Shown: one piece after another, positions 1 through 64,000 of the stretch
How the letters are laid out: the number at the start of each line of letters is the position of its first letter
Position numbering within the stretch: position 1 is the stretch's first letter
Source: Lysinibacillus sp. 2017
GTDB taxonomy: Bacteria; Bacillota; Bacilli; Bacillales_A; Planococcaceae
Reading direction: 5' to 3'
DNA length: 64,000 bases
NCBI RefSeq assembly: GCF_003073375.1
Contig: NZ_CP029002.1
Location: forward strand, 1,536,001 to 1,600,000
The notes under the pieces: generated by a model
Databases searched by the model: none
Told to the model about the DNA's origin: nothing
Seen by the model: only the letters and a program-made list of their open reading frames with translations
Program-made: the position numbers and the translations under genes

Positions 1-586
1 CATAAATACTGATCCATTCATTTTTATATAAAGTTTTAGGCTTCTCAAAAGATAGCCAGTTGATCATTTCGTCTGACCAAAAGGGTGCTTTTTCGATTGT
101 ATAAGGTACAGAAGGTGAACAAAAAAATCTTTCGAAATAGTGATACGTATCGGAAACGAGTGGCTCAAATTCACCGAAAGATGGAATCAGAGCTGGCCCA
201 TAAAAAGTTGGAATATTTGTTTTGGCATATAAAGCCAATAAAATAGCTGTTGCATCAGAGTAGCCTACGATAATTTTTGGATTCTTTGCAAAAGCTTCGT
301 AATCAAGGTATGGAAGCATACTATTCGAATTAGTACCACCGATTGATGACATAATCATTTTGACATTTGGATTACGAAGATGTGCATTTAATTCTTCTGC
401 CCGTTCTTTGGGTGTACCGGACCGATACCCATCTTGTTTTCCAGTCAATGAACCTTCTACTAGATGAAACCCTTTATTTTCTAAATATTGCTTTCCACGT
501 ATGTATCGTTCTTTTTCCGTTGTTGTATCTGGAGAAGAAGGAGAAAAAATTCCAATGCAATCTCCAGGGTTTAAAGTTTGAAACAT
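1..586 (-). CDS. S66 family peptidase (LD-carboxypeptidase/MccF-like), C-terminus cut off by window edge
   Basis: An open frame on the minus strand starts at ATG 586 behind a purine-rich RBS and runs off the left edge without a stop, so about 195 N-terminal residues are visible. The segment contains IGGTNSNSMLPYLD followed by GYSDATAI; the serine of GYSD is the expected nucleophile in S66 serine peptidases. The family comprises cytoplasmic LD-carboxypeptidases that recycle murein tetrapeptides and MccF-type enzymes that cleave microcin C-like peptide nucleotides. The visible part cannot decide between these roles. The catalytic Glu/His of the C-terminal domain lie outside the window. Confidence 0.85.
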   Translation of the reverse strand, partial: MFQTLNPGDCIGIFSPSSPDTTTEKERYIRGKQYLENKGFHLVEGSLTGKQDGYRSGTPKERAEELNAHLRNPNVKMIMSSIGGTNSNSMLPYLDYEAFAKNPKIIVGYSDATAILLALYAKTNIPTFYGPALIPSFGEFEPLVSDTYHYFERFFCSPSVPYTIEKAPFWSDEMINWLSFEKPKTLYKNEWISIY

Positions 587-784
587 ATATAATCACATCC
601 TTTTAATGTTTATCAAATATTTTTGTTTATTTTAACGTTTAATGGTATTTTATGGGGATCGATTTACCTACGATCCCTGGCTTTAGCTCAAGATTCGAAA
701 AATATCGTTTAAAAATAGTTCACTCTCCATGCTCTACCTCCGTAAACAACAAGTTTATTTATTATAGAAAGACTGTTTAATAAA

Positions 785-935
785 ATGGCAAAAACCATTT
801 ATTATGTGCACGATGATCGTGGATGTGATGTATTAGCGAGTAATAAAGGGACAATTATGCCACTTTATAATGACTACCGCGTGGGTTTTAGATTATGACC
901 GAGAAACAATAGAGCGTGTTTTTGAATTAAAATAA
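785..935 (+). pseudogene. DUF3885-like C-terminal remnant, frameshifted
   Basis: From ATG 785 the frame reads KTIYYVHDDRGCDVLASNK, then stops soon after a shift. The neighbouring frame continues as WVLDYDRETIERVF to a stop at 935. Together the two frames rebuild the C-terminal half of a DUF3885-type protein (YDDRG followed by LDYDRE). The N-terminal half is absent and the frames are broken, so this is read as a gene remnant. The family assignment is from memory of the motif pattern. Confidence 0.5.
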
Positions 936-995
936 ATTGACTCCATGAATTGTGAAAGAGTGTGGAAATCTTTTGTGTCATATTAAAAATTAAAT

Positions 996-1166
996 TTACT
1001 TTTTTGTTTGATTTTTTTTATTGAAGAACAAAAGACCACCTTGAATAAATAAAAATATGCCAATAAATTTCACTAGGATTTGTACTAAAATAGGAAGGTC
1101 GAAAACATATATGGTAAGTATTTTGGCACCGATTAAAAATAATAGTATGCCTAATAATTTTTTCAA
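996..1166 (-). CDS. Small two-helix membrane protein, TTG start
   Basis: A 56-residue frame begins at TTG 1166 behind an AGGGGA RBS. It encodes two hydrophobic stretches (about residues 3-20 and 26-48) and ends in a charged NKKNQTKK tail, a common layout for small Bacillales membrane proteins. No family is recognised and no function can be assigned. It stands alone between a DUF3885 remnant and the cold-shock gene region. Support comes only from the RBS, the amphipathic layout and the lack of any competing frame. Confidence 0.45.
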   Translation of the reverse strand: MKKLLGILLFLIGAKILTIYVFDLPILVQILVKFIGIFLFIQGGLLFFNKKNQTKK

Positions 1167-1267
1167 GGTGATTCCCCTTTTTTGAAGCGACTTATTAATG
1201 TATTAATTCAACAAAAATCCTGATTTCCCTTCACAAATACTTTCATAGCAAGGTTTAGGAGCGTTAT

Positions 1268-1429
1268 ATGTATAAATCAACTAAGACATTAAAGACCCTT
1301 TTACTTATGATAAGGCTTTCCTCAACTTTTGTAATTACGCTTTTAAATAGGGAAATGCTTATTAAAAATCTTGGCAAAGTAAAAAAGTTTTCCGGCATAA
1401 TTGGAGGTGAATTATTTGAAGGAATTTGA
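1268..1429 (+). CDS. Possible small basic ORF (53 aa), unknown
   Basis: ATG 1268 follows a TAGGAGCG RBS at good spacing and opens 53 codons. The product is basic with one moderately hydrophobic stretch (TLLLMIRLSSTFVITLL). There are no homologues I recognise. It could be a small peptide gene or a chance frame; the RBS is the only positive evidence. Confidence 0.25.
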   Translation: MYKSTKTLKTLLLMIRLSSTFVITLLNREMLIKNLGKVKKFSGIIGGELFEGI

Positions 1430-1468
1430 ATAAGCATAGGTAAGGAACATGAATATTCGTTTAGGTAC

Positions 1469-1497
1469 TAGACAAATGTTTTTTTATATTGTATACT
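1469..1497 (+). promoter_or_regulatory. SigA-type promoter of the cold-shock gene
   Basis: TAGACA at 1469-1474 and TATACT at 1492-1497 are separated by exactly 17 bp. This predicts transcription from about 1504 and a leader of about 145 nt before the csp start codon, a length typical of cold-shock mRNAs. Confidence 0.7.
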
Positions 1498-1529
1498 AAG
1501 GTCAATGAGATAAGTTACAAAACAACAAT

Positions 1530-1600
1530 AAATTCATCTATTACAAAGCGTATTAGTGTTTTATTTGGTGCTTTTTGTAATGTATGAATTTTTTTCTTTT
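1530..1600 (+). promoter_or_regulatory. csp 5' leader hairpin followed by a T-tract
   Basis: The left arm AATTCATCTATTACAAAGC (1530-1548) pairs with the right arm GCTTTTTGTAATGTATGAATT (1570-1590), and a run of seven Ts follows directly. This is the form of an intrinsic terminator lying inside the leader, upstream of the RBS. It may act as a temperature-sensitive attenuator or simply as an mRNA structure. Confidence 0.55.
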
Positions 1601-1647
1601 TAGAAGAAATGTGATCTTATTAAATACGATCAATGGAGGTCATTTAA

Positions 1648-1848
1648 ATGACACAAGGTACAGTAAAATGGTTTAACGCAGAAAAAGGTTTTGGTTTTAT
1701 CGAAGTTGAAGGCGGAAACGACGTATTCGCTCACTTCTCAGCAATCCAAGGCGACGGTTTCAAATCTTTAGACGAAGGTCAAAAAGTTGAATTCGAAGTT
1801 GAAGACGGTCAACGTGGCCCACAAGCTACAAACATCGTAAAACTTTAA
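1648..1848 (+). CDS. csp: Cold-shock protein, CspA family
   Basis: The gene encodes a 66-residue single cold-shock domain protein. The RNP1-like KGFGFIEV and RNP2-like DVFAHFSAI motifs are both present, so it is a single-stranded nucleic-acid binder and RNA chaperone of the cytoplasm. The length is typical (65-67 aa). ATG 1648 follows a clear GGAGGT RBS. The gene is monocistronic, with its own promoter, a roughly 145-nt structured leader and a strong terminator. Codons are noticeably GC-richer in wobble positions than in the neighbours, as expected for a highly expressed gene. Confidence 0.97.
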
Positions 1849-1865
1849 TTTTAATGATGTAATCA

Positions 1866-1903
1866 TAAAAGAGGTATCCTTTCATTAGGATGCCTCTTTT
1901 TTT
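1866..1903 (+). terminator. Intrinsic terminator of csp
   Basis: AAAGAGGTATCC pairs with GGATGCCTCTTT (one G-T pair) around an 8-nt loop and is followed by a run of Ts. Confidence 0.9.
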
Positions 1904-1980
1904 ATTGGTGTTATTTATTTTGGAACTTTCTGAATTTCGAAACGTTTTATTGGTAAACAGTTAAAAAGAGGGGATTTAAT

Positions 1981-2439
1981 ATGCAAAAATTCAATGCCAT
2001 TATTTTAAGTTCAGTCATTGTTTTAACAGGTATTATCGTATTGTTATTATGTATATTTGTATTACCAAGTTTAGCGTTGGAAACTGCACGAATAAATCCG
2101 GAAGTTGCCTATCTACAATATCCGATTTTATTAGGAATGTATGCAACTGCGCTGCCATTTTTTTATGCGCTATACGAAACGATCATGATGATTCAAGTTA
2201 CTGAGCGGGAATCCATTTTTTCAAATCACATTGTTCAAGGATTAAATACAATTAAACATTGTGCCTTTGTGATTATGGGGTTGTATGTTGTAGGATTTTC
2301 AATACTTGATTATGAAAATGCATTACCTCCATTAATCGCGGTTATGGGAATTTGTATTATTGTTATTACCATTTTGGTGGCGACAGGAGCCGCTTTTTTA
2401 AAAAATGTACTGTTAAAAAATCAGATCGAGATTATTTAA
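1981..2439 (+). CDS. DUF2975-like four-helix membrane protein
   Basis: The 152-residue product has four predicted membrane helices (about residues 8-32, 47-68, 90-112 and 118-142). The arrangement, including the central ALPFFYALY segment, matches the DUF2975 family. Members are often encoded beside a small Cro/CI-type regulator (YozG-like), but no such partner follows here: a terminator comes 10 bp after the stop. ATG 1981 is preceded by AGAGGGGATTTA. Function is unknown. Confidence 0.65.
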   Translation: MQKFNAIILSSVIVLTGIIVLLLCIFVLPSLALETARINPEVAYLQYPILLGMYATALPFFYALYETIMMIQVTERESIFSNHIVQGLNTIKHCAFVIMGLYVVGFSILDYENALPPLIAVMGICIIVITILVATGAAFLKNVLLKNQIEII

Positions 2440-2447
2440 TGAATGCA

Positions 2448-2484
2448 AGACCATTCCGAAAACTAAATGGAGTGGTCTTTTGTT
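2448..2484 (+). terminator. Intrinsic terminator after DUF2975 gene
   Basis: AAGACCATTCC pairs with GGAGTGGTCTT and runs into TTTTGTTT. It lies between convergent genes and may serve both. Confidence 0.8.
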
Positions 2485-2518
2485 TGCACTTTAATCCGAC
2501 CTTATGTAAATCTTAGCT

Positions 2519-3100
2519 CTATTCACCAAACTCAAAAAACTTCTTCTTATAGCGATATAGCATATAGCTCGCATTTTTTACATAAAAGCCTTGTTGGATA
2601 CTCGGTGCATCTTCTAACTCAACGCCAAGGGAAAAATCAAATCCCGGTCCAATGCCTAATTGACCAGGTATTATTACTTCTCCATTAGCATTATTTAAAT
2701 TTAAGAGGCTTAAAAAGTTGCCTGATGAAACTTCACCATTTTTCTCTATTATTTGATTCGCAATGAGGATACCGCCGTTTCGCTGCATATTATTTTTCGT
2801 CGTAAAGCTAAAATAAATATCGTTTTCACGGTAAGCCACATTATCAAGTAAAATATCATTCCCTTCAATTGTAGCAACAACTTCCTGAATTATAATCTCC
2901 TCATCTTGCGCTTTTGGAATCCATTCTGGTTTCACAAAAATGTCTATCGGTACTTTCCGGTCTTGCAATATTAGATAATATTTTTGTTGTGAGAGTACTT
3001 GCTGTTCTAGTGCGTTATTTGAAAGCTGTGGGTTATACAAAAAAACACTAGCAAAAGCGACAACCAATAATATGAAACATATTGATATAACTTTTTTCAT
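2519..3100 (-). CDS. Exported/anchored protein of unknown function
   Basis: The 193-residue product starts MKKVISICFILLVVAFASVFLY, a signal anchor or uncleaved signal sequence with no lipobox Cys. The rest is soluble with mixed beta character. ATG 3100 follows an AAGGAGG RBS. No domain is recognised. The gene is alone, facing the DUF2975 gene across a shared terminator. A surface role is inferred only from the N-terminus. Confidence 0.75.
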   Translation of the reverse strand: MKKVISICFILLVVAFASVFLYNPQLSNNALEQQVLSQQKYYLILQDRKVPIDIFVKPEWIPKAQDEEIIIQEVVATIEGNDILLDNVAYRENDIYFSFTTKNNMQRNGGILIANQIIEKNGEVSSGNFLSLLNLNNANGEVIIPGQLGIGPGFDFSLGVELEDAPSIQQGFYVKNASYMLYRYKKKFFEFGE

Positions 3101-3464
3101 AAAAGCCTCCTTGTTGTCTCCAAAAATAAATATTTATCCTGAACAAACACCTCTGTTAAATTGTTTATTATATGCACCAATTTAAAATTTTAATAGGTTT
3201 ATTTTAATTCTCAGCATGACTTAGCAAAGCGTTTTTTAACAAACAATTTTGGATAATTTTATGTCAAAATTTACTTTAAAAGAGGATAAGTTCAGGTTAT
3301 GATTAACTTAATATTTCATCTTCCTACCAAAAATGCATAAGTAAGTAATTGTTGCTGTCGTTAGTGTTGAAAGTTAGTAAATGAGGACCGCATTGAAAAT
3401 GGAGGAGATACGAGTGTAATTAAAACTACCTTTTGAATGAGTAATACAAGAAAGGGTAGTGAAG
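3101..3464. other. Intergenic region, divergent promoters expected
   Basis: About 360 bp separate two divergent genes. It is very AT-rich and I see no coding remnant, strong palindrome or recognisable riboswitch in it. Promoters for both flanking genes are expected here but none stands out. Confidence 0.4.
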
Positions 3465-4646
3465 ATGAAAAAATCATTTCATTTTTTATGGATTAGTCAA
3501 TTATTTGCAAATTTAGGTGATGTATTTTATATTGTTGGATTAATTTCGATTTTATATCATGCAAGTGAGTCGGCGTTTATTATGGTGCTCTTACCATTTT
3601 TTAATATGGCCGGTCGCATGATGAGTAGTAGTATTGCGCCACTTCTGTTTAATCGTTACCGTTTAAAACAAGTACTTGTTATTTCCCAAGCATTAAAAAC
3701 GGTTTTATTGTTGATTTTAGCAGTAGGTTCGCTTCAAACGTTATCATTTATATTCATGTTCATCATTGTGTTTGCTGTGGCATTGTTAGATGGGGTTGCA
3801 CAACCAGCTAGTACTTCGCTAATTCCTCGTATCGTAGAAAAGTCGAGGTTATTGCGTGCTAATGGTATTTTATCGATGATTAATGAATCAACACAGCTCG
3901 GTGGATGGGCACTCGGTGGATTACTAGTTGCAGCTACAAATGGTAACATCATTATTTGGATTACATTGTTACTTTATATGATTTCTACTCTGTGTATAGT
4001 TTTCATTGTAGATCGAACACCATTTGAAAGAAAAATAACAGTTTCTAAAAAACATGAATTAAGTGAAGGCTTTAAAATTATTTGGAAAGATCATTCATTC
4101 CGAGCGATTCACGTCATGCTACTTCTTGAATCGATTGCCAATGTCGTTTGGGTCGCAGCTATAATGTATATTTTTGTAGCGAATGTTCTGCATGTATCTG
4201 AGGCATGGTGGGGATATTTGAATACCACTTTCTTCATTGGATTGGTTCTGGGTGGTTTTATTTGTACCAAATTCGAACAAGCTTTTATGAAAAAATTAAA
4301 GGGTATCGTGCTATTCTCTTCATTTGCAATGGCAATCGTGATGTTATCATTTGGATTAAATCAAGTTGCCATAGTTGCGCTTTTATTAAGTCTATTATTC
4401 GGTGTTTTTGATCAGTTCAAAGGTATTCTACTGGGCACGTGGCTGCAATTAAAAGCATCCGACGAACAGCTTGTAATAGTTTATAGTGCACAAGGTGTAT
4501 TAACTTCTCTGTTATTCGCACTCGCTACATTACTAGCAGGAGCGTTAGCAAGTATTTTCCCTGTCCAGTGGCTTTTTATAGGAGCAGGGCTACTACTACT
4601 TGTGTCTGCAATTTATTTTAGTTATGTACAAAAGAGATTTAAATAA
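3465..4646 (+). CDS. MFS transporter (drug-efflux type)
   Basis: The 393-residue integral membrane protein has about 11-12 hydrophobic helices and the asymmetric N- and C-halves of MFS exporters resembling macrolide-efflux-type permeases (N-terminal FLWISQLFANLGDVFYIVGL). It would export small molecules by proton antiport; the substrate is unknown. ATG 3465 is chosen over the upstream GTG 3459 because the AAAGGGTAG RBS lies at proper distance. The gene is monocistronic with its own terminator. Confidence 0.85.
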   Translation: MKKSFHFLWISQLFANLGDVFYIVGLISILYHASESAFIMVLLPFFNMAGRMMSSSIAPLLFNRYRLKQVLVISQALKTVLLLILAVGSLQTLSFIFMFIIVFAVALLDGVAQPASTSLIPRIVEKSRLLRANGILSMINESTQLGGWALGGLLVAATNGNIIIWITLLLYMISTLCIVFIVDRTPFERKITVSKKHELSEGFKIIWKDHSFRAIHVMLLLESIANVVWVAAIMYIFVANVLHVSEAWWGYLNTTFFIGLVLGGFICTKFEQAFMKKLKGIVLFSSFAMAIVMLSFGLNQVAIVALLLSLLFGVFDQFKGILLGTWLQLKASDEQLVIVYSAQGVLTSLLFALATLLAGALASIFPVQWLFIGAGLLLLVSAIYFSYVQKRFK

Positions 4647-4656
4647 TTGAACCAGT

Positions 4657-4691
4657 AAAAGACCTCATAATTTTGAAATGAGGTCTTTTAT
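4657..4691 (+). terminator. Intrinsic terminator after MFS gene
   Basis: AAAAGACCTCAT pairs perfectly with ATGAGGTCTTTT around a 9-nt loop. Confidence 0.9.
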
Positions 4692-4794
4692 TCATTAATA
4701 AAGAATCTACTATTCATAGAAGAGATGAAGGAGAAATATTATCAATTGTCGAACTATGTTTGTGGAAGAAATATTATATTTTTAGGAGGATACT

Positions 4795-5244
4795 ATGGGG
4801 TATATTGAAGATTTACGTAAAGTCGTTGGCAATCAACCGCTTATACTAGTTGGAGTTGCGGTTGCTGTAGTAAATGAAATAGGCGAATTATTATTACAAA
4901 AACGAATTGATGGACAATGGGGCGTTCCAGGTGGATTTATTGAATTAGGCGAATCTACTGAAGAAGCAGGGAGAAGAGAAGTTTTAGAAGAAACAGGAAT
5001 TGAACTTGGTAAACTTGATTTAATCGGTGTATTTTCAGGTAAGCAGCATTTTGTTAAGTTACCAAATGGTGATGAATTCTATCCTGTTACTATTGCATAT
5101 ATCTCAAAAGAAATTAAAGGCGGAGTTCTTAAAGCAGATGGTCAAGAAACGACTGAAGCAAAGTTCTTTAAAGTAAATGAATTACCAGAAGGACTTAATC
5201 CAATGATAAAAAACCTTATTAAACAATTTTTCGTCTCCGTTTAA
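4795..5244 (+). CDS. NUDIX hydrolase
   Basis: The 149-residue cytoplasmic protein contains a complete NUDIX box: GGFIELGESTEEAGR followed by REVLEETGI, with the G-x5-E-x7-REUxEExGU pattern intact. Family members hydrolyse nucleoside diphosphate derivatives (ADP-ribose, dNTPs and others) using Mg2+ held by the REVLEE glutamates. The substrate cannot be deduced. ATG 4795 has a TAGGAGGATACT RBS. It is apparently monocistronic. Confidence 0.93.
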   Translation: MGYIEDLRKVVGNQPLILVGVAVAVVNEIGELLLQKRIDGQWGVPGGFIELGESTEEAGRREVLEETGIELGKLDLIGVFSGKQHFVKLPNGDEFYPVTIAYISKEIKGGVLKADGQETTEAKFFKVNELPEGLNPMIKNLIKQFFVSV

Positions 5245-5344
5245 TGGTTAATTTGGCTCGGTCATTTGTTTCTTCTTCAACTAAAGGAAGGACAGTACTA
5301 TAAGGTAATGAATTTTTTAGGTAAAGTATAGAGGGGGATTTTGA

Positions 5345-5482
5345 ATGGATTGGTTATGGGCTTGGTTTGCGTTTTCCCTTGCTGCTGGAGCATTTTATAA
5401 CTCCGATCAAGTAAAAAAAGAGAATCGAAAGTTGAGAGAAAGAATTGAAAAATTAGAAGAAGAAGTAAATAAATTCAGCTAA
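5345..5482 (+). CDS. Small membrane-anchored coiled-coil protein (45 aa)
   Basis: ATG 5345 follows an AGAGGGGGATTTTGA RBS and opens 45 codons. Residues 1-18 (MDWLWAWFAFSLAAGAFY) form a hydrophobic helix. Residues 24-43 (KKENRKLRERIEKLEEEVN) show a clear heptad pattern. One membrane segment plus a short leucine-zipper-like tail suggests a small membrane oligomer or partner of another protein. No family is recognised. Confidence 0.6.
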   Translation: MDWLWAWFAFSLAAGAFYNSDQVKKENRKLRERIEKLEEEVNKFS

Positions 5483-5630
5483 CGGGTGCTTATGTAATTG
5501 GATTCATGAAAGAAGCATTTTTTAACCATAGTATAAGCTATTCATTCAAAATAACCTCGATACTAACAAAAAGCTTGAAATATACGCTAAGGAAATGTAT
5601 TTTACATATATCAAGGAAGGAGCGAAAAAT

Positions 5631-5822
5631 ATGAAGTATATAATGGGTTTGTATCTAGTTATGATAATAATGGTAGCTGTTAATTTGACAAGCGAATTTA
5701 TTTTTAAAGGTGATTATTCAGCAATTGCAAGTTGGGGTACCGTTATACTGTTTCTATTAGGGACTATATTTTTTGCAAATGCAAGATATTTTCTATCTAA
5801 AAAGGCTGACATTCCTAAATAA
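5631..5822 (+). CDS. Small two-helix membrane protein (63 aa)
   Basis: ATG 5631 is preceded by AAGGAAGGAGCGAAAAAT, so this start is preferred to the upstream ATG 5595. The product has two membrane segments (about residues 3-20 and 33-52) and a short basic tail. No recognised domain; function unknown. Confidence 0.6.
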   Translation: MKYIMGLYLVMIIMVAVNLTSEFIFKGDYSAIASWGTVILFLLGTIFFANARYFLSKKADIPK

Positions 5823-5914
5823 TATTTAAATGCATACTAAGGTATAAAAATTGCTTTAAAGCTAGTGGGTAAATAGCCCAAAAAGTGCCGATATAAGCTA
5901 AAAGGAGTGTTTAA

Positions 5915-6490
5915 ATGGAGTTAGTGTTTATTCGCCACGGTGAAGGAGAACATACATTAGATATACCTAGCAGCCTATATATAGAAGATCCGTCATTAAC
6001 TGCTAAAGGGATTGAACAAGCAAAACTTTTAAGAAATCAAATTCCTTTAAACAATAAAGATATTATTTTTATAAGCCCTATTAGAAGAGCGTTAGAAACA
6101 GCATTCATTTGGAGTAAAAATATAGACTGTCGTAAGATTGTAAGCCCATTAGTGTCTCCTAAAATATTTCCCATTCGTCCAAGTTGTAGCACATTACCTT
6201 GTGATAAAATAATTGATTTAGAAGTAATTTTATATTTTTATCCAACATTTGAAATTGATAAAAAAGCCTCTGGAAATATATGGACTGAGGGCATAAATAC
6301 TTTACCTGAAGAACAATTTACAAAACTTGCTGAAGAATTCATAGTAAATTGTAAGCGACTACAAAAGGAAAAGATATATATCGTGTCACATGATGGTACG
6401 ATTACTTCCTATCGCCAAATGATTTCTGGTCAAAGACTCACAAGAAAAGATTTCCTACAAGAAACAGATTGGTTTCAAATTACTTGTTGA
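5915..6490 (+). CDS. Histidine phosphatase superfamily protein
   Basis: The 191-residue protein starts MELVFIRHGEGEHT, with the RHG catalytic motif (phospho-accepting His8). It continues with SPIRRALETA (second arginine region) and IVSHDGTI near the C-terminus (catalytic His). This is the phosphoglycerate-mutase-like fold; members dephosphorylate sugars, nucleotides or cofactors. The substrate is unknown. The start has an AAAAGGAGTG RBS. It stands alone among small ORFs. Confidence 0.85.
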   Translation: MELVFIRHGEGEHTLDIPSSLYIEDPSLTAKGIEQAKLLRNQIPLNNKDIIFISPIRRALETAFIWSKNIDCRKIVSPLVSPKIFPIRPSCSTLPCDKIIDLEVILYFYPTFEIDKKASGNIWTEGINTLPEEQFTKLAEEFIVNCKRLQKEKIYIVSHDGTITSYRQMISGQRLTRKDFLQETDWFQITC

Positions 6491-6574
6491 ACCAATGAGT
6501 GATTTAGTTCAACAAATAACTCCTTCGCACCAAATTATAAACGGTATAGTAATTCCAAATAATGGAGGTTGGGG

Positions 6575-6868
6575 ATGAAGAAAATTATTGGATTTAATTT
6601 ACTATTTTGTTTATTAGTTATTGTTGTTTGTAATTACTATTATGATTCTAAATCAAAACAAACGATTGCTTATTTTCATGCGGAAAACTATATTGAAACA
6701 AATTATAATATTGATAAGGAAAACTTAAAGCCTGGAAAAATTGATTATTACAGAGGGCTAGGTTTATTCGGAGTTGAAGTAGTAAACACCACAACAAAAA
6801 CAAACTACTTTTTTGAAGTAGATATCAGTGATGACTATTCATTACTTTATATCCATACAGAATCTTAA
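6575..6868 (+). CDS. Small exported protein of unknown function
   Basis: ATG 6575 sits at good distance from GGAGGTTGGGG and is preferred to TTG 6569. The 97-residue product begins with a signal-anchor (IIGFNLLFCLLVIVVCNYYY). It continues as a small soluble domain (IETNYNIDKENLKP, FGVEVVNTTTKTNYFFEVDI) reminiscent of short PepSY-like or YxeA-like exported folds, but no family is certain. Confidence 0.55.
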   Translation: MKKIIGFNLLFCLLVIVVCNYYYDSKSKQTIAYFHAENYIETNYNIDKENLKPGKIDYYRGLGLFGVEVVNTTTKTNYFFEVDISDDYSLLYIHTES

Positions 6869-7059
6869 GTACATCCGAAAATCAGATAACCCTTCCATTT
6901 GTCCAAACACCGATTTGTGCCCATAAAAATATTATGGGGGGCTTATATTAGTTCCAATGAGACGGTATTTGGATATGTAGAGGCAATAGAGTGTTCGCAT
7001 TTCCTTTTGCCGAATTGATATGCATTTGAGTTAAAAACATACTTGTAGAAAGATTTGCA

Positions 7060-7168
7060 TTACTTAATCGTGTATTTCATATCAGCAGCAATCAAATATG
7101 CACATTTAAAGTTTACACCTCTTAAATCTTTGCTTAAGTTTTTACCTATCCAAAGGATTAAAAGTTAT
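7060..7168 (-). pseudogene. Pentapeptide-repeat protein remnant
   Basis: On the minus strand an open stretch of about 35 codons reads GKNLSKDLRGVNFKCAYLIA, then ADMKYT, and ends at a stop at 7060. The DLRGV-NFKCA-YLIAA-DMKYT spacing fits pentapeptide-repeat consensus A(D/N)LXX. There is no start codon and a stop lies just upstream, so this is a fragment of a decayed gene. The rest of the 6869-7218 gap shows nothing recognisable. Confidence 0.4.
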
Positions 7169-7218
7169 TTTCATCAGTAATGAACTAATTTCCCATTATT
7201 TCAAAAAACCTCTGATTG

Positions 7219-7548
7219 TTAACTAAATTGACCAATTATATCTATGAACTTTCCAGTGTGTTCATCCATTACAATACTTGATTCACCATCAGCATATTTA
7301 ATTGTAACTGCCCACTGCATTCGATTTGTTAATTCATTCCAAAACCCGCGTTTTTGTTGAAGTTCTACACGAATATTCTCCTCTGGAAGATCGTCTAATC
7401 CATCAAATGAAATTGAATTTCCCCATTCCTCTGGAGGATTTAATAAATAGTTTTCTGCATTAATTATCGCTTCGTGTCTACTAATAAGGGGCGTTTTATA
7501 AAAGTACATAAAACAGATTACTAGGATAGCGACAAAAACGAGGCCCAT
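7219..7548 (-). CDS. Small membrane-anchored protein of unknown function; start interrupted by an A8 tract
   Basis: The 109-residue frame begins MGLVFVAILVICFMYFY (signal anchor) followed by a soluble domain with HEAIINAENYLL and VTIKYADGESSIVMDEHTGK, which resembles a small PepSY-like fold. The best RBS (GGGGG) is spaced for an ATG at 7557 that is out of frame by one base across eight As; with nine As it would read MKKKMGLVF. This may be a start-site error, a natural frameshift or a slippage switch. Confidence 0.55.
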   Translation of the reverse strand: MGLVFVAILVICFMYFYKTPLISRHEAIINAENYLLNPPEEWGNSISFDGLDDLPEENIRVELQQKRGFWNELTNRMQWAVTIKYADGESSIVMDEHTGKFIDIIGQFS

Positions 7549-7752
7549 TTTTTTTCATAAAGTACCCCCTAAAATAAATGATTGTTTAAATAATTCTATA
7601 ATGAATGATTACGTAAATCGATTATAATTCAAATTTCTATGTATTCACAAACTTTACAATTTTGAATGTTTTTTTAGAATTTTCATATATACCGGTGCTA
7701 ACATAACCTGTAAACTTTACAGTGTAGTAATAAAAGAAGGGGTGGTTACGTT

Positions 7753-8796
7753 TTGAAAAAAATTAAAGCGTTTACATTATTGATTAGTCTGACTATTTTA
7801 TCGGTTGTTTTTTTAGCTGCATGTTCAGATGACTCAGATTCATCATCAGGTGATAAAAATGTCTTAACAGTTTACTCGGCTCGTAGTGAAAATTTAAACA
7901 ACCTTGTCATATCTAACTTTGAAAAAGAAACGGGTATTAAGGTTGAATTAATTGTTGCAGGTACAGGGGAACTTTTAAAACGTGTGGAATCAGAAAAGAA
8001 CAATCCACTAGGCGATGTACTGTGGGCAGCTGACGAAACGATGTTATCTACTTCAAAAGAATTCTTTGAGCAATATGTATCTCCGGAAGATAAAAATATG
8101 ATTGAGCAATTCCGCAATAAATCTGGTTACTTTACACCAGCGTTTTCTGACCCAACTGTATTAATTGTTAATACAGATTTAATTGGAGACAAAAAAATGG
8201 ACAGCTTTGAAGATTTATTAAATCCTGAACTAAAAGGAAAAATTGCTTTTGGTGACCCAGTTAACTCAAGCTCTGCATTCCAATCATTAGCAGCAATGCT
8301 TTATGCAATGGGCGATGGAGACCCAATGAGTGACAAAGCATGGGATTTCGTAGAAAAATTCATTAAAAATCTAGATGGAAAAATGATTGCCAGCTCAGGA
8401 CAATTACACAAAAGTGTAGCAGACGGGGAATACCCAGTTGGCTTAACTTGGGAAGATCCTGTAGTCAATTACATTAATAATGGCGCGCCAGTAGAAGTAG
8501 TATTCCCAACTGAAGGAGCTATTTTCCCAGGGGAGTCTGTACAAATTGTTAAAAATGCGAAAAACTTAGAAAATGCGAAGAAATTTGTAGACTTCATGAT
8601 TTCAGAAGATATTCAAACGCAAGTAGGCCAAGAATTAACAGTGCGTCCATTACGTGATGGCGTAGAATTGGCTTCTTATATGACACCAACAGAATCCATC
8701 AAAATTGCCAAAAATTACGAAGAGAGCTGGGTAGCTGAAAATAAAGATGCAATTACAGCGAAATTTACAGATTACCTAGAACGTTCAATGGACTAA
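7753..8796 (+). CDS. ABC transporter substrate-binding lipoprotein (Fe3+/phosphonate-type cluster)
   Basis: The 347-residue protein starts at TTG 7753 behind AAGAAGGGGTGG. It has a lipoprotein signal peptide ending LAACSDDS (lipobox Cys about residue 24), so it is tethered to the outer face of the membrane. The mature part (LTVYSARSENLNNLVISNFE, GDVLWAADE, LTWEDPVV) matches binding proteins of the ferric-iron / 2-aminoethylphosphonate / phosphoglycerate group. The matching ATPase and double permease follow, then a two-component system. Substrate is unresolved between iron and a small phosphorylated or carboxylated anion. Confidence 0.88.
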   Translation: MKKIKAFTLLISLTILSVVFLAACSDDSDSSSGDKNVLTVYSARSENLNNLVISNFEKETGIKVELIVAGTGELLKRVESEKNNPLGDVLWAADETMLSTSKEFFEQYVSPEDKNMIEQFRNKSGYFTPAFSDPTVLIVNTDLIGDKKMDSFEDLLNPELKGKIAFGDPVNSSSAFQSLAAMLYAMGDGDPMSDKAWDFVEKFIKNLDGKMIASSGQLHKSVADGEYPVGLTWEDPVVNYINNGAPVEVVFPTEGAIFPGESVQIVKNAKNLENAKKFVDFMISEDIQTQVGQELTVRPLRDGVELASYMTPTESIKIAKNYEESWVAENKDAITAKFTDYLERSMD

Positions 8797-8805
8797 ACAA
8801 TTTAT

Positions 8806-8850
8806 AGAGGCAGTTTTTCAGGTGTGTTTGAAAAACTAGCCTCTTATTTT
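8806..8850 (+). terminator. Attenuating hairpin between binding-protein gene and ABC ATPase gene
   Basis: AGAGGCAGTTTTTCA pairs with TGAAAAACTAGCCTCT (one bulge) and is followed by TATTTT. Such a partial terminator or 3' stabiliser would give more binding protein than membrane components. Confidence 0.7.
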
Positions 8851-8866
8851 AATAGGAGGAACTACA

Positions 8867-9952
8867 ATGAGTGTAACAATCAAGGTGAACGATGTAGTTA
8901 AAAAGTTTGAAGAAAAAACGATTATCAATCAATTAAACTTAACAATTCAACCAGGTGAGTTGTTCACACTGCTAGGTCCTTCAGGCTGTGGGAAAACGAC
9001 GTTACTACGTATGATAATCGGTTTTAACTCAATCGATGGTGGAACGATTGAAGTCAATGAAAAAGTGATTAATAACATTCCTGTAAACAAACGAAATATG
9101 GGTATGGTGTTTCAAAATTATGCGATTTTCCCACATATGAATGTTCGTGAAAACATTGCATTCGGTCTTAAAAATAAAAAAATTTCAAAAGATGAAATGA
9201 ATGCCCGTCTTGATGAAATTATTCAAACAGTAAAGTTAAATGAATATGAAAACCGTATGCCTGAGAAATTATCAGGTGGTCAACAGCAACGTGTAGCGCT
9301 TGCCCGTGCGATTGTTATTCACCCTGAAGTGCTATTAATGGATGAACCGCTTTCAAATCTTGATGCGAAGCTACGTATTGATATGCGTAATGCTATTCGT
9401 GAAATTCAACAAGAGGTCGGTATTACGACAGTTTATGTTACACATGATCAAGAAGAAGCGCTAGCGATTTCAGATCGTATTGCAGTAATGAATGAGGGTG
9501 TGATTCAACAAGTAGGCTCGCCACAAGAAATTTATGATCACCCGTCAAATTTATTTGTGGCCAATTTTATCGGTACATCGAATACAATTCATGGAAAGCT
9601 TGTAGAAGGTGGTACACTTCAATTTAATAATTCGTATCAAATTCAGTTAGCAAACTGTCCAGTTAAAAATCAAGATGTATTAGTTTCTGTTCGTCCAAAT
9701 GATTTAACAATTAATCAAGAGGGGCGCGGTATTAAAGGAGCGATTACAAAAAGTATTTTTTTAGGAATGTATACGACGTATTTTATCGAATTAGAAAATG
9801 GCGATGAAATTGAAGTTGTAGAATTCAATGAGAAATCGGATATTTTACCAAAAGACACTGTTGTTTACTTAACGGTAAATGAAAAGAAAGTAAATATTTA
9901 TGACGTAAATTCGAAGGAGAATCTTTTAAGAGGAGGCGAGACGCTTGAATGA
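8867..9952 (+). CDS. ABC transporter ATP-binding protein (FbpC/PotA-type)
   Basis: The 361-residue ATPase contains Walker A GPSGCGKTT (about residues 38-46), the signature LSGGQQQR (about 135-142), Walker B VLLMDEPLSN and the H-loop VTHDQEEA. A C-terminal TOBE-like domain (SVRPNDLTI) follows, as in FbpC and PotA. It energises import with the permease at 9945-11609. RBS AGGAGGAACTACA. The last codons overlap the permease start by 8 bp, indicating translational coupling. Confidence 0.94.
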   Translation: MSVTIKVNDVVKKFEEKTIINQLNLTIQPGELFTLLGPSGCGKTTLLRMIIGFNSIDGGTIEVNEKVINNIPVNKRNMGMVFQNYAIFPHMNVRENIAFGLKNKKISKDEMNARLDEIIQTVKLNEYENRMPEKLSGGQQQRVALARAIVIHPEVLLMDEPLSNLDAKLRIDMRNAIREIQQEVGITTVYVTHDQEEALAISDRIAVMNEGVIQQVGSPQEIYDHPSNLFVANFIGTSNTIHGKLVEGGTLQFNNSYQIQLANCPVKNQDVLVSVRPNDLTINQEGRGIKGAITKSIFLGMYTTYFIELENGDEIEVVEFNEKSDILPKDTVVYLTVNEKKVNIYDVNSKENLLRGGETLE

Positions 9953-11609
9953 ATCTGCTAAAAAGAAATTTACCACATGGAATACGATTACTCTTGTTAT
10001 TTTAGCCGTATTTATTTTATTTATTATCTTCCCCTTATTTCTAGTTTTAAAGAAAAGCTTTTTTGACACAGGCACTGGCGATTTTACACTTGGCTACATA
10101 ACGAAGTTTTTTGACCGTAAATTTTATTGGATAACGTTAGTAAACAGTATCAAAGTAACATTTGTAACAACATTACTTGCGTTATTAATTGGTTTACCAA
10201 TTGCCTATATGATGCGTAAAATTCGCATTTTCGGGTCAGGTGTATTAGAAATTGTCATTATTATTTCTTATTTATCACCTCCGTTTATCGGTGCTTATGC
10301 ATGGATTCAATTATTAGGGCGTGGTGGTAAGGTAACGCAATTTTTGAATGATCTCTTTAATGTTCAGTTAAATGGGATATACGGATTTTGGGGAATTGTC
10401 TTAGTTATGACATTACAATCGTTTCCACTTGTGTATATATACATTTCAGGGGCATTGAAAAATTTAGATAACTCTTTAAATGAAGCAGCAGAAAGTTTAG
10501 GTTACTCAAGCTTCCAACGATTATACAATATTATTTTACCGCTGATTATGCCAACTGTACTTGCCAGTGGATTACTAGTATTCATGCGCGTTATTGCAGA
10601 CTTTGGTACACCAATGCTTATTGGTGAAGGTTATCGTACTATGCCCGTATTAATTTATACGCAATTTATGAGTGAAGTTGGCGGGGATGATGGATTTGCT
10701 GCCGCTTTATGTTTAATTATCATCGTCATCACAATGGCATTATTTATGCTGCAACGCGTATTGGCAAAGCGTTATTCTTATTCGATGTCAGCACTTAAAC
10801 CAATGACAAGAGTAACAGAAAAAAATATGAAAGGATTTTTAGCGCACATACTTGTATACTCTACGGTATTATTAGCAATAATTCCTCAGCTCGTAGTTAT
10901 TTTAACGTCATTCTTAAAAACTTCAGGTGGTGCCGTATTTAGCGGTGGCTTCTCACTGGAAAGTTATAAAAATATTTTGCTAGGGAAGAATAATTTTGTT
11001 ATTTTGAATACGTATTTAATCGGTATTATCGCGATAATTATTATCGTCGTATTAGGTATATTAATATCTTATTTAACGGTACGTAAACGTAGTAAAGCAA
11101 CGGCTTTATTAGATATTACGTCGATGTTTCCGTTTATCATCCCAGGCTCTGTTCTCGGGATTGCATACTTATTCGCGTTTAGCGAAAAGCCTTTATTATT
11201 AAGTGGCACTATGTTTATAATGATAATAGCTTTTGCAATTCGTCGTATGCCTTATACGATTCGTTCTTCTACAGCGATTATTAGTCAAATTAGTCCAAGT
11301 ATTGAAGAAGCAGCGATTAGTTTAGGAGCATCAGACAGGAAAGCATTCACAAAAGTAATTATTCCTATGATGATGCCTGGTGTTATTGCCGGTGCCATTA
11401 TGAGTTGGATTACGGTAATAAGTGAATTAAGTGCATCAATTATTTTATATACGAGTGGCACACAAACTTTAACCGTATCGATTTATACAGAGGTTATCCG
11501 CGGGAACTATGGTAATGCCTCCGCGTATTCAACTATTTTGACATTAACTTCAATTATCTCATTATTAATTTTCTTCAAAGTAACAGGTAAAAAAGAAATT
11601 ACTATGTAA
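9945..11609 (+). CDS. ABC transporter permease, fused two-domain (FbpB-type)
   Basis: The 554-residue inner-membrane protein has about 12 helices in two homologous halves. Each half carries the EAA loop: EAAESLGYSSFQRLYNIILP in the first and EAAISLGASDRKAFTKVIIP in the second. Two fused BPD_transp_1 domains are typical of ferric-iron (FbpB/SfuB) and related phosphonate or phosphoglycerate importers. TTG 9945 lies behind AGAGGAGGCGAGACGC. It forms the channel of the transporter encoded by the two preceding genes. Confidence 0.92.
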   Translation: MNESAKKKFTTWNTITLVILAVFILFIIFPLFLVLKKSFFDTGTGDFTLGYITKFFDRKFYWITLVNSIKVTFVTTLLALLIGLPIAYMMRKIRIFGSGVLEIVIIISYLSPPFIGAYAWIQLLGRGGKVTQFLNDLFNVQLNGIYGFWGIVLVMTLQSFPLVYIYISGALKNLDNSLNEAAESLGYSSFQRLYNIILPLIMPTVLASGLLVFMRVIADFGTPMLIGEGYRTMPVLIYTQFMSEVGGDDGFAAALCLIIIVITMALFMLQRVLAKRYSYSMSALKPMTRVTEKNMKGFLAHILVYSTVLLAIIPQLVVILTSFLKTSGGAVFSGGFSLESYKNILLGKNNFVILNTYLIGIIAIIIIVVLGILISYLTVRKRSKATALLDITSMFPFIIPGSVLGIAYLFAFSEKPLLLSGTMFIMIIAFAIRRMPYTIRSSTAIISQISPSIEEAAISLGASDRKAFTKVIIPMMMPGVIAGAIMSWITVISELSASIILYTSGTQTLTVSIYTEVIRGNYGNASAYSTILTLTSIISLLIFFKVTGKKEITM

Positions 11610-11624
11610 TATAGGGTGATGACA

Positions 11625-13325
11625 ATGCGAAAATCCAATCAATTCGACGAGTATTTAAAATCTATGTTTATGCGATACTCTGTTTTAATGATTATTGTGA
11701 TTTTTGCATTGTTTTTTAGTACGTTATTTTTGGTTTATGAGGAATCGGTTGTAAAGGCGAACAAAAATTCAAACTTAAAAATTCAAGAACAATTAGAAGG
11801 TGAATTTAAAGATATTCAATTCAACTTAACTAATCTATCAAAAAATGTTCTTGTACTAGATCGGCTCATTAATCACAAAAACCAGACAGCGGTAAACCAA
11901 TATTTATATACATATACTAACGGGACACCTTACGAAGATTATTTTTTACTAGTCGATAAAGAAGGTGTTCCCATCTCGAGTAACTTATACAAACCGAATC
12001 AAGATCGTTTAACTAATAACTTAAAAATGAAAAATCTATTACGTCAAACGGCTGCACAAAAAGATGTGATAAATCAGCAAATTAATCCAATATTATTTGA
12101 ATCCAATCAGTATAGCCAATACGTATTTAGCAAAACGGTTCAATTGAATGGTGAGATTTATGGATATCTACTTCTTTACATTAAAGACTTAGAAGAATTT
12201 ATCGATTTTAAAAATACAGATGCAATCGTTTTAACAGATCGTTTTGACAATGTGATTTACTCATCTTTTTCAAACGCATATCATATTCAACAAAAATTTA
12301 ATCTGAATCAGCCTAATAAACAACTGCAAAAAATTGCAGGAAATCCTTATTACACAGTGAAGAGTAAGTTAGGTAGTGTGCCGATCCAAATCATGACATT
12401 TGTTTCTGTAGTAACCTTTAAAAAATTTATCGTGCTAGGAACCATTTTACTTAGCTTGTCTTTTCTTGTCCTACTTGGCATTATGATGATGGTCATTCCT
12501 CGAATTAGCAAAAGGGTATTAAATCCACTTAACGCATTACTTGAAGCTTTTGCAAATTTTAAAGGTAAAAATATGAATCTGTTCGTTAAAGAAAAAACAT
12601 TTGATGAGTTTCAAATTGTTATTGATGAATTTAATGCTCTGACCAATAAAGTAGAAGCACTCATCGAACATAATCAGCAAGTAGCGGAAAAGAAAAAGCA
12701 ATTAGAAATAAAGCATTTAGAAAATCAATTTAACCCACATTTTGTATTTAATACGCTTGAAACACTACGTTATGAAATTGCTTTTGATACCGAAAGTGCA
12801 GAACAAATGGTCATGGCCCTTGCAAATTTGATGCGTTACTCTATAAATGAAGGTCCATCTGAAGTTTTGTTAGAAACGGAAATTAAACATATAGAGGATT
12901 ATTTACAAATCCAAAAAGTGCGTTTCGGAGAGAGACTGCATTATTCAATAGATGTCTCGGATGATGTTAAACATTGTTTTGTACCAAAGCTAATTCTGCA
13001 AAATATAATTGAAAATAGCATCAAACACTGTATGGAAAAAACATTAAACTTACAAATTCAAATTAACGTGGCGCTGGAGAATGGACAACTTATCCTTTCG
13101 GTTCAAGATAATGGTATAGGCATCGAACAAACACGCTATCAACAAATTTTAGATGTATTCGAACAAGAAAATCCGCCAGAAACCAATATTGGACTTTATA
13201 ATACGAAAAAAATAATTGAATTACTATACGGAACGGAATTCGGAATTGAGCTATATAGTCAAACTTTACAAGGTACTACCATCAAATTACGCTTACCAAT
13301 TCTAAGGGGTGGAATTCATGTATAA
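11625..13325 (+). CDS. Sensor histidine kinase, YesM/LytS-like (His_kinase PF06580 type)
   Basis: The 566-residue membrane kinase has TM1 at about residues 15-37, an extracellular domain of about 215 residues, TM2 (IVLGTILLSLSFLVLLGIMM) and a HAMP-like linker. The phosphoacceptor box LENQFNPHFVFNTLETLRYE is followed by an HATPase domain (NIIENSIKHC, DNGIGI). ATG 11625 is chosen for the AGGGTG RBS. The stop overlaps the response regulator start by 8 bp. It lies 15 bp after the permease gene, so it probably senses the imported substrate or binding-protein complex. Confidence 0.92.
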   Translation: MRKSNQFDEYLKSMFMRYSVLMIIVIFALFFSTLFLVYEESVVKANKNSNLKIQEQLEGEFKDIQFNLTNLSKNVLVLDRLINHKNQTAVNQYLYTYTNGTPYEDYFLLVDKEGVPISSNLYKPNQDRLTNNLKMKNLLRQTAAQKDVINQQINPILFESNQYSQYVFSKTVQLNGEIYGYLLLYIKDLEEFIDFKNTDAIVLTDRFDNVIYSSFSNAYHIQQKFNLNQPNKQLQKIAGNPYYTVKSKLGSVPIQIMTFVSVVTFKKFIVLGTILLSLSFLVLLGIMMMVIPRISKRVLNPLNALLEAFANFKGKNMNLFVKEKTFDEFQIVIDEFNALTNKVEALIEHNQQVAEKKKQLEIKHLENQFNPHFVFNTLETLRYEIAFDTESAEQMVMALANLMRYSINEGPSEVLLETEIKHIEDYLQIQKVRFGERLHYSIDVSDDVKHCFVPKLILQNIIENSIKHCMEKTLNLQIQINVALENGQLILSVQDNGIGIEQTRYQQILDVFEQENPPETNIGLYNTKKIIELLYGTEFGIELYSQTLQGTTIKLRLPILRGGIHV

Positions 13326-14076
13326 AGTGTTAATCGTAGAAGATGAGCTGATTATTCAAAAAGGGATTCATTATAAAGTAGATTGGCTTATGCATAACTG
13401 TGTCGTTGTAGGAACGGCAAGCAATGGGCAAGAGGGGATTGAACTGATTAAAAAATTACAACCAAATATTGTGATCTCTGATATTCGTATGCCTCTTATC
13501 AATGGGATTGAACTTATTGAGCGAACGAAAGAACAGATTAATTACGAAGCCATTATTATATCGGGCTATAGCGATTTTGAATATGCTAAAAAGGGGATTC
13601 AATTGGGCGTAGTCGATTTCATACTAAAACCGATTCATTACGATGAATTAAACGCAGCGTTAATAAAAATTAAAAAAAAACTAGATGAAAAAGCGCACGT
13701 GAAAAGCTCCAACTTAGAACAAATTCAAACGTTAATTGAGCTCCCTGAATTGAATGGGCAAACACGAGATATGAAATATGTAAAGGAAATGATTGATTAT
13801 ATTCAAAGTCATTATGCTGAAAAAATATCTATTCATGATTTAAGTGAAACACTTCATACATCGCATACCACGCTCCACACTAAATTCAAAAAGGCAACAA
13901 ACTATACGTTTAATGATTTCTTAAACCGCTACCGAATTATGAAGGCGATTGAATTCATGCGTGAGGAGCATACGCTCATATATGAAGTCGCATCAAAGGT
14001 AGGGTTTATAGATTATAAATATTTTAGTCAGGTGTTCAAAAAGTACACCGGTTATTCACCTAGTCAATTTGCATAA
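13318..14076 (+). CDS. Response regulator, YesN-type with AraC HTH output
   Basis: The 252-residue protein has an N-terminal receiver domain: acidic ED at residues 8-9, phosphoacceptor in VISDIRMPLING, and Lys in FILKPIHY. A C-terminal AraC/XylS double helix-turn-helix follows (ISIHDLSETLHTSHTTLHTK, then VASKVGFIDYKYFSQVFKKY). It would bind DNA to activate the adjacent ABC transporter genes. ATG 13318 has an AAGGGGTGG RBS. A terminator closes the five-gene cluster. Confidence 0.93.
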   Translation: MYKVLIVEDELIIQKGIHYKVDWLMHNCVVVGTASNGQEGIELIKKLQPNIVISDIRMPLINGIELIERTKEQINYEAIIISGYSDFEYAKKGIQLGVVDFILKPIHYDELNAALIKIKKKLDEKAHVKSSNLEQIQTLIELPELNGQTRDMKYVKEMIDYIQSHYAEKISIHDLSETLHTSHTTLHTKFKKATNYTFNDFLNRYRIMKAIEFMREEHTLIYEVASKVGFIDYKYFSQVFKKYTGYSPSQFA

Positions 14077-14093
14077 AAGGGCTAATCTATCTG

Positions 14094-14128
14094 AATGACT
14101 ACTGATGAGCGTAAGCCAGTCATTTTTT
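14094..14128 (+). terminator. Intrinsic terminator of the ABC/two-component cluster
   Basis: AATGACT pairs with AGTCATT, followed by TTTT; the loop carries additional short pairing. Confidence 0.65.
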
Positions 14129-14169
14129 GATTATTAGCGTATTGTTATATAAAGTAGCGTACAAATATA

Positions 14170-14198
14170 TTGACATATACCCCATGGGGTACTAATAT
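14170..14198 (+). promoter_or_regulatory. cstR promoter with CstR-type operator in the spacer
   Basis: TTGACA (14170-14175) and TAATAT (14193-14198) are 17 bp apart. The perfect palindrome TACCCCATGGGGTA (14178-14191) fills the spacer. This is the form of CsoR/CstR operators, so the repressor would occlude RNA polymerase and control its own gene. Confidence 0.85.
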
Positions 14199-14230
14199 AG
14201 GCTTATAACTTTTAAAAGAGGTGAATGTTG

Positions 14231-14488
14231 ATGATGTACGATGATAAGGTGAAATTGCGTTTAAAAAAAGCAGATGGTCAATTAAATGCTATCTTACGTA
14301 TGATGGAAGAAGAAAAAGATTGTAAAGATGTGATTACCCAATTAAGTGCAGTTCGTTCAGCTGTTGATCGTACAATTGGCATTATCGTAGCAGAGAATTT
14401 AGTAGATTGCATCTCAGAAACGCAATCAAAAGACGAAAAAGATCAATTAGTCAAACAAGCGATTGAGTTATTAGTAAAAAGTCGATAA
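14231..14488 (+). CDS. cstR: CstR/YrkD-type persulfide-sensing repressor (CsoR family)
   Basis: The roughly 85-residue all-alpha CsoR-family protein contains KKADGQLNAILRMMEE, CKDVITQLSAVRSAV and ENLVDCI. The two cysteines (in DCKDV and VDCI) correspond to the persulfide-reactive pair of staphylococcal CstR. The Cu-ligand His of CsoR is absent (N in AENLVDC), arguing for a sulfur rather than a copper sensor. ATG 14231 is preferred to 14225 for RBS spacing from AGAGGTG. It heads a persulfide detoxification operon with several matching operators. Confidence 0.88.
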   Translation: MMYDDKVKLRLKKADGQLNAILRMMEEEKDCKDVITQLSAVRSAVDRTIGIIVAENLVDCISETQSKDEKDQLVKQAIELLVKSR

Positions 14489-14512
14489 GGCTTTTTATTT
14501 TTAAAAATTTGT

Positions 14513-14528
14513 ATACCTATACGGGTAT
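14513..14528 (+). promoter_or_regulatory. CstR-type operator upstream of first rhodanese gene
   Basis: ATACCTATACGGGTAT is an imperfect palindrome of the same ATACC...GGTAT type as the site at 14178. Confidence 0.7.
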
Positions 14529-14549
14529 AGGGACTGAAAGAGGGAAACT

Positions 14550-14891
14550 ATGAGTACAGTCATAATAATAGCGATAGTGGTAGTGTTTTTTGCGTGGCGT
14601 CTGTTGCCAGCTAAAGGCATAAACTCCATTACAACAGCCAAACTGAAAGAAATGCTAAACGATAAAGATAAATTATTTATCGATGTGCGTACACAAGGTG
14701 AATACAAAGCACGCAATATTCGCCAATTCAAAAATATGCCTCTTGGTTCTGATTATTCAAAATTACCAAAGGATAAAGAAATAGTGGTCATTTGCCAAAG
14801 TGGTATGCGTTCTCAACAAGCATGTAAACAATTAAAAAAATTAGGTTTTGAAAAAGTAACGAATGTCCGTGGTGGCATGAGTACTTATTAG
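14550..14891 (+). CDS. Membrane-anchored rhodanese-like sulfurtransferase
   Basis: The 113-residue protein has an N-terminal membrane helix (TVIIIAIVVVFFAWRLL) and a single rhodanese domain. The active-site loop is CQSGMRSQ; the Cys carries the persulfide. It probably moves sulfane sulfur at the membrane inner face. It lies 60 bp after cstR, behind its own operator-like palindrome, and is followed by a second rhodanese gene 12 bp later. RBS AGAGGGAAACT. Confidence 0.9.
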   Translation: MSTVIIIAIVVVFFAWRLLPAKGINSITTAKLKEMLNDKDKLFIDVRTQGEYKARNIRQFKNMPLGSDYSKLPKDKEIVVICQSGMRSQQACKQLKKLGFEKVTNVRGGMSTY

Positions 14892-14903
14892 GAGGAAAAT
14901 AAA

Positions 14904-15200
14904 ATGAAAACAATTCAAGCACAAGAAGTTCAAGAAAAATTAGAGGCTGGAGAAGCGTTAAAAATAATCGATGTTCGTGAAGTAGACGAAGTTGAAGAAG
15001 GACATATTCCGGGCATTACTAACATCCCACTTGGTTTACTTGAATTTAAAATGAATGAGTTAGACAAAAAAGAATCTTATATTATGGTTTGCCGTTCAGG
15101 TGGTCGAAGTAGTCAAGCAACAGCATTTTTAGAATCTCAAGGATTTGATGTAACTAATATGGCTGGCGGAATGCTTGCTTGGAATGGCGAAGTCAAATAA
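14904..15200 (+). CDS. Single-domain rhodanese
   Basis: The 98-residue cytoplasmic rhodanese has the active-site loop CRSGGRSSQA (Cys about residue 63) and the conserved DVREVDEVEEGHIPG segment. It transfers sulfane sulfur between persulfide carriers such as TusA proteins and thiols. AGGAGGAAAATAAA precedes the ATG. Part of the cst/yrk-like operon. Confidence 0.93.
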   Translation: MKTIQAQEVQEKLEAGEALKIIDVREVDEVEEGHIPGITNIPLGLLEFKMNELDKKESYIMVCRSGGRSSQATAFLESQGFDVTNMAGGMLAWNGEVK

Positions 15201-15223
15201 CTGTATAATTTATAAATTAAAAC

Positions 15224-15239
15224 ATACCCTATTCGGTAA
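15224..15239 (+). promoter_or_regulatory. CstR-type operator upstream of yrkF-like gene
   Basis: ATACCCTATTCGGTAA is a degenerate palindrome of the CstR type, 16 bp before the next start codon. Confidence 0.5.
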
Positions 15240-15254
15240 AGATGGAGGAAGTAC

Positions 15255-15815
15255 ATGGTTCAATCAGATGTTCAATTAGATGCGAAAGGCTTAGCCTGCC
15301 CGATGCCGATTATTAAAACAAAAAAAGCAATGCAAGAACTTACAGAAGGTCAAGTATTAGAAGTACAAGCTACAGATAAAGGCTCCGTGGCTGATTTAGC
15401 TGCTTGGTGTAAAGCCGTTGGACATCAATATATTGGCTCTCGTGAAGAGAATGGAGTTCTCTTTCATTATGTTCGCAAATGTAATCCAGAAACAAGTGAC
15501 AAATTAGAAAAAACATTTGAGGATACAATTTCAAACGAGGAAGCACTGAAAGCATCTGGTCTAATTTTAGATGTCCGTGAAGCTGCCGAGTTTGCATTCG
15601 GTCATATTCCAGGAGCGAAGTCAATTCCATTAGGGGAATTAGCGGACCGATTAGACGAACTTCATAAAGAAGAACCGGTTTACGTGATTTGCCGTACAGG
15701 CACACGTTCAGATTTAGCAGCAAAACAGCTTGCAACAGCGGGCTTCAAATATGTTAGAAATGTTTTACCAGGCATGAATGCATATAACGGTGAACTAAAG
15801 AAAGAGGTTAAATAA
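15255..15815 (+). CDS. yrkF: TusA-rhodanese fusion sulfurtransferase (YrkF-like)
   Basis: The 186-residue protein carries an N-terminal TusA domain (LDAKGLACPMPIIKTKKAM, residues about 6-26, with the CPMP Cys) and a C-terminal rhodanese domain (DVREAAEFAFGHIPG, active-site CRTGTRSD). This architecture matches B. subtilis YrkF. A sulfur atom can be relayed between the two cysteines. ATG 15255 follows GATGGAGGAAGTAC. It ends 1 bp before the DsrE gene start, indicating coupling. Confidence 0.92.
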   Translation: MVQSDVQLDAKGLACPMPIIKTKKAMQELTEGQVLEVQATDKGSVADLAAWCKAVGHQYIGSREENGVLFHYVRKCNPETSDKLEKTFEDTISNEEALKASGLILDVREAAEFAFGHIPGAKSIPLGELADRLDELHKEEPVYVICRTGTRSDLAAKQLATAGFKYVRNVLPGMNAYNGELKKEVK

Positions 15816-15816
15816 A

Positions 15817-16212
15817 ATGTCAAACAAAGTAGCAATTATCGCAGCAAATGGTGGATTATTTGATGCATACAAAGTGTTCAACATTGCAACAGCAGCAGCC
15901 GCTTCTGAAAAAGAAGTAGCCATCTTCTTCACATTTGAAGGGTTAAATTTAATTCATAAAGGAGCAATGCACAACTTAGAAATGCCAGCTGGCAAAGAAC
16001 ATTTTGCTCAAGGTTTTGAAAAAGCACAGGTTCCATCTATTCCGCAATTAGTGGAAATGGCACAAGAGCTTGGCGTGAAATTTATTGCTTGTCAGATGAC
16101 AATGGATGTTATGAGCTTAACAAATGAAGATTTAGTAGAGGGTATCGAAACCGGCGGCGCTGTTACATTTTTAGAATATGCAAAAGATGCTGCACCAACA
16201 TTAACGTTCTAG
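15817..16212 (+). CDS. yrkE: DsrE2-family sulfur carrier (YrkE-like)
   Basis: The 131-residue protein belongs to the DsrE/DrsE2 group. It has an N-terminal VAIIAANGGLFDAYKVFNIA, the conserved Cys in FIACQMTMDVM (about residue 91) and a C-terminal GGAVTFLEYA. These proteins bind persulfide sulfur and dock with TusA and rhodanese partners. It is tightly coupled to the TusA-rhodanese gene, as in the B. subtilis yrk cluster. Confidence 0.92.
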   Translation: MSNKVAIIAANGGLFDAYKVFNIATAAAASEKEVAIFFTFEGLNLIHKGAMHNLEMPAGKEHFAQGFEKAQVPSIPQLVEMAQELGVKFIACQMTMDVMSLTNEDLVEGIETGGAVTFLEYAKDAAPTLTF

Positions 16213-16254
16213 TAATTAACAATCGTCTACAATTAACTAATATTCTTATATTTG

Positions 16255-16281
16255 GTTCGGGAAGCAAGGCGCTACCCGAAC
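16255..16281 (+). other. Intercistronic hairpin in cst operon
   Basis: GTTCGGG pairs with CCCGAAC, with an inner AGC/GCT stem. No T-tract follows, so it is more likely an mRNA processing or stability element than a terminator. Confidence 0.5.
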
Positions 16282-16300
16282 TAAAAAAATCTAAAATTTT

Positions 16301-16317
16301 ATACCTATGGGGGTAAT
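16301..16317 (+). promoter_or_regulatory. CstR-type operator overlapping the yrkH-like RBS
   Basis: ATACCTATGGGGGTAAT has the ATACC...GGTA arms of the other sites and includes the ribosome binding region of the following gene. Confidence 0.6.
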
Positions 16318-16323
16318 GAAAGT

Positions 16324-17451
16324 ATGGCAGTAAATACTTGGACAGCAGCTCAAATTGCGCGGTATGTCATTGACAACAAAGATTTATTTGTTTTAGATGT
16401 ACGAAATCATGATGCATTTGCAGATTGGAAAATTGAAGGACACAAATTTGAATACTTAAATATTCCTTATTTTGAACTACTCGATGGCATAGAAGAAATT
16501 TTGCCGCAAATTCCAACAAATAAAGAAGTATTAGTTGTCTGTGCAAAAGAAGGCTCATCGCTCATGATCGCAGAAATGTTATCAGATGCAGGACTTGAAG
16601 TTGCATATCTTGAAGGCGGTATGAAATCTTGGTCGATGTACTTAGAGCCTATCAAAGTAGGTGACCTTACTGATGGCGGCGAATTGTATCAATTTGTACG
16701 TTTAGGGAAGGGTTGTCTTTCATACATGGTGATTTCTGAAGGGGAAGCAGCACTTATTGACGCTGTACGTTTTACAGATGTATTTACAACGTTTGCAGAA
16801 AGTAAAGGCGTGAAAATTAAGCACGTATTTGATACACATTTACATGCAGACCATATTTCAGGTGGCCGTCATATCGCAAAAGAGACGGGTGCAACATATT
16901 ATTTACCACCAAAAGATGCAGAAGAAGTTGTGTATGATTACACATCACTAAGTGACGGTTTAGTAGTTCAGCTAGGGGCATCAAAAATAGAGGTTGGCGC
17001 ACTTTATTCGCCAGGTCATACAATTGGTTCAACTTCCTTTGTAATCGATTCGAAATACTTATTAACAGGTGATATTTTATTCATCGATTCAATTGGTCGT
17101 CCTGATTTAGCAGGACTTGCCGAAGATTGGGTTAGTGATTTACGTGACACTTTATATCGCCGTTATCGAACATTGGCAGATGATTTAATCGTATTGCCGG
17201 CACACTTTATGATGATCAAAGAACTTAATGAAGATGGGACAGTAGCAAAACGATTAGGAAATCTGTTTGCTGAAAACCACGGTTTAAATATTGAGGATGA
17301 AGAGGTATTCCGCAAAATGGTTACAGAAGGGCTTCCACCACAGCCAAATGCGTACCAGGAAATCCGACAAGTTAATATGGGGAAAATCACACCAAATGAA
17401 GATGAACAAACGGAAATGGAGATTGGACCAAATCGTTGCGCTGTGCGCTAA
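16324..17451 (+). CDS. yrkH: Rhodanese / metallo-beta-lactamase persulfide dioxygenase (YrkH/CstB-like)
   Basis: The 375-residue protein has an N-terminal rhodanese domain ([17 protein letters not shown], Cys in VVCAKEGSS about residue 71). A metallo-beta-lactamase domain follows with [13 protein letters not shown] (HxHxDH metal site, about 171-183), SPGHTIGS and [16 protein letters not shown], as in ETHE1-type persulfide dioxygenases. It would oxidise glutathione-like or other low-molecular-weight persulfides to sulfite. The rhodanese-first order matches YrkH. ATG 16324. Confidence 0.92.
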
Positions 17452-17473
17452 CGAATCGGTCCAATCAGAGGAA

Positions 17474-17539
17474 CAAATGCAAATTGCCACATCCTGTGGC
17501 AATGCATTTGTGACGAACATCGTGTTCGCCTCAAATCAG
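17474..17539 (+). other. Double hairpin between yrkH-like and yrkI-like genes
   Basis: CAAATGCAAATTGCCACA pairs with TGTGGCAATGCATTTG across TCC (17474-17510). A second, smaller stem follows (GACGAACA/TGTTCGCC). Neither has a T-tract. This looks like an mRNA stabilising or processing site in the operon. Confidence 0.55.
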
Positions 17540-17567
17540 AATTTCAATAGGAAAAGAGGAATACAAG

Positions 17568-17795
17568 ATGAATAGCACAAAATCTTTAGACGTAAAAGGA
17601 TTAGCATGTCCTATGCCAATCGTTAGAACAAAAAAAGCGATGGATACTATGAAATCTGGCGAAGTATTAGAAGTGCTCGTTACAGATAAAGGGGCACTAA
17701 ATGATATCCCAGCATGGGCAACTTCTGTTGGAAATAAAGTAATCGAACAAAAAGTAGAGGCAGATGTGCTGACCTTCTACATTCAAAAAGCATAA
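17568..17795 (+). CDS. yrkI: TusA-family sulfur carrier (YrkI-like)
   Basis: The 75-residue TusA protein shows LDVKGLACPMPIVRTKKAMD; the Cys of CPMP carries a persulfide. It accepts sulfur from rhodaneses and hands it to DsrE2 or the dioxygenase. AGGAAAAGAGGAATACAAG precedes ATG 17568. It is homologous to the N-terminal domain of the TusA-rhodanese fusion in the same operon. Confidence 0.93.
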   Translation: MNSTKSLDVKGLACPMPIVRTKKAMDTMKSGEVLEVLVTDKGALNDIPAWATSVGNKVIEQKVEADVLTFYIQKA

Positions 17796-17853
17796 AATCA
17801 AATAGCGAGTAGCGCATTTCTACTCGTTTTTTTGATGAGAAAGAAGGTTTACT

Positions 17854-18642
17854 ATGGATATCTCGATCACATTTATCCTTGTCATATTTGCACTAGGGTT
17901 TGTCGGCTCTTTTTTATCAGGGTTACTAGGAATTGGGGGCGCGATTATTAAGTTCCCTATGCTTTTATATATTCCTCCCTTATTCGGTTTAACGGCCTTT
18001 ACAGCACATGAAGTCTCAGGGATTAGTGCAATTGAAGTATTCTTCGCATCGCTTGCTGGAGTTTTAGCCTATCGAAAAGGTGGCTATTTGAATAAAGAAC
18101 TCATTCTTTACATGGGGAGTGCCGTTTTAATAGGAAGTTTCATAGGAAGTTTCGGTTCCAACCTTTTAACTGAAAATGGCATAAACATCGTATATGGGGT
18201 CCTAGCCTTAATTGCAGCTGTGATGATGTTTGTTCCTCGAAAAAATATAGATGAAAATGTGCATCAACCAATTCAATTTAATCGTATAGTAGCGAGCATC
18301 CTTGCCTTAATAGTCGGAATTGGTTCGGGAATTGTCGGGGCTGCTGGTGGTTTTCTACTGGTGCCTATTATGCTCACTATTTTAAAAATTCCTACACGGA
18401 TAACCATTGCCACAAGTTTAGCTATTGCATTTATTTCTTCAATAGGTAGCAGTGTCGGCAAACTTTTGACGGGACAAATCGAGTATGTACCGGCCTTCAT
18501 TATGATAGTAGCGAGCTTAATAGCAGCGCCACTGGGGGCAAAGGTAGGAAAAAAACTGAATACGAAAATGTTGCAAATGTTATTAGCACTTATGATAGCA
18601 GGCACGGCAATTAAAATCTGGATTGATATTCTGGTGAAGTAA
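17854..18642 (+). CDS. yrkJ: TauE/SafE-family membrane exporter (YrkJ-like)
   Basis: The 262-residue protein has about 8 membrane helices and the two TauE/SafE signatures: FLSGLLGIGGAIIKFPMLLY near the N-terminus and IVGAAGGFLLVPIML in the second half. In this setting it probably exports sulfite or thiosulfate produced by the persulfide dioxygenase. It closes the operon in the same order as B. subtilis yrkEFHIJ. RBS GAGAAAGAAGG. Confidence 0.9.
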   Translation: MDISITFILVIFALGFVGSFLSGLLGIGGAIIKFPMLLYIPPLFGLTAFTAHEVSGISAIEVFFASLAGVLAYRKGGYLNKELILYMGSAVLIGSFIGSFGSNLLTENGINIVYGVLALIAAVMMFVPRKNIDENVHQPIQFNRIVASILALIVGIGSGIVGAAGGFLLVPIMLTILKIPTRITIATSLAIAFISSIGSSVGKLLTGQIEYVPAFIMIVASLIAAPLGAKVGKKLNTKMLQMLLALMIAGTAIKIWIDILVK

Positions 18643-18726
18643 TTTTTGGTTTTAACAAAGCAATTCAACTGTTTATCCTACTTTAAAATGCTATTTATTC
18701 TGTTAAAATATAGTAAATAATATACA

Positions 18727-18978
18727 GCTTTGATAAGGAAGAGTAGGTATTGGATTTTTTATAGAGAGCTTCTGATGGTGGAAATGAAGCAAAATGATTT
18801 TACTGAACATGGCCTTTGAGCTTCGTACCGAAATGTAGGCTACGACGAGACGAGCACTCGTTACAACGGCACCAGTATGAACATTACTGTTAGAGTCAAA
18901 TAGTGTGAGCTATATGTAAAATTAGGTGGTACCACGAATAATTCGTCCTAATCGTTAAATCGATTAGGGCGTTTTTTT
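18727..18978 (+). promoter_or_regulatory. T-box riboswitch leader, probable Met (AUG) specifier
   Basis: Stem I shows the AGTA (left) and GAA (right) E-loop partners of the specifier loop and an AGAGAGC...GGTGGAAATGAAGC distal region. The T-box core AGGTGGTACCACG lies at 18924-18936. Antiterminator arms ATTAGG/CCTAAT compete with the terminator CGTCCTAATCG/CGATTAGGGCG plus seven Ts (18945-18978). Candidate specifiers are CAU (18808-18810) or AUG (18809-18811). The UGGU bulge pairs with discriminator A, which fits tRNA-Met but not tRNA-His (C73) or tRNA-Asn (G73). Confidence 0.9.
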
Positions 18979-19000
18979 AGTGGATAAGAAAGCATATATC

Positions 19001-19029
19001 TTCAAGTAGATTCACAAAAAGGGTATAAT
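19001..19029 (+). promoter_or_regulatory. Possible second promoter between T-box and GNAT gene
   Basis: TATAAT at 19024-19029 lies 17 bp from a weak -35 (TTCAAG, 19001-19006). If active it would free the GNAT gene from T-box control. Confidence 0.4.
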
Positions 19030-19077
19030 TCCGCTTATTTTGCACGAAAAATTTTTTAATTAAAGGGAGGAAGTAAA

Positions 19078-19614
19078 ATGATTTTAGAAACAGAACGATT
19101 AGTATTAAAACCATATGAAATCGAATTTGCAGATGAAATTTATGAGGTTGTCAAACATAAGGAAATTGCTGATACGATGGTGATGATTCCCCATCCCTAT
19201 CCACGGGAAGTAGTGGATCAGTGGATTTCCTATTTACAAAAGAGCTGTGAGCGTGGAACGGCATTTGAATTTGCAATCTTTTTAAAAGGGGAAGAGCCTC
19301 GTTATATTGGAAATTGTGGTTTAGTGAGTATATCCAAAAATCATCGAAATGCAGAAGTAGGCTATTTTATCGATGTAAATGAATGGGGAAAGGGCTATGC
19401 AACTGAAGCATGTAAAAAAATAATAGAGTATGGATTTGAAGAGCATCAATTAAACAGAATTTGCTGTATGGTGAGAAATAGCGCTTCTCGAAAAGTTATG
19501 GAAAAGTCAGGAATGGTATGGGAAGGCCGTTTAAAACAAGAATTTTTGAAAGATGATGTTTATGAAGATATGGATTACTTAGCTATTTTGGCAGATGAGT
19601 ATTATAAAAGTTAA
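19078..19614 (+). CDS. GNAT acetyltransferase, RimJ/RimL-like
   Basis: The 178-residue cytoplasmic protein has the GNAT_3 layout: LETERLVLKPYEIE at the start, NAEVGYFIDVNEWGKGYATEA (motif A, acetyl-CoA pyrophosphate loop) and NRICCMVRNSASRKVMEKSG (motif B). It acetylates an amine on a protein N-terminus or small molecule; the target is unknown. GGGAGGAAGTAAA precedes the ATG. The T-box leader upstream suggests methionine-related control, but a promoter-like sequence intervenes. Confidence 0.88.
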   Translation: MILETERLVLKPYEIEFADEIYEVVKHKEIADTMVMIPHPYPREVVDQWISYLQKSCERGTAFEFAIFLKGEEPRYIGNCGLVSISKNHRNAEVGYFIDVNEWGKGYATEACKKIIEYGFEEHQLNRICCMVRNSASRKVMEKSGMVWEGRLKQEFLKDDVYEDMDYLAILADEYYKS

Positions 19615-19768
19615 AAAATATATTAAAATATGAATAAAATTTTAAAAACCTGGGTAACTACTAATATTGAAGTATCTCTATCTTTGTTTAGAAGGATATA
19701 TACAAGATTAGCTTATTTCAATTTGAGCGCTTTCTTAGTCGAGACTGAAAATATTAGGAGGAGTAGAC

Positions 19769-21760
19769 ATGAAGAAAAATGAAAAAATTGAGCAGCTAAA
19801 ACAATTTACGGTAACAGATGAGGGGCAAGCGTTAACAACCAATCATGGAGTTAAGTTAAGCGAGGATGAACATTCACTAAAGTCAGGGGAACGCGGTCCC
19901 ACATTAATGGAGGACTTTCATTTTCGTGAAAAAATGACACATTTCGACCATGAGCGTATTCCTGAACGTGTCGTACATGCAAGAGGAACAGCAGCACACG
20001 GGATTTTTGAAAGCTATGAGGATGCTTCAGATATTACAATGGCGCATTTCTTAGGAGAGAAAGGTCGTCAAACTCCCGTATTTGTACGCTTTTCTACCGT
20101 TGCAGGTTCTCGTGGCTCGGCAGACTCAGTTCGTGACGCACGTGGTTTTGCTACAAAGTTTTATACACAAGAAGGAAATTATGATTTAGTTGGCAATAAT
20201 ATTCCAGTGTTTTTCATTCAAGATGCCATTAAATTTCCGGATTTTGTCCATGCAGTAAAACCCGAACCACATAATGAGATTCCTCAAGCGCAAAGTGCAC
20301 ACGATACGTTTTGGGATTTTGTTGTGAATAATCAGGAAACCGCACATATGGTGATGTGGCATATGTCGGACCGAGCAATTCCAAAAAGTTTGCGTTTAAT
20401 GGAAGGCTTTGGCGTTAATACGTTTCGCTTTGTAAACGAAAAAGGGGAACCACATTTTGTGAAATTCCATTGGAAACCTGTATTAGGTGTACATGCATTT
20501 GTTTGGGATGAGGCGCAAAAAATTGCAGGTAAAGACCCAGATTATCATCGTCGAGATTTATTCGATAATATTGAAACTGGAAATTATCCTGAGTTTGAAC
20601 TATGTGTACAATTAATTGCACAAGAAGACGAATTTAATTTTGACTTTGATATATTAGATCCAACAAAACTGTGGCCAGAAGAAATTGTGCCACTGCGCAA
20701 GCTTGGTAAAATGACATTAAATCGTAATGTCGATAATTTCTTTGCTGAAACAGAACAGGTTGCTTTTCATGCTGGACAGGTCGTACCAGGAATTGACTTT
20801 TCAAACGATCCATTATTACAAGGACGTCTATTCTCATATACCGATACACAGTTAATTCGACTAGGAGGACCTAACTTCCACGAGCTTCCGATTAACCGCT
20901 CCGTATGTCCTTTCCATAATAACCAACGAGATGGTTATAATCGAATGACGATTAATCGTGGCCGTGTCGCTTATGGTGAAAATCAGATACAAAATAACAC
21001 ACCGCATACAGTCGATGAAAAAGATGGCGGTTATGTACACTATGAGGAAAAAGTTGAAGGAAGAAAAGTACGCACACGCAGTGAATCTTTTGAAGATCAT
21101 TTTACGCAAGCACGTCAATTTTGGTTAAGTCAAACACCAGTTGAACAAACGCATATAATTAATGCTTTTAGCTTTGAATTAGGTAAAGTTGAAACTTTAG
21201 AAATTCGCAAAGCAGCTGTCGATATGTTCGCACAGGTAGACAAAGCAATGGCAGAACAAATTGCTGCTAACATTGGGGTTATACCACCAACAGAATCTAT
21301 TAAACAGGTTAAAGATTCCCAACCTTCGAAAGCGTTAAGTATGCTAGCCGACCCTGTCCTATTTGTGGAAACTAAAAAAGTGGGTATCATTATGAATGAA
21401 AATAGTGATTTAACTCAAATTTTACAGGTACTCGAAAATAAAGGCATAGTAGCTGAATTAATTAGTGACAAGCAAGGGATAATTAGAAACCAATTAATCG
21501 ATCATACTTTTGATACAGCTTCACCGGTCCTTTATGATGGTTTAATTGTAGCAACCACTTTTGATAATGTAGTAACGAAGCGTAAACAGAAAATGTTTAT
21601 CGATGAAATATACAACCATTATAAACCGTTGGGCTATTTAATAGAAGATACTGCAGATTTACCATATCAAACTTCACCAGGTGTAGAGCTAACAATTGAT
21701 TCGTTTGTGAACGCATTAAAAATTGGACGACACTTTAAGCGAGAAGATGCAATAGGGTAA
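19769..21760 (+). CDS. katE: Large-subunit (clade 2) catalase
   Basis: The 663-residue haem catalase disproportionates H2O2 in the cytoplasm. The catalytic His is in RVVHARGTAAHG (about residue 70), the Asn in LVGNNIPVFFIQD (about 143) and the proximal haem Tyr in RLFSYTDTQLIRLG (about 357). A C-terminal class I amidotransferase-like domain (KKVGIIMNENSDL to YHLG-like PLGYL) extends it, as in HPII and B. subtilis KatE. AGGAGGAGTAGAC RBS. The gene is monocistronic with a terminator. Confidence 0.96.
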   Translation: MKKNEKIEQLKQFTVTDEGQALTTNHGVKLSEDEHSLKSGERGPTLMEDFHFREKMTHFDHERIPERVVHARGTAAHGIFESYEDASDITMAHFLGEKGRQTPVFVRFSTVAGSRGSADSVRDARGFATKFYTQEGNYDLVGNNIPVFFIQDAIKFPDFVHAVKPEPHNEIPQAQSAHDTFWDFVVNNQETAHMVMWHMSDRAIPKSLRLMEGFGVNTFRFVNEKGEPHFVKFHWKPVLGVHAFVWDEAQKIAGKDPDYHRRDLFDNIETGNYPEFELCVQLIAQEDEFNFDFDILDPTKLWPEEIVPLRKLGKMTLNRNVDNFFAETEQVAFHAGQVVPGIDFSNDPLLQGRLFSYTDTQLIRLGGPNFHELPINRSVCPFHNNQRDGYNRMTINRGRVAYGENQIQNNTPHTVDEKDGGYVHYEEKVEGRKVRTRSESFEDHFTQARQFWLSQTPVEQTHIINAFSFELGKVETLEIRKAAVDMFAQVDKAMAEQIAANIGVIPPTESIKQVKDSQPSKALSMLADPVLFVETKKVGIIMNENSDLTQILQVLENKGIVAELISDKQGIIRNQLIDHTFDTASPVLYDGLIVATTFDNVVTKRKQKMFIDEIYNHYKPLGYLIEDTADLPYQTSPGVELTIDSFVNALKIGRHFKREDAIG

Positions 21761-21770
21761 GTAAAATTAA

Positions 21771-21808
21771 AGTTATTCGTTCTCTAATTAGATAACGAAT
21801 AACTTTTT
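21771..21808 (+). terminator. Intrinsic terminator of katE
   Basis: AGTTATTCGTT pairs perfectly with AACGAATAACT and is followed by TTTTTG. Confidence 0.9.
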
Positions 21809-21968
21809 GTCTTTTGATCTATAGAGTATTAAATTTAACTAACAATAGCACATTATATGAACTTTGACGTGTTGTGTTTTACTTAGTGCTATGAAGGAAA
21901 TCTCTCGAATAACTTGCATTAAATCAGGAGATACTTGAAAAGCGTACGAATCGAAGGGAGTAAATCAC

Positions 21969-22424
21969 TTGAATCTATCTAACTATTCAAGCCGTAATTT
22001 TTGGTCGGGTTTATTATTTGGAGTGGGGTTAATAGCTTTCGTAGATGAGGCTGTTTTTCATCAGCTTTTGCACTGGCATCATTTTTATGACAAATCTACA
22101 ACGGATATAGGTTTGATTTCTGATGGTTTGTTTCATGCTTTAAGCTGGTTTGCCACGATTGCAGGCCTATTTTTATTTGCTGATATTCGTCGTCGAAATG
22201 GATTTTGGTTAGCAAGGTGGCTGGGTGGATTATTCATAGGAATAGGCGGCTTTCAATTATATGACGGAATTATCCAACATAAATTGATGCGGCTCCATCA
22301 AATACGATATGTTGAAAATGTCATTGTATATGATATTGTTTGGAATGTTATCGCGATTATTCTTTTATTAATTGGCATTTATTTTATGAAAAGAAAACCG
22401 AACCATAAAGGACATCTAAAATGA
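21969..22424 (+). CDS. DUF2243 membrane protein
   Basis: The 151-residue protein has four membrane helices and conserved histidines in EAVFHQLLHWHHFY and DGLFHALSW, with QLYDGIIQHKLMRLHQI; this pattern defines DUF2243. These histidine-rich membrane proteins usually neighbour ctaG, as here. TTG 21969 is used because GAAGGGAG lies at the right distance and no ATG is near. The stop overlaps the ctaG start by 4 bp (ATGA), so the two are translated together. It may help metal or haem handling in oxidase assembly (inference). Confidence 0.85.
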   Translation: MNLSNYSSRNFWSGLLFGVGLIAFVDEAVFHQLLHWHHFYDKSTTDIGLISDGLFHALSWFATIAGLFLFADIRRRNGFWLARWLGGLFIGIGGFQLYDGIIQHKLMRLHQIRYVENVIVYDIVWNVIAIILLLIGIYFMKRKPNHKGHLK

Positions 22425-23263
22425 ATCATATAACGGCAGTACATCACGTCGATCATACAACAACATTTTCTTTATCTGAAATGATTCCTTCTCTCATTTT
22501 ATCTTCACTCTTCTGTCTGTTATTACTTCTCTATATAGGAGCCGTTATTTTTACAAATCGACGGTATAAACGCTGGCCGCTTCATCGGACGGTTTGTTGG
22601 TCTATTGGGACGTTGTTGGCGTTAATTGCAGTGATGGGTCCAGTGATTTATAGCCAATCAGACTTCACAACGCATATGTTAAGTCATTTACTTTTAGGGA
22701 TGTTAGCGCCACTATTAATGGTCATTGCAGCACCGGTAACATTACTCCTTCGTACATTAGGCACACCAAAAGCACGTAGACTTTCAGTTTTATTAAAAAG
22801 TTGGCCGAGTCGTATCGTTACACATCCAATCTTTGCATCTATTATGAATATTGGCGGACTTTACGTTTTGTATACAACGGAACTTTTTGCGCTCATGCAT
22901 ACAAATGGACTCGTTGAATTTATTGTACATTTTCATGTATTTTTCGCAGGCTATTTATTCACAGTGTCGATCATTTACTTTGATCCCATTCCCCATAGAA
23001 AATCCTTTTTATTTAGAGCGATTGTTTTCATTTTAGCGTTAGCGAGTCATGGAATATTGGCTAAGATTATTTATGGCTATCCGCCTGTAGGGGTACCTTT
23101 TGAGCAAGCTGAACTGGGAGCGCAGATTATGTATTATGGTGGAGATGTGATCGATGCAGTGATAATTATCATACTTTGTTCGCAATGGTTCAAAGCTATG
23201 AGACCGCGAGATGTGGGAGCAAAACAGTTGGATTTAATTAAAGTAAGTGAAACAATGGATTGA
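22421..23263 (+). CDS. ctaG: CtaG-like cytochrome oxidase assembly protein (Caa3_CtaG)
   Basis: The 280-residue protein has about seven membrane helices and the Caa3_CtaG signature FTTHMLSHLLLGMLAPLLMV followed by a second histidine pair in FIVHFHVFFAGYLF. CtaG is needed for active caa3 oxidase, probably by delivering copper to the CuB site. It is co-translated with the DUF2243 gene. It is not next to ctaCDEF here, so it may be a second copy. Confidence 0.9.
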   Translation: MNHITAVHHVDHTTTFSLSEMIPSLILSSLFCLLLLLYIGAVIFTNRRYKRWPLHRTVCWSIGTLLALIAVMGPVIYSQSDFTTHMLSHLLLGMLAPLLMVIAAPVTLLLRTLGTPKARRLSVLLKSWPSRIVTHPIFASIMNIGGLYVLYTTELFALMHTNGLVEFIVHFHVFFAGYLFTVSIIYFDPIPHRKSFLFRAIVFILALASHGILAKIIYGYPPVGVPFEQAELGAQIMYYGGDVIDAVIIIILCSQWFKAMRPRDVGAKQLDLIKVSETMD

Positions 23264-23346
23264 TTTAAATTTAAGTAGGCCTTATTAATTAGATATTTTT
23301 TAATAAAGTCTAGTTGAAAACGTCCTGAGTCCAATCGTAAAATCAG

Positions 23347-23382
23347 AAATCCCTATCCAAATACAATTGGATAGGGATTTTC
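23347..23382 (+). terminator. Bidirectional terminator between ctaG and GNAT gene
   Basis: AAATCCCTATCCAA pairs perfectly with TTGGATAGGGATTT, flanked by A- and T-rich tracts on both sides. Confidence 0.85.
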
Positions 23383-23423
23383 TAATCAAAGTAGTTAGGT
23401 CTATACCTTATTGATTACAAAAC

Positions 23424-23993
23424 CTATTGTTCGTTTTTTGAGAGATTTTTAAATTCCTCTTTCAAAATAGAATAATGGGCACTATCAGTTAGGAAGCCCT
23501 TTACCATATGGTTTTTTCGAAGGATTCCATCACATGTCATGCCTAAGCGAATTAAGACTTTTCCAGATGCGGGATTACGAACGTCATGTTCAGCATAAAC
23601 GCGCTCCAAACCTAGTACATTGAAAGCTAAATCTAGTATTGGTTTACAAGCTTCTGTCATGTAGCCATTGCCCCAGAATTGTCTATTTAAAGTAAACCCA
23701 AATTCTCCATTTTGATTGTGTTCATGTACTCTGAACTCGACTATCCCAATCATTTTACTGCTTTCTTTTAATACGATGGCATACTTACCGATTGGCTCTT
23801 TTAAATAATAGTTAGCCATCATATTTTTTGTTTGAACTAAATCCTTGTGTTGGTCAAAAATAAAACGTGTCGTTTCTTCGTCTGAATGATATTCATACAT
23901 ATCTTCAGCATCATCAAGTGAAATTGGACGTAGAAGGACGCGTTCGCTCTCCAATTGACTGTGTTTAATCATTAAAAGGTTTTTATTTTCCAT
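23424..23993 (-). CDS. GNAT acetyltransferase
   Basis: The 189-residue protein is of the GNAT_3 type: SERVLLRPISLDDAEDMYEY, motif A FGFTLNRQFWGNGYMTEACK and motif B ERVYAEHDVRNPASGKVLIRLGM. It resembles RimJ-like N-acetyltransferases with unknown target. ATG 23993 has an AGGAGTGAACATAAA RBS. It stands alone on the minus strand. Confidence 0.87.
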   Translation of the reverse strand: MENKNLLMIKHSQLESERVLLRPISLDDAEDMYEYHSDEETTRFIFDQHKDLVQTKNMMANYYLKEPIGKYAIVLKESSKMIGIVEFRVHEHNQNGEFGFTLNRQFWGNGYMTEACKPILDLAFNVLGLERVYAEHDVRNPASGKVLIRLGMTCDGILRKNHMVKGFLTDSAHYSILKEEFKNLSKNEQ

Positions 23994-24226
23994 GTTTTAT
24001 GTTCACTCCTAGTTGTTTACGACAGATAACGATAGTACTTATTAATCAGTCTATTCGGAATTATAGCATATCTTAATCGTATTTCCTTTTAATAGAAATA
24101 GATAATTTCCGAGAGCAATAATAGAAGGTTTGATAGGAATGCTACGAATTATAACAATAAGGTTCGATTTTGTTGGTAGAGTAATATACGATTATAGCTA
24201 ATAATGATTATGGAGGTACGAAAAGT

Positions 24227-24658
24227 ATGATAAATATGAATTTAAAAAAATTGAGAATGCACCATAAACTAACGCAAGAAGAATTGGCTTTCCAACTAAA
24301 TGTCTCGAGACAAGTCATTGCGAAATGGGAGAAGGGCGAATCGTCACCAGACCTCGAACACTGTCAGGCACTCGCAAAATTATACAATGTGACGCTAGAT
24401 AATTTAGTGAATTTTGATGGGGAAGCTACCGATGTGATGGTTCCACCAAAAGGAAAACACTTTTTTGGTGTGGCAAAAATGGGGGAGCGCGGACAAATCG
24501 TGATTCCTAAAAAAGCACGCGATGTTTTTTCCATCAAGCCTGGAGATTCCCTCATCTTTTTAGGCGATGAAGAACGAGGACTTGCCATTGTACCAGAGCA
24601 AATGATGAATGACTTTTTAAACTTATTGAAAACGCCATTAAATGTGGAGGACGAATGA
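24227..24658 (+). CDS. XRE-AbrB fusion transcription regulator
   Basis: The 143-residue protein has an N-terminal XRE helix-turn-helix (LRMHHKLTQEELAFQLNVSRQVIAKWEKG, residues about 9-37). A C-terminal AbrB/SpoVT swapped-hairpin domain follows (VAKMGERGQIVIPKKARDVF, about 83-102, and SIKPGDSLIFLGDEERGLAIV). Two DNA-binding modules in one chain are uncommon. It overlaps the ABC ATPase start, so it probably regulates the ABC-2 exporter encoded by the next two genes. Confidence 0.9.
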   Translation: MINMNLKKLRMHHKLTQEELAFQLNVSRQVIAKWEKGESSPDLEHCQALAKLYNVTLDNLVNFDGEATDVMVPPKGKHFFGVAKMGERGQIVIPKKARDVFSIKPGDSLIFLGDEERGLAIVPEQMMNDFLNLLKTPLNVEDE

Positions 24659-25392
24659 TGCAAATAACCATTTCAATAGAGGATTTAACAAAACAATACG
24701 GAGATAAAATTGTTGTTGACCATGTCAGTCTTTCAATCAAAGAGGGGGAATTATTTGGATTACTTGGTGTCAATGGTGCAGGGAAAACAACCTTAATTAA
24801 AATGCTGTGTGGTTTAACAAAACCGACTAGCGGACTTGCAACTATTGTAGGGAAGGATATCATCCAACAACGAGAACAAATAAAAAAAGTAATCGCTGTA
24901 TCTCCTCAAGAAACAGCAATCGCGCCAAATTTAACTGTCCGTGAAAATTTAGAGCTAATGGCAGGGATTCATGGCTTTTCTAAAAAAGAAATGAAAGAAA
25001 AAATTCAATATATAATAGAAGTTTTTTCCTTGCACCCGTATGAAAAGCAAAAGAGCAAAACGTTATCAGGTGGTTGGCAACGAAAACTGAGTATTGCCTT
25101 AGCGCTCATAACAGAACCGCAAATCTTATTTTTAGATGAGCCGACGTTAGGATTAGATGTTTTAGGACGACGCGAGCTTTGGGCAGTCATCGAACAACTT
25201 AAAAAGACGACAACCATCGTTTTGACAACGCATTATTTAGAAGAAGCGAGTAGCTTGTGTGACCGAATTTGTGTCATGAAGTCAGGTCAGGTCAAAGCAA
25301 TTGGTACAGTTCACGAGTTAATCGACATGACGAAGACGCAAAACTTTGAAGACGCCTTTGTTGAAATTGTGACGAAGGAGGCGATCTTATGA
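24658..25392 (+). CDS. ABC-2 exporter ATP-binding protein
   Basis: The 244-residue ATPase has Walker A GVNGAGKTT, signature LSGGWQRK (W in place of the usual M/Q), Walker B ILFLDEPTLGLDV and H-loop TTHYLEEA. It pairs with the membrane protein encoded next (4-bp overlap). ATG 24658 is better spaced from GTGGAGG than ATG 24655. The system probably exports a lipid, peptide or drug. Confidence 0.92.
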   Translation: MQITISIEDLTKQYGDKIVVDHVSLSIKEGELFGLLGVNGAGKTTLIKMLCGLTKPTSGLATIVGKDIIQQREQIKKVIAVSPQETAIAPNLTVRENLELMAGIHGFSKKEMKEKIQYIIEVFSLHPYEKQKSKTLSGGWQRKLSIALALITEPQILFLDEPTLGLDVLGRRELWAVIEQLKKTTTIVLTTHYLEEASSLCDRICVMKSGQVKAIGTVHELIDMTKTQNFEDAFVEIVTKEAIL

Positions 25393-26120
25393 GAGCGTTA
25401 ATTTTTGCCAACCGCGTATCCAAAGAAATTATACGAGATCCGTTGTCATTGTTTTTTGGGTTGGCCTTTCCATTAATATTACTATTCTTGCTATCAGCAA
25501 TTAATAATAGTATTCCCGTAGATTTATTTAATCTAGCGTCTCTCGCTCCAGGCATTGCGGTATTTGGGCTATCCTTTATGGCAGTATTTACAGCACAAGT
25601 TGTATCGAAGGACCGTGCCAGTTCATTTTTAACGCGGCTTTACACGACCCCGATGACTTCAAACGATTTTATGCTCGGTTATATGATGCCCCTACTTATC
25701 ATGTCTTGTGTACAGGTAATGGTATGTATGTTCGTAGCAGTCGTAATGGGGCTGTCATTTTCATATACGATTTTCTTATTGATTGCCGTTTTAGTACCGG
25801 TCGCTTTTATTTATATTAGTATAGGGTTAATTTGCGGAACATTGTTTAGTGAAAAAGCAGCCGTAGGGATTTGCGGCGCATTATTGACAAACGTATCGGC
25901 GTGGGTTTCAGGTATTTGGTTTGATCTAGATTTAGTAGGAGGACTGTTTAGAGATATTGCCTATTCACTTCCATTTGTCCATGCAGTTGAAATGAGTAAA
26001 GCTGCGTTAAATGGGGAAGTAGGAGATTTGTTTCCACATATATGGTGGGTACTTGGCTATACAGGTGTACTTGTGATACTTTCGATTATTGTGTTTAAGG
26101 AGAAGTCGAGGGAAATGTAG
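25389..26120 (+). CDS. ABC-2 type transporter permease
   Basis: The 243-residue membrane protein has six helices in the ABC2_membrane layout (SLFFGLAFPLILLFLLSAIN, APGIAVFGLSFMAVF, DRASSFLTRLYTTPM). The conserved RLYTTPM loop contacts the ATPase. It is translationally coupled to the ATPase gene. Substrate unknown. Confidence 0.9.
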   Translation: MRALIFANRVSKEIIRDPLSLFFGLAFPLILLFLLSAINNSIPVDLFNLASLAPGIAVFGLSFMAVFTAQVVSKDRASSFLTRLYTTPMTSNDFMLGYMMPLLIMSCVQVMVCMFVAVVMGLSFSYTIFLLIAVLVPVAFIYISIGLICGTLFSEKAAVGICGALLTNVSAWVSGIWFDLDLVGGLFRDIAYSLPFVHAVEMSKAALNGEVGDLFPHIWWVLGYTGVLVILSIIVFKEKSREM

Positions 26121-26138
26121 CCTCCATAATAGTCCTAT

Positions 26139-26185
26139 AAAAAATGCCATCCGTACAGTGAATAACTGTGCGGATGGCATTTTTA
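26139..26185. terminator. Bidirectional terminator
   Basis: AAAAATGCCATCCGTACAG pairs with CTGTGCGGATGGCATTTTT (one mismatch) and serves the convergent ABC and MFS genes. Confidence 0.92.
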
Positions 26186-26221
26186 GTTGGTGCTCTATTA
26201 AATATTATGTTATTAATTTGC

Positions 26222-27424
26222 TTAAGCTGGAAGTTCTTTAAACTTAGCCTTTTTTCCGTGTACAAAATAATAAATGATGATCGTTAAAAATACTAGGACA
26301 CCCATAGATAGGTACATGCCTCTGAAACCGAAAATTGGCATAATCATCCCAATGATGAGCGGTCCAACGCCAATACCTGCATCCATAGCAATATAAAATG
26401 TTGAAGTGGCAAGGCCAATACGATGGCGCGGCGATTTATTGACCACAACGGTTTGGCTACATGAAACCATATTACCAAAACCAAGTGCAATAAATGCACT
26501 CGCTAGTAGAAGCATAAAGTTTGAATAGGATTGGCTTAAGCAAAATAAACCAACTGTATACAACAGTAGTGCTGGATAGATGACAATATTTTCACCTTTT
26601 CTATCTAGTAACTTACCCGTAAATGGTCTAGAGCCTAACAGGAAGAATGCATATACAATGAAAAAGAGACTAGCTGCACCAGTTAAATTTATTTCGGTGG
26701 CATAAGGGCTAATATATGTTAGTACACTTGCATAAGTAATTCCTAATACAAAAATAATACTTGCGATAGGTAACGCCGTTTTTTCAAAGAAATCTTGTAA
26801 TTTAAAGCCCTTCGCTTGTTGTAGTTGAGCTTTTGTTAAAGGCACTTCAGGTATTTTTGCGAATAGCATGACGATAATGCTTATGACAGAAAATAGCGTA
26901 CACACCTCAAAAATCATATCAAAGTCGGCATGTTGCATAATAAGTATACCTAAGAAAGGGCCAACAGCAGTTGCAAGAGGTGTGCTTAAAGAGTAATAAC
27001 TTGTACCTTCGCCTCTACGTTCAGCGGGAATAATATTCATAACAGCAGTTGCCATAACGGTAGAAGCGACCCCGAATGCCGCACCATGTATAAAGCGTAC
27101 TAATAATAGTAAGTTTAGATTATCTACTAAGAAATATAGTATAGATGCAATTAAAAATAAGATTAAGCTGCTATAAAGTAATTTATTTCGTCCAATGACA
27201 TCAATGTATTTGCCGGCTACTAAACGTAAAACTAAAGAACCGATTACGAATATACTAGCTGCAAATCCAGCTTCAGTTTGTGACGCGTTAAATTGTTGAA
27301 TCGCATAGAGCGTTAGTGTGGTCATTAATAAGTAAAATGTTAGAAATACTAAAAATGATGTGACAGTAATAATGATAAAGTCTTTGGTCCATAATTTTGA
27401 TTTAGTCATGTTGCTTGTGTTCAT
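26222..27424 (-). CDS. MFS transporter (drug-efflux type), MarR-linked
   Basis: The 400-residue protein has 12 membrane helices and MFS motif-A-like GKYIDVIGRNK after helix 2. It is a clear paralogue of the MFS protein at 36397 (both have LWTKDFI near the start, then FYLL and RLV/RLF). The gene overlaps the end of the upstream marR gene by 23 bp, or 8 bp if the second Met (27409) is used. Export of a toxic compound under MarR control is likely. Confidence 0.9.
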   Translation of the reverse strand: MNTSNMTKSKLWTKDFIIITVTSFLVFLTFYLLMTTLTLYAIQQFNASQTEAGFAASIFVIGSLVLRLVAGKYIDVIGRNKLLYSSLILFLIASILYFLVDNLNLLLLVRFIHGAAFGVASTVMATAVMNIIPAERRGEGTSYYSLSTPLATAVGPFLGILIMQHADFDMIFEVCTLFSVISIIVMLFAKIPEVPLTKAQLQQAKGFKLQDFFEKTALPIASIIFVLGITYASVLTYISPYATEINLTGAASLFFIVYAFFLLGSRPFTGKLLDRKGENIVIYPALLLYTVGLFCLSQSYSNFMLLLASAFIALGFGNMVSCSQTVVVNKSPRHRIGLATSTFYIAMDAGIGVGPLIIGMIMPIFGFRGMYLSMGVLVFLTIIIYYFVHGKKAKFKELPA

Positions 27425-27845
27425 CTCCGTTTAATTTGTTCAATATTTTAAGTAAGGTTTGAAAAGTAACGTCCAACTCTTCATCTGAGATATTGTTAAA
27501 AGCTGTATTTTCAAAATCATCCTTAGTTTGCTGAACCGTAGACTGAATCTCATAACTAGTCTTACTTAAAACAATTCTTCTTTCTCGACTGTCATTTGAA
27601 GGAACCTGAAGAACATAATTGTTTTTAATTAATTGATTCACAGCACGCGTAACAGTAGATTTTTCAACATTTAAATACTTCGCAATATCAACGAGTGAAG
27701 AGGAATCCTCTTTCTTTAATAGAAATTCTATTATCGCTAATTGCGCATGGGTAAGTTTAAACTCAGCCATACGTTGATTAAGGTTGTTGGTCATAGTCCT
27801 GGCTACTTGGAAAAAATGATGGACTAGCTCTTTTCGATGACTCAA
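27402..27845 (-). CDS. MarR-family regulator
   Basis: The 147-residue winged-helix protein shows LTHAQLAIIEFLLKKEDSSS, VDIAKYLNVEKSTVTRAVNQL (recognition helix) and NDSRERRIVLSK (wing). It probably represses itself and the overlapping MFS gene through the perfect palindrome at 27864. AAGGAGGTTAGAGTTTG RBS. Confidence 0.92.
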   Translation of the reverse strand: MSHRKELVHHFFQVARTMTNNLNQRMAEFKLTHAQLAIIEFLLKKEDSSSLVDIAKYLNVEKSTVTRAVNQLIKNNYVLQVPSNDSRERRIVLSKTSYEIQSTVQQTKDDFENTAFNNISDEELDVTFQTLLKILNKLNGDEHKQHD

Positions 27846-27863
27846 ACTCTAACCTCCTTTAAA

Positions 27864-27883
27864 ATAGTTGCGTATGCAACTAT
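27864..27883. promoter_or_regulatory. MarR-type operator, perfect 20-bp palindrome
   Basis: ATAGTTGCGTATGCAACTAT lies 19 bp upstream of the marR start codon; arms of 8 bp match exactly. A half-site (AATAGTTGCA) occurs again near 27932. Confidence 0.8.
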
Positions 27884-27908
27884 ATAACTTTTCTACTATA
27901 GTGTCAAT

Positions 27909-28370
27909 TTATTTAAAAAGTATAATGTTAAATAGTTGCAAAGAAGTGTGAATAATAGGAAACAAAATAAGCTCAAAACGCTGACATAATGGCGTTTTGA
28001 GCTTATAAATATTTAATAGAAGCAAACGAATATTTCTATGGCTGCTTGTGATTTGTTCTTGTAATTGCATAAACAGTCCAAGCTTTTCTTCAAATAGCTT
28101 GTCATAATCATCAAGACTTGCGCCAAATAATGAAAAGCCTTCTAAAAAAGCGCCACGCCCTAAAATAACTTCTGTACGTCCACCCGATAGTAAATCAAGC
28201 GTCGCGAAATCCTCATAGACACGTACTGGATCAGCCGTACTAATAACGGAAAGTGTACTTGCTAACTTAATATTTTTAGTTTCACGCGCAATAGCAGCAA
28301 GTAGCATCGCATAGCTGGATGTCACAAAGTCTAAACGATGATGTTCACCCACACCAAATACAAAGTTCAT
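27909..28370 (-). pseudogene. Truncated LLM (luciferase-like) flavin oxidoreductase
   Basis: The 153-residue frame starts MNFVFGVGEHHRLDF and continues with IARETKNIKLASTLSVISTADPVRVYEDFATLDLLSGGRTEVILGRGA, which is the central part of bacterial luciferase-like monooxygenases. The normal first 45 or so residues (first beta strand) are missing, with an RBS fused directly to the truncated frame. After LFMQLQEQ the sequence departs from the family and lacks the C-terminal half. A functional enzyme is unlikely. Confidence 0.8.
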
Positions 28371-28385
28371 ATTTTCACCTGCTTT

Positions 28386-28730
28386 TTATAATAGAATGAT
28401 TAGTAGTGCAAGTGCTAAAATGCCAAGTACGAGAATCAGTGCTGTATCTTTCATTGTATCTTTTATACGAATATGTGTAATCACGCCACCGATACCGACT
28501 GCTACTAGAATGGCTACTCCGATGATGGCTGCTGTTTCATTCCAAAAACCTACGATTAATAATGCCGCCGCAATTAATTCAATTAACCCAGTGACTACTC
28601 GGAACCACTGTGGGTAACCCCATTTTGTAAATCCTTCGATATGCATTTTTGAACCAGACACTTTACCAAAACCAGCCATAATAAACATTAACGCTAAAAT
28701 CCCCTGTAATACCATGGCTAATACGGTCAT
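28386..28730 (-). CDS. DoxX-like membrane protein
   Basis: The 114-residue protein has four helices (ILALMFIMAGFGKVSG, VVTGLIELIAAALLIVGF, IIGVAILVAVGIGGVITHI, ALILVLGILALALLIILL) in the DoxX/DoxD pattern with GFGKVSG and GLIEL. These are integral membrane proteins linked to thiol or quinone redox. ATG 28730 has a GGGAGGATTCAT RBS. It lies between a decayed oxidoreductase and a decayed NmrA-like gene, all divergent from a TetR regulator. Confidence 0.85.
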   Translation of the reverse strand: MTVLAMVLQGILALMFIMAGFGKVSGSKMHIEGFTKWGYPQWFRVVTGLIELIAAALLIVGFWNETAAIIGVAILVAVGIGGVITHIRIKDTMKDTALILVLGILALALLIILL

Positions 28731-28742
28731 ATGAATCCTCCC

Positions 28743-28966
28743 TTATTTATTAAATACAATTGGCATTTTATGAATCCATTCTGTTTTTAGAATGGAATCA
28801 TACATACATTTCGCTGCATTTTTACGGGATACACTAAATTTGCTTTCGTATCACCAAAAGACGTTGTATAGCCATTTCCATCTGTTTTGATATTCGGGTT
28901 AATAATACGAACAACTGTCCAGTCTTGACCAATCTTTCCGTTGGCACCAAATACAGTAATATTCAA
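28743..28966 (-). pseudogene. NAD(P)-binding (NmrA/SDR-like) gene remnant with deletion and frameshift
   Basis: TTG 28966 with a GGAGGTGAAATAAA RBS opens NITVFGANGKIGQ, the glycine-rich NAD(P) site of atypical short-chain reductases. It then jumps to DWTVVRIINPNIKTDGNGY, normally found about 110 residues later. A frameshift after NLVYP moves the rest (SRKNAAKCMYDSILKTEWIH) into another frame ending at 28743. Internal deletion plus frameshift make it a pseudogene. Confidence 0.75.
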
Positions 28967-28997
28967 TTTATTTCACCTCCAACATCTTTCGTTTATC

Positions 28998-29009
28998 CAA
29001 CATATGTTG
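28998..29009. promoter_or_regulatory. Probable TetR operator
   Basis: The 12-bp palindrome CAACATATGTTG lies between the divergent TetR gene and the NmrA/doxX group. TATGTTGTATA extends it. Confidence 0.55.
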
Positions 29010-29116
29010 TATAGTTATCTTAAATTCAAACTAAATTTGCCACAACCAACAAAACATTTTAAAAATCGTATATACGACATATGAAGCTAAGTGTCGAAAA
29101 AGTGAGGCGTATACCT

Positions 29117-29668
29117 ATGGAAAAAGCAATCGATCCACGTATTTTAAGAACGAGACAATTGATAATGGATGCCTTTATGCAACTAGCTGTGGAAAAGGAC
29201 TTTAAAGACATTACGATCAAAGATATTACATCGCGTGCCACAATCAATCGTGCGACGTTTTATTATCATTTCTTTGATAAATTTGATCTACTCGAAAAAG
29301 TATTAAGTGAGAATGTACTAAAAGGCGTATTAAAAAATGTAAGCTCATATGAAGCATTAACTACTGCTACATTAAAAGATATTTTCTTTAGCTTACTAAG
29401 TTTTCAAAAGGGATTAGCGAATCAGTGTTCTAGAAGCTATGAGGCGTTTACACCAAAAATTGAGACGATAGTTAAGGATGAACTTGGTCGCGTATTTCGT
29501 GATCTTTTAAAGGTGAAATATCCAGAATGGTCTTTTGAAAAGGTGGATTTAAAAAGTATATTAGTGAGTTGGACACTTTACGGGATGTCAACGAAATATG
29601 TAAAAAGTGGGGAACAGCCAACAGAACAATTGATTGAGGCATTATTTGCAACATTACTGAAGGAATAA
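29117..29668 (+). CDS. TetR-family regulator
   Basis: The 183-residue protein has an N-terminal TetR helix-turn-helix (RTRQLIMDAFMQLAVEKDF, ITIKDITSRATINRATFYYHFFDKFDLLEKV). The C-terminal part resembles the DhaS-like or TetR_C_7-type effector domain (SILVSWTLYGMSTKYV). ATG 29117 is preferred to ATG 29081 because GTGAGG lies at the right distance. It is divergent from the doxX group, which it probably represses. Confidence 0.9.
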   Translation: MEKAIDPRILRTRQLIMDAFMQLAVEKDFKDITIKDITSRATINRATFYYHFFDKFDLLEKVLSENVLKGVLKNVSSYEALTTATLKDIFFSLLSFQKGLANQCSRSYEAFTPKIETIVKDELGRVFRDLLKVKYPEWSFEKVDLKSILVSWTLYGMSTKYVKSGEQPTEQLIEALFATLLKE

Positions 29669-29748
29669 CTGTTACACACAAATAACAGAGGCTATATTTT
29701 GATGCATGATATAATTTAAATAAATATTGAATTATTTGGAGTTAGAAA

Positions 29749-29901
29749 ATGAAAAATAAAAAAGTAAAGAAAGAAAAACAGGACGGCCTTTTTAAAGAGA
29801 TGCTAGGGGAGCTTACCAGTTCAATCATATTTGAAGTGGCTTGGAACATTTTAATGTTTATTCCCAAAATGATTATTCGTTTAATAAAGAACATCTGGTG
29901 A
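29749..29901 (+). CDS. Small basic membrane-associated protein (50 aa)
   Basis: ATG 29749 follows TTTGGAGTTAGAA. The product starts with a lysine-rich segment (MKNKKVKKEKQDG) and ends in an amphipathic or hydrophobic helix (VAWNILMFIPKMIIRLIKNIW). No known family. It lies 4 bp upstream of another membrane protein gene and may form a pair with it. Confidence 0.5.
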   Translation: MKNKKVKKEKQDGLFKEMLGELTSSIIFEVAWNILMFIPKMIIRLIKNIW

Positions 29902-29905
29902 AAGG

Positions 29906-30286
29906 GTGATAAAAAGTGGATTCATTATTCTGGTATTTTCTGGTATCAGCATAATCGGATTTGTTGTTCTCGCTCTTATAAAAAGAAATATGGAAAATCG
30001 GAAAACCTTTAGATCCTTTTATAAATTAACTGGGGGTTATCTTTACTTGAATAATACAAATTCGCTCAAAAAGAAATGGCTTGTATTAATCGCTGCTCTA
30101 ATTATGCTATCTTTTTCCTTAAAGAACTTCAATTTTACTCAATTAGAAAATTTCTCATTTAAAGACATTTTGCCAATCATTATGCTAACGGCTTTTATTT
30201 TTTTATTAAGAACAAGTATATTTTCTGTGATATTGCTAAGCATACAAAAAATATGGAGTCAATTATCTAAAAAGACCAAAAGTTGA
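29906..30286 (+). CDS. Small membrane protein, unknown
   Basis: The 126-residue frame from GTG 29906 has three hydrophobic segments (FIILVFSGISIIGFVVLALI, WLVLIAALIMLSFSL, ILPIIMLTAFIFLL). The start is uncertain because the RBS-like GGTGAAAGG is very close to the GTG. No domain is recognised. Confidence 0.5.
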   Translation: MIKSGFIILVFSGISIIGFVVLALIKRNMENRKTFRSFYKLTGGYLYLNNTNSLKKKWLVLIAALIMLSFSLKNFNFTQLENFSFKDILPIIMLTAFIFLLRTSIFSVILLSIQKIWSQLSKKTKS

Positions 30287-30334
30287 ATACTTTAATTCGT
30301 GTTATGAATTCAAAAGACATTTTGATAGAAAAAA

Positions 30335-30397
30335 CGTTCCCAAATAGCTTCCTGAAAGTAACCGTATCTTTTAAGGGTTACATCATGTTTGGGAACG
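30335..30397 (-). terminator. Nested-hairpin terminator of the minus-strand MarR/DUF3147 operon
   Basis: CGTTCCCAAA pairs with TTTGGGAACG. An inner GTAACC/GGTTAC stem lies inside. Read on the minus strand the structure is followed by TTTTTTC, so it terminates the operon ending at 30412. Confidence 0.8.
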
Positions 30398-30411
30398 ATT
30401 GATATATGTCT

Positions 30412-30762
30412 CTAATAAATGTCTTTAAAAAGTTTTATAAGTATATCTTGAATAGCTAAAAATAACATCCATCCCGCTATACCTAAAAGTACCGACCATA
30501 ACAAGTGGAGTGAATTTTTCATTCCGAAGTAAACAATAATCAATAAAGCCATCGTTGCTGGTAAGCCCATTAAAACCCCGACAATAAATTTATTTAATGT
30601 TACCGCTTGTTCCCCCTGTATAGATAGCCATAAAATACTCAACAAACTCACTAAGGGTAATGCCGCTATAATTCCTCCGTACGTAGGAAATCTTTTTGCA
30701 ATTTCTGTTACTAAACCAATAATGATTGCTGAAACTAAAATTTTAACTACTGCATACATCAT
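30412..30762 (-). CDS. DUF3147-like membrane protein
   Basis: The 116-residue protein has four helices and the DUF3147 pattern: TEIAKRFPTYGGIIAALPLVSLLSI, then LMGLPATMALLIIVY. These small membrane proteins are often found as GlpM-like or regulator-linked permease-like units. It overlaps the end of the marR gene by 4 bp (translational coupling). Function unknown. Confidence 0.8.
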   Translation of the reverse strand: MMYAVVKILVSAIIIGLVTEIAKRFPTYGGIIAALPLVSLLSILWLSIQGEQAVTLNKFIVGVLMGLPATMALLIIVYFGMKNSLHLLWSVLLGIAGWMLFLAIQDILIKLFKDIY

Positions 30763-31166
30763 TTAGCACGCTCGCTTAATAATTTTAAGCTATTCACCAA
30801 TTCTAATCTTTCTTGATCACTTAATGACTGCATAATCTTTTCAAGCTTTGATTCATCCAAGCTTGTATTTTTTTCGAGAACATCTTCCCCTAATTTTGTT
30901 AAATATAGTATTACCCTCCGTTCGTCTTCCGTACTTCTAGACTTAGAGAGATACCCTCTATTCACTAACCTTTTTACATGCTCAGATGCTGTATTATGGG
31001 AAATTTTTAAATACTCTGCAATGTTTCCAACGCTATTTAAATTTGTTTTTTTGATTAATTGTAAAATACGGACAGCTTGATGCGAAATCTGTTCTTCATG
31101 TACATAATGAAGGGCAAAATAAATATCTGTCCAGTATTGATTTAGTGATTTAATCTCCTTATCCAT
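30759..31166 (-). CDS. MarR-family regulator
   Basis: The 135-residue winged-helix regulator shows VGNIAEYLKISHNTASEHVKRLVNRGYL (recognition helix) and STEDERRVILYLT (wing). A near-perfect inverted repeat just upstream (31198-31220) is its probable autoregulatory site. It is in an operon with the DUF3147 gene. Confidence 0.9.
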   Translation of the reverse strand: MDKEIKSLNQYWTDIYFALHYVHEEQISHQAVRILQLIKKTNLNSVGNIAEYLKISHNTASEHVKRLVNRGYLSKSRSTEDERRVILYLTKLGEDVLEKNTSLDESKLEKIMQSLSDQERLELVNSLKLLSERAK

Positions 31167-31197
31167 AGGAACACCTCATTTTCATCGTATGAACAGA

Positions 31198-31220
31198 TTA
31201 TATCGTTTTAAACGATATAA
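31198..31220. promoter_or_regulatory. MarR-type operator
   Basis: Arms TTATATCGTTT and AAACGATATAA form a 23-bp palindrome, 31 bp upstream of the MarR start codon. Confidence 0.75.
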
Positions 31221-31438
31221 AGTAAATGCTTTTTCTAAGAATGTAGGAGAACTAAAAACTTTCATTAAATGTTTAAATCTCCAAAGCACCCAAACGACCG
31301 ATAATTCGGTTTCTTAATTTAATATTTTACTTTTGATCCTCAGTTTTTTGTATTGAATGAATCAATAATAAAAAGGAACTATTTTACAATTTATTCGTTA
31401 ACTATAATAAATATTAGAAATGGAAGGAGCGCGACCTA

Positions 31439-32629
31439 TTGAATGATAAAAACCCCTTCATGGAAAAAATAGATTGGACATTAATTTCTATTTTATTTAT
31501 CTTCTTTTGTATTAGTTTACTAGCTATTTCTTCTGCACAAACAACTAGCTATACAGGTATCAATTTTATTCCTCGTCAAATAGTTTATTACGGGATTTTG
31601 GCATTCATCATACTATGTGTCATGTATTTTGATATTGAACAGTATAAAAAAATCACTTGGTTTTTGTATGGTTTTGGCATTCTATTACTCGTTGCATTAA
31701 TATTTATGCCGGAAGGAAAGGGACAAATTGGAGAGGTGGTCAATGGTGCAAAAAGTTGGTATCATACCCCACTAGGCAATATACAACCATCCGAATTCAT
31801 GAAAACTTTTTACATATTGGCGTGTGCTAAAACGATCGGCTTACATAACGAAAAACATTTACGCACATTAAAAACGGACTTATATTTATTGATTAAAATT
31901 TTAGGGTTATTAATTGTGCCATTTTTACTTGTATTCGATCAACCTGATTTAGGATCCGCACTTGTTTTCATCGCCATTACGATTGCACTTATACTCGTTT
32001 CGGGAATTTCGTGGTTGATAATTTTACCATTATTGACACTAGCAACAGCAACTAGTGGTTTTGTTATTTGGATGGTATTTAACATGCAAGATTTTTTGGA
32101 AAATATGTTTGGCATTGAGCCATATAAACTGGGGCGTATTTTTTCTTGGTTTGACCCTTATAAATACGCATCAAATGAAGGTTTTCAACTAATTTCCTCG
32201 ATGAATTCAATTGGCTCTGGTGAAATATTTGGCAAAGGTTATTTAAATCGTGAGGTATATGTAGTCGAAAATCATACAGATTTCATTTTTACAGTTATTG
32301 GTGAAAAATGGGGCTTTATCGGCGCAAGCTTCATCATTTGTATGTACTTCATTTTAATGTATCATTTAATCAAAATTGCGATGATGGTAAAAGATCCATA
32401 CAGTTCATATATTTGCACGGGAATTATCGCAATGATTACATTCCATGTATTTGAAAATATCGGTATGACGATTCAATTATTACCGATTACCGGAATTCCA
32501 CTACCATTTATTAGTTATGGCGGTAGTTCATTAATGGGCAATGCACTCGCAATCGGCCTTATTTTCAGCATGCATTTTCATCATAAACACTATATGTTTA
32601 CCACTATTGGTGAGGATGATGAAGATTGA
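31439..32629 (+). CDS. FtsW/RodA/SpoVE-family glycosyltransferase (RodA-like)
   Basis: The 396-residue SEDS protein has about 10 helices and the signature region FDQPDLGSALVF, then SWFDPYKYASNEGFQLI and NHTDFIFTVIGEKWGFIGA, ending PFISYGGSSLMGNALAIGLI. SEDS proteins polymerise peptidoglycan with a class B PBP. The FDPYK and EGFQL spacing fits the RodA side of the family. TTG 31439 has an AAGGAG RBS. It is not in a cell-division cluster, so it is probably an accessory RodA paralogue. Confidence 0.9.
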   Translation: MNDKNPFMEKIDWTLISILFIFFCISLLAISSAQTTSYTGINFIPRQIVYYGILAFIILCVMYFDIEQYKKITWFLYGFGILLLVALIFMPEGKGQIGEVVNGAKSWYHTPLGNIQPSEFMKTFYILACAKTIGLHNEKHLRTLKTDLYLLIKILGLLIVPFLLVFDQPDLGSALVFIAITIALILVSGISWLIILPLLTLATATSGFVIWMVFNMQDFLENMFGIEPYKLGRIFSWFDPYKYASNEGFQLISSMNSIGSGEIFGKGYLNREVYVVENHTDFIFTVIGEKWGFIGASFIICMYFILMYHLIKIAMMVKDPYSSYICTGIIAMITFHVFENIGMTIQLLPITGIPLPFISYGGSSLMGNALAIGLIFSMHFHHKHYMFTTIGEDDED

Positions 32630-32734
32630 AATCGTAATAATTCACTAAATTAATTTAGCATTATTTGTAACGAATCTTTGTTTCATTCTATATATATGTA
32701 AGCTCAATTTAAGGATGTTGAAGGGAGGTATTTA

Positions 32735-33151
32735 GTGGAGGATTTAAGTGAAATCTATAAATCCTATGCAAATGACCTTACTATTATCGGTATGCTAGTA
32801 GTTCAGGATGTAGGAGTTGTTAAAGATTTCTTTTTTCCAAAAGTCACCGCATTTGTAGACATAGAGGATGATATGGAAGATTGGCAGAGTATTCGTTTTA
32901 CGGATTTCCATTTTAACGACCAGGATTATTTAATTTATGGACAACTTTTTGGGGAAAAGAGAATTGTTAATGATGCGAATAGTGAAAGTGATGTAATCCT
33001 AAGAGTAAAAGACGAAAAAGGTAATGTAATTATTGATGAATTTCAAATAACCCCTGGAAAAAGCATTAAATTAGAGAAATTGAAGAGAGGGGAAAAATAT
33101 TATTTTGAAATAAAAGCCTCACCAGGACGTTTCATGATTAATGCAGTATAG
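32735..33151 (+). CDS. Protein of unknown function
   Basis: The 138-residue acidic soluble protein starts at GTG 32735 behind GGGAGGTATTTA. It contains VKDFFFPKVTAFVDIEDDMEDW and a beta-rich C-terminal half (VIIDEFQITPGKSIKLEKL). No signal peptide and no recognised domain. It may be an immunity- or accessory-type protein, but nothing in the context supports a role. Confidence 0.6.
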   Translation: MEDLSEIYKSYANDLTIIGMLVVQDVGVVKDFFFPKVTAFVDIEDDMEDWQSIRFTDFHFNDQDYLIYGQLFGEKRIVNDANSESDVILRVKDEKGNVIIDEFQITPGKSIKLEKLKRGEKYYFEIKASPGRFMINAV

Positions 33152-33306
33152 GGAGAAGAGATGAAATTGATACAGATATATAAAACCAATGTGAATATTT
33201 TAAAATTAAGGCTACGTAACACTTTGATTAATTAGGGTAATTATTCCTCATTTGAGTTATTATGGATAATGTAAGTAAAAATTGTGTATAAGAAAGAAGG
33301 AATTTA

Positions 33307-34080
33307 ATGATTTTAGAAGCAGATTTACATGTAAGGCAAAAATTAATCCCGATGTTTGAAAAAATTGATAGCACGATAATTCTATCATGCCTTCAAGGAC
33401 ATATGGGAACTGCTTGGGTGGATGACCTTGAGAATCCGACTGTTGCTCAAATAACAGTGGGGATTTTTGTGTTTTTTGCTGGAAATGCGGACACAAAAGC
33501 AGCTGAAGAATTACTTAATAATCTACCTGATTTTACTCTTGCAATTGTTGATTCCGATGAATGGAAAAATCGTATCGAAACAGTTCATGTTGGTTCAATT
33601 GAGAAGTTTCCACGATATAGATTTGAAAAGAATTTGGAACATTTAAATAGAAAACATATACAAAGTCTAATATCAACACTACCTGATGGGTATGAGATTA
33701 AGCAGATAGATAAAACGATAGCACAAGATCCGTCTTTCCATGAACTTTCAGAGGACTTCGTAAGCCAGTTTGATTCTATTGATGATTTTATTAATAGAGG
33801 AATAGGTTATGCAATTATCAATAACGATCACGTTGTTTCTGCTGCAACCTCGTTTAGTATATATGATGATGGGATTGAGATTGAAGTTGCTAGTCACCCT
33901 GATTATAGAAGGCAAGGTTTAGCTACAATTGTCGCTTCTATTTTAATATTAGATTGCTTAGATAGAGGAAAGTACCCTAATTGGGATGGTGCTAATGAGG
34001 AATCTGTTAAATTAGCTCAAAAAATCGGCTATAAACTGCAAGAATCCTATGATACATATTTTATTAATAATGAAAAATAA
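33307..34080 (+). CDS. GNAT acetyltransferase (GNAT_acetyltran / PF12746-like)
   Basis: The 257-residue protein has an N-terminal domain (GHMGTAWVDDLENPTVAQI) and a C-terminal GNAT core with IEVASHPDYRRQGLATIVASILI (acetyl-CoA loop) and YPNWDGANEESVKLAQKIGY. This matches the GNAT_acetyltran family of Bacillales, which has few characterised members. ATG 33307 has an AAGAAGGAATTTA RBS. Confidence 0.85.
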   Translation: MILEADLHVRQKLIPMFEKIDSTIILSCLQGHMGTAWVDDLENPTVAQITVGIFVFFAGNADTKAAEELLNNLPDFTLAIVDSDEWKNRIETVHVGSIEKFPRYRFEKNLEHLNRKHIQSLISTLPDGYEIKQIDKTIAQDPSFHELSEDFVSQFDSIDDFINRGIGYAIINNDHVVSAATSFSIYDDGIEIEVASHPDYRRQGLATIVASILILDCLDRGKYPNWDGANEESVKLAQKIGYKLQESYDTYFINNEK

Positions 34081-34107
34081 AATTGTTTCCTTGAGCACAT
34101 TCAATTA

Positions 34108-34380
34108 TTGCTGGGTGTAAATCACCTTTTTATTGCAGGGTTTAATACTGAATTCTGTTGTATATTCACTGCTATATCAGCATTTGATAGAGGTTATACA
34201 GTAACATTTATAGAAGATGCGACTGGAACTGTTAATACGGATGAAACTTTTGAAATTCAAGGTTTAGATATAAAAGATATTGTTGGAATTGTTTTACATT
34301 GGTCAAATGCTATTGAAGTATTAGATTACGAAGAATATGTTGAAGCGTATAAAATAAAAAACACAATCCAAGAAAAATAG
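34108..34380 (+). pseudogene. Isochorismatase-family hydrolase, N-terminally truncated
   Basis: The frame encodes GVNHLFIAGFNTEFCCIFTAISAFDRGYTVTFIEDATGTV, the C-terminal region of cysteine hydrolases including the catalytic Cys loop. The N-terminal half with the catalytic Asp and Lys is missing and no proper RBS precedes the frame. The coding sense seems to begin near 34091 with LEHIQLL. A decayed gene is the best reading. Confidence 0.75.
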
Positions 34381-34581
34381 TTTGAATATTTTTATACCTA
34401 TAATTTAAATTAGGTTTCCAAATGCAAGTTAGGGAATGTCTCAAAACCACTGTTTGGGAAGGTGTTACTTCAACTAACGCCCCCTTAGTCAAAAGGTATT
34501 AAAAAATTTTGAAACTTATATCTCAAATATCCGTATTACCATATGTATAGTATTTAATAATGGAATGAGGGAGGAGTAAAG

Positions 34582-34797
34582 TTGAAGCTCTGGTGGGTTG
34601 GAAATGTATTTTGGTTAGTAATTTTTTCTGTGCTGGCAATTATTATTGGAACAAGACAAGTAGATGGCGCGGGGGCTATTCAAACACCTGAAATAAGAAT
34701 TATTACATTTATAATTTTAGGTGTTGCATTTGGATTTGTTCTTATAATACAACTAATCTGGTTTTATTTTGTTCGTAAAAGAGTACGTCTATCATAG
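34582..34797 (+). CDS. Small two-helix membrane protein
   Basis: The 71-residue product starts at TTG 34582 behind GAGGGAGGAGTAAAG. It has two membrane helices (LWWVGNVFWLVIFSVLAIII and IITFIILGVAFGFVLIIQLIWFYF) and a basic C-terminus. A strong terminator follows. Unknown family. Confidence 0.6.
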   Translation: MKLWWVGNVFWLVIFSVLAIIIGTRQVDGAGAIQTPEIRIITFIILGVAFGFVLIIQLIWFYFVRKRVRLS

Positions 34798-34813
34798 AAG
34801 TCCCACACAAAAT

Positions 34814-34856
34814 AGCTACGAACCTTGTGAAATCACACGTTTCGTGGCTTTTCTTA
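34814..34856 (+). terminator. Intrinsic terminator
   Basis: AGCTACGAAC pairs with GTTTCGTGGCT (with an inner TGTGA/TCACA stem), followed by TTTTCTT. Confidence 0.75.
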
Positions 34857-34935
34857 TGCACATTTATTGAAATCCAGTCATAGCAAGGATTTAGGGACAT
34901 TTTGGACACGCTGCATTATCTAATCGGGATTTCCT

Positions 34936-35066
34936 TTAAATAGAAGTGACTCTCGGTTCGGCAACAGGCAGTTCAAAAATCCGCAGTGTTGGTTCAATCT
35001 TACCGGAATCCTCATCACCATGGACTCTTAGCTTAATAGCATAAATCCTCCTACACTGAGCACATT
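34936..35066 (-). pseudogene. Short unidentified coding remnant
   Basis: On the minus strand an open frame without a start reads AIKLRVHGDEDSGKIEPTLR followed by IFELPVAEPRVTSI and a stop at 34936. The composition is protein-like rather than random, but I do not recognise the parent gene. Confidence 0.25.
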
Positions 35067-35088
35067 AAATCAGTAGGAGGTGAATAAT

Positions 35089-35292
35089 ATGAGTAAGAAT
35101 AATAAGAAGACATTAAATGAAAGAACGCATAATCCCTTTGAAACTTTTAAAGAATTACATCATAACAAAACGAGTCACAATCGCAATCCTGAGGACAATA
35201 CAGCAGAATTTGCCGAAGAATTTGATTCTAAACTAAAAAATAAAAATAATAAAACGAACCATGACAAAAATCAACAATCAAACAAAAAGTAA
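35089..35292 (+). CDS. Small hydrophilic Asn/Lys-rich protein
   Basis: ATG 35089 lies 8 bp after GGAGG. The 67-residue product is highly charged and Asn-rich (TLNERTHNPFETFKELHHNK, NRNPEDNTAEFAEEFD), ends in a poly-Asn/Lys tail, and has no hydrophobic core. It is probably disordered. The size and composition resemble minor spore-associated proteins of Bacillales, but no SASP signature can be confirmed. A strong terminator follows. Confidence 0.6.
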   Translation: MSKNNKKTLNERTHNPFETFKELHHNKTSHNRNPEDNTAEFAEEFDSKLKNKNNKTNHDKNQQSNKK

Positions 35293-35306
35293 TTCATAAA
35301 GAAATA

Positions 35307-35345
35307 GGGACGAGATGTTGATTTAACAACATTTCGTTCCTTTTT
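35307..35345 (+). terminator. Intrinsic terminator
   Basis: GGGACGAGATGTTG pairs with CAACATTTCGTTCC (one mismatch) around ATTTAA, followed by TTTTT. Confidence 0.9.
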
Positions 35346-35392
35346 AATATGGGTCGTTTGCTTTCAAAACTATTCAGTAAGAGATGTAAACA

Positions 35393-36283
35393 TCACACAT
35401 ACTCCAAAAACTTTTGAATGATTCGCAAATGAGCGCTATTTTGTTTATGAATTGTCCCGAATTCTATTTGATTATTCCATTGAAATTGAAAAGGGACCGC
35501 GATAATTTCTCCACTATCCATATAAGGATCATTTTTTAACATTAAGTCGGAAAGAATACTAATGCCTATTCCTTCTAGTACTGAGCGTTTAATGACTTCT
35601 GTATTCGTTGTTTTAAAAATGACCTTAAGCTCAGATATTTCGAGTTGAAATTCTTCCATCATTTCATGGTAAAACTGACTATCATATAAGATAAAATACT
35701 CATCTTGAATATCCTGAACGGTTAAAAATTTTTTTAAAGCAAGCTTTGAATTTTTAGGAACAATTGCCGAGAAAGCGCCATTAATTTGCATCGGACGAAA
35801 AGAAATCTGGTTATTAAATTTTTTATTGGAATCATGAAATAAAGCGATAAACCCCATATCAATTTTCTCGTGCTGAAGCGCATTTAATGTTTCTAAATTT
35901 TCCATTTCATGTATATTTACTTTTATATGTGGATAGTCTTTTTGAAAACGTGATAAAATTCCAGGAAGAAATGTCATGAAGATACTTGGAATTGTCGCAA
36001 TATTGATTTCACCCTTGTAAGAGGATTGGATCGATTGCATTTCTAAATTTAATTCGTCCATTTTGTTTAAAATCTCCAGAATTTTGTAAAGAATCGTCTT
36101 TCCTTCCTCCGTAGGAATCGTTCCTTGTCGCGAACGATGAAATAAAGGAATGCCTACTTCTTTTTCGAGTGACGTTATCGATTGGCTAATTGCAGACTGT
36201 GTTACATGCAAGTTTTCAGATGCGATTGTAATCGATTTTGTTTGAAGAATTTCACGAACATAATAAAATTGCTCTAATTTCAT
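35393..36283 (-). CDS. LysR-family regulator
   Basis: The 296-residue protein has the LysR winged helix at the N-terminus (FYYVREILQTKSITIASENLHVTQSAISQSITSLEKEVGIPLFHRS) and a periplasmic-binding-like effector domain (GEINIATIPSIFMTFLPGIL). It is divergent from an MFS gene and an intervening palindrome fits a LysR box, so it probably controls that exporter. Confidence 0.93.
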   Translation of the reverse strand: MKLEQFYYVREILQTKSITIASENLHVTQSAISQSITSLEKEVGIPLFHRSRQGTIPTEEGKTILYKILEILNKMDELNLEMQSIQSSYKGEINIATIPSIFMTFLPGILSRFQKDYPHIKVNIHEMENLETLNALQHEKIDMGFIALFHDSNKKFNNQISFRPMQINGAFSAIVPKNSKLALKKFLTVQDIQDEYFILYDSQFYHEMMEEFQLEISELKVIFKTTNTEVIKRSVLEGIGISILSDLMLKNDPYMDSGEIIAVPFQFQWNNQIEFGTIHKQNSAHLRIIQKFLEYV

Positions 36284-36309
36284 TTTCTCCCTCCGTTACT
36301 TAATTTGCG

Positions 36310-36325
36310 TTAATGTTAACATTAA
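36310..36325. promoter_or_regulatory. LysR-type operator palindrome
   Basis: TTAATGTTAACATTAA is a perfect 16-bp palindrome in the divergent lysR-MFS promoter region. AGTTAATATTAC nearby is a weaker second site. Confidence 0.65.
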
Positions 36326-36396
36326 ATATACTAATTTTACATTAATAATAGTTAATATTACAATAAAGTAACAAAGCGAAAGAAAGGGTCTTTTAA

Positions 36397-37587
36397 ATGA
36401 ATCAACCACAACGTTTATGGACGAAAGATTTTATCCTCGTTTCAGCCATGAACTTTTTATTAACATTAGTGTTTTATTTACTAATCGTTATAATGGGTGG
36501 ATATGCAATAGAAGTGTTTCATGCGTCTACTAGTCAAGCAGGCCTCGTTTCAAGTATTTTTATGGTAGGTGCCTTAATCGGGCGTCTGTTTATGGGACGA
36601 TATATTGAAAAAATTGGCTATCGTAAATTATTATTTGTCGGTCTGATTTTATACATGCTTACATCCGGCTTATATTTTATCCAAACAGGAATTGGCTTTT
36701 TGCTTATAACTCGTGTCATTCACGGTGTGATGTTAGGGGTTACTCTTATGGTGGTCACAGCAAGTATCGCACATATTATTCCTCCTAGTCGAAGAGGTGA
36801 AGGAATTGGTTACTTTAGTTTAAGTACGATTTTAGCCACTGCTATCGGTCCATTCCTCGGAATATTACTTGTCCAACATGCTAGTTATAATGTCATTTTC
36901 GCTGGTTGTGTTGGTCTAGGGGTTATTAGCTTAATTGTTGCGCTAATGGTCAATATTCCAAATCCTGTTCATACAGATGCACCGCCAGAAAAAATGTCAC
37001 TTTCGCTTAAAAGCTTTATTGAACCGCGAGCTCTACCTATTTCGATTGTCATATTAGTACTTGCATTTTGTTATTCAAGTGTTTTAACATATATGAACTT
37101 CTATGCCAATGAGCTAGACCTTGCAAAAGTGGCAAGTTTCTTCTTCATTGCCTATTCGATTGCGATTTTAATTTCACGTCCATTCTCAGGGAAACTATTA
37201 GATAAAAAAGGTGCCAATTACGTTATGTACCCGGCTACTGTCATTTTTGCTCTAGGGATGTTGGTATTAAGTACAGCACATTCAGGATTTACGTTTTTAC
37301 TTGCGAGTGTGTTAATTGGTTTTGGCTACGGCAATATTCAATCGTGCTGCCAAGCAGTTGCTATTAAAAGTGTACCTCCAGAAAAAATTGGATTATCTAC
37401 ATCGACATTTTCCATCTTTTTAGATTTAGGTCTTGGTTTTGGCCCATATTTATTAGGAGCCGTAATCGCGATTTTATCATATAGCCAGTTATATGCAGTA
37501 CTTGCTGTTGTTATTTTATTAAGTATCGTGCTCTATACATTTTTATATGCACGTCCAAATAAAAATAAAAAACAGCCTGTCGCATAA
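36397..37587 (+). CDS. MFS transporter (drug-efflux type), LysR-linked
   Basis: The 396-residue protein has 12 membrane helices and motif-A-like GRYIEKIGYRK. It is paralogous along its whole length with the MFS protein encoded at 26222-27424, although the two use different regulators. AGAAAGGGTC RBS. It probably exports a toxic compound sensed by the LysR protein. Confidence 0.9.
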   Translation: MNQPQRLWTKDFILVSAMNFLLTLVFYLLIVIMGGYAIEVFHASTSQAGLVSSIFMVGALIGRLFMGRYIEKIGYRKLLFVGLILYMLTSGLYFIQTGIGFLLITRVIHGVMLGVTLMVVTASIAHIIPPSRRGEGIGYFSLSTILATAIGPFLGILLVQHASYNVIFAGCVGLGVISLIVALMVNIPNPVHTDAPPEKMSLSLKSFIEPRALPISIVILVLAFCYSSVLTYMNFYANELDLAKVASFFFIAYSIAILISRPFSGKLLDKKGANYVMYPATVIFALGMLVLSTAHSGFTFLLASVLIGFGYGNIQSCCQAVAIKSVPPEKIGLSTSTFSIFLDLGLGFGPYLLGAVIAILSYSQLYAVLAVVILLSIVLYTFLYARPNKNKKQPVA

Positions 37588-37686
37588 ATCAAATTGTTCT
37601 TAGTTGAAAACCGTTAAACGGTATTCATTCATATATATAACTAAGATAATTCACTAAATGCTGCTGCTAAAAGCTTAGTGAACAAG

Positions 37687-37728
37687 AAAAGGCGTGTCCA
37701 GAAATCATATTTCGGACACGTCTTTTTT
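37687..37728 (+). terminator. Intrinsic terminator of MFS gene
   Basis: GGCGTGTCCAGAAA pairs with TTTCGGACACGTC (one bulge), followed by TTTTTT. Confidence 0.85.
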
Positions 37729-37867
37729 GTGGGACTTCTGATGAATTATTATAAATTTGTCTTTATATTTAATATTGCTGTAAAGGTGTTGTAACATTTA
37801 TTTGATATTATCATTCGTATAGGAAAATTTAAAACATAAAAATATTATAAAGATATAGAGGTTTTAT

Positions 37868-38863
37868 TTGGATATGAATAGTTTAACAAAAAAGGCGGCA
37901 TCCGTTGCACTTGGTACATCACTATTATTTTCTTCAGTAATCAGTGCGTCTGCTGCTACTTATACAGTAAAAAATGGCGATACATTATCAAAAATTGCAA
38001 AGCAATATGGTACGCCTTATACAACCATTATGAAACAAAATGGTTTAGGATCAACATCCCTTCACATTGGTCAAAAATTACAAATTGGTAGTACATCGTC
38101 TACTAAGGCTGTGAAAACAACTGCAAGTTCAAGTACATATACAGTTAAAAGCGGGGATTCACTATCAAAAATCGCCAAAAAATATGGTACGACTACGGCA
38201 GCGCTAAAAAGTCTGAATGGTTTAAAATCAACAGCCATCCGAGTTGGTCAAAAATTAAAAGTTAGTGGAACTTCTACTGCATCGTCTACTAAGGCTGTGA
38301 AAACAACTACTGCAAGTTCAAGTACATATACAGTTAAAAGTGGGGATTCACTATCAAAAATCGCCAAAAAATATGGTACGACTACGGCAGCGCTAAAAAG
38401 TCTGAATGGTTTAAAATCAACAGCCATCCGAGTTGGTCAAAAGTTGAAAGTTAGTGGAACTTCTTCTACATCTACAACCAAAAAATCAACGACAGCATCT
38501 GCTACAAGTAACAAAAGCGTTGCTACTATAGCACAAAAATATCTAGGTACACGATATGTATTTGGGGGAGCTTCTCCTTCTGGTTTTGACTGCTCTGGTT
38601 TTATTTATTATGTGTTTAAAAAATCTGGGAAATCAATCGGACGTTCATCAGCTGCAAGTTATTATAATGCGTCTAAAAAAGTATTCACACCAAAAGTTGG
38701 AGACTTAGTATTCTTTAGTAACACATATAAATCAGGTATTTCTCACGTAGGTATTTATATCGGCAGTGGAAAAATGATTAGTGCAAGTGGTTCAAAAGTA
38801 AGTGTTGCATCATTCTCAACAGGTTATTGGAAGAAACATTTCACTAGTTACGGTCGAATTTAA
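37868..38863 (+). CDS. Secreted LysM-NlpC/P60 peptidoglycan endopeptidase
   Basis: The 331-residue protein has a signal peptide (LTKKAASVALGTSLLFSSVISASA). Three LysM domains follow at about residues 32-75, 89-133 and 153-197, each starting TYTVK-GD-LSKIAK. A C-terminal NlpC/P60 domain (about 215-331) has the catalytic Cys in GFDCSGF and His in SHVGIYIG. It cleaves D-gamma-glutamyl-diaminopimelate bonds in peptidoglycan, like LytE/CwlS. LysM 2 and 3 are almost identical in DNA. TTG 37868 (spacing from AGAGG) or ATG 37874 may be the start. Confidence 0.93.
   Translation: MDMNSLTKKAASVALGTSLLFSSVISASAATYTVKNGDTLSKIAKQYGTPYTTIMKQNGLGSTSLHIGQKLQIGSTSSTKAVKTTASSSTYTVKSGDSLSKIAKKYGTTTAALKSLNGLKSTAIRVGQKLKVSGTSTASSTKAVKTTTASSSTYTVKSGDSLSKIAKKYGTTTAALKSLNGLKSTAIRVGQKLKVSGTSSTSTTKKSTTASATSNKSVATIAQKYLGTRYVFGGASPSGFDCSGFIYYVFKKSGKSIGRSSAASYYNASKKVFTPKVGDLVFFSNTYKSGISHVGIYIGSGKMISASGSKVSVASFSTGYWKKHFTSYGRI
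38096..38463 (+). repeat. Tandem duplication of a LysM-coding unit (period about 186 bp)
   Basis: The block 38096-38281 is repeated at 38282-38463 with only a few substitutions and one extra ACT codon. The reading frame is kept. The first LysM unit is more diverged, so this is a recent internal duplication of unit 2. Confidence 0.9.
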
Positions 38864-38872
38864 TATCTTTTT

Positions 38873-38914
38873 AAAGGTGCAAACACTGATATGACAGTGT
38901 TTGCACCTTTTTAA
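38873..38914 (+). terminator. Intrinsic terminator of the NlpC/P60 gene
   Basis: AAAGGTGCAAACACTG pairs perfectly with CAGTGTTTGCACCTTT around ATATGA, followed by TT. Confidence 0.92.
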
Positions 38915-39042
38915 TCGTGTAGCACTATATATAGCAGTTTGTGTTGGTTAAAGTTACCGACTGTCGCAATATACGTATTATTAATGTTCTTCAGCATGGA
39001 AACTATACAATTGGCTCCAGAAATGATGTCTTCTTTAGCCAT
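38911..39042 (-). CDS. Possible small ORF (43 aa), unknown
   Basis: ATG 39042 on the minus strand follows an AAGGAATAGATC RBS and encodes MAKEDIISGANCIVSMLKNI and about 23 more residues. The RBS is good but the frame ends inside the neighbouring terminator and no family is recognised. A hairpin AACCCTAT/ATAGGGTT (39055-39079) lies just upstream and would act as a terminator for plus-strand reading. Treat as tentative. Confidence 0.25.
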   Translation of the reverse strand: MAKEDIISGANCIVSMLKNINNTYIATVGNFNQHKLLYIVLHD

Positions 39043-39272
39043 GATCTATTCCTTAACCCTATGTATTTTGGATAGGGTTTTTTGTGATTTAAAAGCCAAC
39101 TATAAAGTGAGGTATGTAAATCTTATGTTTTATTAATCGTCTTTTGTCGGATTAAATCATATCAAGATGTTTTTTGTTTTATAAAGAAAATTTCAGTATA
39201 AGACATAATTAATTGAAATTTTTATATATTAGTAATATTCTAAAAATAGAAGTATATTAAATTTTCTGGAAA

Positions 39273-39985
39273 ATGGGTGAAATATTAAAGTTAAATTGTG
39301 CTTTAAAAGGAGTACATTATCAATTTAACTCTATAAAAGAAGTGCTAGCTAAGGCTAGTGAAGTGAAGTCTGGGGACATTTTAGCCGGAATTGCTGCTAT
39401 ACCTTCACTCGAACGAATGGCAGTAAAGATTGTCCTAAGTAAACTTATATTTAAAGGATATTTATGGGAAACCAGTCATACCATGTGAGAAGGATAATGT
39501 AACACGCATTATCTATGATGATGAAAACCTCTCAATCTATAACCAAATCAACATTGTAATCCTACGGTTGACTCTCTTGAATCCGTGAGGCGCATCTTGC
39601 AAATGACAGATGACTTTATGTAATATTGGCAAATTCCTACACAAAATTGTGTGTTTGCGCATATTACGACTCAAGTCCAAATTAATGCTGGCGCGTGTAT
39701 GGCTTCAAGAGGAAATTGCGAAAATCGTTCAAAGTAAAGTGACCATTCTATTAATAGGGGAGCGTCCAGGTCTTAATACAGCAGAGTCGATGAGCGCGTA
39801 TATCATTTACAAACCGAATGAAAAAACGGTTGAAGCGGATCGAACAGTCATTTCAAACATCCATGAAAATGGATTATCACCCAGTGAAGCAGGTGCTTAT
39901 TTATCAGAATTGATAGAGCAAATGCTGAAATTAGAATGTACAAGGGTAGCATTTATGCGCAAAAAAATAATGCAAACTAATGTGA
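39273..39985 (+). pseudogene. Decayed eutB-eutC copy (ethanolamine ammonia-lyase remnants)
   Basis: Four collinear pieces match the intact EutB and EutC encoded downstream: EutB N-terminus (VHYQFNSIKEVLAKASEVKS at 39309-39368, then GDILAGIAA), EutB about 62-85 (IPCEKDNVTRIIYDDE), EutB about 186-235 (NPTVDSLESVRRILQMTDDF, an in-frame stop, then WQIPTQNCVFAHITTQ), and the EutC C-terminus (LLIGERPGLNTAESMSAYII to 39985). Large internal deletions, frameshifts and stops are present. The pieces differ clearly from the intact copies, so this is not a recent duplication. Confidence 0.9.
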
Positions 39986-39998
39986 TGGGGGTACGTTC

Positions 39999-41234
39999 AT
40001 GGAGTTAATAGGTGTTGTGATTGTTTATATTATTATGGCTTGTGCGGTTGCTGGTGCATTTGCAGCCATAAAAGATCCTGATAATGGTTTGGGGAAAGAG
40101 TTTATGGGTGGGCTTCACGCGGTTGGTCATATTTTCGTACCAGCGGCAGGTATTATGGCGTCGATTCCATACTTAACAATTTTCATTGAAAAGGTAGTAA
40201 GCCCTGTCTTTCATAAAATCGGAGCAGACCCTGCACTTGCTGCTACAACGATTTTAGCATCAGACATGGGTGGTTATCAGTTAGCCAACGCATTAAAAGA
40301 TTCACAGGAAGGTTGGGTAATGGCATTAATCGTTGGTTTTATGGCAGGAGCAACCATCGTATTCTCTATTCCGATGGGGCTTGCCATGCTTGACAAGCGT
40401 GACCATAAATATATGGCGCTTGGCATTATGGCAGGTGTATTAACGATTCCGATTGGTGCATTTATTTCAGCAATTTCGATCTCATTATTTGATACAAAAG
40501 TTCGTGAAGTGATTGATACATCAGCTGAACCAATTTATACCTTTAGTATTTCTGTCGTCCAGATTCTCATAAACTTGGCGCCGCTCTTTGTGTTTGTTGT
40601 GCTTATTGCACTTGGACTAAAGTTCTTACCAAAAATGATGATCAATGGCTTTATGATTTTTGGTCGCGTCATGGATGCAGGAATCAAATTGGTCCTTGTA
40701 TTCTCGATTGTTGAGATTTTCACAGGTTTATTTACAACAATCTTTGGTGTATGGGGCTTTGACCCGATTATGGCAGATACGGAAGATCAATTTCGAGCCC
40801 TTGAAACAGCGGGATATATTGGGATTATGTTAGCAGGTGCGTTTCCGATGGTGTATTTAATTCGTAAATATTTCTCTAAACCACTTGAGGCAGTTGGTGG
40901 AAAAATTGGTTTATCAGCAGTTGGTAGTGCGGGATTACTCGCAACAATTGCGAACATTTTAGCGATGTTTACATTAGTTCGTTCAATGCCACCGAAAGAC
41001 AAGGTTATTAATATCGCGTTTGGTGTGTGTGCGGCGTTCCTATTAGGTGACCATTTATCGTTCACAGCAAACTTCCAGCCAACAATTATTTTACCTGTAA
41101 TTTTAGGGAAATTATTAGCTGGTGTTATCGCGATTTACTTCGCATATAAGTTATCAGTTCCAACTGCATTAAAGCTAGAACAAGAAGATCGTGCAGCTGG
41201 CATTATTAAAGAAGGCGAATACAAAGATGCATAA
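39999..41234 (+). CDS. eutH: Ethanolamine permease EutH
   Basis: The 411-residue membrane protein has about 10-11 helices and typical EutH sequence: AGAFAAIKDPDNGLGKEFMGGLHAVGHIFVPAAGIMASIPYL and DHLSFTANFQPTIILPVILGKLLAG. It admits ethanolamine into the cell. ATG 39999 has a GGGGG RBS and overlaps the tail of the decayed eutC remnant. It is the first intact gene of a 14-gene BMC operon with gaps of at most about 30 bp. Confidence 0.96.
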   Translation: MELIGVVIVYIIMACAVAGAFAAIKDPDNGLGKEFMGGLHAVGHIFVPAAGIMASIPYLTIFIEKVVSPVFHKIGADPALAATTILASDMGGYQLANALKDSQEGWVMALIVGFMAGATIVFSIPMGLAMLDKRDHKYMALGIMAGVLTIPIGAFISAISISLFDTKVREVIDTSAEPIYTFSISVVQILINLAPLFVFVVLIALGLKFLPKMMINGFMIFGRVMDAGIKLVLVFSIVEIFTGLFTTIFGVWGFDPIMADTEDQFRALETAGYIGIMLAGAFPMVYLIRKYFSKPLEAVGGKIGLSAVGSAGLLATIANILAMFTLVRSMPPKDKVINIAFGVCAAFLLGDHLSFTANFQPTIILPVILGKLLAGVIAIYFAYKLSVPTALKLEQEDRAAGIIKEGEYKDA

Positions 41235-41246
41235 GTAGGTGATGAA

Positions 41247-41588
41247 ATGGCCGAGGAAAAAAAGCGGTTTATTCAAGAGTTTGTTCCTGGTAAACAGCTT
41301 ACATTAAGTCATTTAATTGCAAACCCAGACAGCGAAATGCTGGAGAAATTGGGTATTCAACAATTAGGTGCTCTGGGGATAATGACATGTACACCGAGTG
41401 AAACAGTCATCATTGCGGGAGATTTAGCAACAAAAGCAGCCAATGTTCGAATCGGCTTTTTAGACCGTTTTACAGGTAGTTTAGTCATTATTGGCAGCGT
41501 TTCAGAAGTAGAAATGTCATTGATTGAAATTAATCGTTTTTTAGAGACAAATTTAGGATATACACCAGCAAATATCACAAAATCGTAG
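41247..41588 (+). CDS. eutS: BMC shell protein EutS
   Basis: The 113-residue circularly permuted BMC-H protein shows KRFIQEFVPGKQLTLSHLIANP and LGIMTCTPSETVIIAGDLATKAA, diagnostic of EutS/PduU. It forms a bent hexamer in the microcompartment shell. TAGGTGATGAA RBS. The stop is 10 bp before the eutP start. Confidence 0.96.
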   Translation: MAEEKKRFIQEFVPGKQLTLSHLIANPDSEMLEKLGIQQLGALGIMTCTPSETVIIAGDLATKAANVRIGFLDRFTGSLVIIGSVSEVEMSLIEINRFLETNLGYTPANITKS

Positions 41589-41597
41589 GTGATCACA

Positions 41598-42089
41598 ATG
41601 AATAAAGTGATGATTATTGGCGCAATCCGTGCTGGAAAATCAACATTAACAAAAGCCTTGTTGAATAAAGAACTTCATGCAGTGAAAACACAGGCACTAA
41701 ATTATGAAGGCTGGATTGTAGACACACCAGGTGAATATTTGGAAAACCCTATGTTTTATAAAAATATCATTGCGACATCGATGGAAGTATCACATTTGAT
41801 ATTTTTACAAGATGCTACCCGGAAAATCTCTAATTTTCCACCGCTTTTCGGCACAGGAATGTCAAAATTGCCGATTGGAGTTGTGACGAAAACGGATTTG
41901 CCGGAAGCTAATCCTGAACAAGCGGTGAAGTGGTTAAAACAAGTAATTGGAAAGGCACCAATTGTCATGACTTCAGCGGTTGAAGGAATTGGAATCGAAC
42001 ATGTGAGACAGCTTGTACAGTGCAATTCAATAGATGAAATGCGTGCGTATGTTGAACAAGCCAATGATCCATTGGTGTTCTTTTCCTGA
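41598..42089 (+). CDS. eutP: EutP/PduV-like small GTPase
   Basis: The 163-residue protein has a P-loop GAIRAGKST (residues 7-15), WIVDTPGEYLE (switch II DTPG) and VVTKTDLPEA (TKxD). EutP/PduV proteins are P-loop nucleotidases, some reported as acetate kinases, associated with BMC operons. ATG 41598 is preferred to GTG 41589 because AGGTGATCACA gives normal spacing. Confidence 0.93.
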   Translation: MNKVMIIGAIRAGKSTLTKALLNKELHAVKTQALNYEGWIVDTPGEYLENPMFYKNIIATSMEVSHLIFLQDATRKISNFPPLFGTGMSKLPIGVVTKTDLPEANPEQAVKWLKQVIGKAPIVMTSAVEGIGIEHVRQLVQCNSIDEMRAYVEQANDPLVFFS

Positions 42090-42101
42090 AGGAGGGAGCG
42101 C

Positions 42102-43532
42102 ATGTCAAAAAAGGTACAGTCACTCATTAGTGCAGGAATCGACATTGGTACGAGCACGACCAAAATTATTATTAGTCGACTTACGATTCAAAATACAGCA
42201 GGTCAAGCTCATGTTCCGCGCTTTGAAATTGTCGATAAAGAAGTACTCTACCAAAGCCCAATTTTTCGGACACCTTTACTAGATGATGTAACAATTGATG
42301 TAAAAAAAATTGAAGAAATTGTGTTTCAACAATACAAACAAGCCCAAATTGAGCCACAACAAATTCAAACTGGGGTCGTGCTTATAACGGGTGAAACGGC
42401 AACGAAAAAGAATGCGCGGGAACTGATTCATTTTATCTCGGATGCGGCGGGTGAATTTTTAGTAGCGACTGCTGGACCTGATTTGGAAAGTATTTTAGCT
42501 GCAAAGGGTTCTGGCGCCGTTGCTCATTCAAAAAAAACGAGCAAGGTTGTAGCGAATATCGATATCGGTGGTGGTACAACGAATATTGCGGTTTTAAAAC
42601 ATGGGGAAGTAATCGGTACAGTAACACTTCATCTAGGTGGTCGATTGATTGAATATGTACACAATCAAGTGATTAGTATGGCACCATCTATTCAACGATT
42701 ATTACAGCAAGCAAGTATTGACTATAAAATTGGGGATTCACGTGAGGTGCGCACGGAACAATTTATTATCCAACAAATGATCACTAGCCTAAATTATGTA
42801 CTCTGTGCAGAGCAACGAGCTGAAAAGATTCCATTACTATTAGGTCATGTGCCGAATTGGCAAGAACCCGTGCAAGTGATCAGTTTTTCAGGAGGGGTTG
42901 CCCATTGCATGTATCCACGTAGCGATGCCAATTGTGATACAGGAAGATTTGATGATTTAGGAAAGAAAATTGCAGAAGCACTAATGGCTGACGAAACGCT
43001 TGCCAAATTTGAATGGATAGAACCCGTTGAAACTGTGCGTGCAACCGTTACGGGAGCAGGTTCACAGTCAACAGATGTAAGTGGCGCAACGATTGAAGTT
43101 GATGCATCGGTTTTGCCTATTAAAAATGTGCCTGTATTAACTGTTGATTTTAATAAGCAATCAAATCAAATAATGCAGGCAATTGAAGCGAGTATGATTC
43201 AAGCAGTACAGCTGTTTGACACGGAAAATAGCGGTGAACCATTTGCGTTATATTTAAACAATTTGCCATATATGAATTTTGCAGATATCGATCAATTGGC
43301 CGAAAGCATTGCGACAAGTTGGCCAACTAAAAATGGAATTATACTCCTTATTTTAGAGGCTGATTATGCAAAAGTGCTCGGTCAAAGTTTATTACTACGA
43401 AAAGAAGGACGACAAATTGTTTGTATCGATCAAATTTTCGTACGAACAGGTGATTATATTGATATTGGCAATCCGCTTCAAGCAGGTGTTGTGCCAGTTG
43501 TCGTGAAAACTCTAGCATTTCATAAAGCATAA
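42102..43532 (+). CDS. eutA: Ethanolamine ammonia-lyase reactivase EutA
   Basis: The 476-residue protein is of the actin-like ATPase fold: AGIDIGTSTTKIIISRL (phosphate 1), NIDIGGGTTNIAVLKHGE (phosphate 2) and VISFSGGVAHCMYP. EutA removes inactivated cobalamin from EutBC at the expense of ATP. It lies immediately before eutBC. RBS GAAGGAGGGAGCGC. Confidence 0.96.
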   Translation: MSKKVQSLISAGIDIGTSTTKIIISRLTIQNTAGQAHVPRFEIVDKEVLYQSPIFRTPLLDDVTIDVKKIEEIVFQQYKQAQIEPQQIQTGVVLITGETATKKNARELIHFISDAAGEFLVATAGPDLESILAAKGSGAVAHSKKTSKVVANIDIGGGTTNIAVLKHGEVIGTVTLHLGGRLIEYVHNQVISMAPSIQRLLQQASIDYKIGDSREVRTEQFIIQQMITSLNYVLCAEQRAEKIPLLLGHVPNWQEPVQVISFSGGVAHCMYPRSDANCDTGRFDDLGKKIAEALMADETLAKFEWIEPVETVRATVTGAGSQSTDVSGATIEVDASVLPIKNVPVLTVDFNKQSNQIMQAIEASMIQAVQLFDTENSGEPFALYLNNLPYMNFADIDQLAESIATSWPTKNGIILLILEADYAKVLGQSLLLRKEGRQIVCIDQIFVRTGDYIDIGNPLQAGVVPVVVKTLAFHKA

Positions 43533-43543
43533 GGAGGTTGCGA

Positions 43544-44908
43544 ATGAACCTTTCAACAAATTTAGGTGGAATCGTCTATACCTTTCAAGATTTAAAAGAT
43601 TTATTGGCAAAAGCAAATGAATTGAAATCAGGCGATGAATTGGCTGGTATTGCTGCTGAAAATGTGCAGCAACGAGTAGCAGCAAAAGTAGTATTAGGTG
43701 ATATTCTCTTAAAAGATATTCGCAATAATCCACTCATTCCAATGGAAGAAGATGAAGTATCACGTTTACTTGATGGAGACATTAATGAAACGATTTATGG
43801 AGAAATTCAAAATTGGAGTGTTGCAGAATTACGCGAATATATTTTAAGCAGTCACGTGGATAATGCGGCATTGCGTCGTCTTGGAAAAGGTCTATCTTCT
43901 GAAATGATTGCAGCCGCAGCAAAATTAATGTCCAATATGGATTTAATCTATGCAGCGAATAAAATCGAAGTATTATCGACGTGTAATATTACAATCGGTC
44001 AAAAAGGAACATTATCATCTCGTCTACAGCCAAACCATCCTACAGATAATATTGACGGCATCATTGCGTCAATGAAGGAAGGCTTAGCATACGGTGTTGG
44101 TGATGCTGTCATCGGTATTAATCCCGTTGATGATTCAGTAGAAAGTGTAAAACGTGTATTGCACGCAACAAAGGATTTTATCAATGATTGGCAAGTACCC
44201 ACTCAAAACTGTGTACTCGCCCATGTAACAACACAGATGAAAGCCATTCGCCAAGGGGCACCTGCAGATATGATTTTCCAAAGTATTGCAGGTACTGAAA
44301 AAGCAAACCGTGCTTTCGGGATATCTGTAGATTTAATTAAGGAAGCTGCGCAACTTGTAAAAAAACAAGGAACAAGTGCAGGACCAAACCAGCTTTATTT
44401 TGAAACGGGACAAGGTTCTGAATTATCAGCAGAAGCACATCATAGCATCGACCAGTTGACATTAGAAGCCCGAAATTATGGCTTTGCACGTCATTTCAAT
44501 CCGTTTATCGTCAATACCGTTGTTGGATTTATTGGACCTGAATATTTATATGATAGCAAGCAAGTAATTCGCGCAGGGCTCGAGGATCATTTTATGGGAA
44601 AAATGCATGGGCTACCAATGGGTGTTGATATTTGTTATACGAATCATATAAAAGCTGACCAAAATGACAACGAAAATTTAGGCGTACTTTTAGCGGCAGC
44701 GGGTGTGAACTTTGTGATTGCTGCACCAATGGGCGACGATGTCATGTTAAACTATCAATCTTTAAGTTACCATGATGTGCCGACCTTGCAAGAAATGATG
44801 CAAAAACGACCTGCACGTGAGTTTGAAGTATGGCTTGAAAAAATGGGCATTATGGAAAATGGTCGTCTAACAAGCAAAGCAGGCGACTTAACGATTTTTG
44901 AGAAGTAG
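43544..44908 (+). CDS. eutB: Ethanolamine ammonia-lyase large subunit EutB
   Basis: The 454-residue protein (normal family length) is the catalytic, substrate-binding TIM-barrel subunit. Conserved segments include KSGDELAGIAAENVQQRVAAK, LSTCNITIGQKGTLSSRLQP, CVLAHVTTQMKAIRQGAPAD and MDICYTNHIKADQND-like VDICYTNHIKADQND. With EutC and adenosylcobalamin it converts ethanolamine to acetaldehyde and ammonia. ATG 43544 is chosen over TTG 43538 for AAGGAGG spacing. Confidence 0.97.
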   Translation: MNLSTNLGGIVYTFQDLKDLLAKANELKSGDELAGIAAENVQQRVAAKVVLGDILLKDIRNNPLIPMEEDEVSRLLDGDINETIYGEIQNWSVAELREYILSSHVDNAALRRLGKGLSSEMIAAAAKLMSNMDLIYAANKIEVLSTCNITIGQKGTLSSRLQPNHPTDNIDGIIASMKEGLAYGVGDAVIGINPVDDSVESVKRVLHATKDFINDWQVPTQNCVLAHVTTQMKAIRQGAPADMIFQSIAGTEKANRAFGISVDLIKEAAQLVKKQGTSAGPNQLYFETGQGSELSAEAHHSIDQLTLEARNYGFARHFNPFIVNTVVGFIGPEYLYDSKQVIRAGLEDHFMGKMHGLPMGVDICYTNHIKADQNDNENLGVLLAAAGVNFVIAAPMGDDVMLNYQSLSYHDVPTLQEMMQKRPAREFEVWLEKMGIMENGRLTSKAGDLTIFEK

Positions 44909-44916
44909 GTGATGAA

Positions 44917-45828
44917 GTGGATCGAGAGTTAGTCGAAATGATTACGAAGCTAGTCACAGAAAAGCTTGTCCAACAACAATTAACAGAACGTAAACAACCT
45001 GAACAACACGTGCAAGCAGCAACTATTCAGCTATTTAATCATCCAGCACCGAATTCGAGTGCACAGCAAAAACAACAAGTAAATCAACAAGCTGATGCGA
45101 AAAAATTTGAAGAGGTAATTGATGAAAAATTTATGCATTTTCGCACACAAACACCAGCGCGTATTGGTGTAGGTAGAAGTGGGCCAAGGCCTTTAACGAA
45201 CACGATGTTAAAGTTCCGCTTTGATCATGCAGCAGCAGTAGATACGGTTTATGGGGAAGTTGAACAAGCCCTTCTACAAAAATTGCAGCTATTCACAATT
45301 GGAACAAAGGCAGAAGAAGATAAAGAAACATATATTTTAAGACCTGATTACGGACGAAAATTATCCGATGAAGCCAAAAAAACATTACTAGAAAAATGTC
45401 AAAAAAACGCGAAGGTCCAAATTATCGTATCAAATGGTCTAAGCGCGGAAGCAATTAATGCCAACCTAGAAAATGTGTATTTATCATTGCAACAAAGCTT
45501 ACAAAGTCTAGGCTATCAGACGGGAACACCGTTTTATATTGAGCAAGGGCGTGTTGGTTTGATGGATGATATTGGGGAGTTATTACAACCCGAAGTAATC
45601 GTCTATTTAATTGGTGAACGTCCAGGGCTCGTATCAGCAGAATCTATGAGTGCGTACATTTGCTACAAGCCGCGTAAAGACACGATTGAATCGGATCGTA
45701 CTGTCGTTTCAAATATTCATAAAGGCGGAATTCCACCTGTGGAAGCAGGCGCATTTTTAGGGAATATCGTTCAAAAAATATTGAAATACGAAGCGAGTGG
45801 TGTCAATTTAGTGCAAAAAGAAGAATAG
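44917..45828 (+). CDS. eutC: Ethanolamine ammonia-lyase small subunit EutC
   Basis: The 303-residue protein binds adenosylcobalamin with EutB. It shows RTQTPARIGVGRSGPRPLTNTMLKFRFDHAAAVDTV and VYLIGERPGLVSAESMSAYICYKP. The first 20 residues (DRELVEMITKLVTEKLVQQQ) form an amphipathic helix of the encapsulation-peptide type, separated by a Gln-rich linker of about 60 residues. GTG 44917 behind TAGGTGATGAA. Confidence 0.97.
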   Translation: MDRELVEMITKLVTEKLVQQQLTERKQPEQHVQAATIQLFNHPAPNSSAQQKQQVNQQADAKKFEEVIDEKFMHFRTQTPARIGVGRSGPRPLTNTMLKFRFDHAAAVDTVYGEVEQALLQKLQLFTIGTKAEEDKETYILRPDYGRKLSDEAKKTLLEKCQKNAKVQIIVSNGLSAEAINANLENVYLSLQQSLQSLGYQTGTPFYIEQGRVGLMDDIGELLQPEVIVYLIGERPGLVSAESMSAYICYKPRKDTIESDRTVVSNIHKGGIPPVEAGAFLGNIVQKILKYEASGVNLVQKEE

Positions 45829-45839
45829 GAGGCTAATGA

Positions 45840-46487
45840 ATGACGAATAAATTGTTTGCCGATATTTTAGCGATGCAAATCATTCCGAGAGTCAGTAGCC
45901 AGTTAGCACAGCAATTGCAATTAGCCGATTGGCATCAAAGTATAGGGATTGTTACGTTAACAATCGATGACGTAGGCTACACCGCTATCGATGAAGCAAC
46001 GAAAAAAGCAGATGTTGAAGTCGTTTACGCAAAAAGTTTTTATGCAGGCGCGGCTCATGCGTCTGGACCATTATCAGGTGAAATGATTGGTATTTTAGCT
46101 GGCTCCTCGCCTGATGAAATACGTAGTGCATTTGATGCAATCGAGCAAAAGGTGCAATACGATGCGTTTTTTGAAGAAATAGGCGAAGGACATGCCCTTT
46201 ATGCACATACCGTTTCCAGCTGTGGCAGTTATTTAGCTGAAACAGCGGGTGTTCCAGTTGGTTCAGCTTTAGCGTACTTAATTGCTCCGCCGCTAGAAGC
46301 AATTGTGGGGTTAGACGCTGCGTTAAAGGCTGCCGATGTTGAGCTGAAAGTATTTTTTGGTCCACCGTCTGAAACAAACTTCGGTGGTGGGTTATTAAGC
46401 GGATCCCAATCATCTTGTAAAGCAGCAGCGGATGCATTTCGTGAATCTATCGAGCGAATTGCACAAAATCCAATTGATGCATCATAA
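45840..46487 (+). CDS. eutL: BMC-T shell protein EutL
   Basis: The 215-residue tandem-domain shell protein shows VVYAKSFYAGAAHASGPLSGEMIGILAGSSPDE and GPPSETNFGGGLLSGSQSSCKAAADAF. EutL trimers have gated pores thought to pass large substrates such as cofactors. AGGAGGCTAATGA RBS. Confidence 0.96.
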   Translation: MTNKLFADILAMQIIPRVSSQLAQQLQLADWHQSIGIVTLTIDDVGYTAIDEATKKADVEVVYAKSFYAGAAHASGPLSGEMIGILAGSSPDEIRSAFDAIEQKVQYDAFFEEIGEGHALYAHTVSSCGSYLAETAGVPVGSALAYLIAPPLEAIVGLDAALKAADVELKVFFGPPSETNFGGGLLSGSQSSCKAAADAFRESIERIAQNPIDAS

Positions 46488-46499
46488 GGAGGTGACAGG

Positions 46500-47990
46500 A
46501 TGATTCAGTTATTTGAAAACGGACAATCGACTGATGCAATCGATGAAGTTGATCACAAGGTGAAACTTGCATTTGAGGCACAGCTACAATATGCCAAGTT
46601 CACCCAACAACAAGTTGATAAAATTGTGAAGGCTATTGCAGAGGTAACCTATGAAAAGTCGGAATATTTAGCGAGATTGGCAGTTGAAGAAACTGGAATG
46701 GGTGTTGTCGCACATAAAAAAATGAAAAATGAAGTCGGATCAAAGGCGGTTTATGAAGACATTAAAGACTTGAAAACAGTCGGTATCATTAATGAAAACC
46801 GTATGAAAAAAGTTATTGAAATTGCAGCGCCCTATGGGGTTGTTGCAGCAATTATTCCGACAACAAATCCAACATCTACTGCCATTTTTAAAGTGCTCAT
46901 TTCATTAAAAACGCGCAATGCTATCGTTGTAAGCCCACATCCTTATGCAGTGAGCTGTACAAAAGCCGCGCTCGATATTTGTGAAGAGGCTGCTGTAAAA
47001 GCAGGTGCTCCAGCAGGGTTAATTCAATGCTTAACACAAAAATCAATGGAAGCTACAGAAGCTCTTATGAAGCATCCAAATACACATGTCATTTTAGCGA
47101 CAGGTGGCGGTGGGTTAGTTCGTGCAGCGTATAGTTCTGGAAAGCCTGCTTACGGGGTTGGACCTGGAAATGTTCCAGTTTATGTTGAGAAATCGGCTAA
47201 ACTCGATATCGCATTAAGACATATCGTGGAAAGTAAAAGCTTTGATTATGGAACGATTTGTGCCACAGAACAAGCATTAATCGTGGATGAAGTTATTTAT
47301 GAAAAGACTGTTGAAAAGCTGAAAAAGCTAGGGGCTTACTTTTTATCGGATGCAGAAAAACAAAAGATGGAGAAAGTAATCTCTCCTGAAGTGGGGAAAG
47401 TGAATCCCAAAATCGTTGGCCGATCTCCACAAACGATTGCGAAACTAGCAGGAATTCAAATTCCAAAAGAAACGAAAATCATTGTAGGCATCGAAACGAA
47501 AATTGGAAAAGAGATTCCTTTCTCTTTAGAAAAGCTTTCACCAGTTTTAGCGCTTTATAAAGTACAAAATAGTGATGAAGCGAAAGATACGTGCTTGCAA
47601 TTACTAAATATTGGTGGGCGCGGACATACATTATCCATTCATACGGAGAACGATAAAATCGCTAGAACCTTTGCATTTGAATTACCAGTTTCCCGAATTG
47701 TGGTTAATACGATGGCTACGATGGGTGCCGTTGGTGGTACGACGAATTTGCGTCCATCGTTTACATTAGGTTGCGGTACATTTGGCGGAAATATTACGTC
47801 GGATAATGTATCAGCACAGCATTTATTATTAACTAAACGTATGAGTTATGGTGTGAAAGAAGTGAAAGTACCGGCACCTCCAGTTGAGGAAAGTGTCGAT
47901 ATTGAATCGATTGTACAACAACAAGCAGGTTCAATTGATGAACAGCTTGTTGCAAAAATTGTGGAAGAAGTACTAAAACAACTTAAATAA
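46500..47990 (+). CDS. eutE: Acylating acetaldehyde dehydrogenase EutE
   Basis: The 496-residue CoA-dependent aldehyde dehydrogenase contains [48 protein letters not shown] and the active-site Cys in [13 protein letters not shown] (about residue 256). It makes acetyl-CoA and NADH from acetaldehyde. The final residues ([20 protein letters not shown]) form an amphipathic helix after a loose linker, resembling a C-terminal encapsulation peptide. RBS AAGGAGGTGACAGG. Confidence 0.96.
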
Positions 47991-48005
47991 TTGGAGGAAT
48001 TAACT

Positions 48006-48293
48006 ATGAATCGTGAAGGAACAGCTTTAGGAATGGTAGAAACAAAAGGGCTAGTAGGAGCAATTGAGGCAGCGGACTCTATGGTTAAAGCAGCGAGTGT
48101 TAATCTTGTTGGTAAAGTACATGTAGGTGGCGGGATCGTAACAGTATTAGTCCGTGGGGATGTAGGTGCAGTAAAGGCAGCTACAGATGCGGGTGCAGCT
48201 GCGGCAGAACGTGTTGGAGAATTATTATCTGTTCATGTAATTCCGCGTCCACACAATGAATTAGAATTGATTTTACCAAAATTAGAGCTATAA
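48006..48293 (+). CDS. eutM: BMC-H shell protein EutM
   Basis: The 95-residue canonical BMC-H protein shows [45 protein letters not shown] and VHVIPRPH. It is the main hexameric tile of the shell. ATG 48006 follows TGGAGGAATTAACT and is preferred to TTG 47991. Confidence 0.97.
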
Positions 48294-48318
48294 TCCGCAC
48301 ACAAAGGGGATGTAGAGG

Positions 48319-48915
48319 ATGACAAATCTCGATACGCAAGTCCCAATTGCTGTATCTGCTCGTCATGTTCATTTAACCGAAGCACATATTGCCATCCTAT
48401 TTGGGCCAGGAGCTACATTAACGAATGATTTTGATTTATCACAGCCAGGACAATTTGCAGCCGCAGAACGCGTAACGATTCGTGGACCAAAAGGACAAAT
48501 TGAAAAAGTACGTGTACTAGGACCTGCTCGCATTGCTTCTCAAGTTGAAGTGAGTAGAACGGATAGCTTTGTACTTGGTGTCAACCCACCAATTCGTCAA
48601 TCAGGTGATATTAGTGGGAGTGAGCCAATCACATTAATTGGTCCAGCAGGAGAAGTTGCAATTGAAGAAGGCTGCATAATAGCAAAAGCACATATTCATA
48701 TGCATCCAGATGACGCAAGCCAATTTCAAGTTACGGATGGTGAACTTGTTGATGTAATTGTCGATTCAGATCGACCAATAACATTTCATAATATCATCAT
48801 TCGAGTATCTGAAAGCTTTAAACTCGACATGCATATTGATACGGATGAAGGCAACGCAAGTAATTTAATTCGAGGCTTTGGCACAGTAGTTAAGCTAATT
48901 AAGGAGGCGATTTAA
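48319..48915 (+). CDS. pduL: Phosphotransacylase PduL, copy 1, no encapsulation peptide
   Basis: The 198-residue PduL-type phosphate acetyltransferase has the metal-binding SARHVHLTEAHI and AHIHMHPDDA histidine clusters and two GPARIASQVEVSRTD / GDISGSEPITLIGPAG repeat blocks. The protein starts only about 10 residues before the first conserved segment (MTNLDTQVPIAVSARHVHL), so the usual N-terminal encapsulation helix is missing. It probably acts in the cytosol or binds through a partner. AAGGGG RBS. It overlaps the second pduL by 1 bp. Confidence 0.93.
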   Translation: MTNLDTQVPIAVSARHVHLTEAHIAILFGPGATLTNDFDLSQPGQFAAAERVTIRGPKGQIEKVRVLGPARIASQVEVSRTDSFVLGVNPPIRQSGDISGSEPITLIGPAGEVAIEEGCIIAKAHIHMHPDDASQFQVTDGELVDVIVDSDRPITFHNIIIRVSESFKLDMHIDTDEGNASNLIRGFGTVVKLIKEAI

Positions 48916-49775
48916 TGAATGATCAATTGATTAGTTCAATCGTCGATGAGGTATTAGCGAAAATTCATGGAGCCCATTATAATTCACCAGGCAAATTTTC
49001 GATTGGAATTTCTGCTCGCCATGTCCATTTAAGCGAAGAACATGTGCATTTGTTATTTGGAGAGGGCTATGAATTGAAACCAAAGTCACCATTATCACAG
49101 CCAGGACAGTTTGCAGCGGAAGAACAAGTCACCATTGTTGGTAATAAGGGGTCGATTCATCAAGTTCGCGTGTTGGGCCCAGCACGCAAGCTGACTCAAG
49201 TAGAAGTGAGTGCAACCGATGCACGACAATTAGGTATCCAAGTACCACTTCGCTTTTCTGGAGATACGGCTGGTTCCGCACCTATTACTATTGTTGGACC
49301 TAAAGGTAGTATTTATTTACAAGAAGGCTGTATTATTGCTGCGGCACATATTCATATGTCTGTTGAAGATGCCCACTCTTTTGGTGTTACAGATGGACAA
49401 TTTGTCAATGTACGTGTGTTGTCACAACGACCTCTAATTTTTAATCATGTAAAAATACGTGTATCCGAGCGTTTTAAATTAGAAATGCATGTTGACACAG
49501 ACGAAGGCAATGCGGCGATGATTTCTGTAAATGATGTTGGAGAAATTGTAACGGACGAACCAGTTCAGCAAATGCCAATGTTACAACCAACACCAAGTTA
49601 TACGCAAACACATGCTAACTCAATTCCGACAGGATTCAACAAAAAACTTGTAACGGAAAAAGATGTAGCGGATTGGACTGGAACTGAAATGGTAGTAAAT
49701 CCAAAAACAATCATTACAGCACTGGCATATGATCAAGCTCGTAAACGAGGAATCAAAATAGTTCGGCAAAAATAA
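48915..49775 (+). CDS. pduL: Phosphotransacylase PduL, copy 2, with encapsulation helix and C-terminal tail
   Basis: The 286-residue protein starts with an amphipathic helix MNDQLISSIVDEVLAKIHG (typical BMC encapsulation peptide), then a short linker and the PduL core (SARHVHLSEEHVHLLFG, AAHIHMSVEDAHSFG). It continues about 70 residues beyond the core: a Pro/Gln/Thr-rich linker and a small domain (LVTEKDVADWTGTEMVVNPK, then TIITALAYDQARKRGIKIV) like tails seen in some BMC-operon proteins. It regenerates CoA inside the compartment by making acetyl phosphate. Confidence 0.93.
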   Translation: MNDQLISSIVDEVLAKIHGAHYNSPGKFSIGISARHVHLSEEHVHLLFGEGYELKPKSPLSQPGQFAAEEQVTIVGNKGSIHQVRVLGPARKLTQVEVSATDARQLGIQVPLRFSGDTAGSAPITIVGPKGSIYLQEGCIIAAAHIHMSVEDAHSFGVTDGQFVNVRVLSQRPLIFNHVKIRVSERFKLEMHVDTDEGNAAMISVNDVGEIVTDEPVQQMPMLQPTPSYTQTHANSIPTGFNKKLVTEKDVADWTGTEMVVNPKTIITALAYDQARKRGIKIVRQK

Positions 49776-49792
49776 AGTAGGTGATGATGGAA

Positions 49793-50074
49793 ATGATGAT
49801 GGCTCGAGTAATCGGCAATGTATGGGCAACAAGAAAAGAAGAAAACTTAAACGGCTTGAAGCTATTAATCGTTCAACCCATTGATTCAAAAAATCAGCCG
49901 ATTCGTCATGAATTAGTTGTAGCAGATCGTATCGGCGCAGGGATTGGTGATGAGGTACTCGTTACAAATGGTGGTGCAGCTCGCTATATTTTAACAGACA
50001 ACCCTCTCCCCATTGATGCAGTAGTTATCGGTATTATTGATTCGACAGAGGTGCGAGGTGATAAAAATGAGTAA
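49793..50074 (+). CDS. eutN: BMC-P shell vertex protein EutN
   Basis: The 93-residue pentameric vertex protein (EutN/CcmL family) shows ARVIGNVWATRKEENLNGLKLLIVQPID, VVADRIGAGIGDEVLVTNGGAARYI and DAVVIGIID. It closes the 12 shell vertices. Several in-frame ATGs exist; 49793 fits the AGGTGATGATGG RBS. The stop overlaps the next gene by 8 bp. Confidence 0.95.
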   Translation: MMMARVIGNVWATRKEENLNGLKLLIVQPIDSKNQPIRHELVVADRIGAGIGDEVLVTNGGAARYILTDNPLPIDAVVIGIIDSTEVRGDKNE

Positions 50075-50405
50075 AGCAATGGGCATGATTGAAACAAAGG
50101 GGTTAGTCGGTTCAATTGAAGCAGCAGATGCAATGGTGAAAGCAGCGAATGTTGAAATTCTAAAACAAGAAATGATTGATGGTGGTATCGTTACAGTATT
50201 TATTACTGGAGATGTAGGCGCTGTGCAAGCAGCAGTTGATGCAGGGAGAGAAGCAGCGGCACGTGTGGGTGAATTACTTGCCGCACATGTAATTCCTCGA
50301 CCAGATGAAGAAGTAGCGAAATTATTTGAGAAAAAAGTTCCGAAGCATACACCAAAGCGAACTGCGCCAAAAGCGACACAGCCGAAAAGTGTAAGTGAGG
50401 AGTGA
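50067..50405 (+). CDS. BMC-H shell protein with basic C-terminal tail
   Basis: The 112-residue protein has a canonical BMC-H domain (AMGMIETKGLVGSIEAADAM, GGIVTVFITGDVGAVQAAVDAG, HVIPRPDEEV). A roughly 22-residue Lys/Pro/Thr-rich tail (KKVPKHTPKRTAPKATQPK) follows. The tail could face the lumen or the cytosol and bind nucleic acid, a cofactor or a partner, in the manner of EutK or PduK tails, although no folded domain is visible. ATG 50067 has GAGGTGATAAAA. Confidence 0.93.
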   Translation: MSKAMGMIETKGLVGSIEAADAMVKAANVEILKQEMIDGGIVTVFITGDVGAVQAAVDAGREAAARVGELLAAHVIPRPDEEVAKLFEKKVPKHTPKRTAPKATQPKSVSEE

Positions 50406-50409
50406 AAGC

Positions 50410-51354
50410 ATGGGTTTTAAAAAACATAAAATCGTAATTGTAGGCGCAGGAAATACCGGAATGACCGCTGCACTTTATTTAGCACAAAAGCAATTGGGTG
50501 ATATTGTGCTGATCGATATTCCTGAAGTGGCAAAGCCAACAGCAGGCAAGGCACTTGATTTACTACAAGCTGGTCCCATTGAAAATTTTAATGTCAATGT
50601 AATGGGTACCGATCAATACGCAGAAATGGAAGGGGCTAGTTTAGTCATTGTGACAGCTGGCTTCCCACGTAAACCTGGTATGAGTCGTAATGATTTAGTC
50701 AAAACGAATGCGAACATTATGAAAAACGTCGCGCAAAATATAAAAAAATATGCACCTGACAGTATTGTCCTTGTTTTGAGCAATCCAGTCGATGCAATGA
50801 CCTATGTTTGCCTAAAGGAAACAGGTTTCGAACCGCATCGTGTCATTGGACAGTCTGGCGTCCTTGATGCAGCTCGCTTTAACACATTTGTGGCACAGGA
50901 ATTAGGCATTGGTGTAGAAGATGTTTCTAGTTTTGTGTTAGGTGGTCACGGCGATGAAATGGTCCCTTTAATTCGTTATTCATACGTAGGTGGCATCCCA
51001 GTCGAAAAAGTGATTGCACCGAATCGCTTAGAAAAAATTGTTGAACGCACACGTAAAGGTGGAGGAGAAATTGTCGCTTTACTAGGTAATGGAAGTGCCT
51101 ATTACGCTCCTGCCGCCGCAACTGTAAAAATGGCCGAAACAATTATTCGCGATCAAAAAAGAATCATCCCAAGTGTTGCTTATCTACAAGGGCAATACGG
51201 TTACAATGATATTTGCCTAGGTGTTCCGACGATTTTAGGAGGGAACGGTATTGAAAATATCGTGCAACTTGATTTAGAAGAAGCTGAAAAAGAGGCATTA
51301 GCAGTTTCGGCAAATGTCGTGAAGGAAATGGTGGATTTTTGTAAGACATTATAA
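50410..51354 (+). CDS. mdh: Malate dehydrogenase (LDH/MDH family) in the eut operon
   Basis: The 314-residue protein shows the Rossmann loop VIVGAGNTGMTAAL (residues 7-20), TAGFPRKPGMSRNDLVKTNA (about 79-98, with Arg82 of the RKPGMSR loop typical of malate specificity) and the catalytic His in LGGHGDEMVP (about 177). It interconverts malate/oxaloacetate with NAD. It has no obvious encapsulation helix. GAGGAG RBS, 4 bp after the shell gene. It occupies the operon end, where an alcohol dehydrogenase would be expected, and may reoxidise NADH. Confidence 0.92.
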   Translation: MGFKKHKIVIVGAGNTGMTAALYLAQKQLGDIVLIDIPEVAKPTAGKALDLLQAGPIENFNVNVMGTDQYAEMEGASLVIVTAGFPRKPGMSRNDLVKTNANIMKNVAQNIKKYAPDSIVLVLSNPVDAMTYVCLKETGFEPHRVIGQSGVLDAARFNTFVAQELGIGVEDVSSFVLGGHGDEMVPLIRYSYVGGIPVEKVIAPNRLEKIVERTRKGGGEIVALLGNGSAYYAPAAATVKMAETIIRDQKRIIPSVAYLQGQYGYNDICLGVPTILGGNGIENIVQLDLEEAEKEALAVSANVVKEMVDFCKTL

Positions 51355-51370
51355 TTGAGATTATTAAAGC

Positions 51371-51408
51371 AGGTTGGTTTTCATGTAACATGGAAACCAA
51401 CCTTTTTA
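51371..51408 (+). terminator. Intrinsic terminator of the eut operon
   Basis: GGTTGGTTTTCATG pairs with CATGGAAACCAACC (one mismatch) around TAA, followed by TTTTTAT. Confidence 0.9.
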
Positions 51409-51502
51409 TAATTTTAAAGTGAAAATTTAATCATTTGATAAAACGAATTAAATAGTAGATATATACTTGTCATTTATAGATGAAAAAAATAATCCTACAC
51501 GC

Positions 51503-51532
51503 TTTACATACCTTGAGGGGGTATGTTAGTAT
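51503..51532 (+). promoter_or_regulatory. csoR promoter with CsoR operator in the spacer
   Basis: TTTACA (51503-51508) and TAGTAT (51527-51532) are 18 bp apart. The palindrome with arms ACATACC (51506-51512) and GGTATGT (51520-51526) fills the spacer, as expected for copper-relieved repression. Confidence 0.8.
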
Positions 51533-51556
51533 GGGGTGTATTAGGAGGTTGATCTA

Positions 51557-51889
51557 ATGGAAAATGAAGTAAATGATGTCGCCTGCCATACAGAAGATAG
51601 TGCCTCTTGTAGAAAAAGTCATCATTCTGAACGTATCAAAAAAGATATGACGACAAGATTAAATCGAATTGAGGGTCAAATTCGTGGGATAAAAGGTATG
51701 ATTGAGAAAGATGTCTATTGCGATGATGTTATTACGCAGCTTTCTGCTACTCAATCTGCATTAAATAGTGTTGCTAAGATTTTATTAGAAGGCCATTTAA
51801 AAGGCTGTGTTGTGGATCGACTTTCAGAAGGCGATGATGAAGTACTTGATGAATTACTTGTAACAATACAAAAGCTTATGAAAAAATAA
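51557..51889 (+). CDS. csoR: Copper-sensing repressor CsoR
   Basis: The 110-residue CsoR-family protein has core RLNRIEGQIRGIKGMIEKDVYCDDVITQLSATQSALNSVAKILLEGHLKGCVV. The Cys of YCDDV, the His of EGHLK and the Cys of KGCVV form the C-H-C Cu(I) site that separates it from the CstR-like paralogue at 14231. An N-terminal Cys/His-rich extension (VACHTEDSASCRKSHH) may add metal ligands. RBS TAGGAGGTTGATCTA. Confidence 0.95.
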   Translation: MENEVNDVACHTEDSASCRKSHHSERIKKDMTTRLNRIEGQIRGIKGMIEKDVYCDDVITQLSATQSALNSVAKILLEGHLKGCVVDRLSEGDDEVLDELLVTIQKLMKK

Positions 51890-51902
51890 TTTTTTTAACA
51901 AT

Positions 51903-51925
51903 TATATACCCCAGTGGTGTATATA
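51903..51925 (+). promoter_or_regulatory. CsoR-type operator upstream of copZ
   Basis: Arms TATATAC (51903-51909) and GTATATA (51919-51925) flank CCCAGTGGT. Confidence 0.75.
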
Positions 51926-51963
51926 AAATAAATAATCATTCATATTAAGGGAGAGAATCAATT

Positions 51964-52170
51964 ATGCAAAACGTTACATTAAATGTTCAAGGAATGTCAT
52001 GTGGTCACTGTGTGAAAGCAGTAGAGAGTGGCGTAAACGAATTACAAGGTATTAATGAAGTATCAGTAAACTTAGAAGATGCAAAAGTAACAGTGGCTTT
52101 TAATGAAGCTCAAGTGTCAGTTGAAGCAATCAAAGAAGCCATTGAAGAACAAGGCTACGATGTAAAATAA
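51964..52170 (+). CDS. copZ: Copper chaperone CopZ
   Basis: The 68-residue HMA protein has the Cu(I) site GMSCGHCVKAVE (Cys12 and Cys15 region) and NLEDAKVTVAF. It carries Cu(I) to CopA and exchanges copper with CsoR. GGGAGAGAATCAATT RBS. Confidence 0.96.
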   Translation: MQNVTLNVQGMSCGHCVKAVESGVNELQGINEVSVNLEDAKVTVAFNEAQVSVEAIKEAIEEQGYDVK

Positions 52171-52213
52171 TTGAGTAGAGTGCTGTTATAGGCACTCTCT
52201 TATTTTTATTGAA

Positions 52214-52234
52214 ATATACCCCCATACGGTATAT
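52214..52234 (+). promoter_or_regulatory. CsoR-type operator upstream of copA
   Basis: Arms ATATACC and GGTATAT flank CCCATAC, ending just before the copA RBS. Confidence 0.75.
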
Positions 52235-52250
52235 GGAGGAGGGACGCTCA

Positions 52251-54668
52251 ATGACTGTAAAAGAAAAAAATACAACCATTCAAATAACAGGTATGACATG
52301 TGCCGCCTGTTCAGCACGTATTGAAAAAGCACTCAATAAAATGGAGGGTGTCGACCAAGCAACAGTTAACTTGGCACTTGAAAAGTCATCGATAAAATAT
52401 GATGCAACGAGATTAACAGAAAATGATTTCGAGAAAAAAATTGAAGCGCTCGGTTACGGTGTCATCAAACAAAAAGCAGAATTAGATATTACAGGCATGA
52501 CATGTGCTGCCTGTTCAGCACGAATTGAAAAAGGTTTAAATAGAATGGATGGTATTTCTACTGCCAATGTCAACTTAGCATTAGAAAAGGCAACGATTGA
52601 ATTTAATCCAGCGCAAGTGTCAGTTGCTGATGTCATTGCTAAAGTAGAAAAGCTTGGATATGGTGCGCATCAAAAACAGGATGAAAAAGATCAAGTCGAT
52701 TATCGCGAAAAAGCGATTCAACAACAAAAATGGAAATTCATCATGTCAGCCATTTTATCATTACCATTACTTTGGACGATGGTAGCCCATTTTTCATTTA
52801 CATCGTTTTTATATGTTCCTGATTTTCTAATGAACCCATGGGTACAACTAATTTTAGCAACACCCGTTCAATTTATAATCGGCCGACAATTTTATGAAGG
52901 TGCCTATAAAGCACTTCGTAATGGTTCAGCAAATATGGATGTTCTTGTAGTCATGGGTACTTCAGCGGCTTACTTTTATAGTGTGTATCAAATGATTGTG
53001 ATGAATGGCTCACATCACGCACCACATTTATATTTTGAAACAAGTGCAGTCCTGATTACACTCATTCTTTTAGGAAAACTATTTGAAGCAAAAGCAAAAG
53101 GTCGTTCATCAGAGGCGATTAAAAAATTAATGGGACTTCAAGTGAAAACAGCGATCATTCTTCGTGATAGCGTTGAAGTGGAAGTACCTTTAGAAGAAGT
53201 AGCAATTGGCAACATTCTGTTCGTGAAACCAGGTGAAAAAATCCCAGTTGATGGTGAGATGCTAGAAGGTCAAACAGCTGTTGATGAATCCATGCTAACA
53301 GGTGAAAGCTTACCCTTAGATAAAAAAATGGGTGACGTTCTTTATGGTTCAACAATTAACAAAAACGGTTTCATTAAAATGAAAGCGACAAAAGTTGGTC
53401 GTGATACAGCGCTTGCACAAATTATTAAAGTAGTAGAAGATGCGCAAGGCTCTAAAGCGCCAATTCAACGTTTAGCCGATAAAATTTCGGGGATATTTGT
53501 TCCAATTGTTGTAGGGATTGCGGTATTAACGTTTATCGTTTGGATAGTATGGATTGATCCAGGTAACTTTACGCAAGCACTTGAAGTGTTAATTGCGGTT
53601 TTAGTCATTGCTTGTCCGTGTGCACTTGGTTTAGCAACACCAACTTCAATTATGGCTGGTAGTGGACGTGCTGCGGAATTTGGAATTTTGTTTAAAGGTG
53701 GCGAACACCTAGAACAAACGCAAGCCATTGATACAGTGGTCGTCGATAAAACAGGGACGGTTACACATGGTAAACCTGTGTTAACAGATGTAATTGTTGC
53801 GCAAGGGATAGAAGAAGAAAATTTTCTAGCACTTCTTGGTGCAGCAGAGAAACAATCGGAACATCCATTAGCGCAAGCAATTGTTCAAGGGATTGAGGAC
53901 AAAGGCATAGAGCTTGGAACTGTTCAATTTTTTGAATCGATTCCTGGCTACGGTGTGCAGTCTACTGTATCCGGACAAGGCGTCATTATTGGTACACGTA
54001 AATTAATGCAACAATTCAATATTGATATTACAAATGAGTTACCTCAAATGGAACAATTAGAATCGGATGGTAAAACAGCGATGTTAGCTGCGATTAATGG
54101 GAAATTTGCAGGATTAGTAGCAGTTGCTGATACGATTAAAGAAACATCAAAGCAAGCAATCGAGCGTCTTCAACAAATGGGTATTGAAGTCATTATGATG
54201 ACAGGTGACAATGTTCGTGCTGCACAAGCCATTGGTAAAGAAGTCGGTGTAAATGCTGTTATCGCAGAAGTATTACCGGAAGGAAAGGCTGAAGAAGTGA
54301 AAAAACTTCAAACGCAAGGTAGAAATGTGGCAATGGTTGGTGATGGTATTAATGATGCGCCAGCTCTTGCAACAGCGAATGTCGGTATGGCGATAGGTAC
54401 GGGAACAGATGTTGCAATGGAAGCTGCGGACATTACATTAATTCGTGGCGATTTAAACAGTATTGCCGATGCCATTGTAATGAGCCGTAAAACAATGCGT
54501 AATATTAAACAAAACCTATTCTGGGCATTTGCCTATAATGCAATAGGGATTCCAATTGCAGCATCCGGCTTCCTGGCTCCTTGGGTCGCAGGTGCAGCAA
54601 TGGCATTTAGTTCCGTATCCGTTGTATTAAATGCCCTACGATTACAAAAAGTAAAACTAAATAAATGA
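52251..54668 (+). CDS. copA: Copper-exporting P1B-ATPase CopA
   Basis: The 805-residue ATPase has two N-terminal HMA domains (both [13 protein letters not shown]), eight membrane helices with the ion motif [10 protein letters not shown] (helix 6), the actuator loop TGES and the phosphorylation motif [20 protein letters not shown] (nucleotide-binding His) and [11 protein letters not shown] follow. It exports Cu(I). ATG 52251 with ATGGAGGAGGG is the true start; an upstream TTG frame would overlap the operator. Confidence 0.97.
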
Positions 54669-54748
54669 AGAAAAAGTGAACCTTTATACAAGTTCGAAAA
54701 CGAATTGGGTGTCGACCAAGCACAATCATCAAGGATAGGAGAAAATTG

Positions 54749-55309
54749 ATGCGTAAAAAACTTAGAATGACCATCATTGCTTTAGCTAGCTTAGTGACAC
54801 TTACCGCTTGTGGAGGAAATGACAGTGAAGATAGCAATCAACATGAAACCAAACTACATGAAAATGGCAGTTCACATCAGCATCATTCAAGTAATGGAGA
54901 GCTTCCAGAAGGTTTACAGGCAGCAAAAAATCCTACATTTCCAGTTGGCAGCACAGTATTAATGGAAGCTGACCATATGGAAGGGATGAATGGGGTAGAT
55001 GCAACAATTGTCGGTGCGTATGATACGACAGTTTATGCCGTTACGTATACACCGACTACTGGTGGAAATCCTGAAAGAGAACATAAATGGGTAATTCATG
55101 AAGAACTACAAATTGATGATAACGAACCTTTAAAACAAAATTCGAAAGTCAGTTTAAATGCGGATCACATGGAAGGCATGCAAGGGGCAACTGCTACAAT
55201 TGATACGATAGAAGAAATGACTGTTTATATGGTTGATTACACATCAAGTTCTGGTGAGAAAGTAAAAAATCATAAATGGGTAACAGAAAGTGAATTAGTG
55301 GAAAAATAA
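54749..55309 (+). CDS. ydhK: YdhK-like lipoprotein with two DUF1541 repeats
   Basis: The 186-residue exported lipoprotein has lipobox LTACGGN (Cys about residue 21). A His-rich stretch (HETKLHENGSSHQHHSSNGE) leads into two DUF1541 repeats, each with (E/N)ADHMEGM followed by VDATIVGAYDTTVYAVTY or ATATIDTIEEMTVYMVDY. Its position behind copA and the His-Met-rich sequence suggest extracellular copper binding. ATG 54749 is better spaced than TTG 54746. Confidence 0.9.
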   Translation: MRKKLRMTIIALASLVTLTACGGNDSEDSNQHETKLHENGSSHQHHSSNGELPEGLQAAKNPTFPVGSTVLMEADHMEGMNGVDATIVGAYDTTVYAVTYTPTTGGNPEREHKWVIHEELQIDDNEPLKQNSKVSLNADHMEGMQGATATIDTIEEMTVYMVDYTSSSGEKVKNHKWVTESELVEK

Positions 55310-55343
55310 TAATTAATAGCGCCGTCCTATAAACTAGGTGGTG

Positions 55344-55775
55344 CTATTTTTTACTTTCTGCAAAATCTCCAGTTAGTGCATTAAATAAGTAAGTTTGCGT
55401 ATTTGTGTAAATATAATAATGCCCTTGCTGTCCTTTTACTTGTCCTTTATTAGGTTCAATTGCAATTTGACCTGTACTTTTTTCAATGATGTTACTTGCA
55501 TCTATATAGCTGTACTGTGGTAATTCGTAAATAATGAGCAAAGCAACTATCAATAGTCCACTTGGATATGAGATAAAAATGGCATTTCGCATTTTATGAA
55601 TTGTTGTGGAATCCTTAAAAATGAAAATGATTAGCAATACGATTCCTGTTAGCAACATAGGTAACCAATAATTAAAAATAGACACGGTAAATGCATAGTA
55701 TTTTCCTAAAAAGAACAAAATGATTGACAGTAAAATATGAATGATTGAAAAGGTTACGAATGCAGTTTTTTTCAT
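55344..55775 (-). CDS. Small membrane protein, unknown
   Basis: The 143-residue protein has three to four hydrophobic helices (FVTFSIIHILLSIILFFLG, WLPMLLTGIVLLIIFIF, AIFISYPSGLLIVALLIIY) and a soluble C-terminal domain (GQIAIEPNKGQVKGQQGHYY). ATG 55775 with GTGAGGTTGTTT is preferred to GTG 55787. No known family. Confidence 0.65.
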   Translation of the reverse strand: MKKTAFVTFSIIHILLSIILFFLGKYYAFTVSIFNYWLPMLLTGIVLLIIFIFKDSTTIHKMRNAIFISYPSGLLIVALLIIYELPQYSYIDASNIIEKSTGQIAIEPNKGQVKGQQGHYYIYTNTQTYLFNALTGDFAESKK

Positions 55776-55994
55776 AAACAACCTCACTTTCTAGACGGAA
55801 ATTATGTACTTTGTTCAATAATGATTGAAATATCTCTCATCATCTATAAATTATGTTGAATCAATTATATAGGTTCATCACCGTAACATGGGGTTGATTA
55901 TTGTTTTATCAGTTTGTCTAGCTATTGGCGGGCTACGGCATGAGGTACTGCACCCCAAAAGTTAGAGCTAAAAACGAACTTTTGGGGTGATGTT

Positions 55995-56552
55995 ATGCCT
56001 AAGGCGAAGTATAGTGAAGAATTTAAATTAAAGGTCGTTCAGGAATATTTAAATGGCCCATATGGTTATCGATTAATTGCAAATAAATATGCACCACTTG
56101 TACCCTCACAAGTAAGACGTTGGGTAAGCGCCTATAAAGCATTTGGGCGAAATGGGTTAGCGGTGAAAAAGAAGGATCAAGTTTATTCTGTTCAATTCAA
56201 GTTAAATGTACTAAACTTTATGAAACAAACAGGTGCTTCTTTACAGGAGACAGCGATTCAATTTGACTTGAACGACCCTAATTTGGTCTCGAAATGGAAA
56301 GCTAAATTTTCAAAGGAAGGTATAGAAGGCCTGGAACGCGTGAAAGGATGGCCAACTATGCCTAAAAAAACAAATAAAACGAAACAAGAAATAATGTCAC
56401 GCGAAGAACAGCTAGAACGAGAAGTGGAACTACTTCGTTTAGAGGTCGCTTATTTAAAAAAGTTGAGGGCTTTTCGGGAGAACCCAAAAACATTCCTCGA
56501 AAAGCACAAGCAACCATTGCCTTCGAGCTTAAAGAAGAAGGATTCCGATTAA
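55995..56552 (+). CDS. IS3-family transposase OrfA (helix-turn-helix protein)
   Basis: The 185-residue protein has two helix-turn-helix units (KAKYSEEFKLKVVQEYLNGP with SQVRRWVSAYKAFG, and FKLNVLNFMKQTGASLQETA with NLVSKWKAKF). A leucine-zipper coiled coil (REEQLEREVELLRLEVAYLKKL, 56399-56465) follows. It binds the IS ends. The zero-frame product ends about 30 residues after the slippery site. Confidence 0.93.
   Translation: MPKAKYSEEFKLKVVQEYLNGPYGYRLIANKYAPLVPSQVRRWVSAYKAFGRNGLAVKKKDQVYSVQFKLNVLNFMKQTGASLQETAIQFDLNDPNLVSKWKAKFSKEGIEGLERVKGWPTMPKKTNKTKQEIMSREEQLEREVELLRLEVAYLKKLRAFRENPKTFLEKHKQPLPSSLKKKDSD
56456..56505 (+). promoter_or_regulatory. Programmed -1 frameshift signal of the IS transposase
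   Basis: A-AAA-AAG occupies 56456-56462 exactly in the OrfA frame. A stem-loop GCTTTTCG (56469-56476) / CGAAAAGC (56498-56505) begins 6 nt downstream. Slipping one base back joins OrfA to OrfB without a stop. Confidence 0.9.
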
Positions 56553-57379
56553 TCGATGTCTTAAAACAAGTAGCGATTCCAGAAGCAACGTACCATTATC
56601 ACATCAAGCAACTCAAAAACGAGAACCCGGATGAAGCTTGGAAAGCCTTGATTTTAGAGACGTTTGAGAAACATGAAGGGCGATATGGTTACCGTCGGAT
56701 TCATGCGGAATTAAAAGCACAAGGGTACATGGTTAATCACAAGAAAGTACAGCGCCTCATGCAGGAATTGAACTTGAAATGTGAGAAATTTGTACGCAAG
56801 TCACGCTATAAATCGTATAAAGGGACTGTTGGAAAAGTGGCTAAAAACCGTATGAATCGTCGCTTCAGTACACCACATGCCTTACAGAAAGTCGTAACGG
56901 ACGTAACAGAGTTCAAGTGTACAAATGACGAAAAACTGTATTTAAGTCCGCTTATGGACTTATATAATGGAGAGATAATTGGATTTAGTATCTCAAAACG
57001 GCCGACACTAGAGTTCGTCATGGCATCACTGAAACAAGCGCTCCCAGTCCTACAGGATGGCGCAAACTATCGAATAACAATTCACTCTGATCAGGGCTGG
57101 CACTATCAACATAAGGCATGGGTACGCACGTTAAAGCAGAACAAGATTTTCCAAAGCATGTCTCGCAAAGCAACTTGTGCAGATAATGCGGCCATGGAAA
57201 ACTTCTTTGGCTTATTGAAACAAGAAATGTATTACGGTGAGGAATTAACCTCTTATGAAGCGTTAAAGAAGAAAGTCGAAGACTATATCGATTACTATAA
57301 TAACGAACGAATTAAACAGAAACTGGGTGGCATGAGCCCAGTAAAATACCGAACTCATGTCAACCAATTAGCTGCATAA
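56462..57379 (+). CDS. IS3-family transposase OrfB (DDE integrase domain)
   Basis: The frame, entered by -1 frameshift, encodes about 305 residues: an HTH_21 region (EGRYGYRRIHAELKAQGYMVNHKKVQRLM) and an rve integrase core with catalytic residues in VVTDVTEFK (first D), TIHSDQGWHY (second D) and NAAMENFFGLLKQEMYYGEE (E). It carries out transposition as an OrfAB fusion. An independent start could be TTG 56648. Confidence 0.93.
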   Translation, partial: VEGFSGEPKNIPRKAQATIAFELKEEGFRLIDVLKQVAIPEATYHYHIKQLKNENPDEAWKALILETFEKHEGRYGYRRIHAELKAQGYMVNHKKVQRLMQELNLKCEKFVRKSRYKSYKGTVGKVAKNRMNRRFSTPHALQKVVTDVTEFKCTNDEKLYLSPLMDLYNGEIIGFSISKRPTLEFVMASLKQALPVLQDGANYRITIHSDQGWHYQHKAWVRTLKQNKIFQSMSRKATCADNAAMENFFGLLKQEMYYGEELTSYEALKKKVEDYIDYYNNERIKQKLGGMSPVKYRTHVNQLAA

Positions 57380-57413
57380 TAAAACTCTAACTTTAAGGGG
57401 TCACTACCTGACA

Positions 57414-58128
57414 GCATTATGGCCACGTGGTACATGTCCATACTACTGTCTTTAATGCCGCATGCAAGGCCCTCCAATACAAAGTGTCATTCATTTAACC
57501 TGGTTAAATGCGTCTGATAATGCCGCTTGCGCTATCGCGAGGCGGCGGGGATTGATCAAGTTTATCCTCTATTCTAAGTGAATTTTGAATCCTATTTCGT
57601 TATTGGAATGAAAGTGAATGCCATGGTTTCAGTTATGATGAACACTCTTTCATTTAAACTATTTTCACGTTTATAAAAGATACTTTATCGAATAAGCCTT
57701 ATCTAAAACACCTTATTAGAAAAAATTTTTTATTCCAAAATAGAGTGCCGCGAAGCGCAGGGGGCGACCCCTTGGGGATTAAGCGTGCGCGGAATATCCA
57801 CTTGTTGCTTGCCGCCGTAGAGGCAAGTAACAAGTTAGATGGAGCCACGCCCCCAGGAAAGCGTCCCCCGTAGCGTAGCAGAACGGACTAGATTAAAAAG
57901 GAATCACTTTGAATCCTAAAATTATGTCATCCCCAACTTATGGTGATGAGCCATTATATAGTATAATAAACAAATTATTCCAATTTGTATGTATACAATA
58001 TATTCTGTACAATTTAAGAAAGAGGGAACTTGGTTTGGCGCGGATTAATTTAAGGTGTAACTGATTTTGCCTTTCGCGTTCATACATATTTTATGACTTA
58101 GTTAGATTAATAGTAAGGGATGATTAGT
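57414..58128. repeat. Non-coding, hairpin-rich region right of the IS
   Basis: No gene is visible in about 700 bp. It contains a perfect 9-bp palindrome CATTTAACC/GGTTAAATG (57492-57510), GCCGC...GCGGC stems at about 57522-57546, and a GC-rich block (57743-57891). That block holds a 14-bp hairpin (57800-57813 with 57822-57835) enclosed by GGGGGCG (57760-57766) / CGCCCCC (57848-57854), and ends CCAGGAAAGCGTCCCCCGTA. The last part recalls interspersed hairpin repeats common in Bacillales. Confidence 0.6.
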
Positions 58129-58584
58129 TTGAGTAGAAGTGAACAAGCAATTTTTACAAATATGTGCATGGTTTATGATGACAATGGAAGAATTGTTGTA
58201 CAAGATCGATTGAATCCAAATTGGCCAGGGATTACATTTCCAGGGGGCCATGTGGACAAGGGAGAAGCATTTGCGGATTCCGTTATTCGTGAAGTTTTTG
58301 AAGAAACTGGGCTAACGATACAGTCGCCCGTACTTTGCGGTATCAAGCAGTTTCAAACTGGAGAAGGCGAGCGTTATGTCGTTCTTTTATACAAAACAAA
58401 TCAATTTGAAGGGGAACTTAAATCTTCCGAAGAAGGCGAAGTGTTTTGGATCAACCGAGAAAATCTTTTTGATTACCCATTAGCAAATGACTTTGAAAAA
58501 ATGATTACGGTATTCGAATCAGAGCAGCTAAGTGAAGTGTATTATTACAACGAAGAGGAAGAATTCCATTCGAAAATACTGTAA
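58129..58584 (+). CDS. NUDIX hydrolase, MutT-like
   Basis: The 151-residue protein has the NUDIX box GGHVDKGEAFADSVIREVFEETGL. Upstream IVVQDRLNPNWPGITFPGGH and downstream EEGEVFWI fit 8-oxo-dGTP diphosphatase-like MutT proteins. TTG 58129 lies 8 bp after AAGGGA and gives MSRSEQAIF; the alternative ATG 58120 adds three residues but has poor RBS spacing. Confidence 0.92.
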   Translation: MSRSEQAIFTNMCMVYDDNGRIVVQDRLNPNWPGITFPGGHVDKGEAFADSVIREVFEETGLTIQSPVLCGIKQFQTGEGERYVVLLYKTNQFEGELKSSEEGEVFWINRENLFDYPLANDFEKMITVFESEQLSEVYYYNEEEEFHSKIL

Positions 58585-58955
58585 TGCCACCATAATTATG
58601 TGTATAAACACAAATCATCTTTTTATAACTTTCAAGTATATAAAAAGTGTGATTTTGTGTTTTTTTTATGCAAATTTTTATGAATACTCCATATATAATG
58701 CAAAACCAATCAAAAACTCCATCTCTTAAAAGAAACGATGGTGGATTCTCGGTATCAATCTTTTTAAGTTAATGCGATTAATGAATCACTTAAACTAAAT
58801 GGTAGTAGGCGTTTATATTATTCCTTTTCAATATAAAGATAGTACTCAATTTTGTTTACGAGTAAATTTCTTCTCAATTGAAATCATTTATCCCATTGCT
58901 AATATGTATAATTTTCTGAATAGTCGAATATATACTACCATACAAGTATATTAAT
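58585..58955. other. Intergenic region before the hexuronate operon
   Basis: About 370 bp, very AT-rich. No coding remnant is recognised. It should hold the promoter of the gntR gene; a palindrome near its right end (58930-58951) is the only clear signal. Confidence 0.45.
58930..58951. promoter_or_regulatory. Possible GntR operator
   Basis: ATATACT (58930-58936) and AGTATAT (58945-58951) are inverted around an 8-bp spacer just before the GntR start codon. Confidence 0.5.
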
Positions 58956-59666
58956 ATGTTACTGATGAAAGGGGCGAGTGTTCTGATAACGGGTAATTTA
59001 AACAGCCGTAGAAATTTTTCGACTAGGGATCATGTATATGAAACATTAAGAGAAAGTATTATTAAGTTGGAATTGAAGCCAGGGCAGAGTATTTCAGAGA
59101 AAGAAATATCAGCGTTATTGAATGTTAGTAGAACGCCTGTTCGAGAAGCGTTTGTAAAATTAGCGCAAGAAGAGTTGTTAGAAGTATATCCTCAACGTGG
59201 TACATTCATTTCATTAATTGATTTGGAATACGTAGAGGAAGTTAGATTTATCCGAGAGTTGCTTGAGAGGGCGTCAGCAAAGCTAGCAGCCGAAAATTCT
59301 AGCGATGTAGATTTTGTTTTATTGAGAGAGAATTTACAAAGACAGAAATTTTGTATGGATGAGAAAAACTATATGAAACTTTTTGAGTTGGATGAGGAGT
59401 TTCATCATATTATCTCCATTGGAGCGGGTAAACCAAGAATTTGGTCTGTTTTACAAAATTTCAATGCGCATTTAAATCGTATTCGTATGTTGAGTTTAGC
59501 TTCAAATTATAACTGGGACCAAATTTTGTCACAACATCTTGTTATTGCAGGAGCGATAGAGAATGGTGATGGAATGTTAGCTGATGAGGCGATGGGGGAG
59601 CATTTACGGAAACTTCGATTTGAATTGGATTCTTTAAAAGAAGGGTATCCAACGTATTTTAAGTAA
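58956..59666 (+). CDS. GntR/FadR-family regulator of hexuronate catabolism
   Basis: The 236-residue protein has a GntR winged helix (HVYETLRESIIKLELKPGQS, SEKEISALLNVSRTPVREAFVKLAQEELL, PQRGTFIS) and a C-terminal FCD effector domain (VRFIRELLERASAKLAAENS, DEEFHHIISIGAG, HLVIAGAIENGD). It probably represses the TRAP/uxa genes until a uronate intermediate binds. The start is uncertain: ATG 58956, ATG 58965 or a later codon behind AAAGGGGCGAG. Confidence 0.9.
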   Translation: MLLMKGASVLITGNLNSRRNFSTRDHVYETLRESIIKLELKPGQSISEKEISALLNVSRTPVREAFVKLAQEELLEVYPQRGTFISLIDLEYVEEVRFIRELLERASAKLAAENSSDVDFVLLRENLQRQKFCMDEKNYMKLFELDEEFHHIISIGAGKPRIWSVLQNFNAHLNRIRMLSLASNYNWDQILSQHLVIAGAIENGDGMLADEAMGEHLRKLRFELDSLKEGYPTYFK

Positions 59667-59678
59667 TTATAAATAAAA

Positions 59679-59694
59679 ATGTAAGCGCTTTAAA
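59679..59694 (+). promoter_or_regulatory. Catabolite-responsive element (cre), CcpA site
   Basis: ATGTAAGCGCTTTAAA matches the TGWAARCGYTWNCW core, lying between gntR and dctP. It implies glucose repression of the hexuronate transporter genes. Confidence 0.75.
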
Positions 59695-59720
59695 TTCAAA
59701 CAAATTAGGGGGAAATTAGT

Positions 59721-60728
59721 ATGAAATTAAAAAGTGGTTTCTTATTAAGTATGATATTCATTGTTGTAACGCTATTAGCGGCATGCTCAGAAGATAGCAG
59801 TACAGAAGCAAGTTCAGATAAGGTTTATACGCTTAAAATCAACACAGCTTTGGCTGCTACTGATCCGATTTATCAAGGATTAGAAGAATTCAAAGAACAA
59901 GTAGCAGAAAAAACTAATAATCAAGTAGTAATTGAAATTTATGGTAATGGGGCGTTGGGCGATGACAGTGATGTTCTTGAACAAGCTAAAGTAGGGGCGA
60001 ACGTTGCGGTATTAGTAGATGCTGGACGTCTAGCAGAATTAGTACCTGAAATTGGGATTCTTTCTGCTCCATACATTGTTGACAGTTACGAAGAAGGAAA
60101 TAAAGTTGCACAATCTGATTTGTTTAAAGGATGGTCTGACAAACTTGCAACGGAACATAACCTTCAGATTTTATCATTTAACTGGTATCAAGGGGATCGT
60201 CATTTCCTTACAAATAAGAAAATCGAGAAACCTGCAGATTTAAAAGGCTTAAAAATCCGTACTCCTGGAGCTACTGTGTGGACAGAAACTATTTCTGCAA
60301 TGGGGGCAAGTCCAGCAGGTATGGCATTTTCTGAAGTATATCCAGGTATCCAACAAGGGGTAATTGATGGTGCAGAAGCGCAGCATCCAGCTTCTTATGG
60401 TGCAAACTTGCATGAAGTTGTTAAATATATCACGAAGACTAGTCACTTCCAACTAATCACGGGCATTGTAGCTGGTGCAGATTGGATGGCAGAATTACCG
60501 GAAGAATATCAAAAAATTGTTTATAAAGAAGCATTAAAAGCAGGTGAAGAAGCTTCTGAAAATACGATTGCACTACTGGCAGATTTCGAATCGAAAATGA
60601 AAGATGCTGGTGTTGAGGTTAATGAAGTAGACATCGAACCGTTTAAACAATTAACAGAATCGGTTTACTATAAAATTGATGGATATGCAGAATTAAGAGA
60701 AGAAGTGAACAAAATCCTAGGGAAGTAG
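59721..60728 (+). CDS. dctP: TRAP transporter substrate-binding protein DctP
   Basis: The 335-residue lipoprotein has lipobox LLAACSEDS (Cys about residue 22) and a DctP/SiaP-type domain: YKLKINTALAATDP-like TLKINTALAATDPIYQGLEEF, KGLKIRTPGATVWTETISAMGASPAGMAFSEVYPGIQQGVIDGAEA with the conserved Arg for carboxylate binding. It delivers a uronate to DctQM. GGGGGAAATTAGT RBS. Confidence 0.95.
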   Translation: MKLKSGFLLSMIFIVVTLLAACSEDSSTEASSDKVYTLKINTALAATDPIYQGLEEFKEQVAEKTNNQVVIEIYGNGALGDDSDVLEQAKVGANVAVLVDAGRLAELVPEIGILSAPYIVDSYEEGNKVAQSDLFKGWSDKLATEHNLQILSFNWYQGDRHFLTNKKIEKPADLKGLKIRTPGATVWTETISAMGASPAGMAFSEVYPGIQQGVIDGAEAQHPASYGANLHEVVKYITKTSHFQLITGIVAGADWMAELPEEYQKIVYKEALKAGEEASENTIALLADFESKMKDAGVEVNEVDIEPFKQLTESVYYKIDGYAELREEVNKILGK

Positions 60729-60736
60729 GGAATGCA

Positions 60737-61225
60737 ATGGTAAAACAGGCTGCTGGAATTTATATAAAATTCGAAAACTTTCTAACAAACTTTTTACTTG
60801 TAGCAATTGTATTCTTTGTTTTCTTAGCAGCAATTATGAGATGGGCTGGATTGCCCCTCTCATGGTCTGTTGAATTTGCACAATTACTGTTCGTTTGGGT
60901 CATTTTTTTAGGGTCGAATCGGACGCTGAGAGAAAGAAAACATATAACAGTCGATATCTTTGTAAAAGTTCTACCTCTAAAGGTAAGGAGGATTATAGAA
61001 GTTTTGACAAAGATTTTGGTTATAGCATTTTTAGTCTTTCTAACAATATATGGTTTCCAACTCAGTGTTGAAAACTCAGCTAGACAAATTAGTAATCTTC
61101 CTTTGAGTTATTCTTTTATAACATTAGCAGTACCAATAGGAAGTGTATTAATGATTTGTACGATTTTGGCTCAATTAAAGGAAGAATTGAGCAGCATAAA
61201 GTCATCTAATGAATTGAAATCGTAG
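60737..61225 (+). CDS. dctQ: TRAP transporter small membrane subunit DctQ
   Basis: The 162-residue protein has four helices and the DctQ pattern LPLSWSVEFAQLLFVWVIFLGSNRTLRERKHITVDIF. It joins the large subunit DctM. It is separated from dctP by 8 bp. Confidence 0.94.
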   Translation: MVKQAAGIYIKFENFLTNFLLVAIVFFVFLAAIMRWAGLPLSWSVEFAQLLFVWVIFLGSNRTLRERKHITVDIFVKVLPLKVRRIIEVLTKILVIAFLVFLTIYGFQLSVENSARQISNLPLSYSFITLAVPIGSVLMICTILAQLKEELSSIKSSNELKS

Positions 61226-61237
61226 GGAGGGAATCAT

Positions 61238-62518
61238 TTGTTAATAGTTGCAATTGTATTTTTAACCTTGTTATTCCTGAACATGCCTGTTGCATTTGCT
61301 ATAGGTATAGGAAGTCTTATGTATTTCTTTATTGGATCTAATTTACCGATAGAAATTACAACTCAGCGAATGGTAGCAGGAACTCAGTCATTCCCTCTGT
61401 TAGCGGTTCCTTTCTTTATCTTAGCAGGTAATTTAATGAATGCTTCTGGTATTACGGAAAGACTTATTCGATTTTCAAATGCACTGACAGGACATCTTCA
61501 AGGAAGCTTGGCTCATGTATCTATTGTATTAAGTACGGTAATGGGTGGGGTTTCGGGTTCTGCAAATGCAGATGCAGCAATGCAAAGTCGTATCCTAGGT
61601 CAGAAAATGATTGACCGTGGTTATTCAGGTGGTTATTCTGCTTCAGTTATTGCAATTAGCTCCTTAATTACTGCAACGATTCCGCCAAGTATCGGTCTTA
61701 TTCTATATGGTTATGTTGGGCAGGTATCTATTGGGAAACTATTTTTAGCAGGAATTATTCCTGGATTACTAATGATGGTGATTTTAATGGTTATCTCTTA
61801 TATAATTGCCAGAAAAAGAGGCTATGACAGTAATAACGAACAAAGGCGAGCTACATTACCTGAAATTGGTGAAACACTAAAAGAAAGTATTTGGGCTTTA
61901 ATGTTCCCTGTAATTTTAGTAGTCGGAATCAGATTTGGAATTTTTACAGCATCTGAAGCAGGTGCTTTTGCAGTTGTTTATGCCATTGTTATTGGCTTCT
62001 TCGTTTATAAAGAGTTAAATTGGAAAAACTTTAAAGAAGCACTTTCTCAATCTATCACAGACAATGCTTCTATTTTATTAATCATCTCAGTTTCTTCAAT
62101 CCTAGGTTTCTTAATTACTTATGATAGATTACCACAAAATGCAGCTGATTTCTTAATTGGTGTAACGACTAACGGAAGTCTCATGGTCATTTTAATTCTA
62201 ATCTTCTTAGTCATTGCAGGGATGTTTATTGAGTCAACAGTTCTAGTTCTTTTATTAACACCAATATTCTTACCAGTAGTCCAACAAGTAGGGATTGACC
62301 CAGTACATTTTGGAATACTGATGATGACAATCGTTACGTTTGGTGGTATGACTCCACCAGTAGGGGTCACGATGTATACGACGACATCCATTATGAAGGT
62401 ACCACTAGAAGATTATATTAAAGAGTCTATTCCATTTATATTAGGCGTATTTTTATTAGTTCTAATTTTAACCTTCTTCCCATCACTAGTTATGTTCTTA
62501 CCAGATCTATTTATGTAA
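61238..62518 (+). CDS. dctM: TRAP transporter large membrane subunit DctM
   Basis: The 426-residue protein with about 12 helices forms the sodium-coupled channel: LLAVPFFILAGNLMNASGIT, GGVSGSANADAAMQSRIL, ITATIPPSIGLILYGYVGQVSIGKLF and GGMTPPVGVTMYTTTSIMKVPLED. TTG 61238 follows GGGAGGGAATCAT. With DctPQ it imports glucuronate or galacturonate (inferred from uxaC). Confidence 0.95.
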   Translation: MLIVAIVFLTLLFLNMPVAFAIGIGSLMYFFIGSNLPIEITTQRMVAGTQSFPLLAVPFFILAGNLMNASGITERLIRFSNALTGHLQGSLAHVSIVLSTVMGGVSGSANADAAMQSRILGQKMIDRGYSGGYSASVIAISSLITATIPPSIGLILYGYVGQVSIGKLFLAGIIPGLLMMVILMVISYIIARKRGYDSNNEQRRATLPEIGETLKESIWALMFPVILVVGIRFGIFTASEAGAFAVVYAIVIGFFVYKELNWKNFKEALSQSITDNASILLIISVSSILGFLITYDRLPQNAADFLIGVTTNGSLMVILILIFLVIAGMFIESTVLVLLLTPIFLPVVQQVGIDPVHFGILMMTIVTFGGMTPPVGVTMYTTTSIMKVPLEDYIKESIPFILGVFLLVLILTFFPSLVMFLPDLFM

Positions 62519-62535
62519 TGAAAGGGGAAATATAA

Positions 62536-63936
62536 ATGAAACCCTTTAAGGATGAACACTTTTTATTAAAAACAAAAACGGCTCAAAAATTGTTCCATGA
62601 ATATGCAAAAGAGATGCCGATAATTGATTACCACTGTCATCTCTCTGCAAAAGAAATAGCTGAGAATAAGGCTTTTCAAGATCTTTCAGAAATTTGGTTA
62701 CAGGGAGACCATTACAAATGGCGTGCTTTGAGAGCCAATGGTGTTGAAGAGCGCTTTATAACTGGAGATGCTACTGCAAAAGAAAAATTTGATAAATGGG
62801 CAGCTACAGTTCCTTATACTATGGGCAATCCGCTTTTTCACTGGACTGCTTTGGAGTTGGATAAATACTTTGGTATTGATAAAATTTTAACTCCAAATAC
62901 AGCTGATGAAATATGGGAGCGATGCAATAATCAACTGAATACAAAACAATTTACATCAAGGGCACTAATAGAGAAATCTAATGTTCATGTAATATGTACA
63001 ACGGATGACCCAATAGATGATTTACAGTATCACCGTTCTCTAAAAGAAGAAGGCTATCGAGTTAAGGTACTGCCAACTTTTAGACCAGATGGCGCTCTGG
63101 GAATTGAACTTGAAACTTTCTCACAATGGATTATCAATCTTATAACAGTTTCTGGCGTAAATATAATATCGTACAAGGATTTTTTAATTGCCCTTAAACA
63201 ACGTATTCAATACTTTGATGAACTAGGATGCAAGCTTTCGGATCATGGTCTAGATGCTTCTTTCTATCATTTATTTTCGGCAGAGGAGATAGAGGTTATT
63301 TTCCAAAAAGGGCTAAAGAATGATGCTCTTACGGAAAAAGAAGTAATTCAGTTTAAAACTTCCACACTTATAGAACTCGGAAAAATGTATGCAGAAAAGG
63401 GCTGGGCAATGCAGCTTCATATAGGCGCCATTCGAAATAATAATAGAAGAATGTTAGAGTGTGTTGGACAAAATACAGGTTATGATTCTATTCATGATTT
63501 TACATATTCGGCAGATCTTTCTCAGTTTTTAGACGCCCTTGATTATACAAATGAGTTACCTAAGACGATTATCTACAACTTGAATCCAAGGGATAATTAC
63601 ATGATTGGTTCAATGATCGGTAATTTCCAAGGGGGAATCCCAGGAAAAATGCAGTTTGGGACAGCCTGGTGGTTTGGGGATCAACGAGATGGAATGGTTG
63701 AACAAATTAAAGTATTAGCAAATACAGGTTTACTAGCACGCTTTGTCGGTATGTTAACAGATTCACGTAGTTTTCTATCCTATACTCGACATGAATATTT
63801 CCGTAGAATCCTCTGTGATGTTATAGGAGAGTGGGTAGAAAATGGCGAGTTTCCAGCCGACTATGAGTTGTTAGGAAACATCATTAAGGATATTTGCTAT
63901 TTTAATATTAAAAACTATTTATCTTTAGAAATATAA
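62536..63936 (+). CDS. uxaC: Glucuronate/galacturonate isomerase UxaC
   Basis: The 466-residue protein of the amidohydrolase fold shows the N-terminal metal site MPIIDYHCHLSAKEIAENK, TTDDPIDDLQYH, WAMQLHIGAIRNNNRRM and FQGGIPGKMQFGTAWWFGDQRDGM. It isomerises D-glucuronate to D-fructuronate (and D-galacturonate to tagaturonate), the first catabolic step. AAAGGGGAAATATAA RBS. Confidence 0.97.
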   Translation: MKPFKDEHFLLKTKTAQKLFHEYAKEMPIIDYHCHLSAKEIAENKAFQDLSEIWLQGDHYKWRALRANGVEERFITGDATAKEKFDKWAATVPYTMGNPLFHWTALELDKYFGIDKILTPNTADEIWERCNNQLNTKQFTSRALIEKSNVHVICTTDDPIDDLQYHRSLKEEGYRVKVLPTFRPDGALGIELETFSQWIINLITVSGVNIISYKDFLIALKQRIQYFDELGCKLSDHGLDASFYHLFSAEEIEVIFQKGLKNDALTEKEVIQFKTSTLIELGKMYAEKGWAMQLHIGAIRNNNRRMLECVGQNTGYDSIHDFTYSADLSQFLDALDYTNELPKTIIYNLNPRDNYMIGSMIGNFQGGIPGKMQFGTAWWFGDQRDGMVEQIKVLANTGLLARFVGMLTDSRSFLSYTRHEYFRRILCDVIGEWVENGEFPADYELLGNIIKDICYFNIKNYLSLEI

Positions 63937-63955
63937 GGATTGTTAGGTGATATAA

Positions 63956-64000
63956 ATGGAGATGGTTTTTAGGTGGTTTGGAGAAGGTAATGATCATGTA
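63956..64000 (+). CDS. uxuA: Mannonate dehydratase UxuA, N-terminus only (runs off right edge)
   Basis: ATG 63956 behind TTAGGTGATATAA gives MEMVFRWFGEGNDHV, matching the M-x-M-x-FRWFG-x-x-D-x-V start of mannonate dehydratases. UxuA acts after fructuronate reductase in hexuronate breakdown, and its place behind uxaC supports the call. Only 15 codons are visible. Confidence 0.75.
   Translation, partial: MEMVFRWFGEGNDHV

Follow-up and report, generated by a model that had tools for sequence, protein, structure and literature searches.

Many Firmicutes eut loci encode no alcohol dehydrogenase, which raises the question of how such a metabolosome recycles its private NAD+. In the general scheme (PMC6620236), an EutG-type enzyme spends acetaldehyde and makes ethanol. 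A sequence-only reading of the locus described here took it as usual that a eut locus pairs EutE with EutG. This premise calls for correction, since among Firmicutes EUT loci only EUT2A encodes EutG, as stated by Axen et al. 2014 (PMC4207490), and the absence of EutG is ordinary in such loci. The locus lies in a 64,000-nucleotide stretch of Lysinibacillus sp. 2017 (the window; contig NZ_CP029002.1, positions 1,536,001 to 1,600,000), where the final gene of the eut operon encodes a malate dehydrogenase (MDH). The question is what this enzyme does at the end of a microcompartment operon.

Organization of the locus

The plus strand of the window carries a complete eut microcompartment operon that runs from eutH (39999) through mdh (51354). 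Its first gene, eutH (39999..41234; NF011668, 690 bits), encodes an ethanolamine transporter-type protein and is followed by a BMC shell gene that is eutS by position (41247..41588; PF00936, 40 bits), by the GTPase gene eutP (41589..42089; PF10662 PduV-EutP, 124.5 bits) and by eutA for the reactivating factor (42102..43532; PF06277, 529 bits). The large subunit of ethanolamine ammonia-lyase is encoded by eutB (43538..44908; PF06751, 700 bits), and the product of eutC (44917..45828; PF05985, 266 bits) has an EP-like N-terminus with the EP motif. Downstream lie the trimer shell gene eutL (45840..46487; TIGR04502, 329.5 bits at C1:1581849-1582478) and eutE (46500..47990; PF00171), whose product is an acylating acetaldehyde dehydrogenase that makes NADH. 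The score of EutE against TIGR02518, 596 bits, is slightly below the cut-off of 620, and its EP-like C-terminus has the EP motif at residue 483. The hexamer shell gene eutM (47991..48293; PF00936, 94 bits) encodes a protein 88-96% identical to its counterparts in the eut-BMC loci of the family (Planococcaceae). Two copies of a gene for a PduL-type phosphotransacylase follow (48319..48915, PF06130, 253 bits; 48915..49775, PF06130, with an EP-like N-terminus), then a eutN/CcmL-type pentamer shell gene (49781..50074; PF03319, 110 bits) and a second EutM-like BMC hexamer shell gene (50067..50405; PF00936, 101 bits). From eutH up to mdh, the genes all match eut, BMC shell, aldehyde dehydrogenase or PduL families. 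No alcohol dehydrogenase is among the operon genes, all of which are assigned, as the sequence-only reading had noted, and no Fe-ADH match was found anywhere in the window.

The operon has the make-up of an EUT2-type BMC locus, with eutABC including the reactivase, EutE as the aldehyde dehydrogenase, shell genes, and a PduL-type phosphotransacylase instead of the Pta-type EutD. It differs from the EUT2-type loci of PMC4207490 in having mdh and in having no EutG, the gene by which subtype EUT2A is told, and a two-component regulator was not recognised beside it. In that account nearly half of the EUT2 loci are without the complete core, and a two-component regulator, found in 87% of them, is usual and not defining. 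A reading by eye of the ORFs that flank the window operon picked out no two-component, eutT or eutQ gene, and an Rfam search of window positions 36000-53000 gave nothing at gathering scores. In one relative (L057 3599-5600), a EutV/EutW-like pair, consisting of a PdtaS-type histidine kinase and an ANTAR response regulator, is located upstream of eutH.

Directly 5' of eutH, positions 39273-40008 hold remnants of a second eutB-eutC pair, namely about the first 61 codons of eutB, another fragment of eutB that contains a stop, and the sequence for the C-terminal portion of EutC. A genome of the same genus (G164) has both eutB and eutC full-length at the equivalent place (L041 5297-7512). The C-terminal tail of the second PduL (48915-49775) is PduM/TIGR02536-like; its tail matches to TIGR04493 and TIGR02536 are weak and below the cut-offs. 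Separate ORFs at L249 6954-7676 and L261 5723-6436 have tails that resemble this one by eye, and the former ORF has no Pfam match.

The mdh gene and its product

The mdh gene (50410..51354, plus strand) is intact, with an ATG at 50410 and a stop that ends at 51354, and its product has 314 amino acid residues. The product matches the NCBIfam malate dehydrogenase model TIGR01763 at 446.6 bits, above the curated cut-off of 351.85, and also matches Pfam Ldh_1_N and Ldh_1_C. The closest solved structures are the malate dehydrogenases 7by8, 7x1l, 7f8d and 3tl2, and the specificity loop, GFPRKPGMSRNDL, contains Arg, in agreement with the identity first assigned to the gene. The shell gene upstream has its stop at 50405, which leaves the gap of 4 bp noted before, and a ribosome-binding-like GAGGAG overlaps the 3' end of that shell gene. 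Judging from this spacing, mdh is probably co-transcribed with the shell genes. Directly after mdh there is a terminator-like hairpin (51371..51403, plus strand) of 15 pairs with a T-run; it is the longest among 11 terminator-like matches, a count that shuffled sequence yields similarly (mean 9.7).

D36, R87, M91, R93, N125, D153, R156 and H180 are kept in 90/90 eut-linked MDH rows (among them the two distant sequences described below and some duplicate records) and in all 86 other rows. In this enzyme family such residues are established marks of NAD and oxaloacetate use; D36, R87, R93, D153, R156 and H180 make up the NAD-type Asp, the arginines of the specificity loop and the catalytic His/Asp/Arg. 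By sequence, the eut-linked enzyme is a genuine NAD-type malate dehydrogenase.

The genome consists of a single 3.74-Mb contig, and an Ldh_1_N search of it gave two genes, the eut-linked mdh and the second mdh beside icd and citZ that the sequence-only reading had suggested looking for. Their products are 57% identical. Compared with its eut counterparts elsewhere in the family, the eut MDH of the window is 63-72% identical to those from other genera and 79% identical to that of G164, which is of the same genus; since it is closer to the eut MDHs of other genera than to the housekeeping copy, the eut mdh is not a recent copy of the housekeeping mdh. The genome also has one malate:quinone oxidoreductase (MQO) gene and, outside the window, four Fe-ADH-type matches, one of them below the cut-off. 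A co-regulated eutG-type partner elsewhere in the genome had been named as a result that would count against a special role of mdh, and none came to light. With eut and shell queries, no match was found around the four Fe-ADH genes (about 6 kb on each side for three of them and about 1.5 kb for the weak one), a result that covers the Fe-ADH type and linkage within these distances.

Occurrence in Planococcaceae

EutB was found in 72 of the 261 genomes of the family and EutL, which we used as the marker of a microcompartment-type eut locus, in 71. All 71 EutL loci were examined, that of the window included and that of G055 via record L126 (own coordinates of this genome: EutL C1:2129975, MDH C1:2134613). 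In each of them the last shell gene is followed by an MDH gene, with a median gap of 11 bp (range -4 to 222), a place that mdh keeps throughout the 8 EutL-bearing genera of the family; in some of these loci the housekeeping MDH scored better as query than the eut MDH. The expected conservation of mdh at this place in related eut loci was thus found, and because of it chance linkage is excluded and the linkage of mdh to the eut operon is confirmed as real. Fe-ADH queries matched none of the 71 loci within the stretches seen, and the same queries matched nine other loci at 31-37% identity.

With a threshold of E 1e-100, TIGR01763 matched two or more times in 68 of the 71 EutL genomes versus 2 of the 190 genomes without EutL, a contrast to which a Fisher test was applied; 171 of these 190 have one match and 17 have none. 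Fourteen other eutB stretches (L042, L045-L056 and L059, which are the second eutBC type and G147) gave no MDH match, and two of them, L045 and L050, do contain a shell-gene match.

Of the 261 genomes of the family, 257 have an MQO match, and that of the window is among them. The match is present in 70 of the 71 EutL genomes; the exception, G041, has the eut operon. Three EutL genomes, G043, G166 and G218, have MQO, and no TIGR01763-grade MDH was found in them besides the eut-linked one (two of the three assemblies consist of several contigs, and the completeness of G218 is rated at 95%), so that the malate step of the TCA cycle can there be left to MQO.

Occurrence in other Bacilli and beyond

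An even sample of 398 genomes of the class gave 52 EutL matches outside the family, spread over 48 genomes; one of the matches is a contig-end fragment. A TIGR01763-grade MDH is located downstream of EutL, on the same strand and within 14 kb, in 24 of these 52 loci. The distance is 4.2-6.3 kb in seven loci from six family-level groups (f19, f21, f27, f29, f30 and f32) and 11.6-12.3 kb in 17 loci of f22, and mdh is linked to eut in 7 family-level groups beyond that of the window. The position in the operon varies: mdh is directly after eutC in the f22 record L130 (Brevibacillus sp. SYP-B805), whereas it is beyond the shell genes in most carriers, and in L240 eutN and mdh are separated by a permease-like ORF. 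That mdh ends the operon everywhere was considered and rejected, as eutS lies 3' of mdh in L261 and a same-strand ORF of at least 80 aa starts within 60 bp after the mdh stop in 4/71 family loci (within 150 bp in 11/71).

Of the 52 class loci, 36 were analysed for both kinds of dehydrogenase; 13 have a linked MDH and no Fe-ADH, 9 have an Fe-ADH and no linked MDH, and 14 have neither. Seven of these 14 belong to f11, three to f22/g40, and one each to f28, f37, f22/g62 and f22/g124; the f22 stretches end before the place of mdh, the absence of Fe-ADH there covers the stretch seen, and G281 is perhaps cut by the contig end. Because of these 14 loci, a dedicated sink in the locus would seem not to be compulsory, or to be of another kind. 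An EutG-type Fe-ADH and mdh together occur in no examined locus (0/71 in the family, 0/13 of the MDH-linked loci outside it and 0/9 of the Fe-ADH loci).

Beyond the class, 28 genomes in a phylum sample of 398 have EutL. A TIGR01763-grade MDH is on the EutL contig in 0/28 and is absent genome-wide in 25/28. Among the 80 named loci listed, at least seven are eut-linked mdh loci, and they include those of Lysinibacillus sphaericus OT4b.31, Bacillus aerolatus, Cytobacillus oceanisediminis 13_TX and Neobacillus rhizophilus.

Phylogeny

For the MDH tree, 90 of 176 rows were chosen. The eut MDHs of the family share one region of the tree with those of several other Bacilli groups, the Brevibacillus eut MDHs are placed beside Brevibacillus housekeeping MDHs, and the eut MDHs of f21 and f30 are far away. 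A tree in which all eut-linked MDHs descend from one recruitment was rejected (AU p=2.6e-7), a rejection forced by two rows, L240 and L261, which are both long branches flagged by the tree program. The main clade and Brevibacillus as one origin was not rejected (p=0.40) in a comparison that omitted L280, L281, L123 and L286, four rows with a housekeeping label whose place in the tree is inside or beside the eut clade. Because one common origin is rejected and this grouping is not, the eut mdh appears to have been recruited at least twice; we claim two origins, not three.

The MDHs of L123 (9001-9939, Tetzosporium hominis), L280 and L281 group with or beside the eut MDHs in the tree, yet their genes are located away from EutL loci, as judged by neighbouring ORFs for L123 and by position for L280 and L281.

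Protein termini

With the nearest start codon chosen by script, the eut MDHs of the family start 9 residues before the glycine-motif pattern in 69/69 parsed rows, and their C-terminal tail is 2 residues longer at the median (32 vs 30). A cysteine is present in the last 12 residues of 67 of the 69 parsed rows versus 1 of 45 parsed Bacillota housekeeping rows. By its printed tail, this lone housekeeping row is L123, which is placed in the eut part of the tree. Outside the family, 1 of 17 parsed eut MDH rows has the cysteine. The motif parse failed for 36 of the 176 rows, which are left out of these counts. In the window, the C-terminus carrying the cysteine region corresponds to about 51335-51351.

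The motif used here for the terminal, amphipathic encapsulation peptide (EP) is our own regular expression, drawn from the termini of EutC, EutE and the second PduL of the window. EutC carries it among its first 40 residues in 90 of 114 loci, a number that takes in loci without EutL, and EutE carries it among its last 40 residues in 89 of 111. The motif is not specific, because it is also seen near the C-terminus of EutA in 47 of 111 loci. It was found at MDH termini in 0/84 loci and in EutG-type Fe-ADHs in 0/9. Encapsulation was dropped as a direct argument, since the EutG-type control gave no motif either and the test does not discriminate; it is neutral on the location of MDH.

Discussion

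We propose that MDH replaces EutG as the NADH sink of this microcompartment, by a malate/oxaloacetate shuttle across the shell in which MQO re-oxidises malate, and we think this reading slightly more probable than its negation. EutE would turn acetaldehyde into acetyl-CoA with one NADH per acetaldehyde, and MDH would consume this NADH in reducing oxaloacetate to malate. Malate would then leave the compartment, and the membrane enzyme MQO or the TCA-cycle MDH would turn it back into oxaloacetate. The electrons would thus reach the respiratory chain via quinone, and no acetaldehyde would be lost as ethanol. The reduction of oxaloacetate runs strongly downhill, and the low level of this compound in cells could limit its use as a luminal acceptor.

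The linkage in all 71 family loci and its conservation, the enzyme type with its conserved residues, the second TIGR01763 match in most EutL genomes, the wide presence of MQO, the non-overlap of MDH and EutG-type genes and the two or more origins count for the sink. Against it count the lack of an EP motif in MDH, although EutG-type Fe-ADHs lack it too, the 14 class loci with neither dehydrogenase, the scarcity of oxaloacetate and the genome G041 with its missing MQO match. The direction of the reaction, a location of MDH in or at the shell and the crossing of the shell by malate and oxaloacetate are inferred. The pattern of G043, G166 and G218 fits a sink with MQO closing the loop and fits a plain TCA role equally well.

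Such a TCA role would make MDH a cytosolic, extra, substrate-induced enzyme that oxidises malate to oxaloacetate for ethanolamine-derived acetyl-CoA and is merely co-regulated with the organelle. That the protein carries no terminal encapsulation motif, that its checked catalytic positions are identical to those of housekeeping MDH and that it is the only TIGR01763-grade MDH found in three genomes all agree with this explanation. We nevertheless consider it rather unlikely, as the window operon contains no other TCA gene and the usual citZ-icd-mdh is present, as MQO is already able to cover the malate step in nearly all family genomes, and as MDH never shares an examined locus with an EutG-type Fe-ADH, which is itself an NADH sink. 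The enzyme might instead have drifted to another compartment substrate, either another 2-oxoacid or an aldehyde; the divergence of the eut copy from the housekeeping copy in this genome and the C-terminal cysteine of the family eut MDHs, missing from nearly all parsed housekeeping copies, would suit such a change. With all eight catalytic and specificity positions as in housekeeping MDHs in every eut-linked row and a score exceeding the TIGR01763 equivalog cut-off, drift is very improbable. A further explanation is a passenger gene, caught in the operon and inherited without a compartment-specific role. In its favour, one ancestral event would account for all 71 family loci, and some MDHs that group with or beside the eut MDHs are encoded away from EutL loci (L123, L280 and L281). 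Its retention in every EutL genus of the family, the linkage in other family-level groups, the more than one operon position and the two or more origins make this very improbable as well.

The proposed sink has counterparts in known systems. An EutG-type iron alcohol dehydrogenase has the same role as NADH sink and lacks the EP motif in all nine loci as MDH does; it belongs to an unrelated family (PF00465 type). In work on Corynebacterium glutamicum, the couple of MDH and malate:quinone oxidoreductase is reportedly a route from NADH to quinone. Both enzymes are encoded in the genome of the window, and to our knowledge this couple has not been tied to a microcompartment. In PVM loci, a gene with lactate/malate dehydrogenase domains is predicted to supply the AlcDH function and regenerate NAD+ (PMC4207490, on Erbilgin et al. 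2014). The PVM microcompartment (L-fucose/rhamnose; Planctomycetes and Verrucomicrobia) resembles the window operon in that a lactate/malate dehydrogenase is predicted to take the place of the alcohol dehydrogenase in an aerobic pathway, and differs in its signature enzyme and phylum, the window enzyme being clearly of the malate-dehydrogenase type (TIGR01763). A lactate/malate dehydrogenase as NAD+ recycler is therefore already known as a prediction, and the eut mdh is a variant of such an arrangement. No mention of mdh in EUT loci was found in main-text passages of PMC4207490, and Sutter et al. 2021 (PMC8217296) use no word beginning with "malate" in their main text. A literature search found no report of mdh in eut operons; it covered texts outside the supplementary locus diagrams, where a prior tabulation is possible.

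The sequence-only interpretation as a whole is partly supported. The linkage and the enzyme type that it named stand; to its suggestion of a different NADH sink it must be added that a lactate/malate dehydrogenase in such a role had already been proposed for PVM, and the redox role keeps the conditional form it had in that reading. A conserved mdh that was apparently recruited at least twice and is not seen beside EutG is a concrete candidate NADH sink, and, if the proposal is true, an organelle of the ethanolamine type is tied to aerobic respiration. A bolder reading, which we hold to be less likely than not, is that aerobic Bacilli have more than once turned the ethanolamine organelle into a respiratory unit comparable to a mitochondrion. 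In it, a luminal MDH would send reducing equivalents from NADH out across the shell in the form of malate, for use by membrane MQO, the shell pores would pass C4 dicarboxylates, and ethanolamine would be fully oxidised without the acetaldehyde dismutation by which metabolosomes are classically defined.

A separate observation came from a protein search of plasmids, in which 98 records matched. Two records from the best 10 of these 98 were examined. One carries no annotation; the other, L303 (NZ_CP015439.1) from Anoxybacillus amylolyticus, holds a relocated citZ-icd-mdh together with pfkA, pyk, dnaE and polA on 258 kb and is labelled a plasmid.
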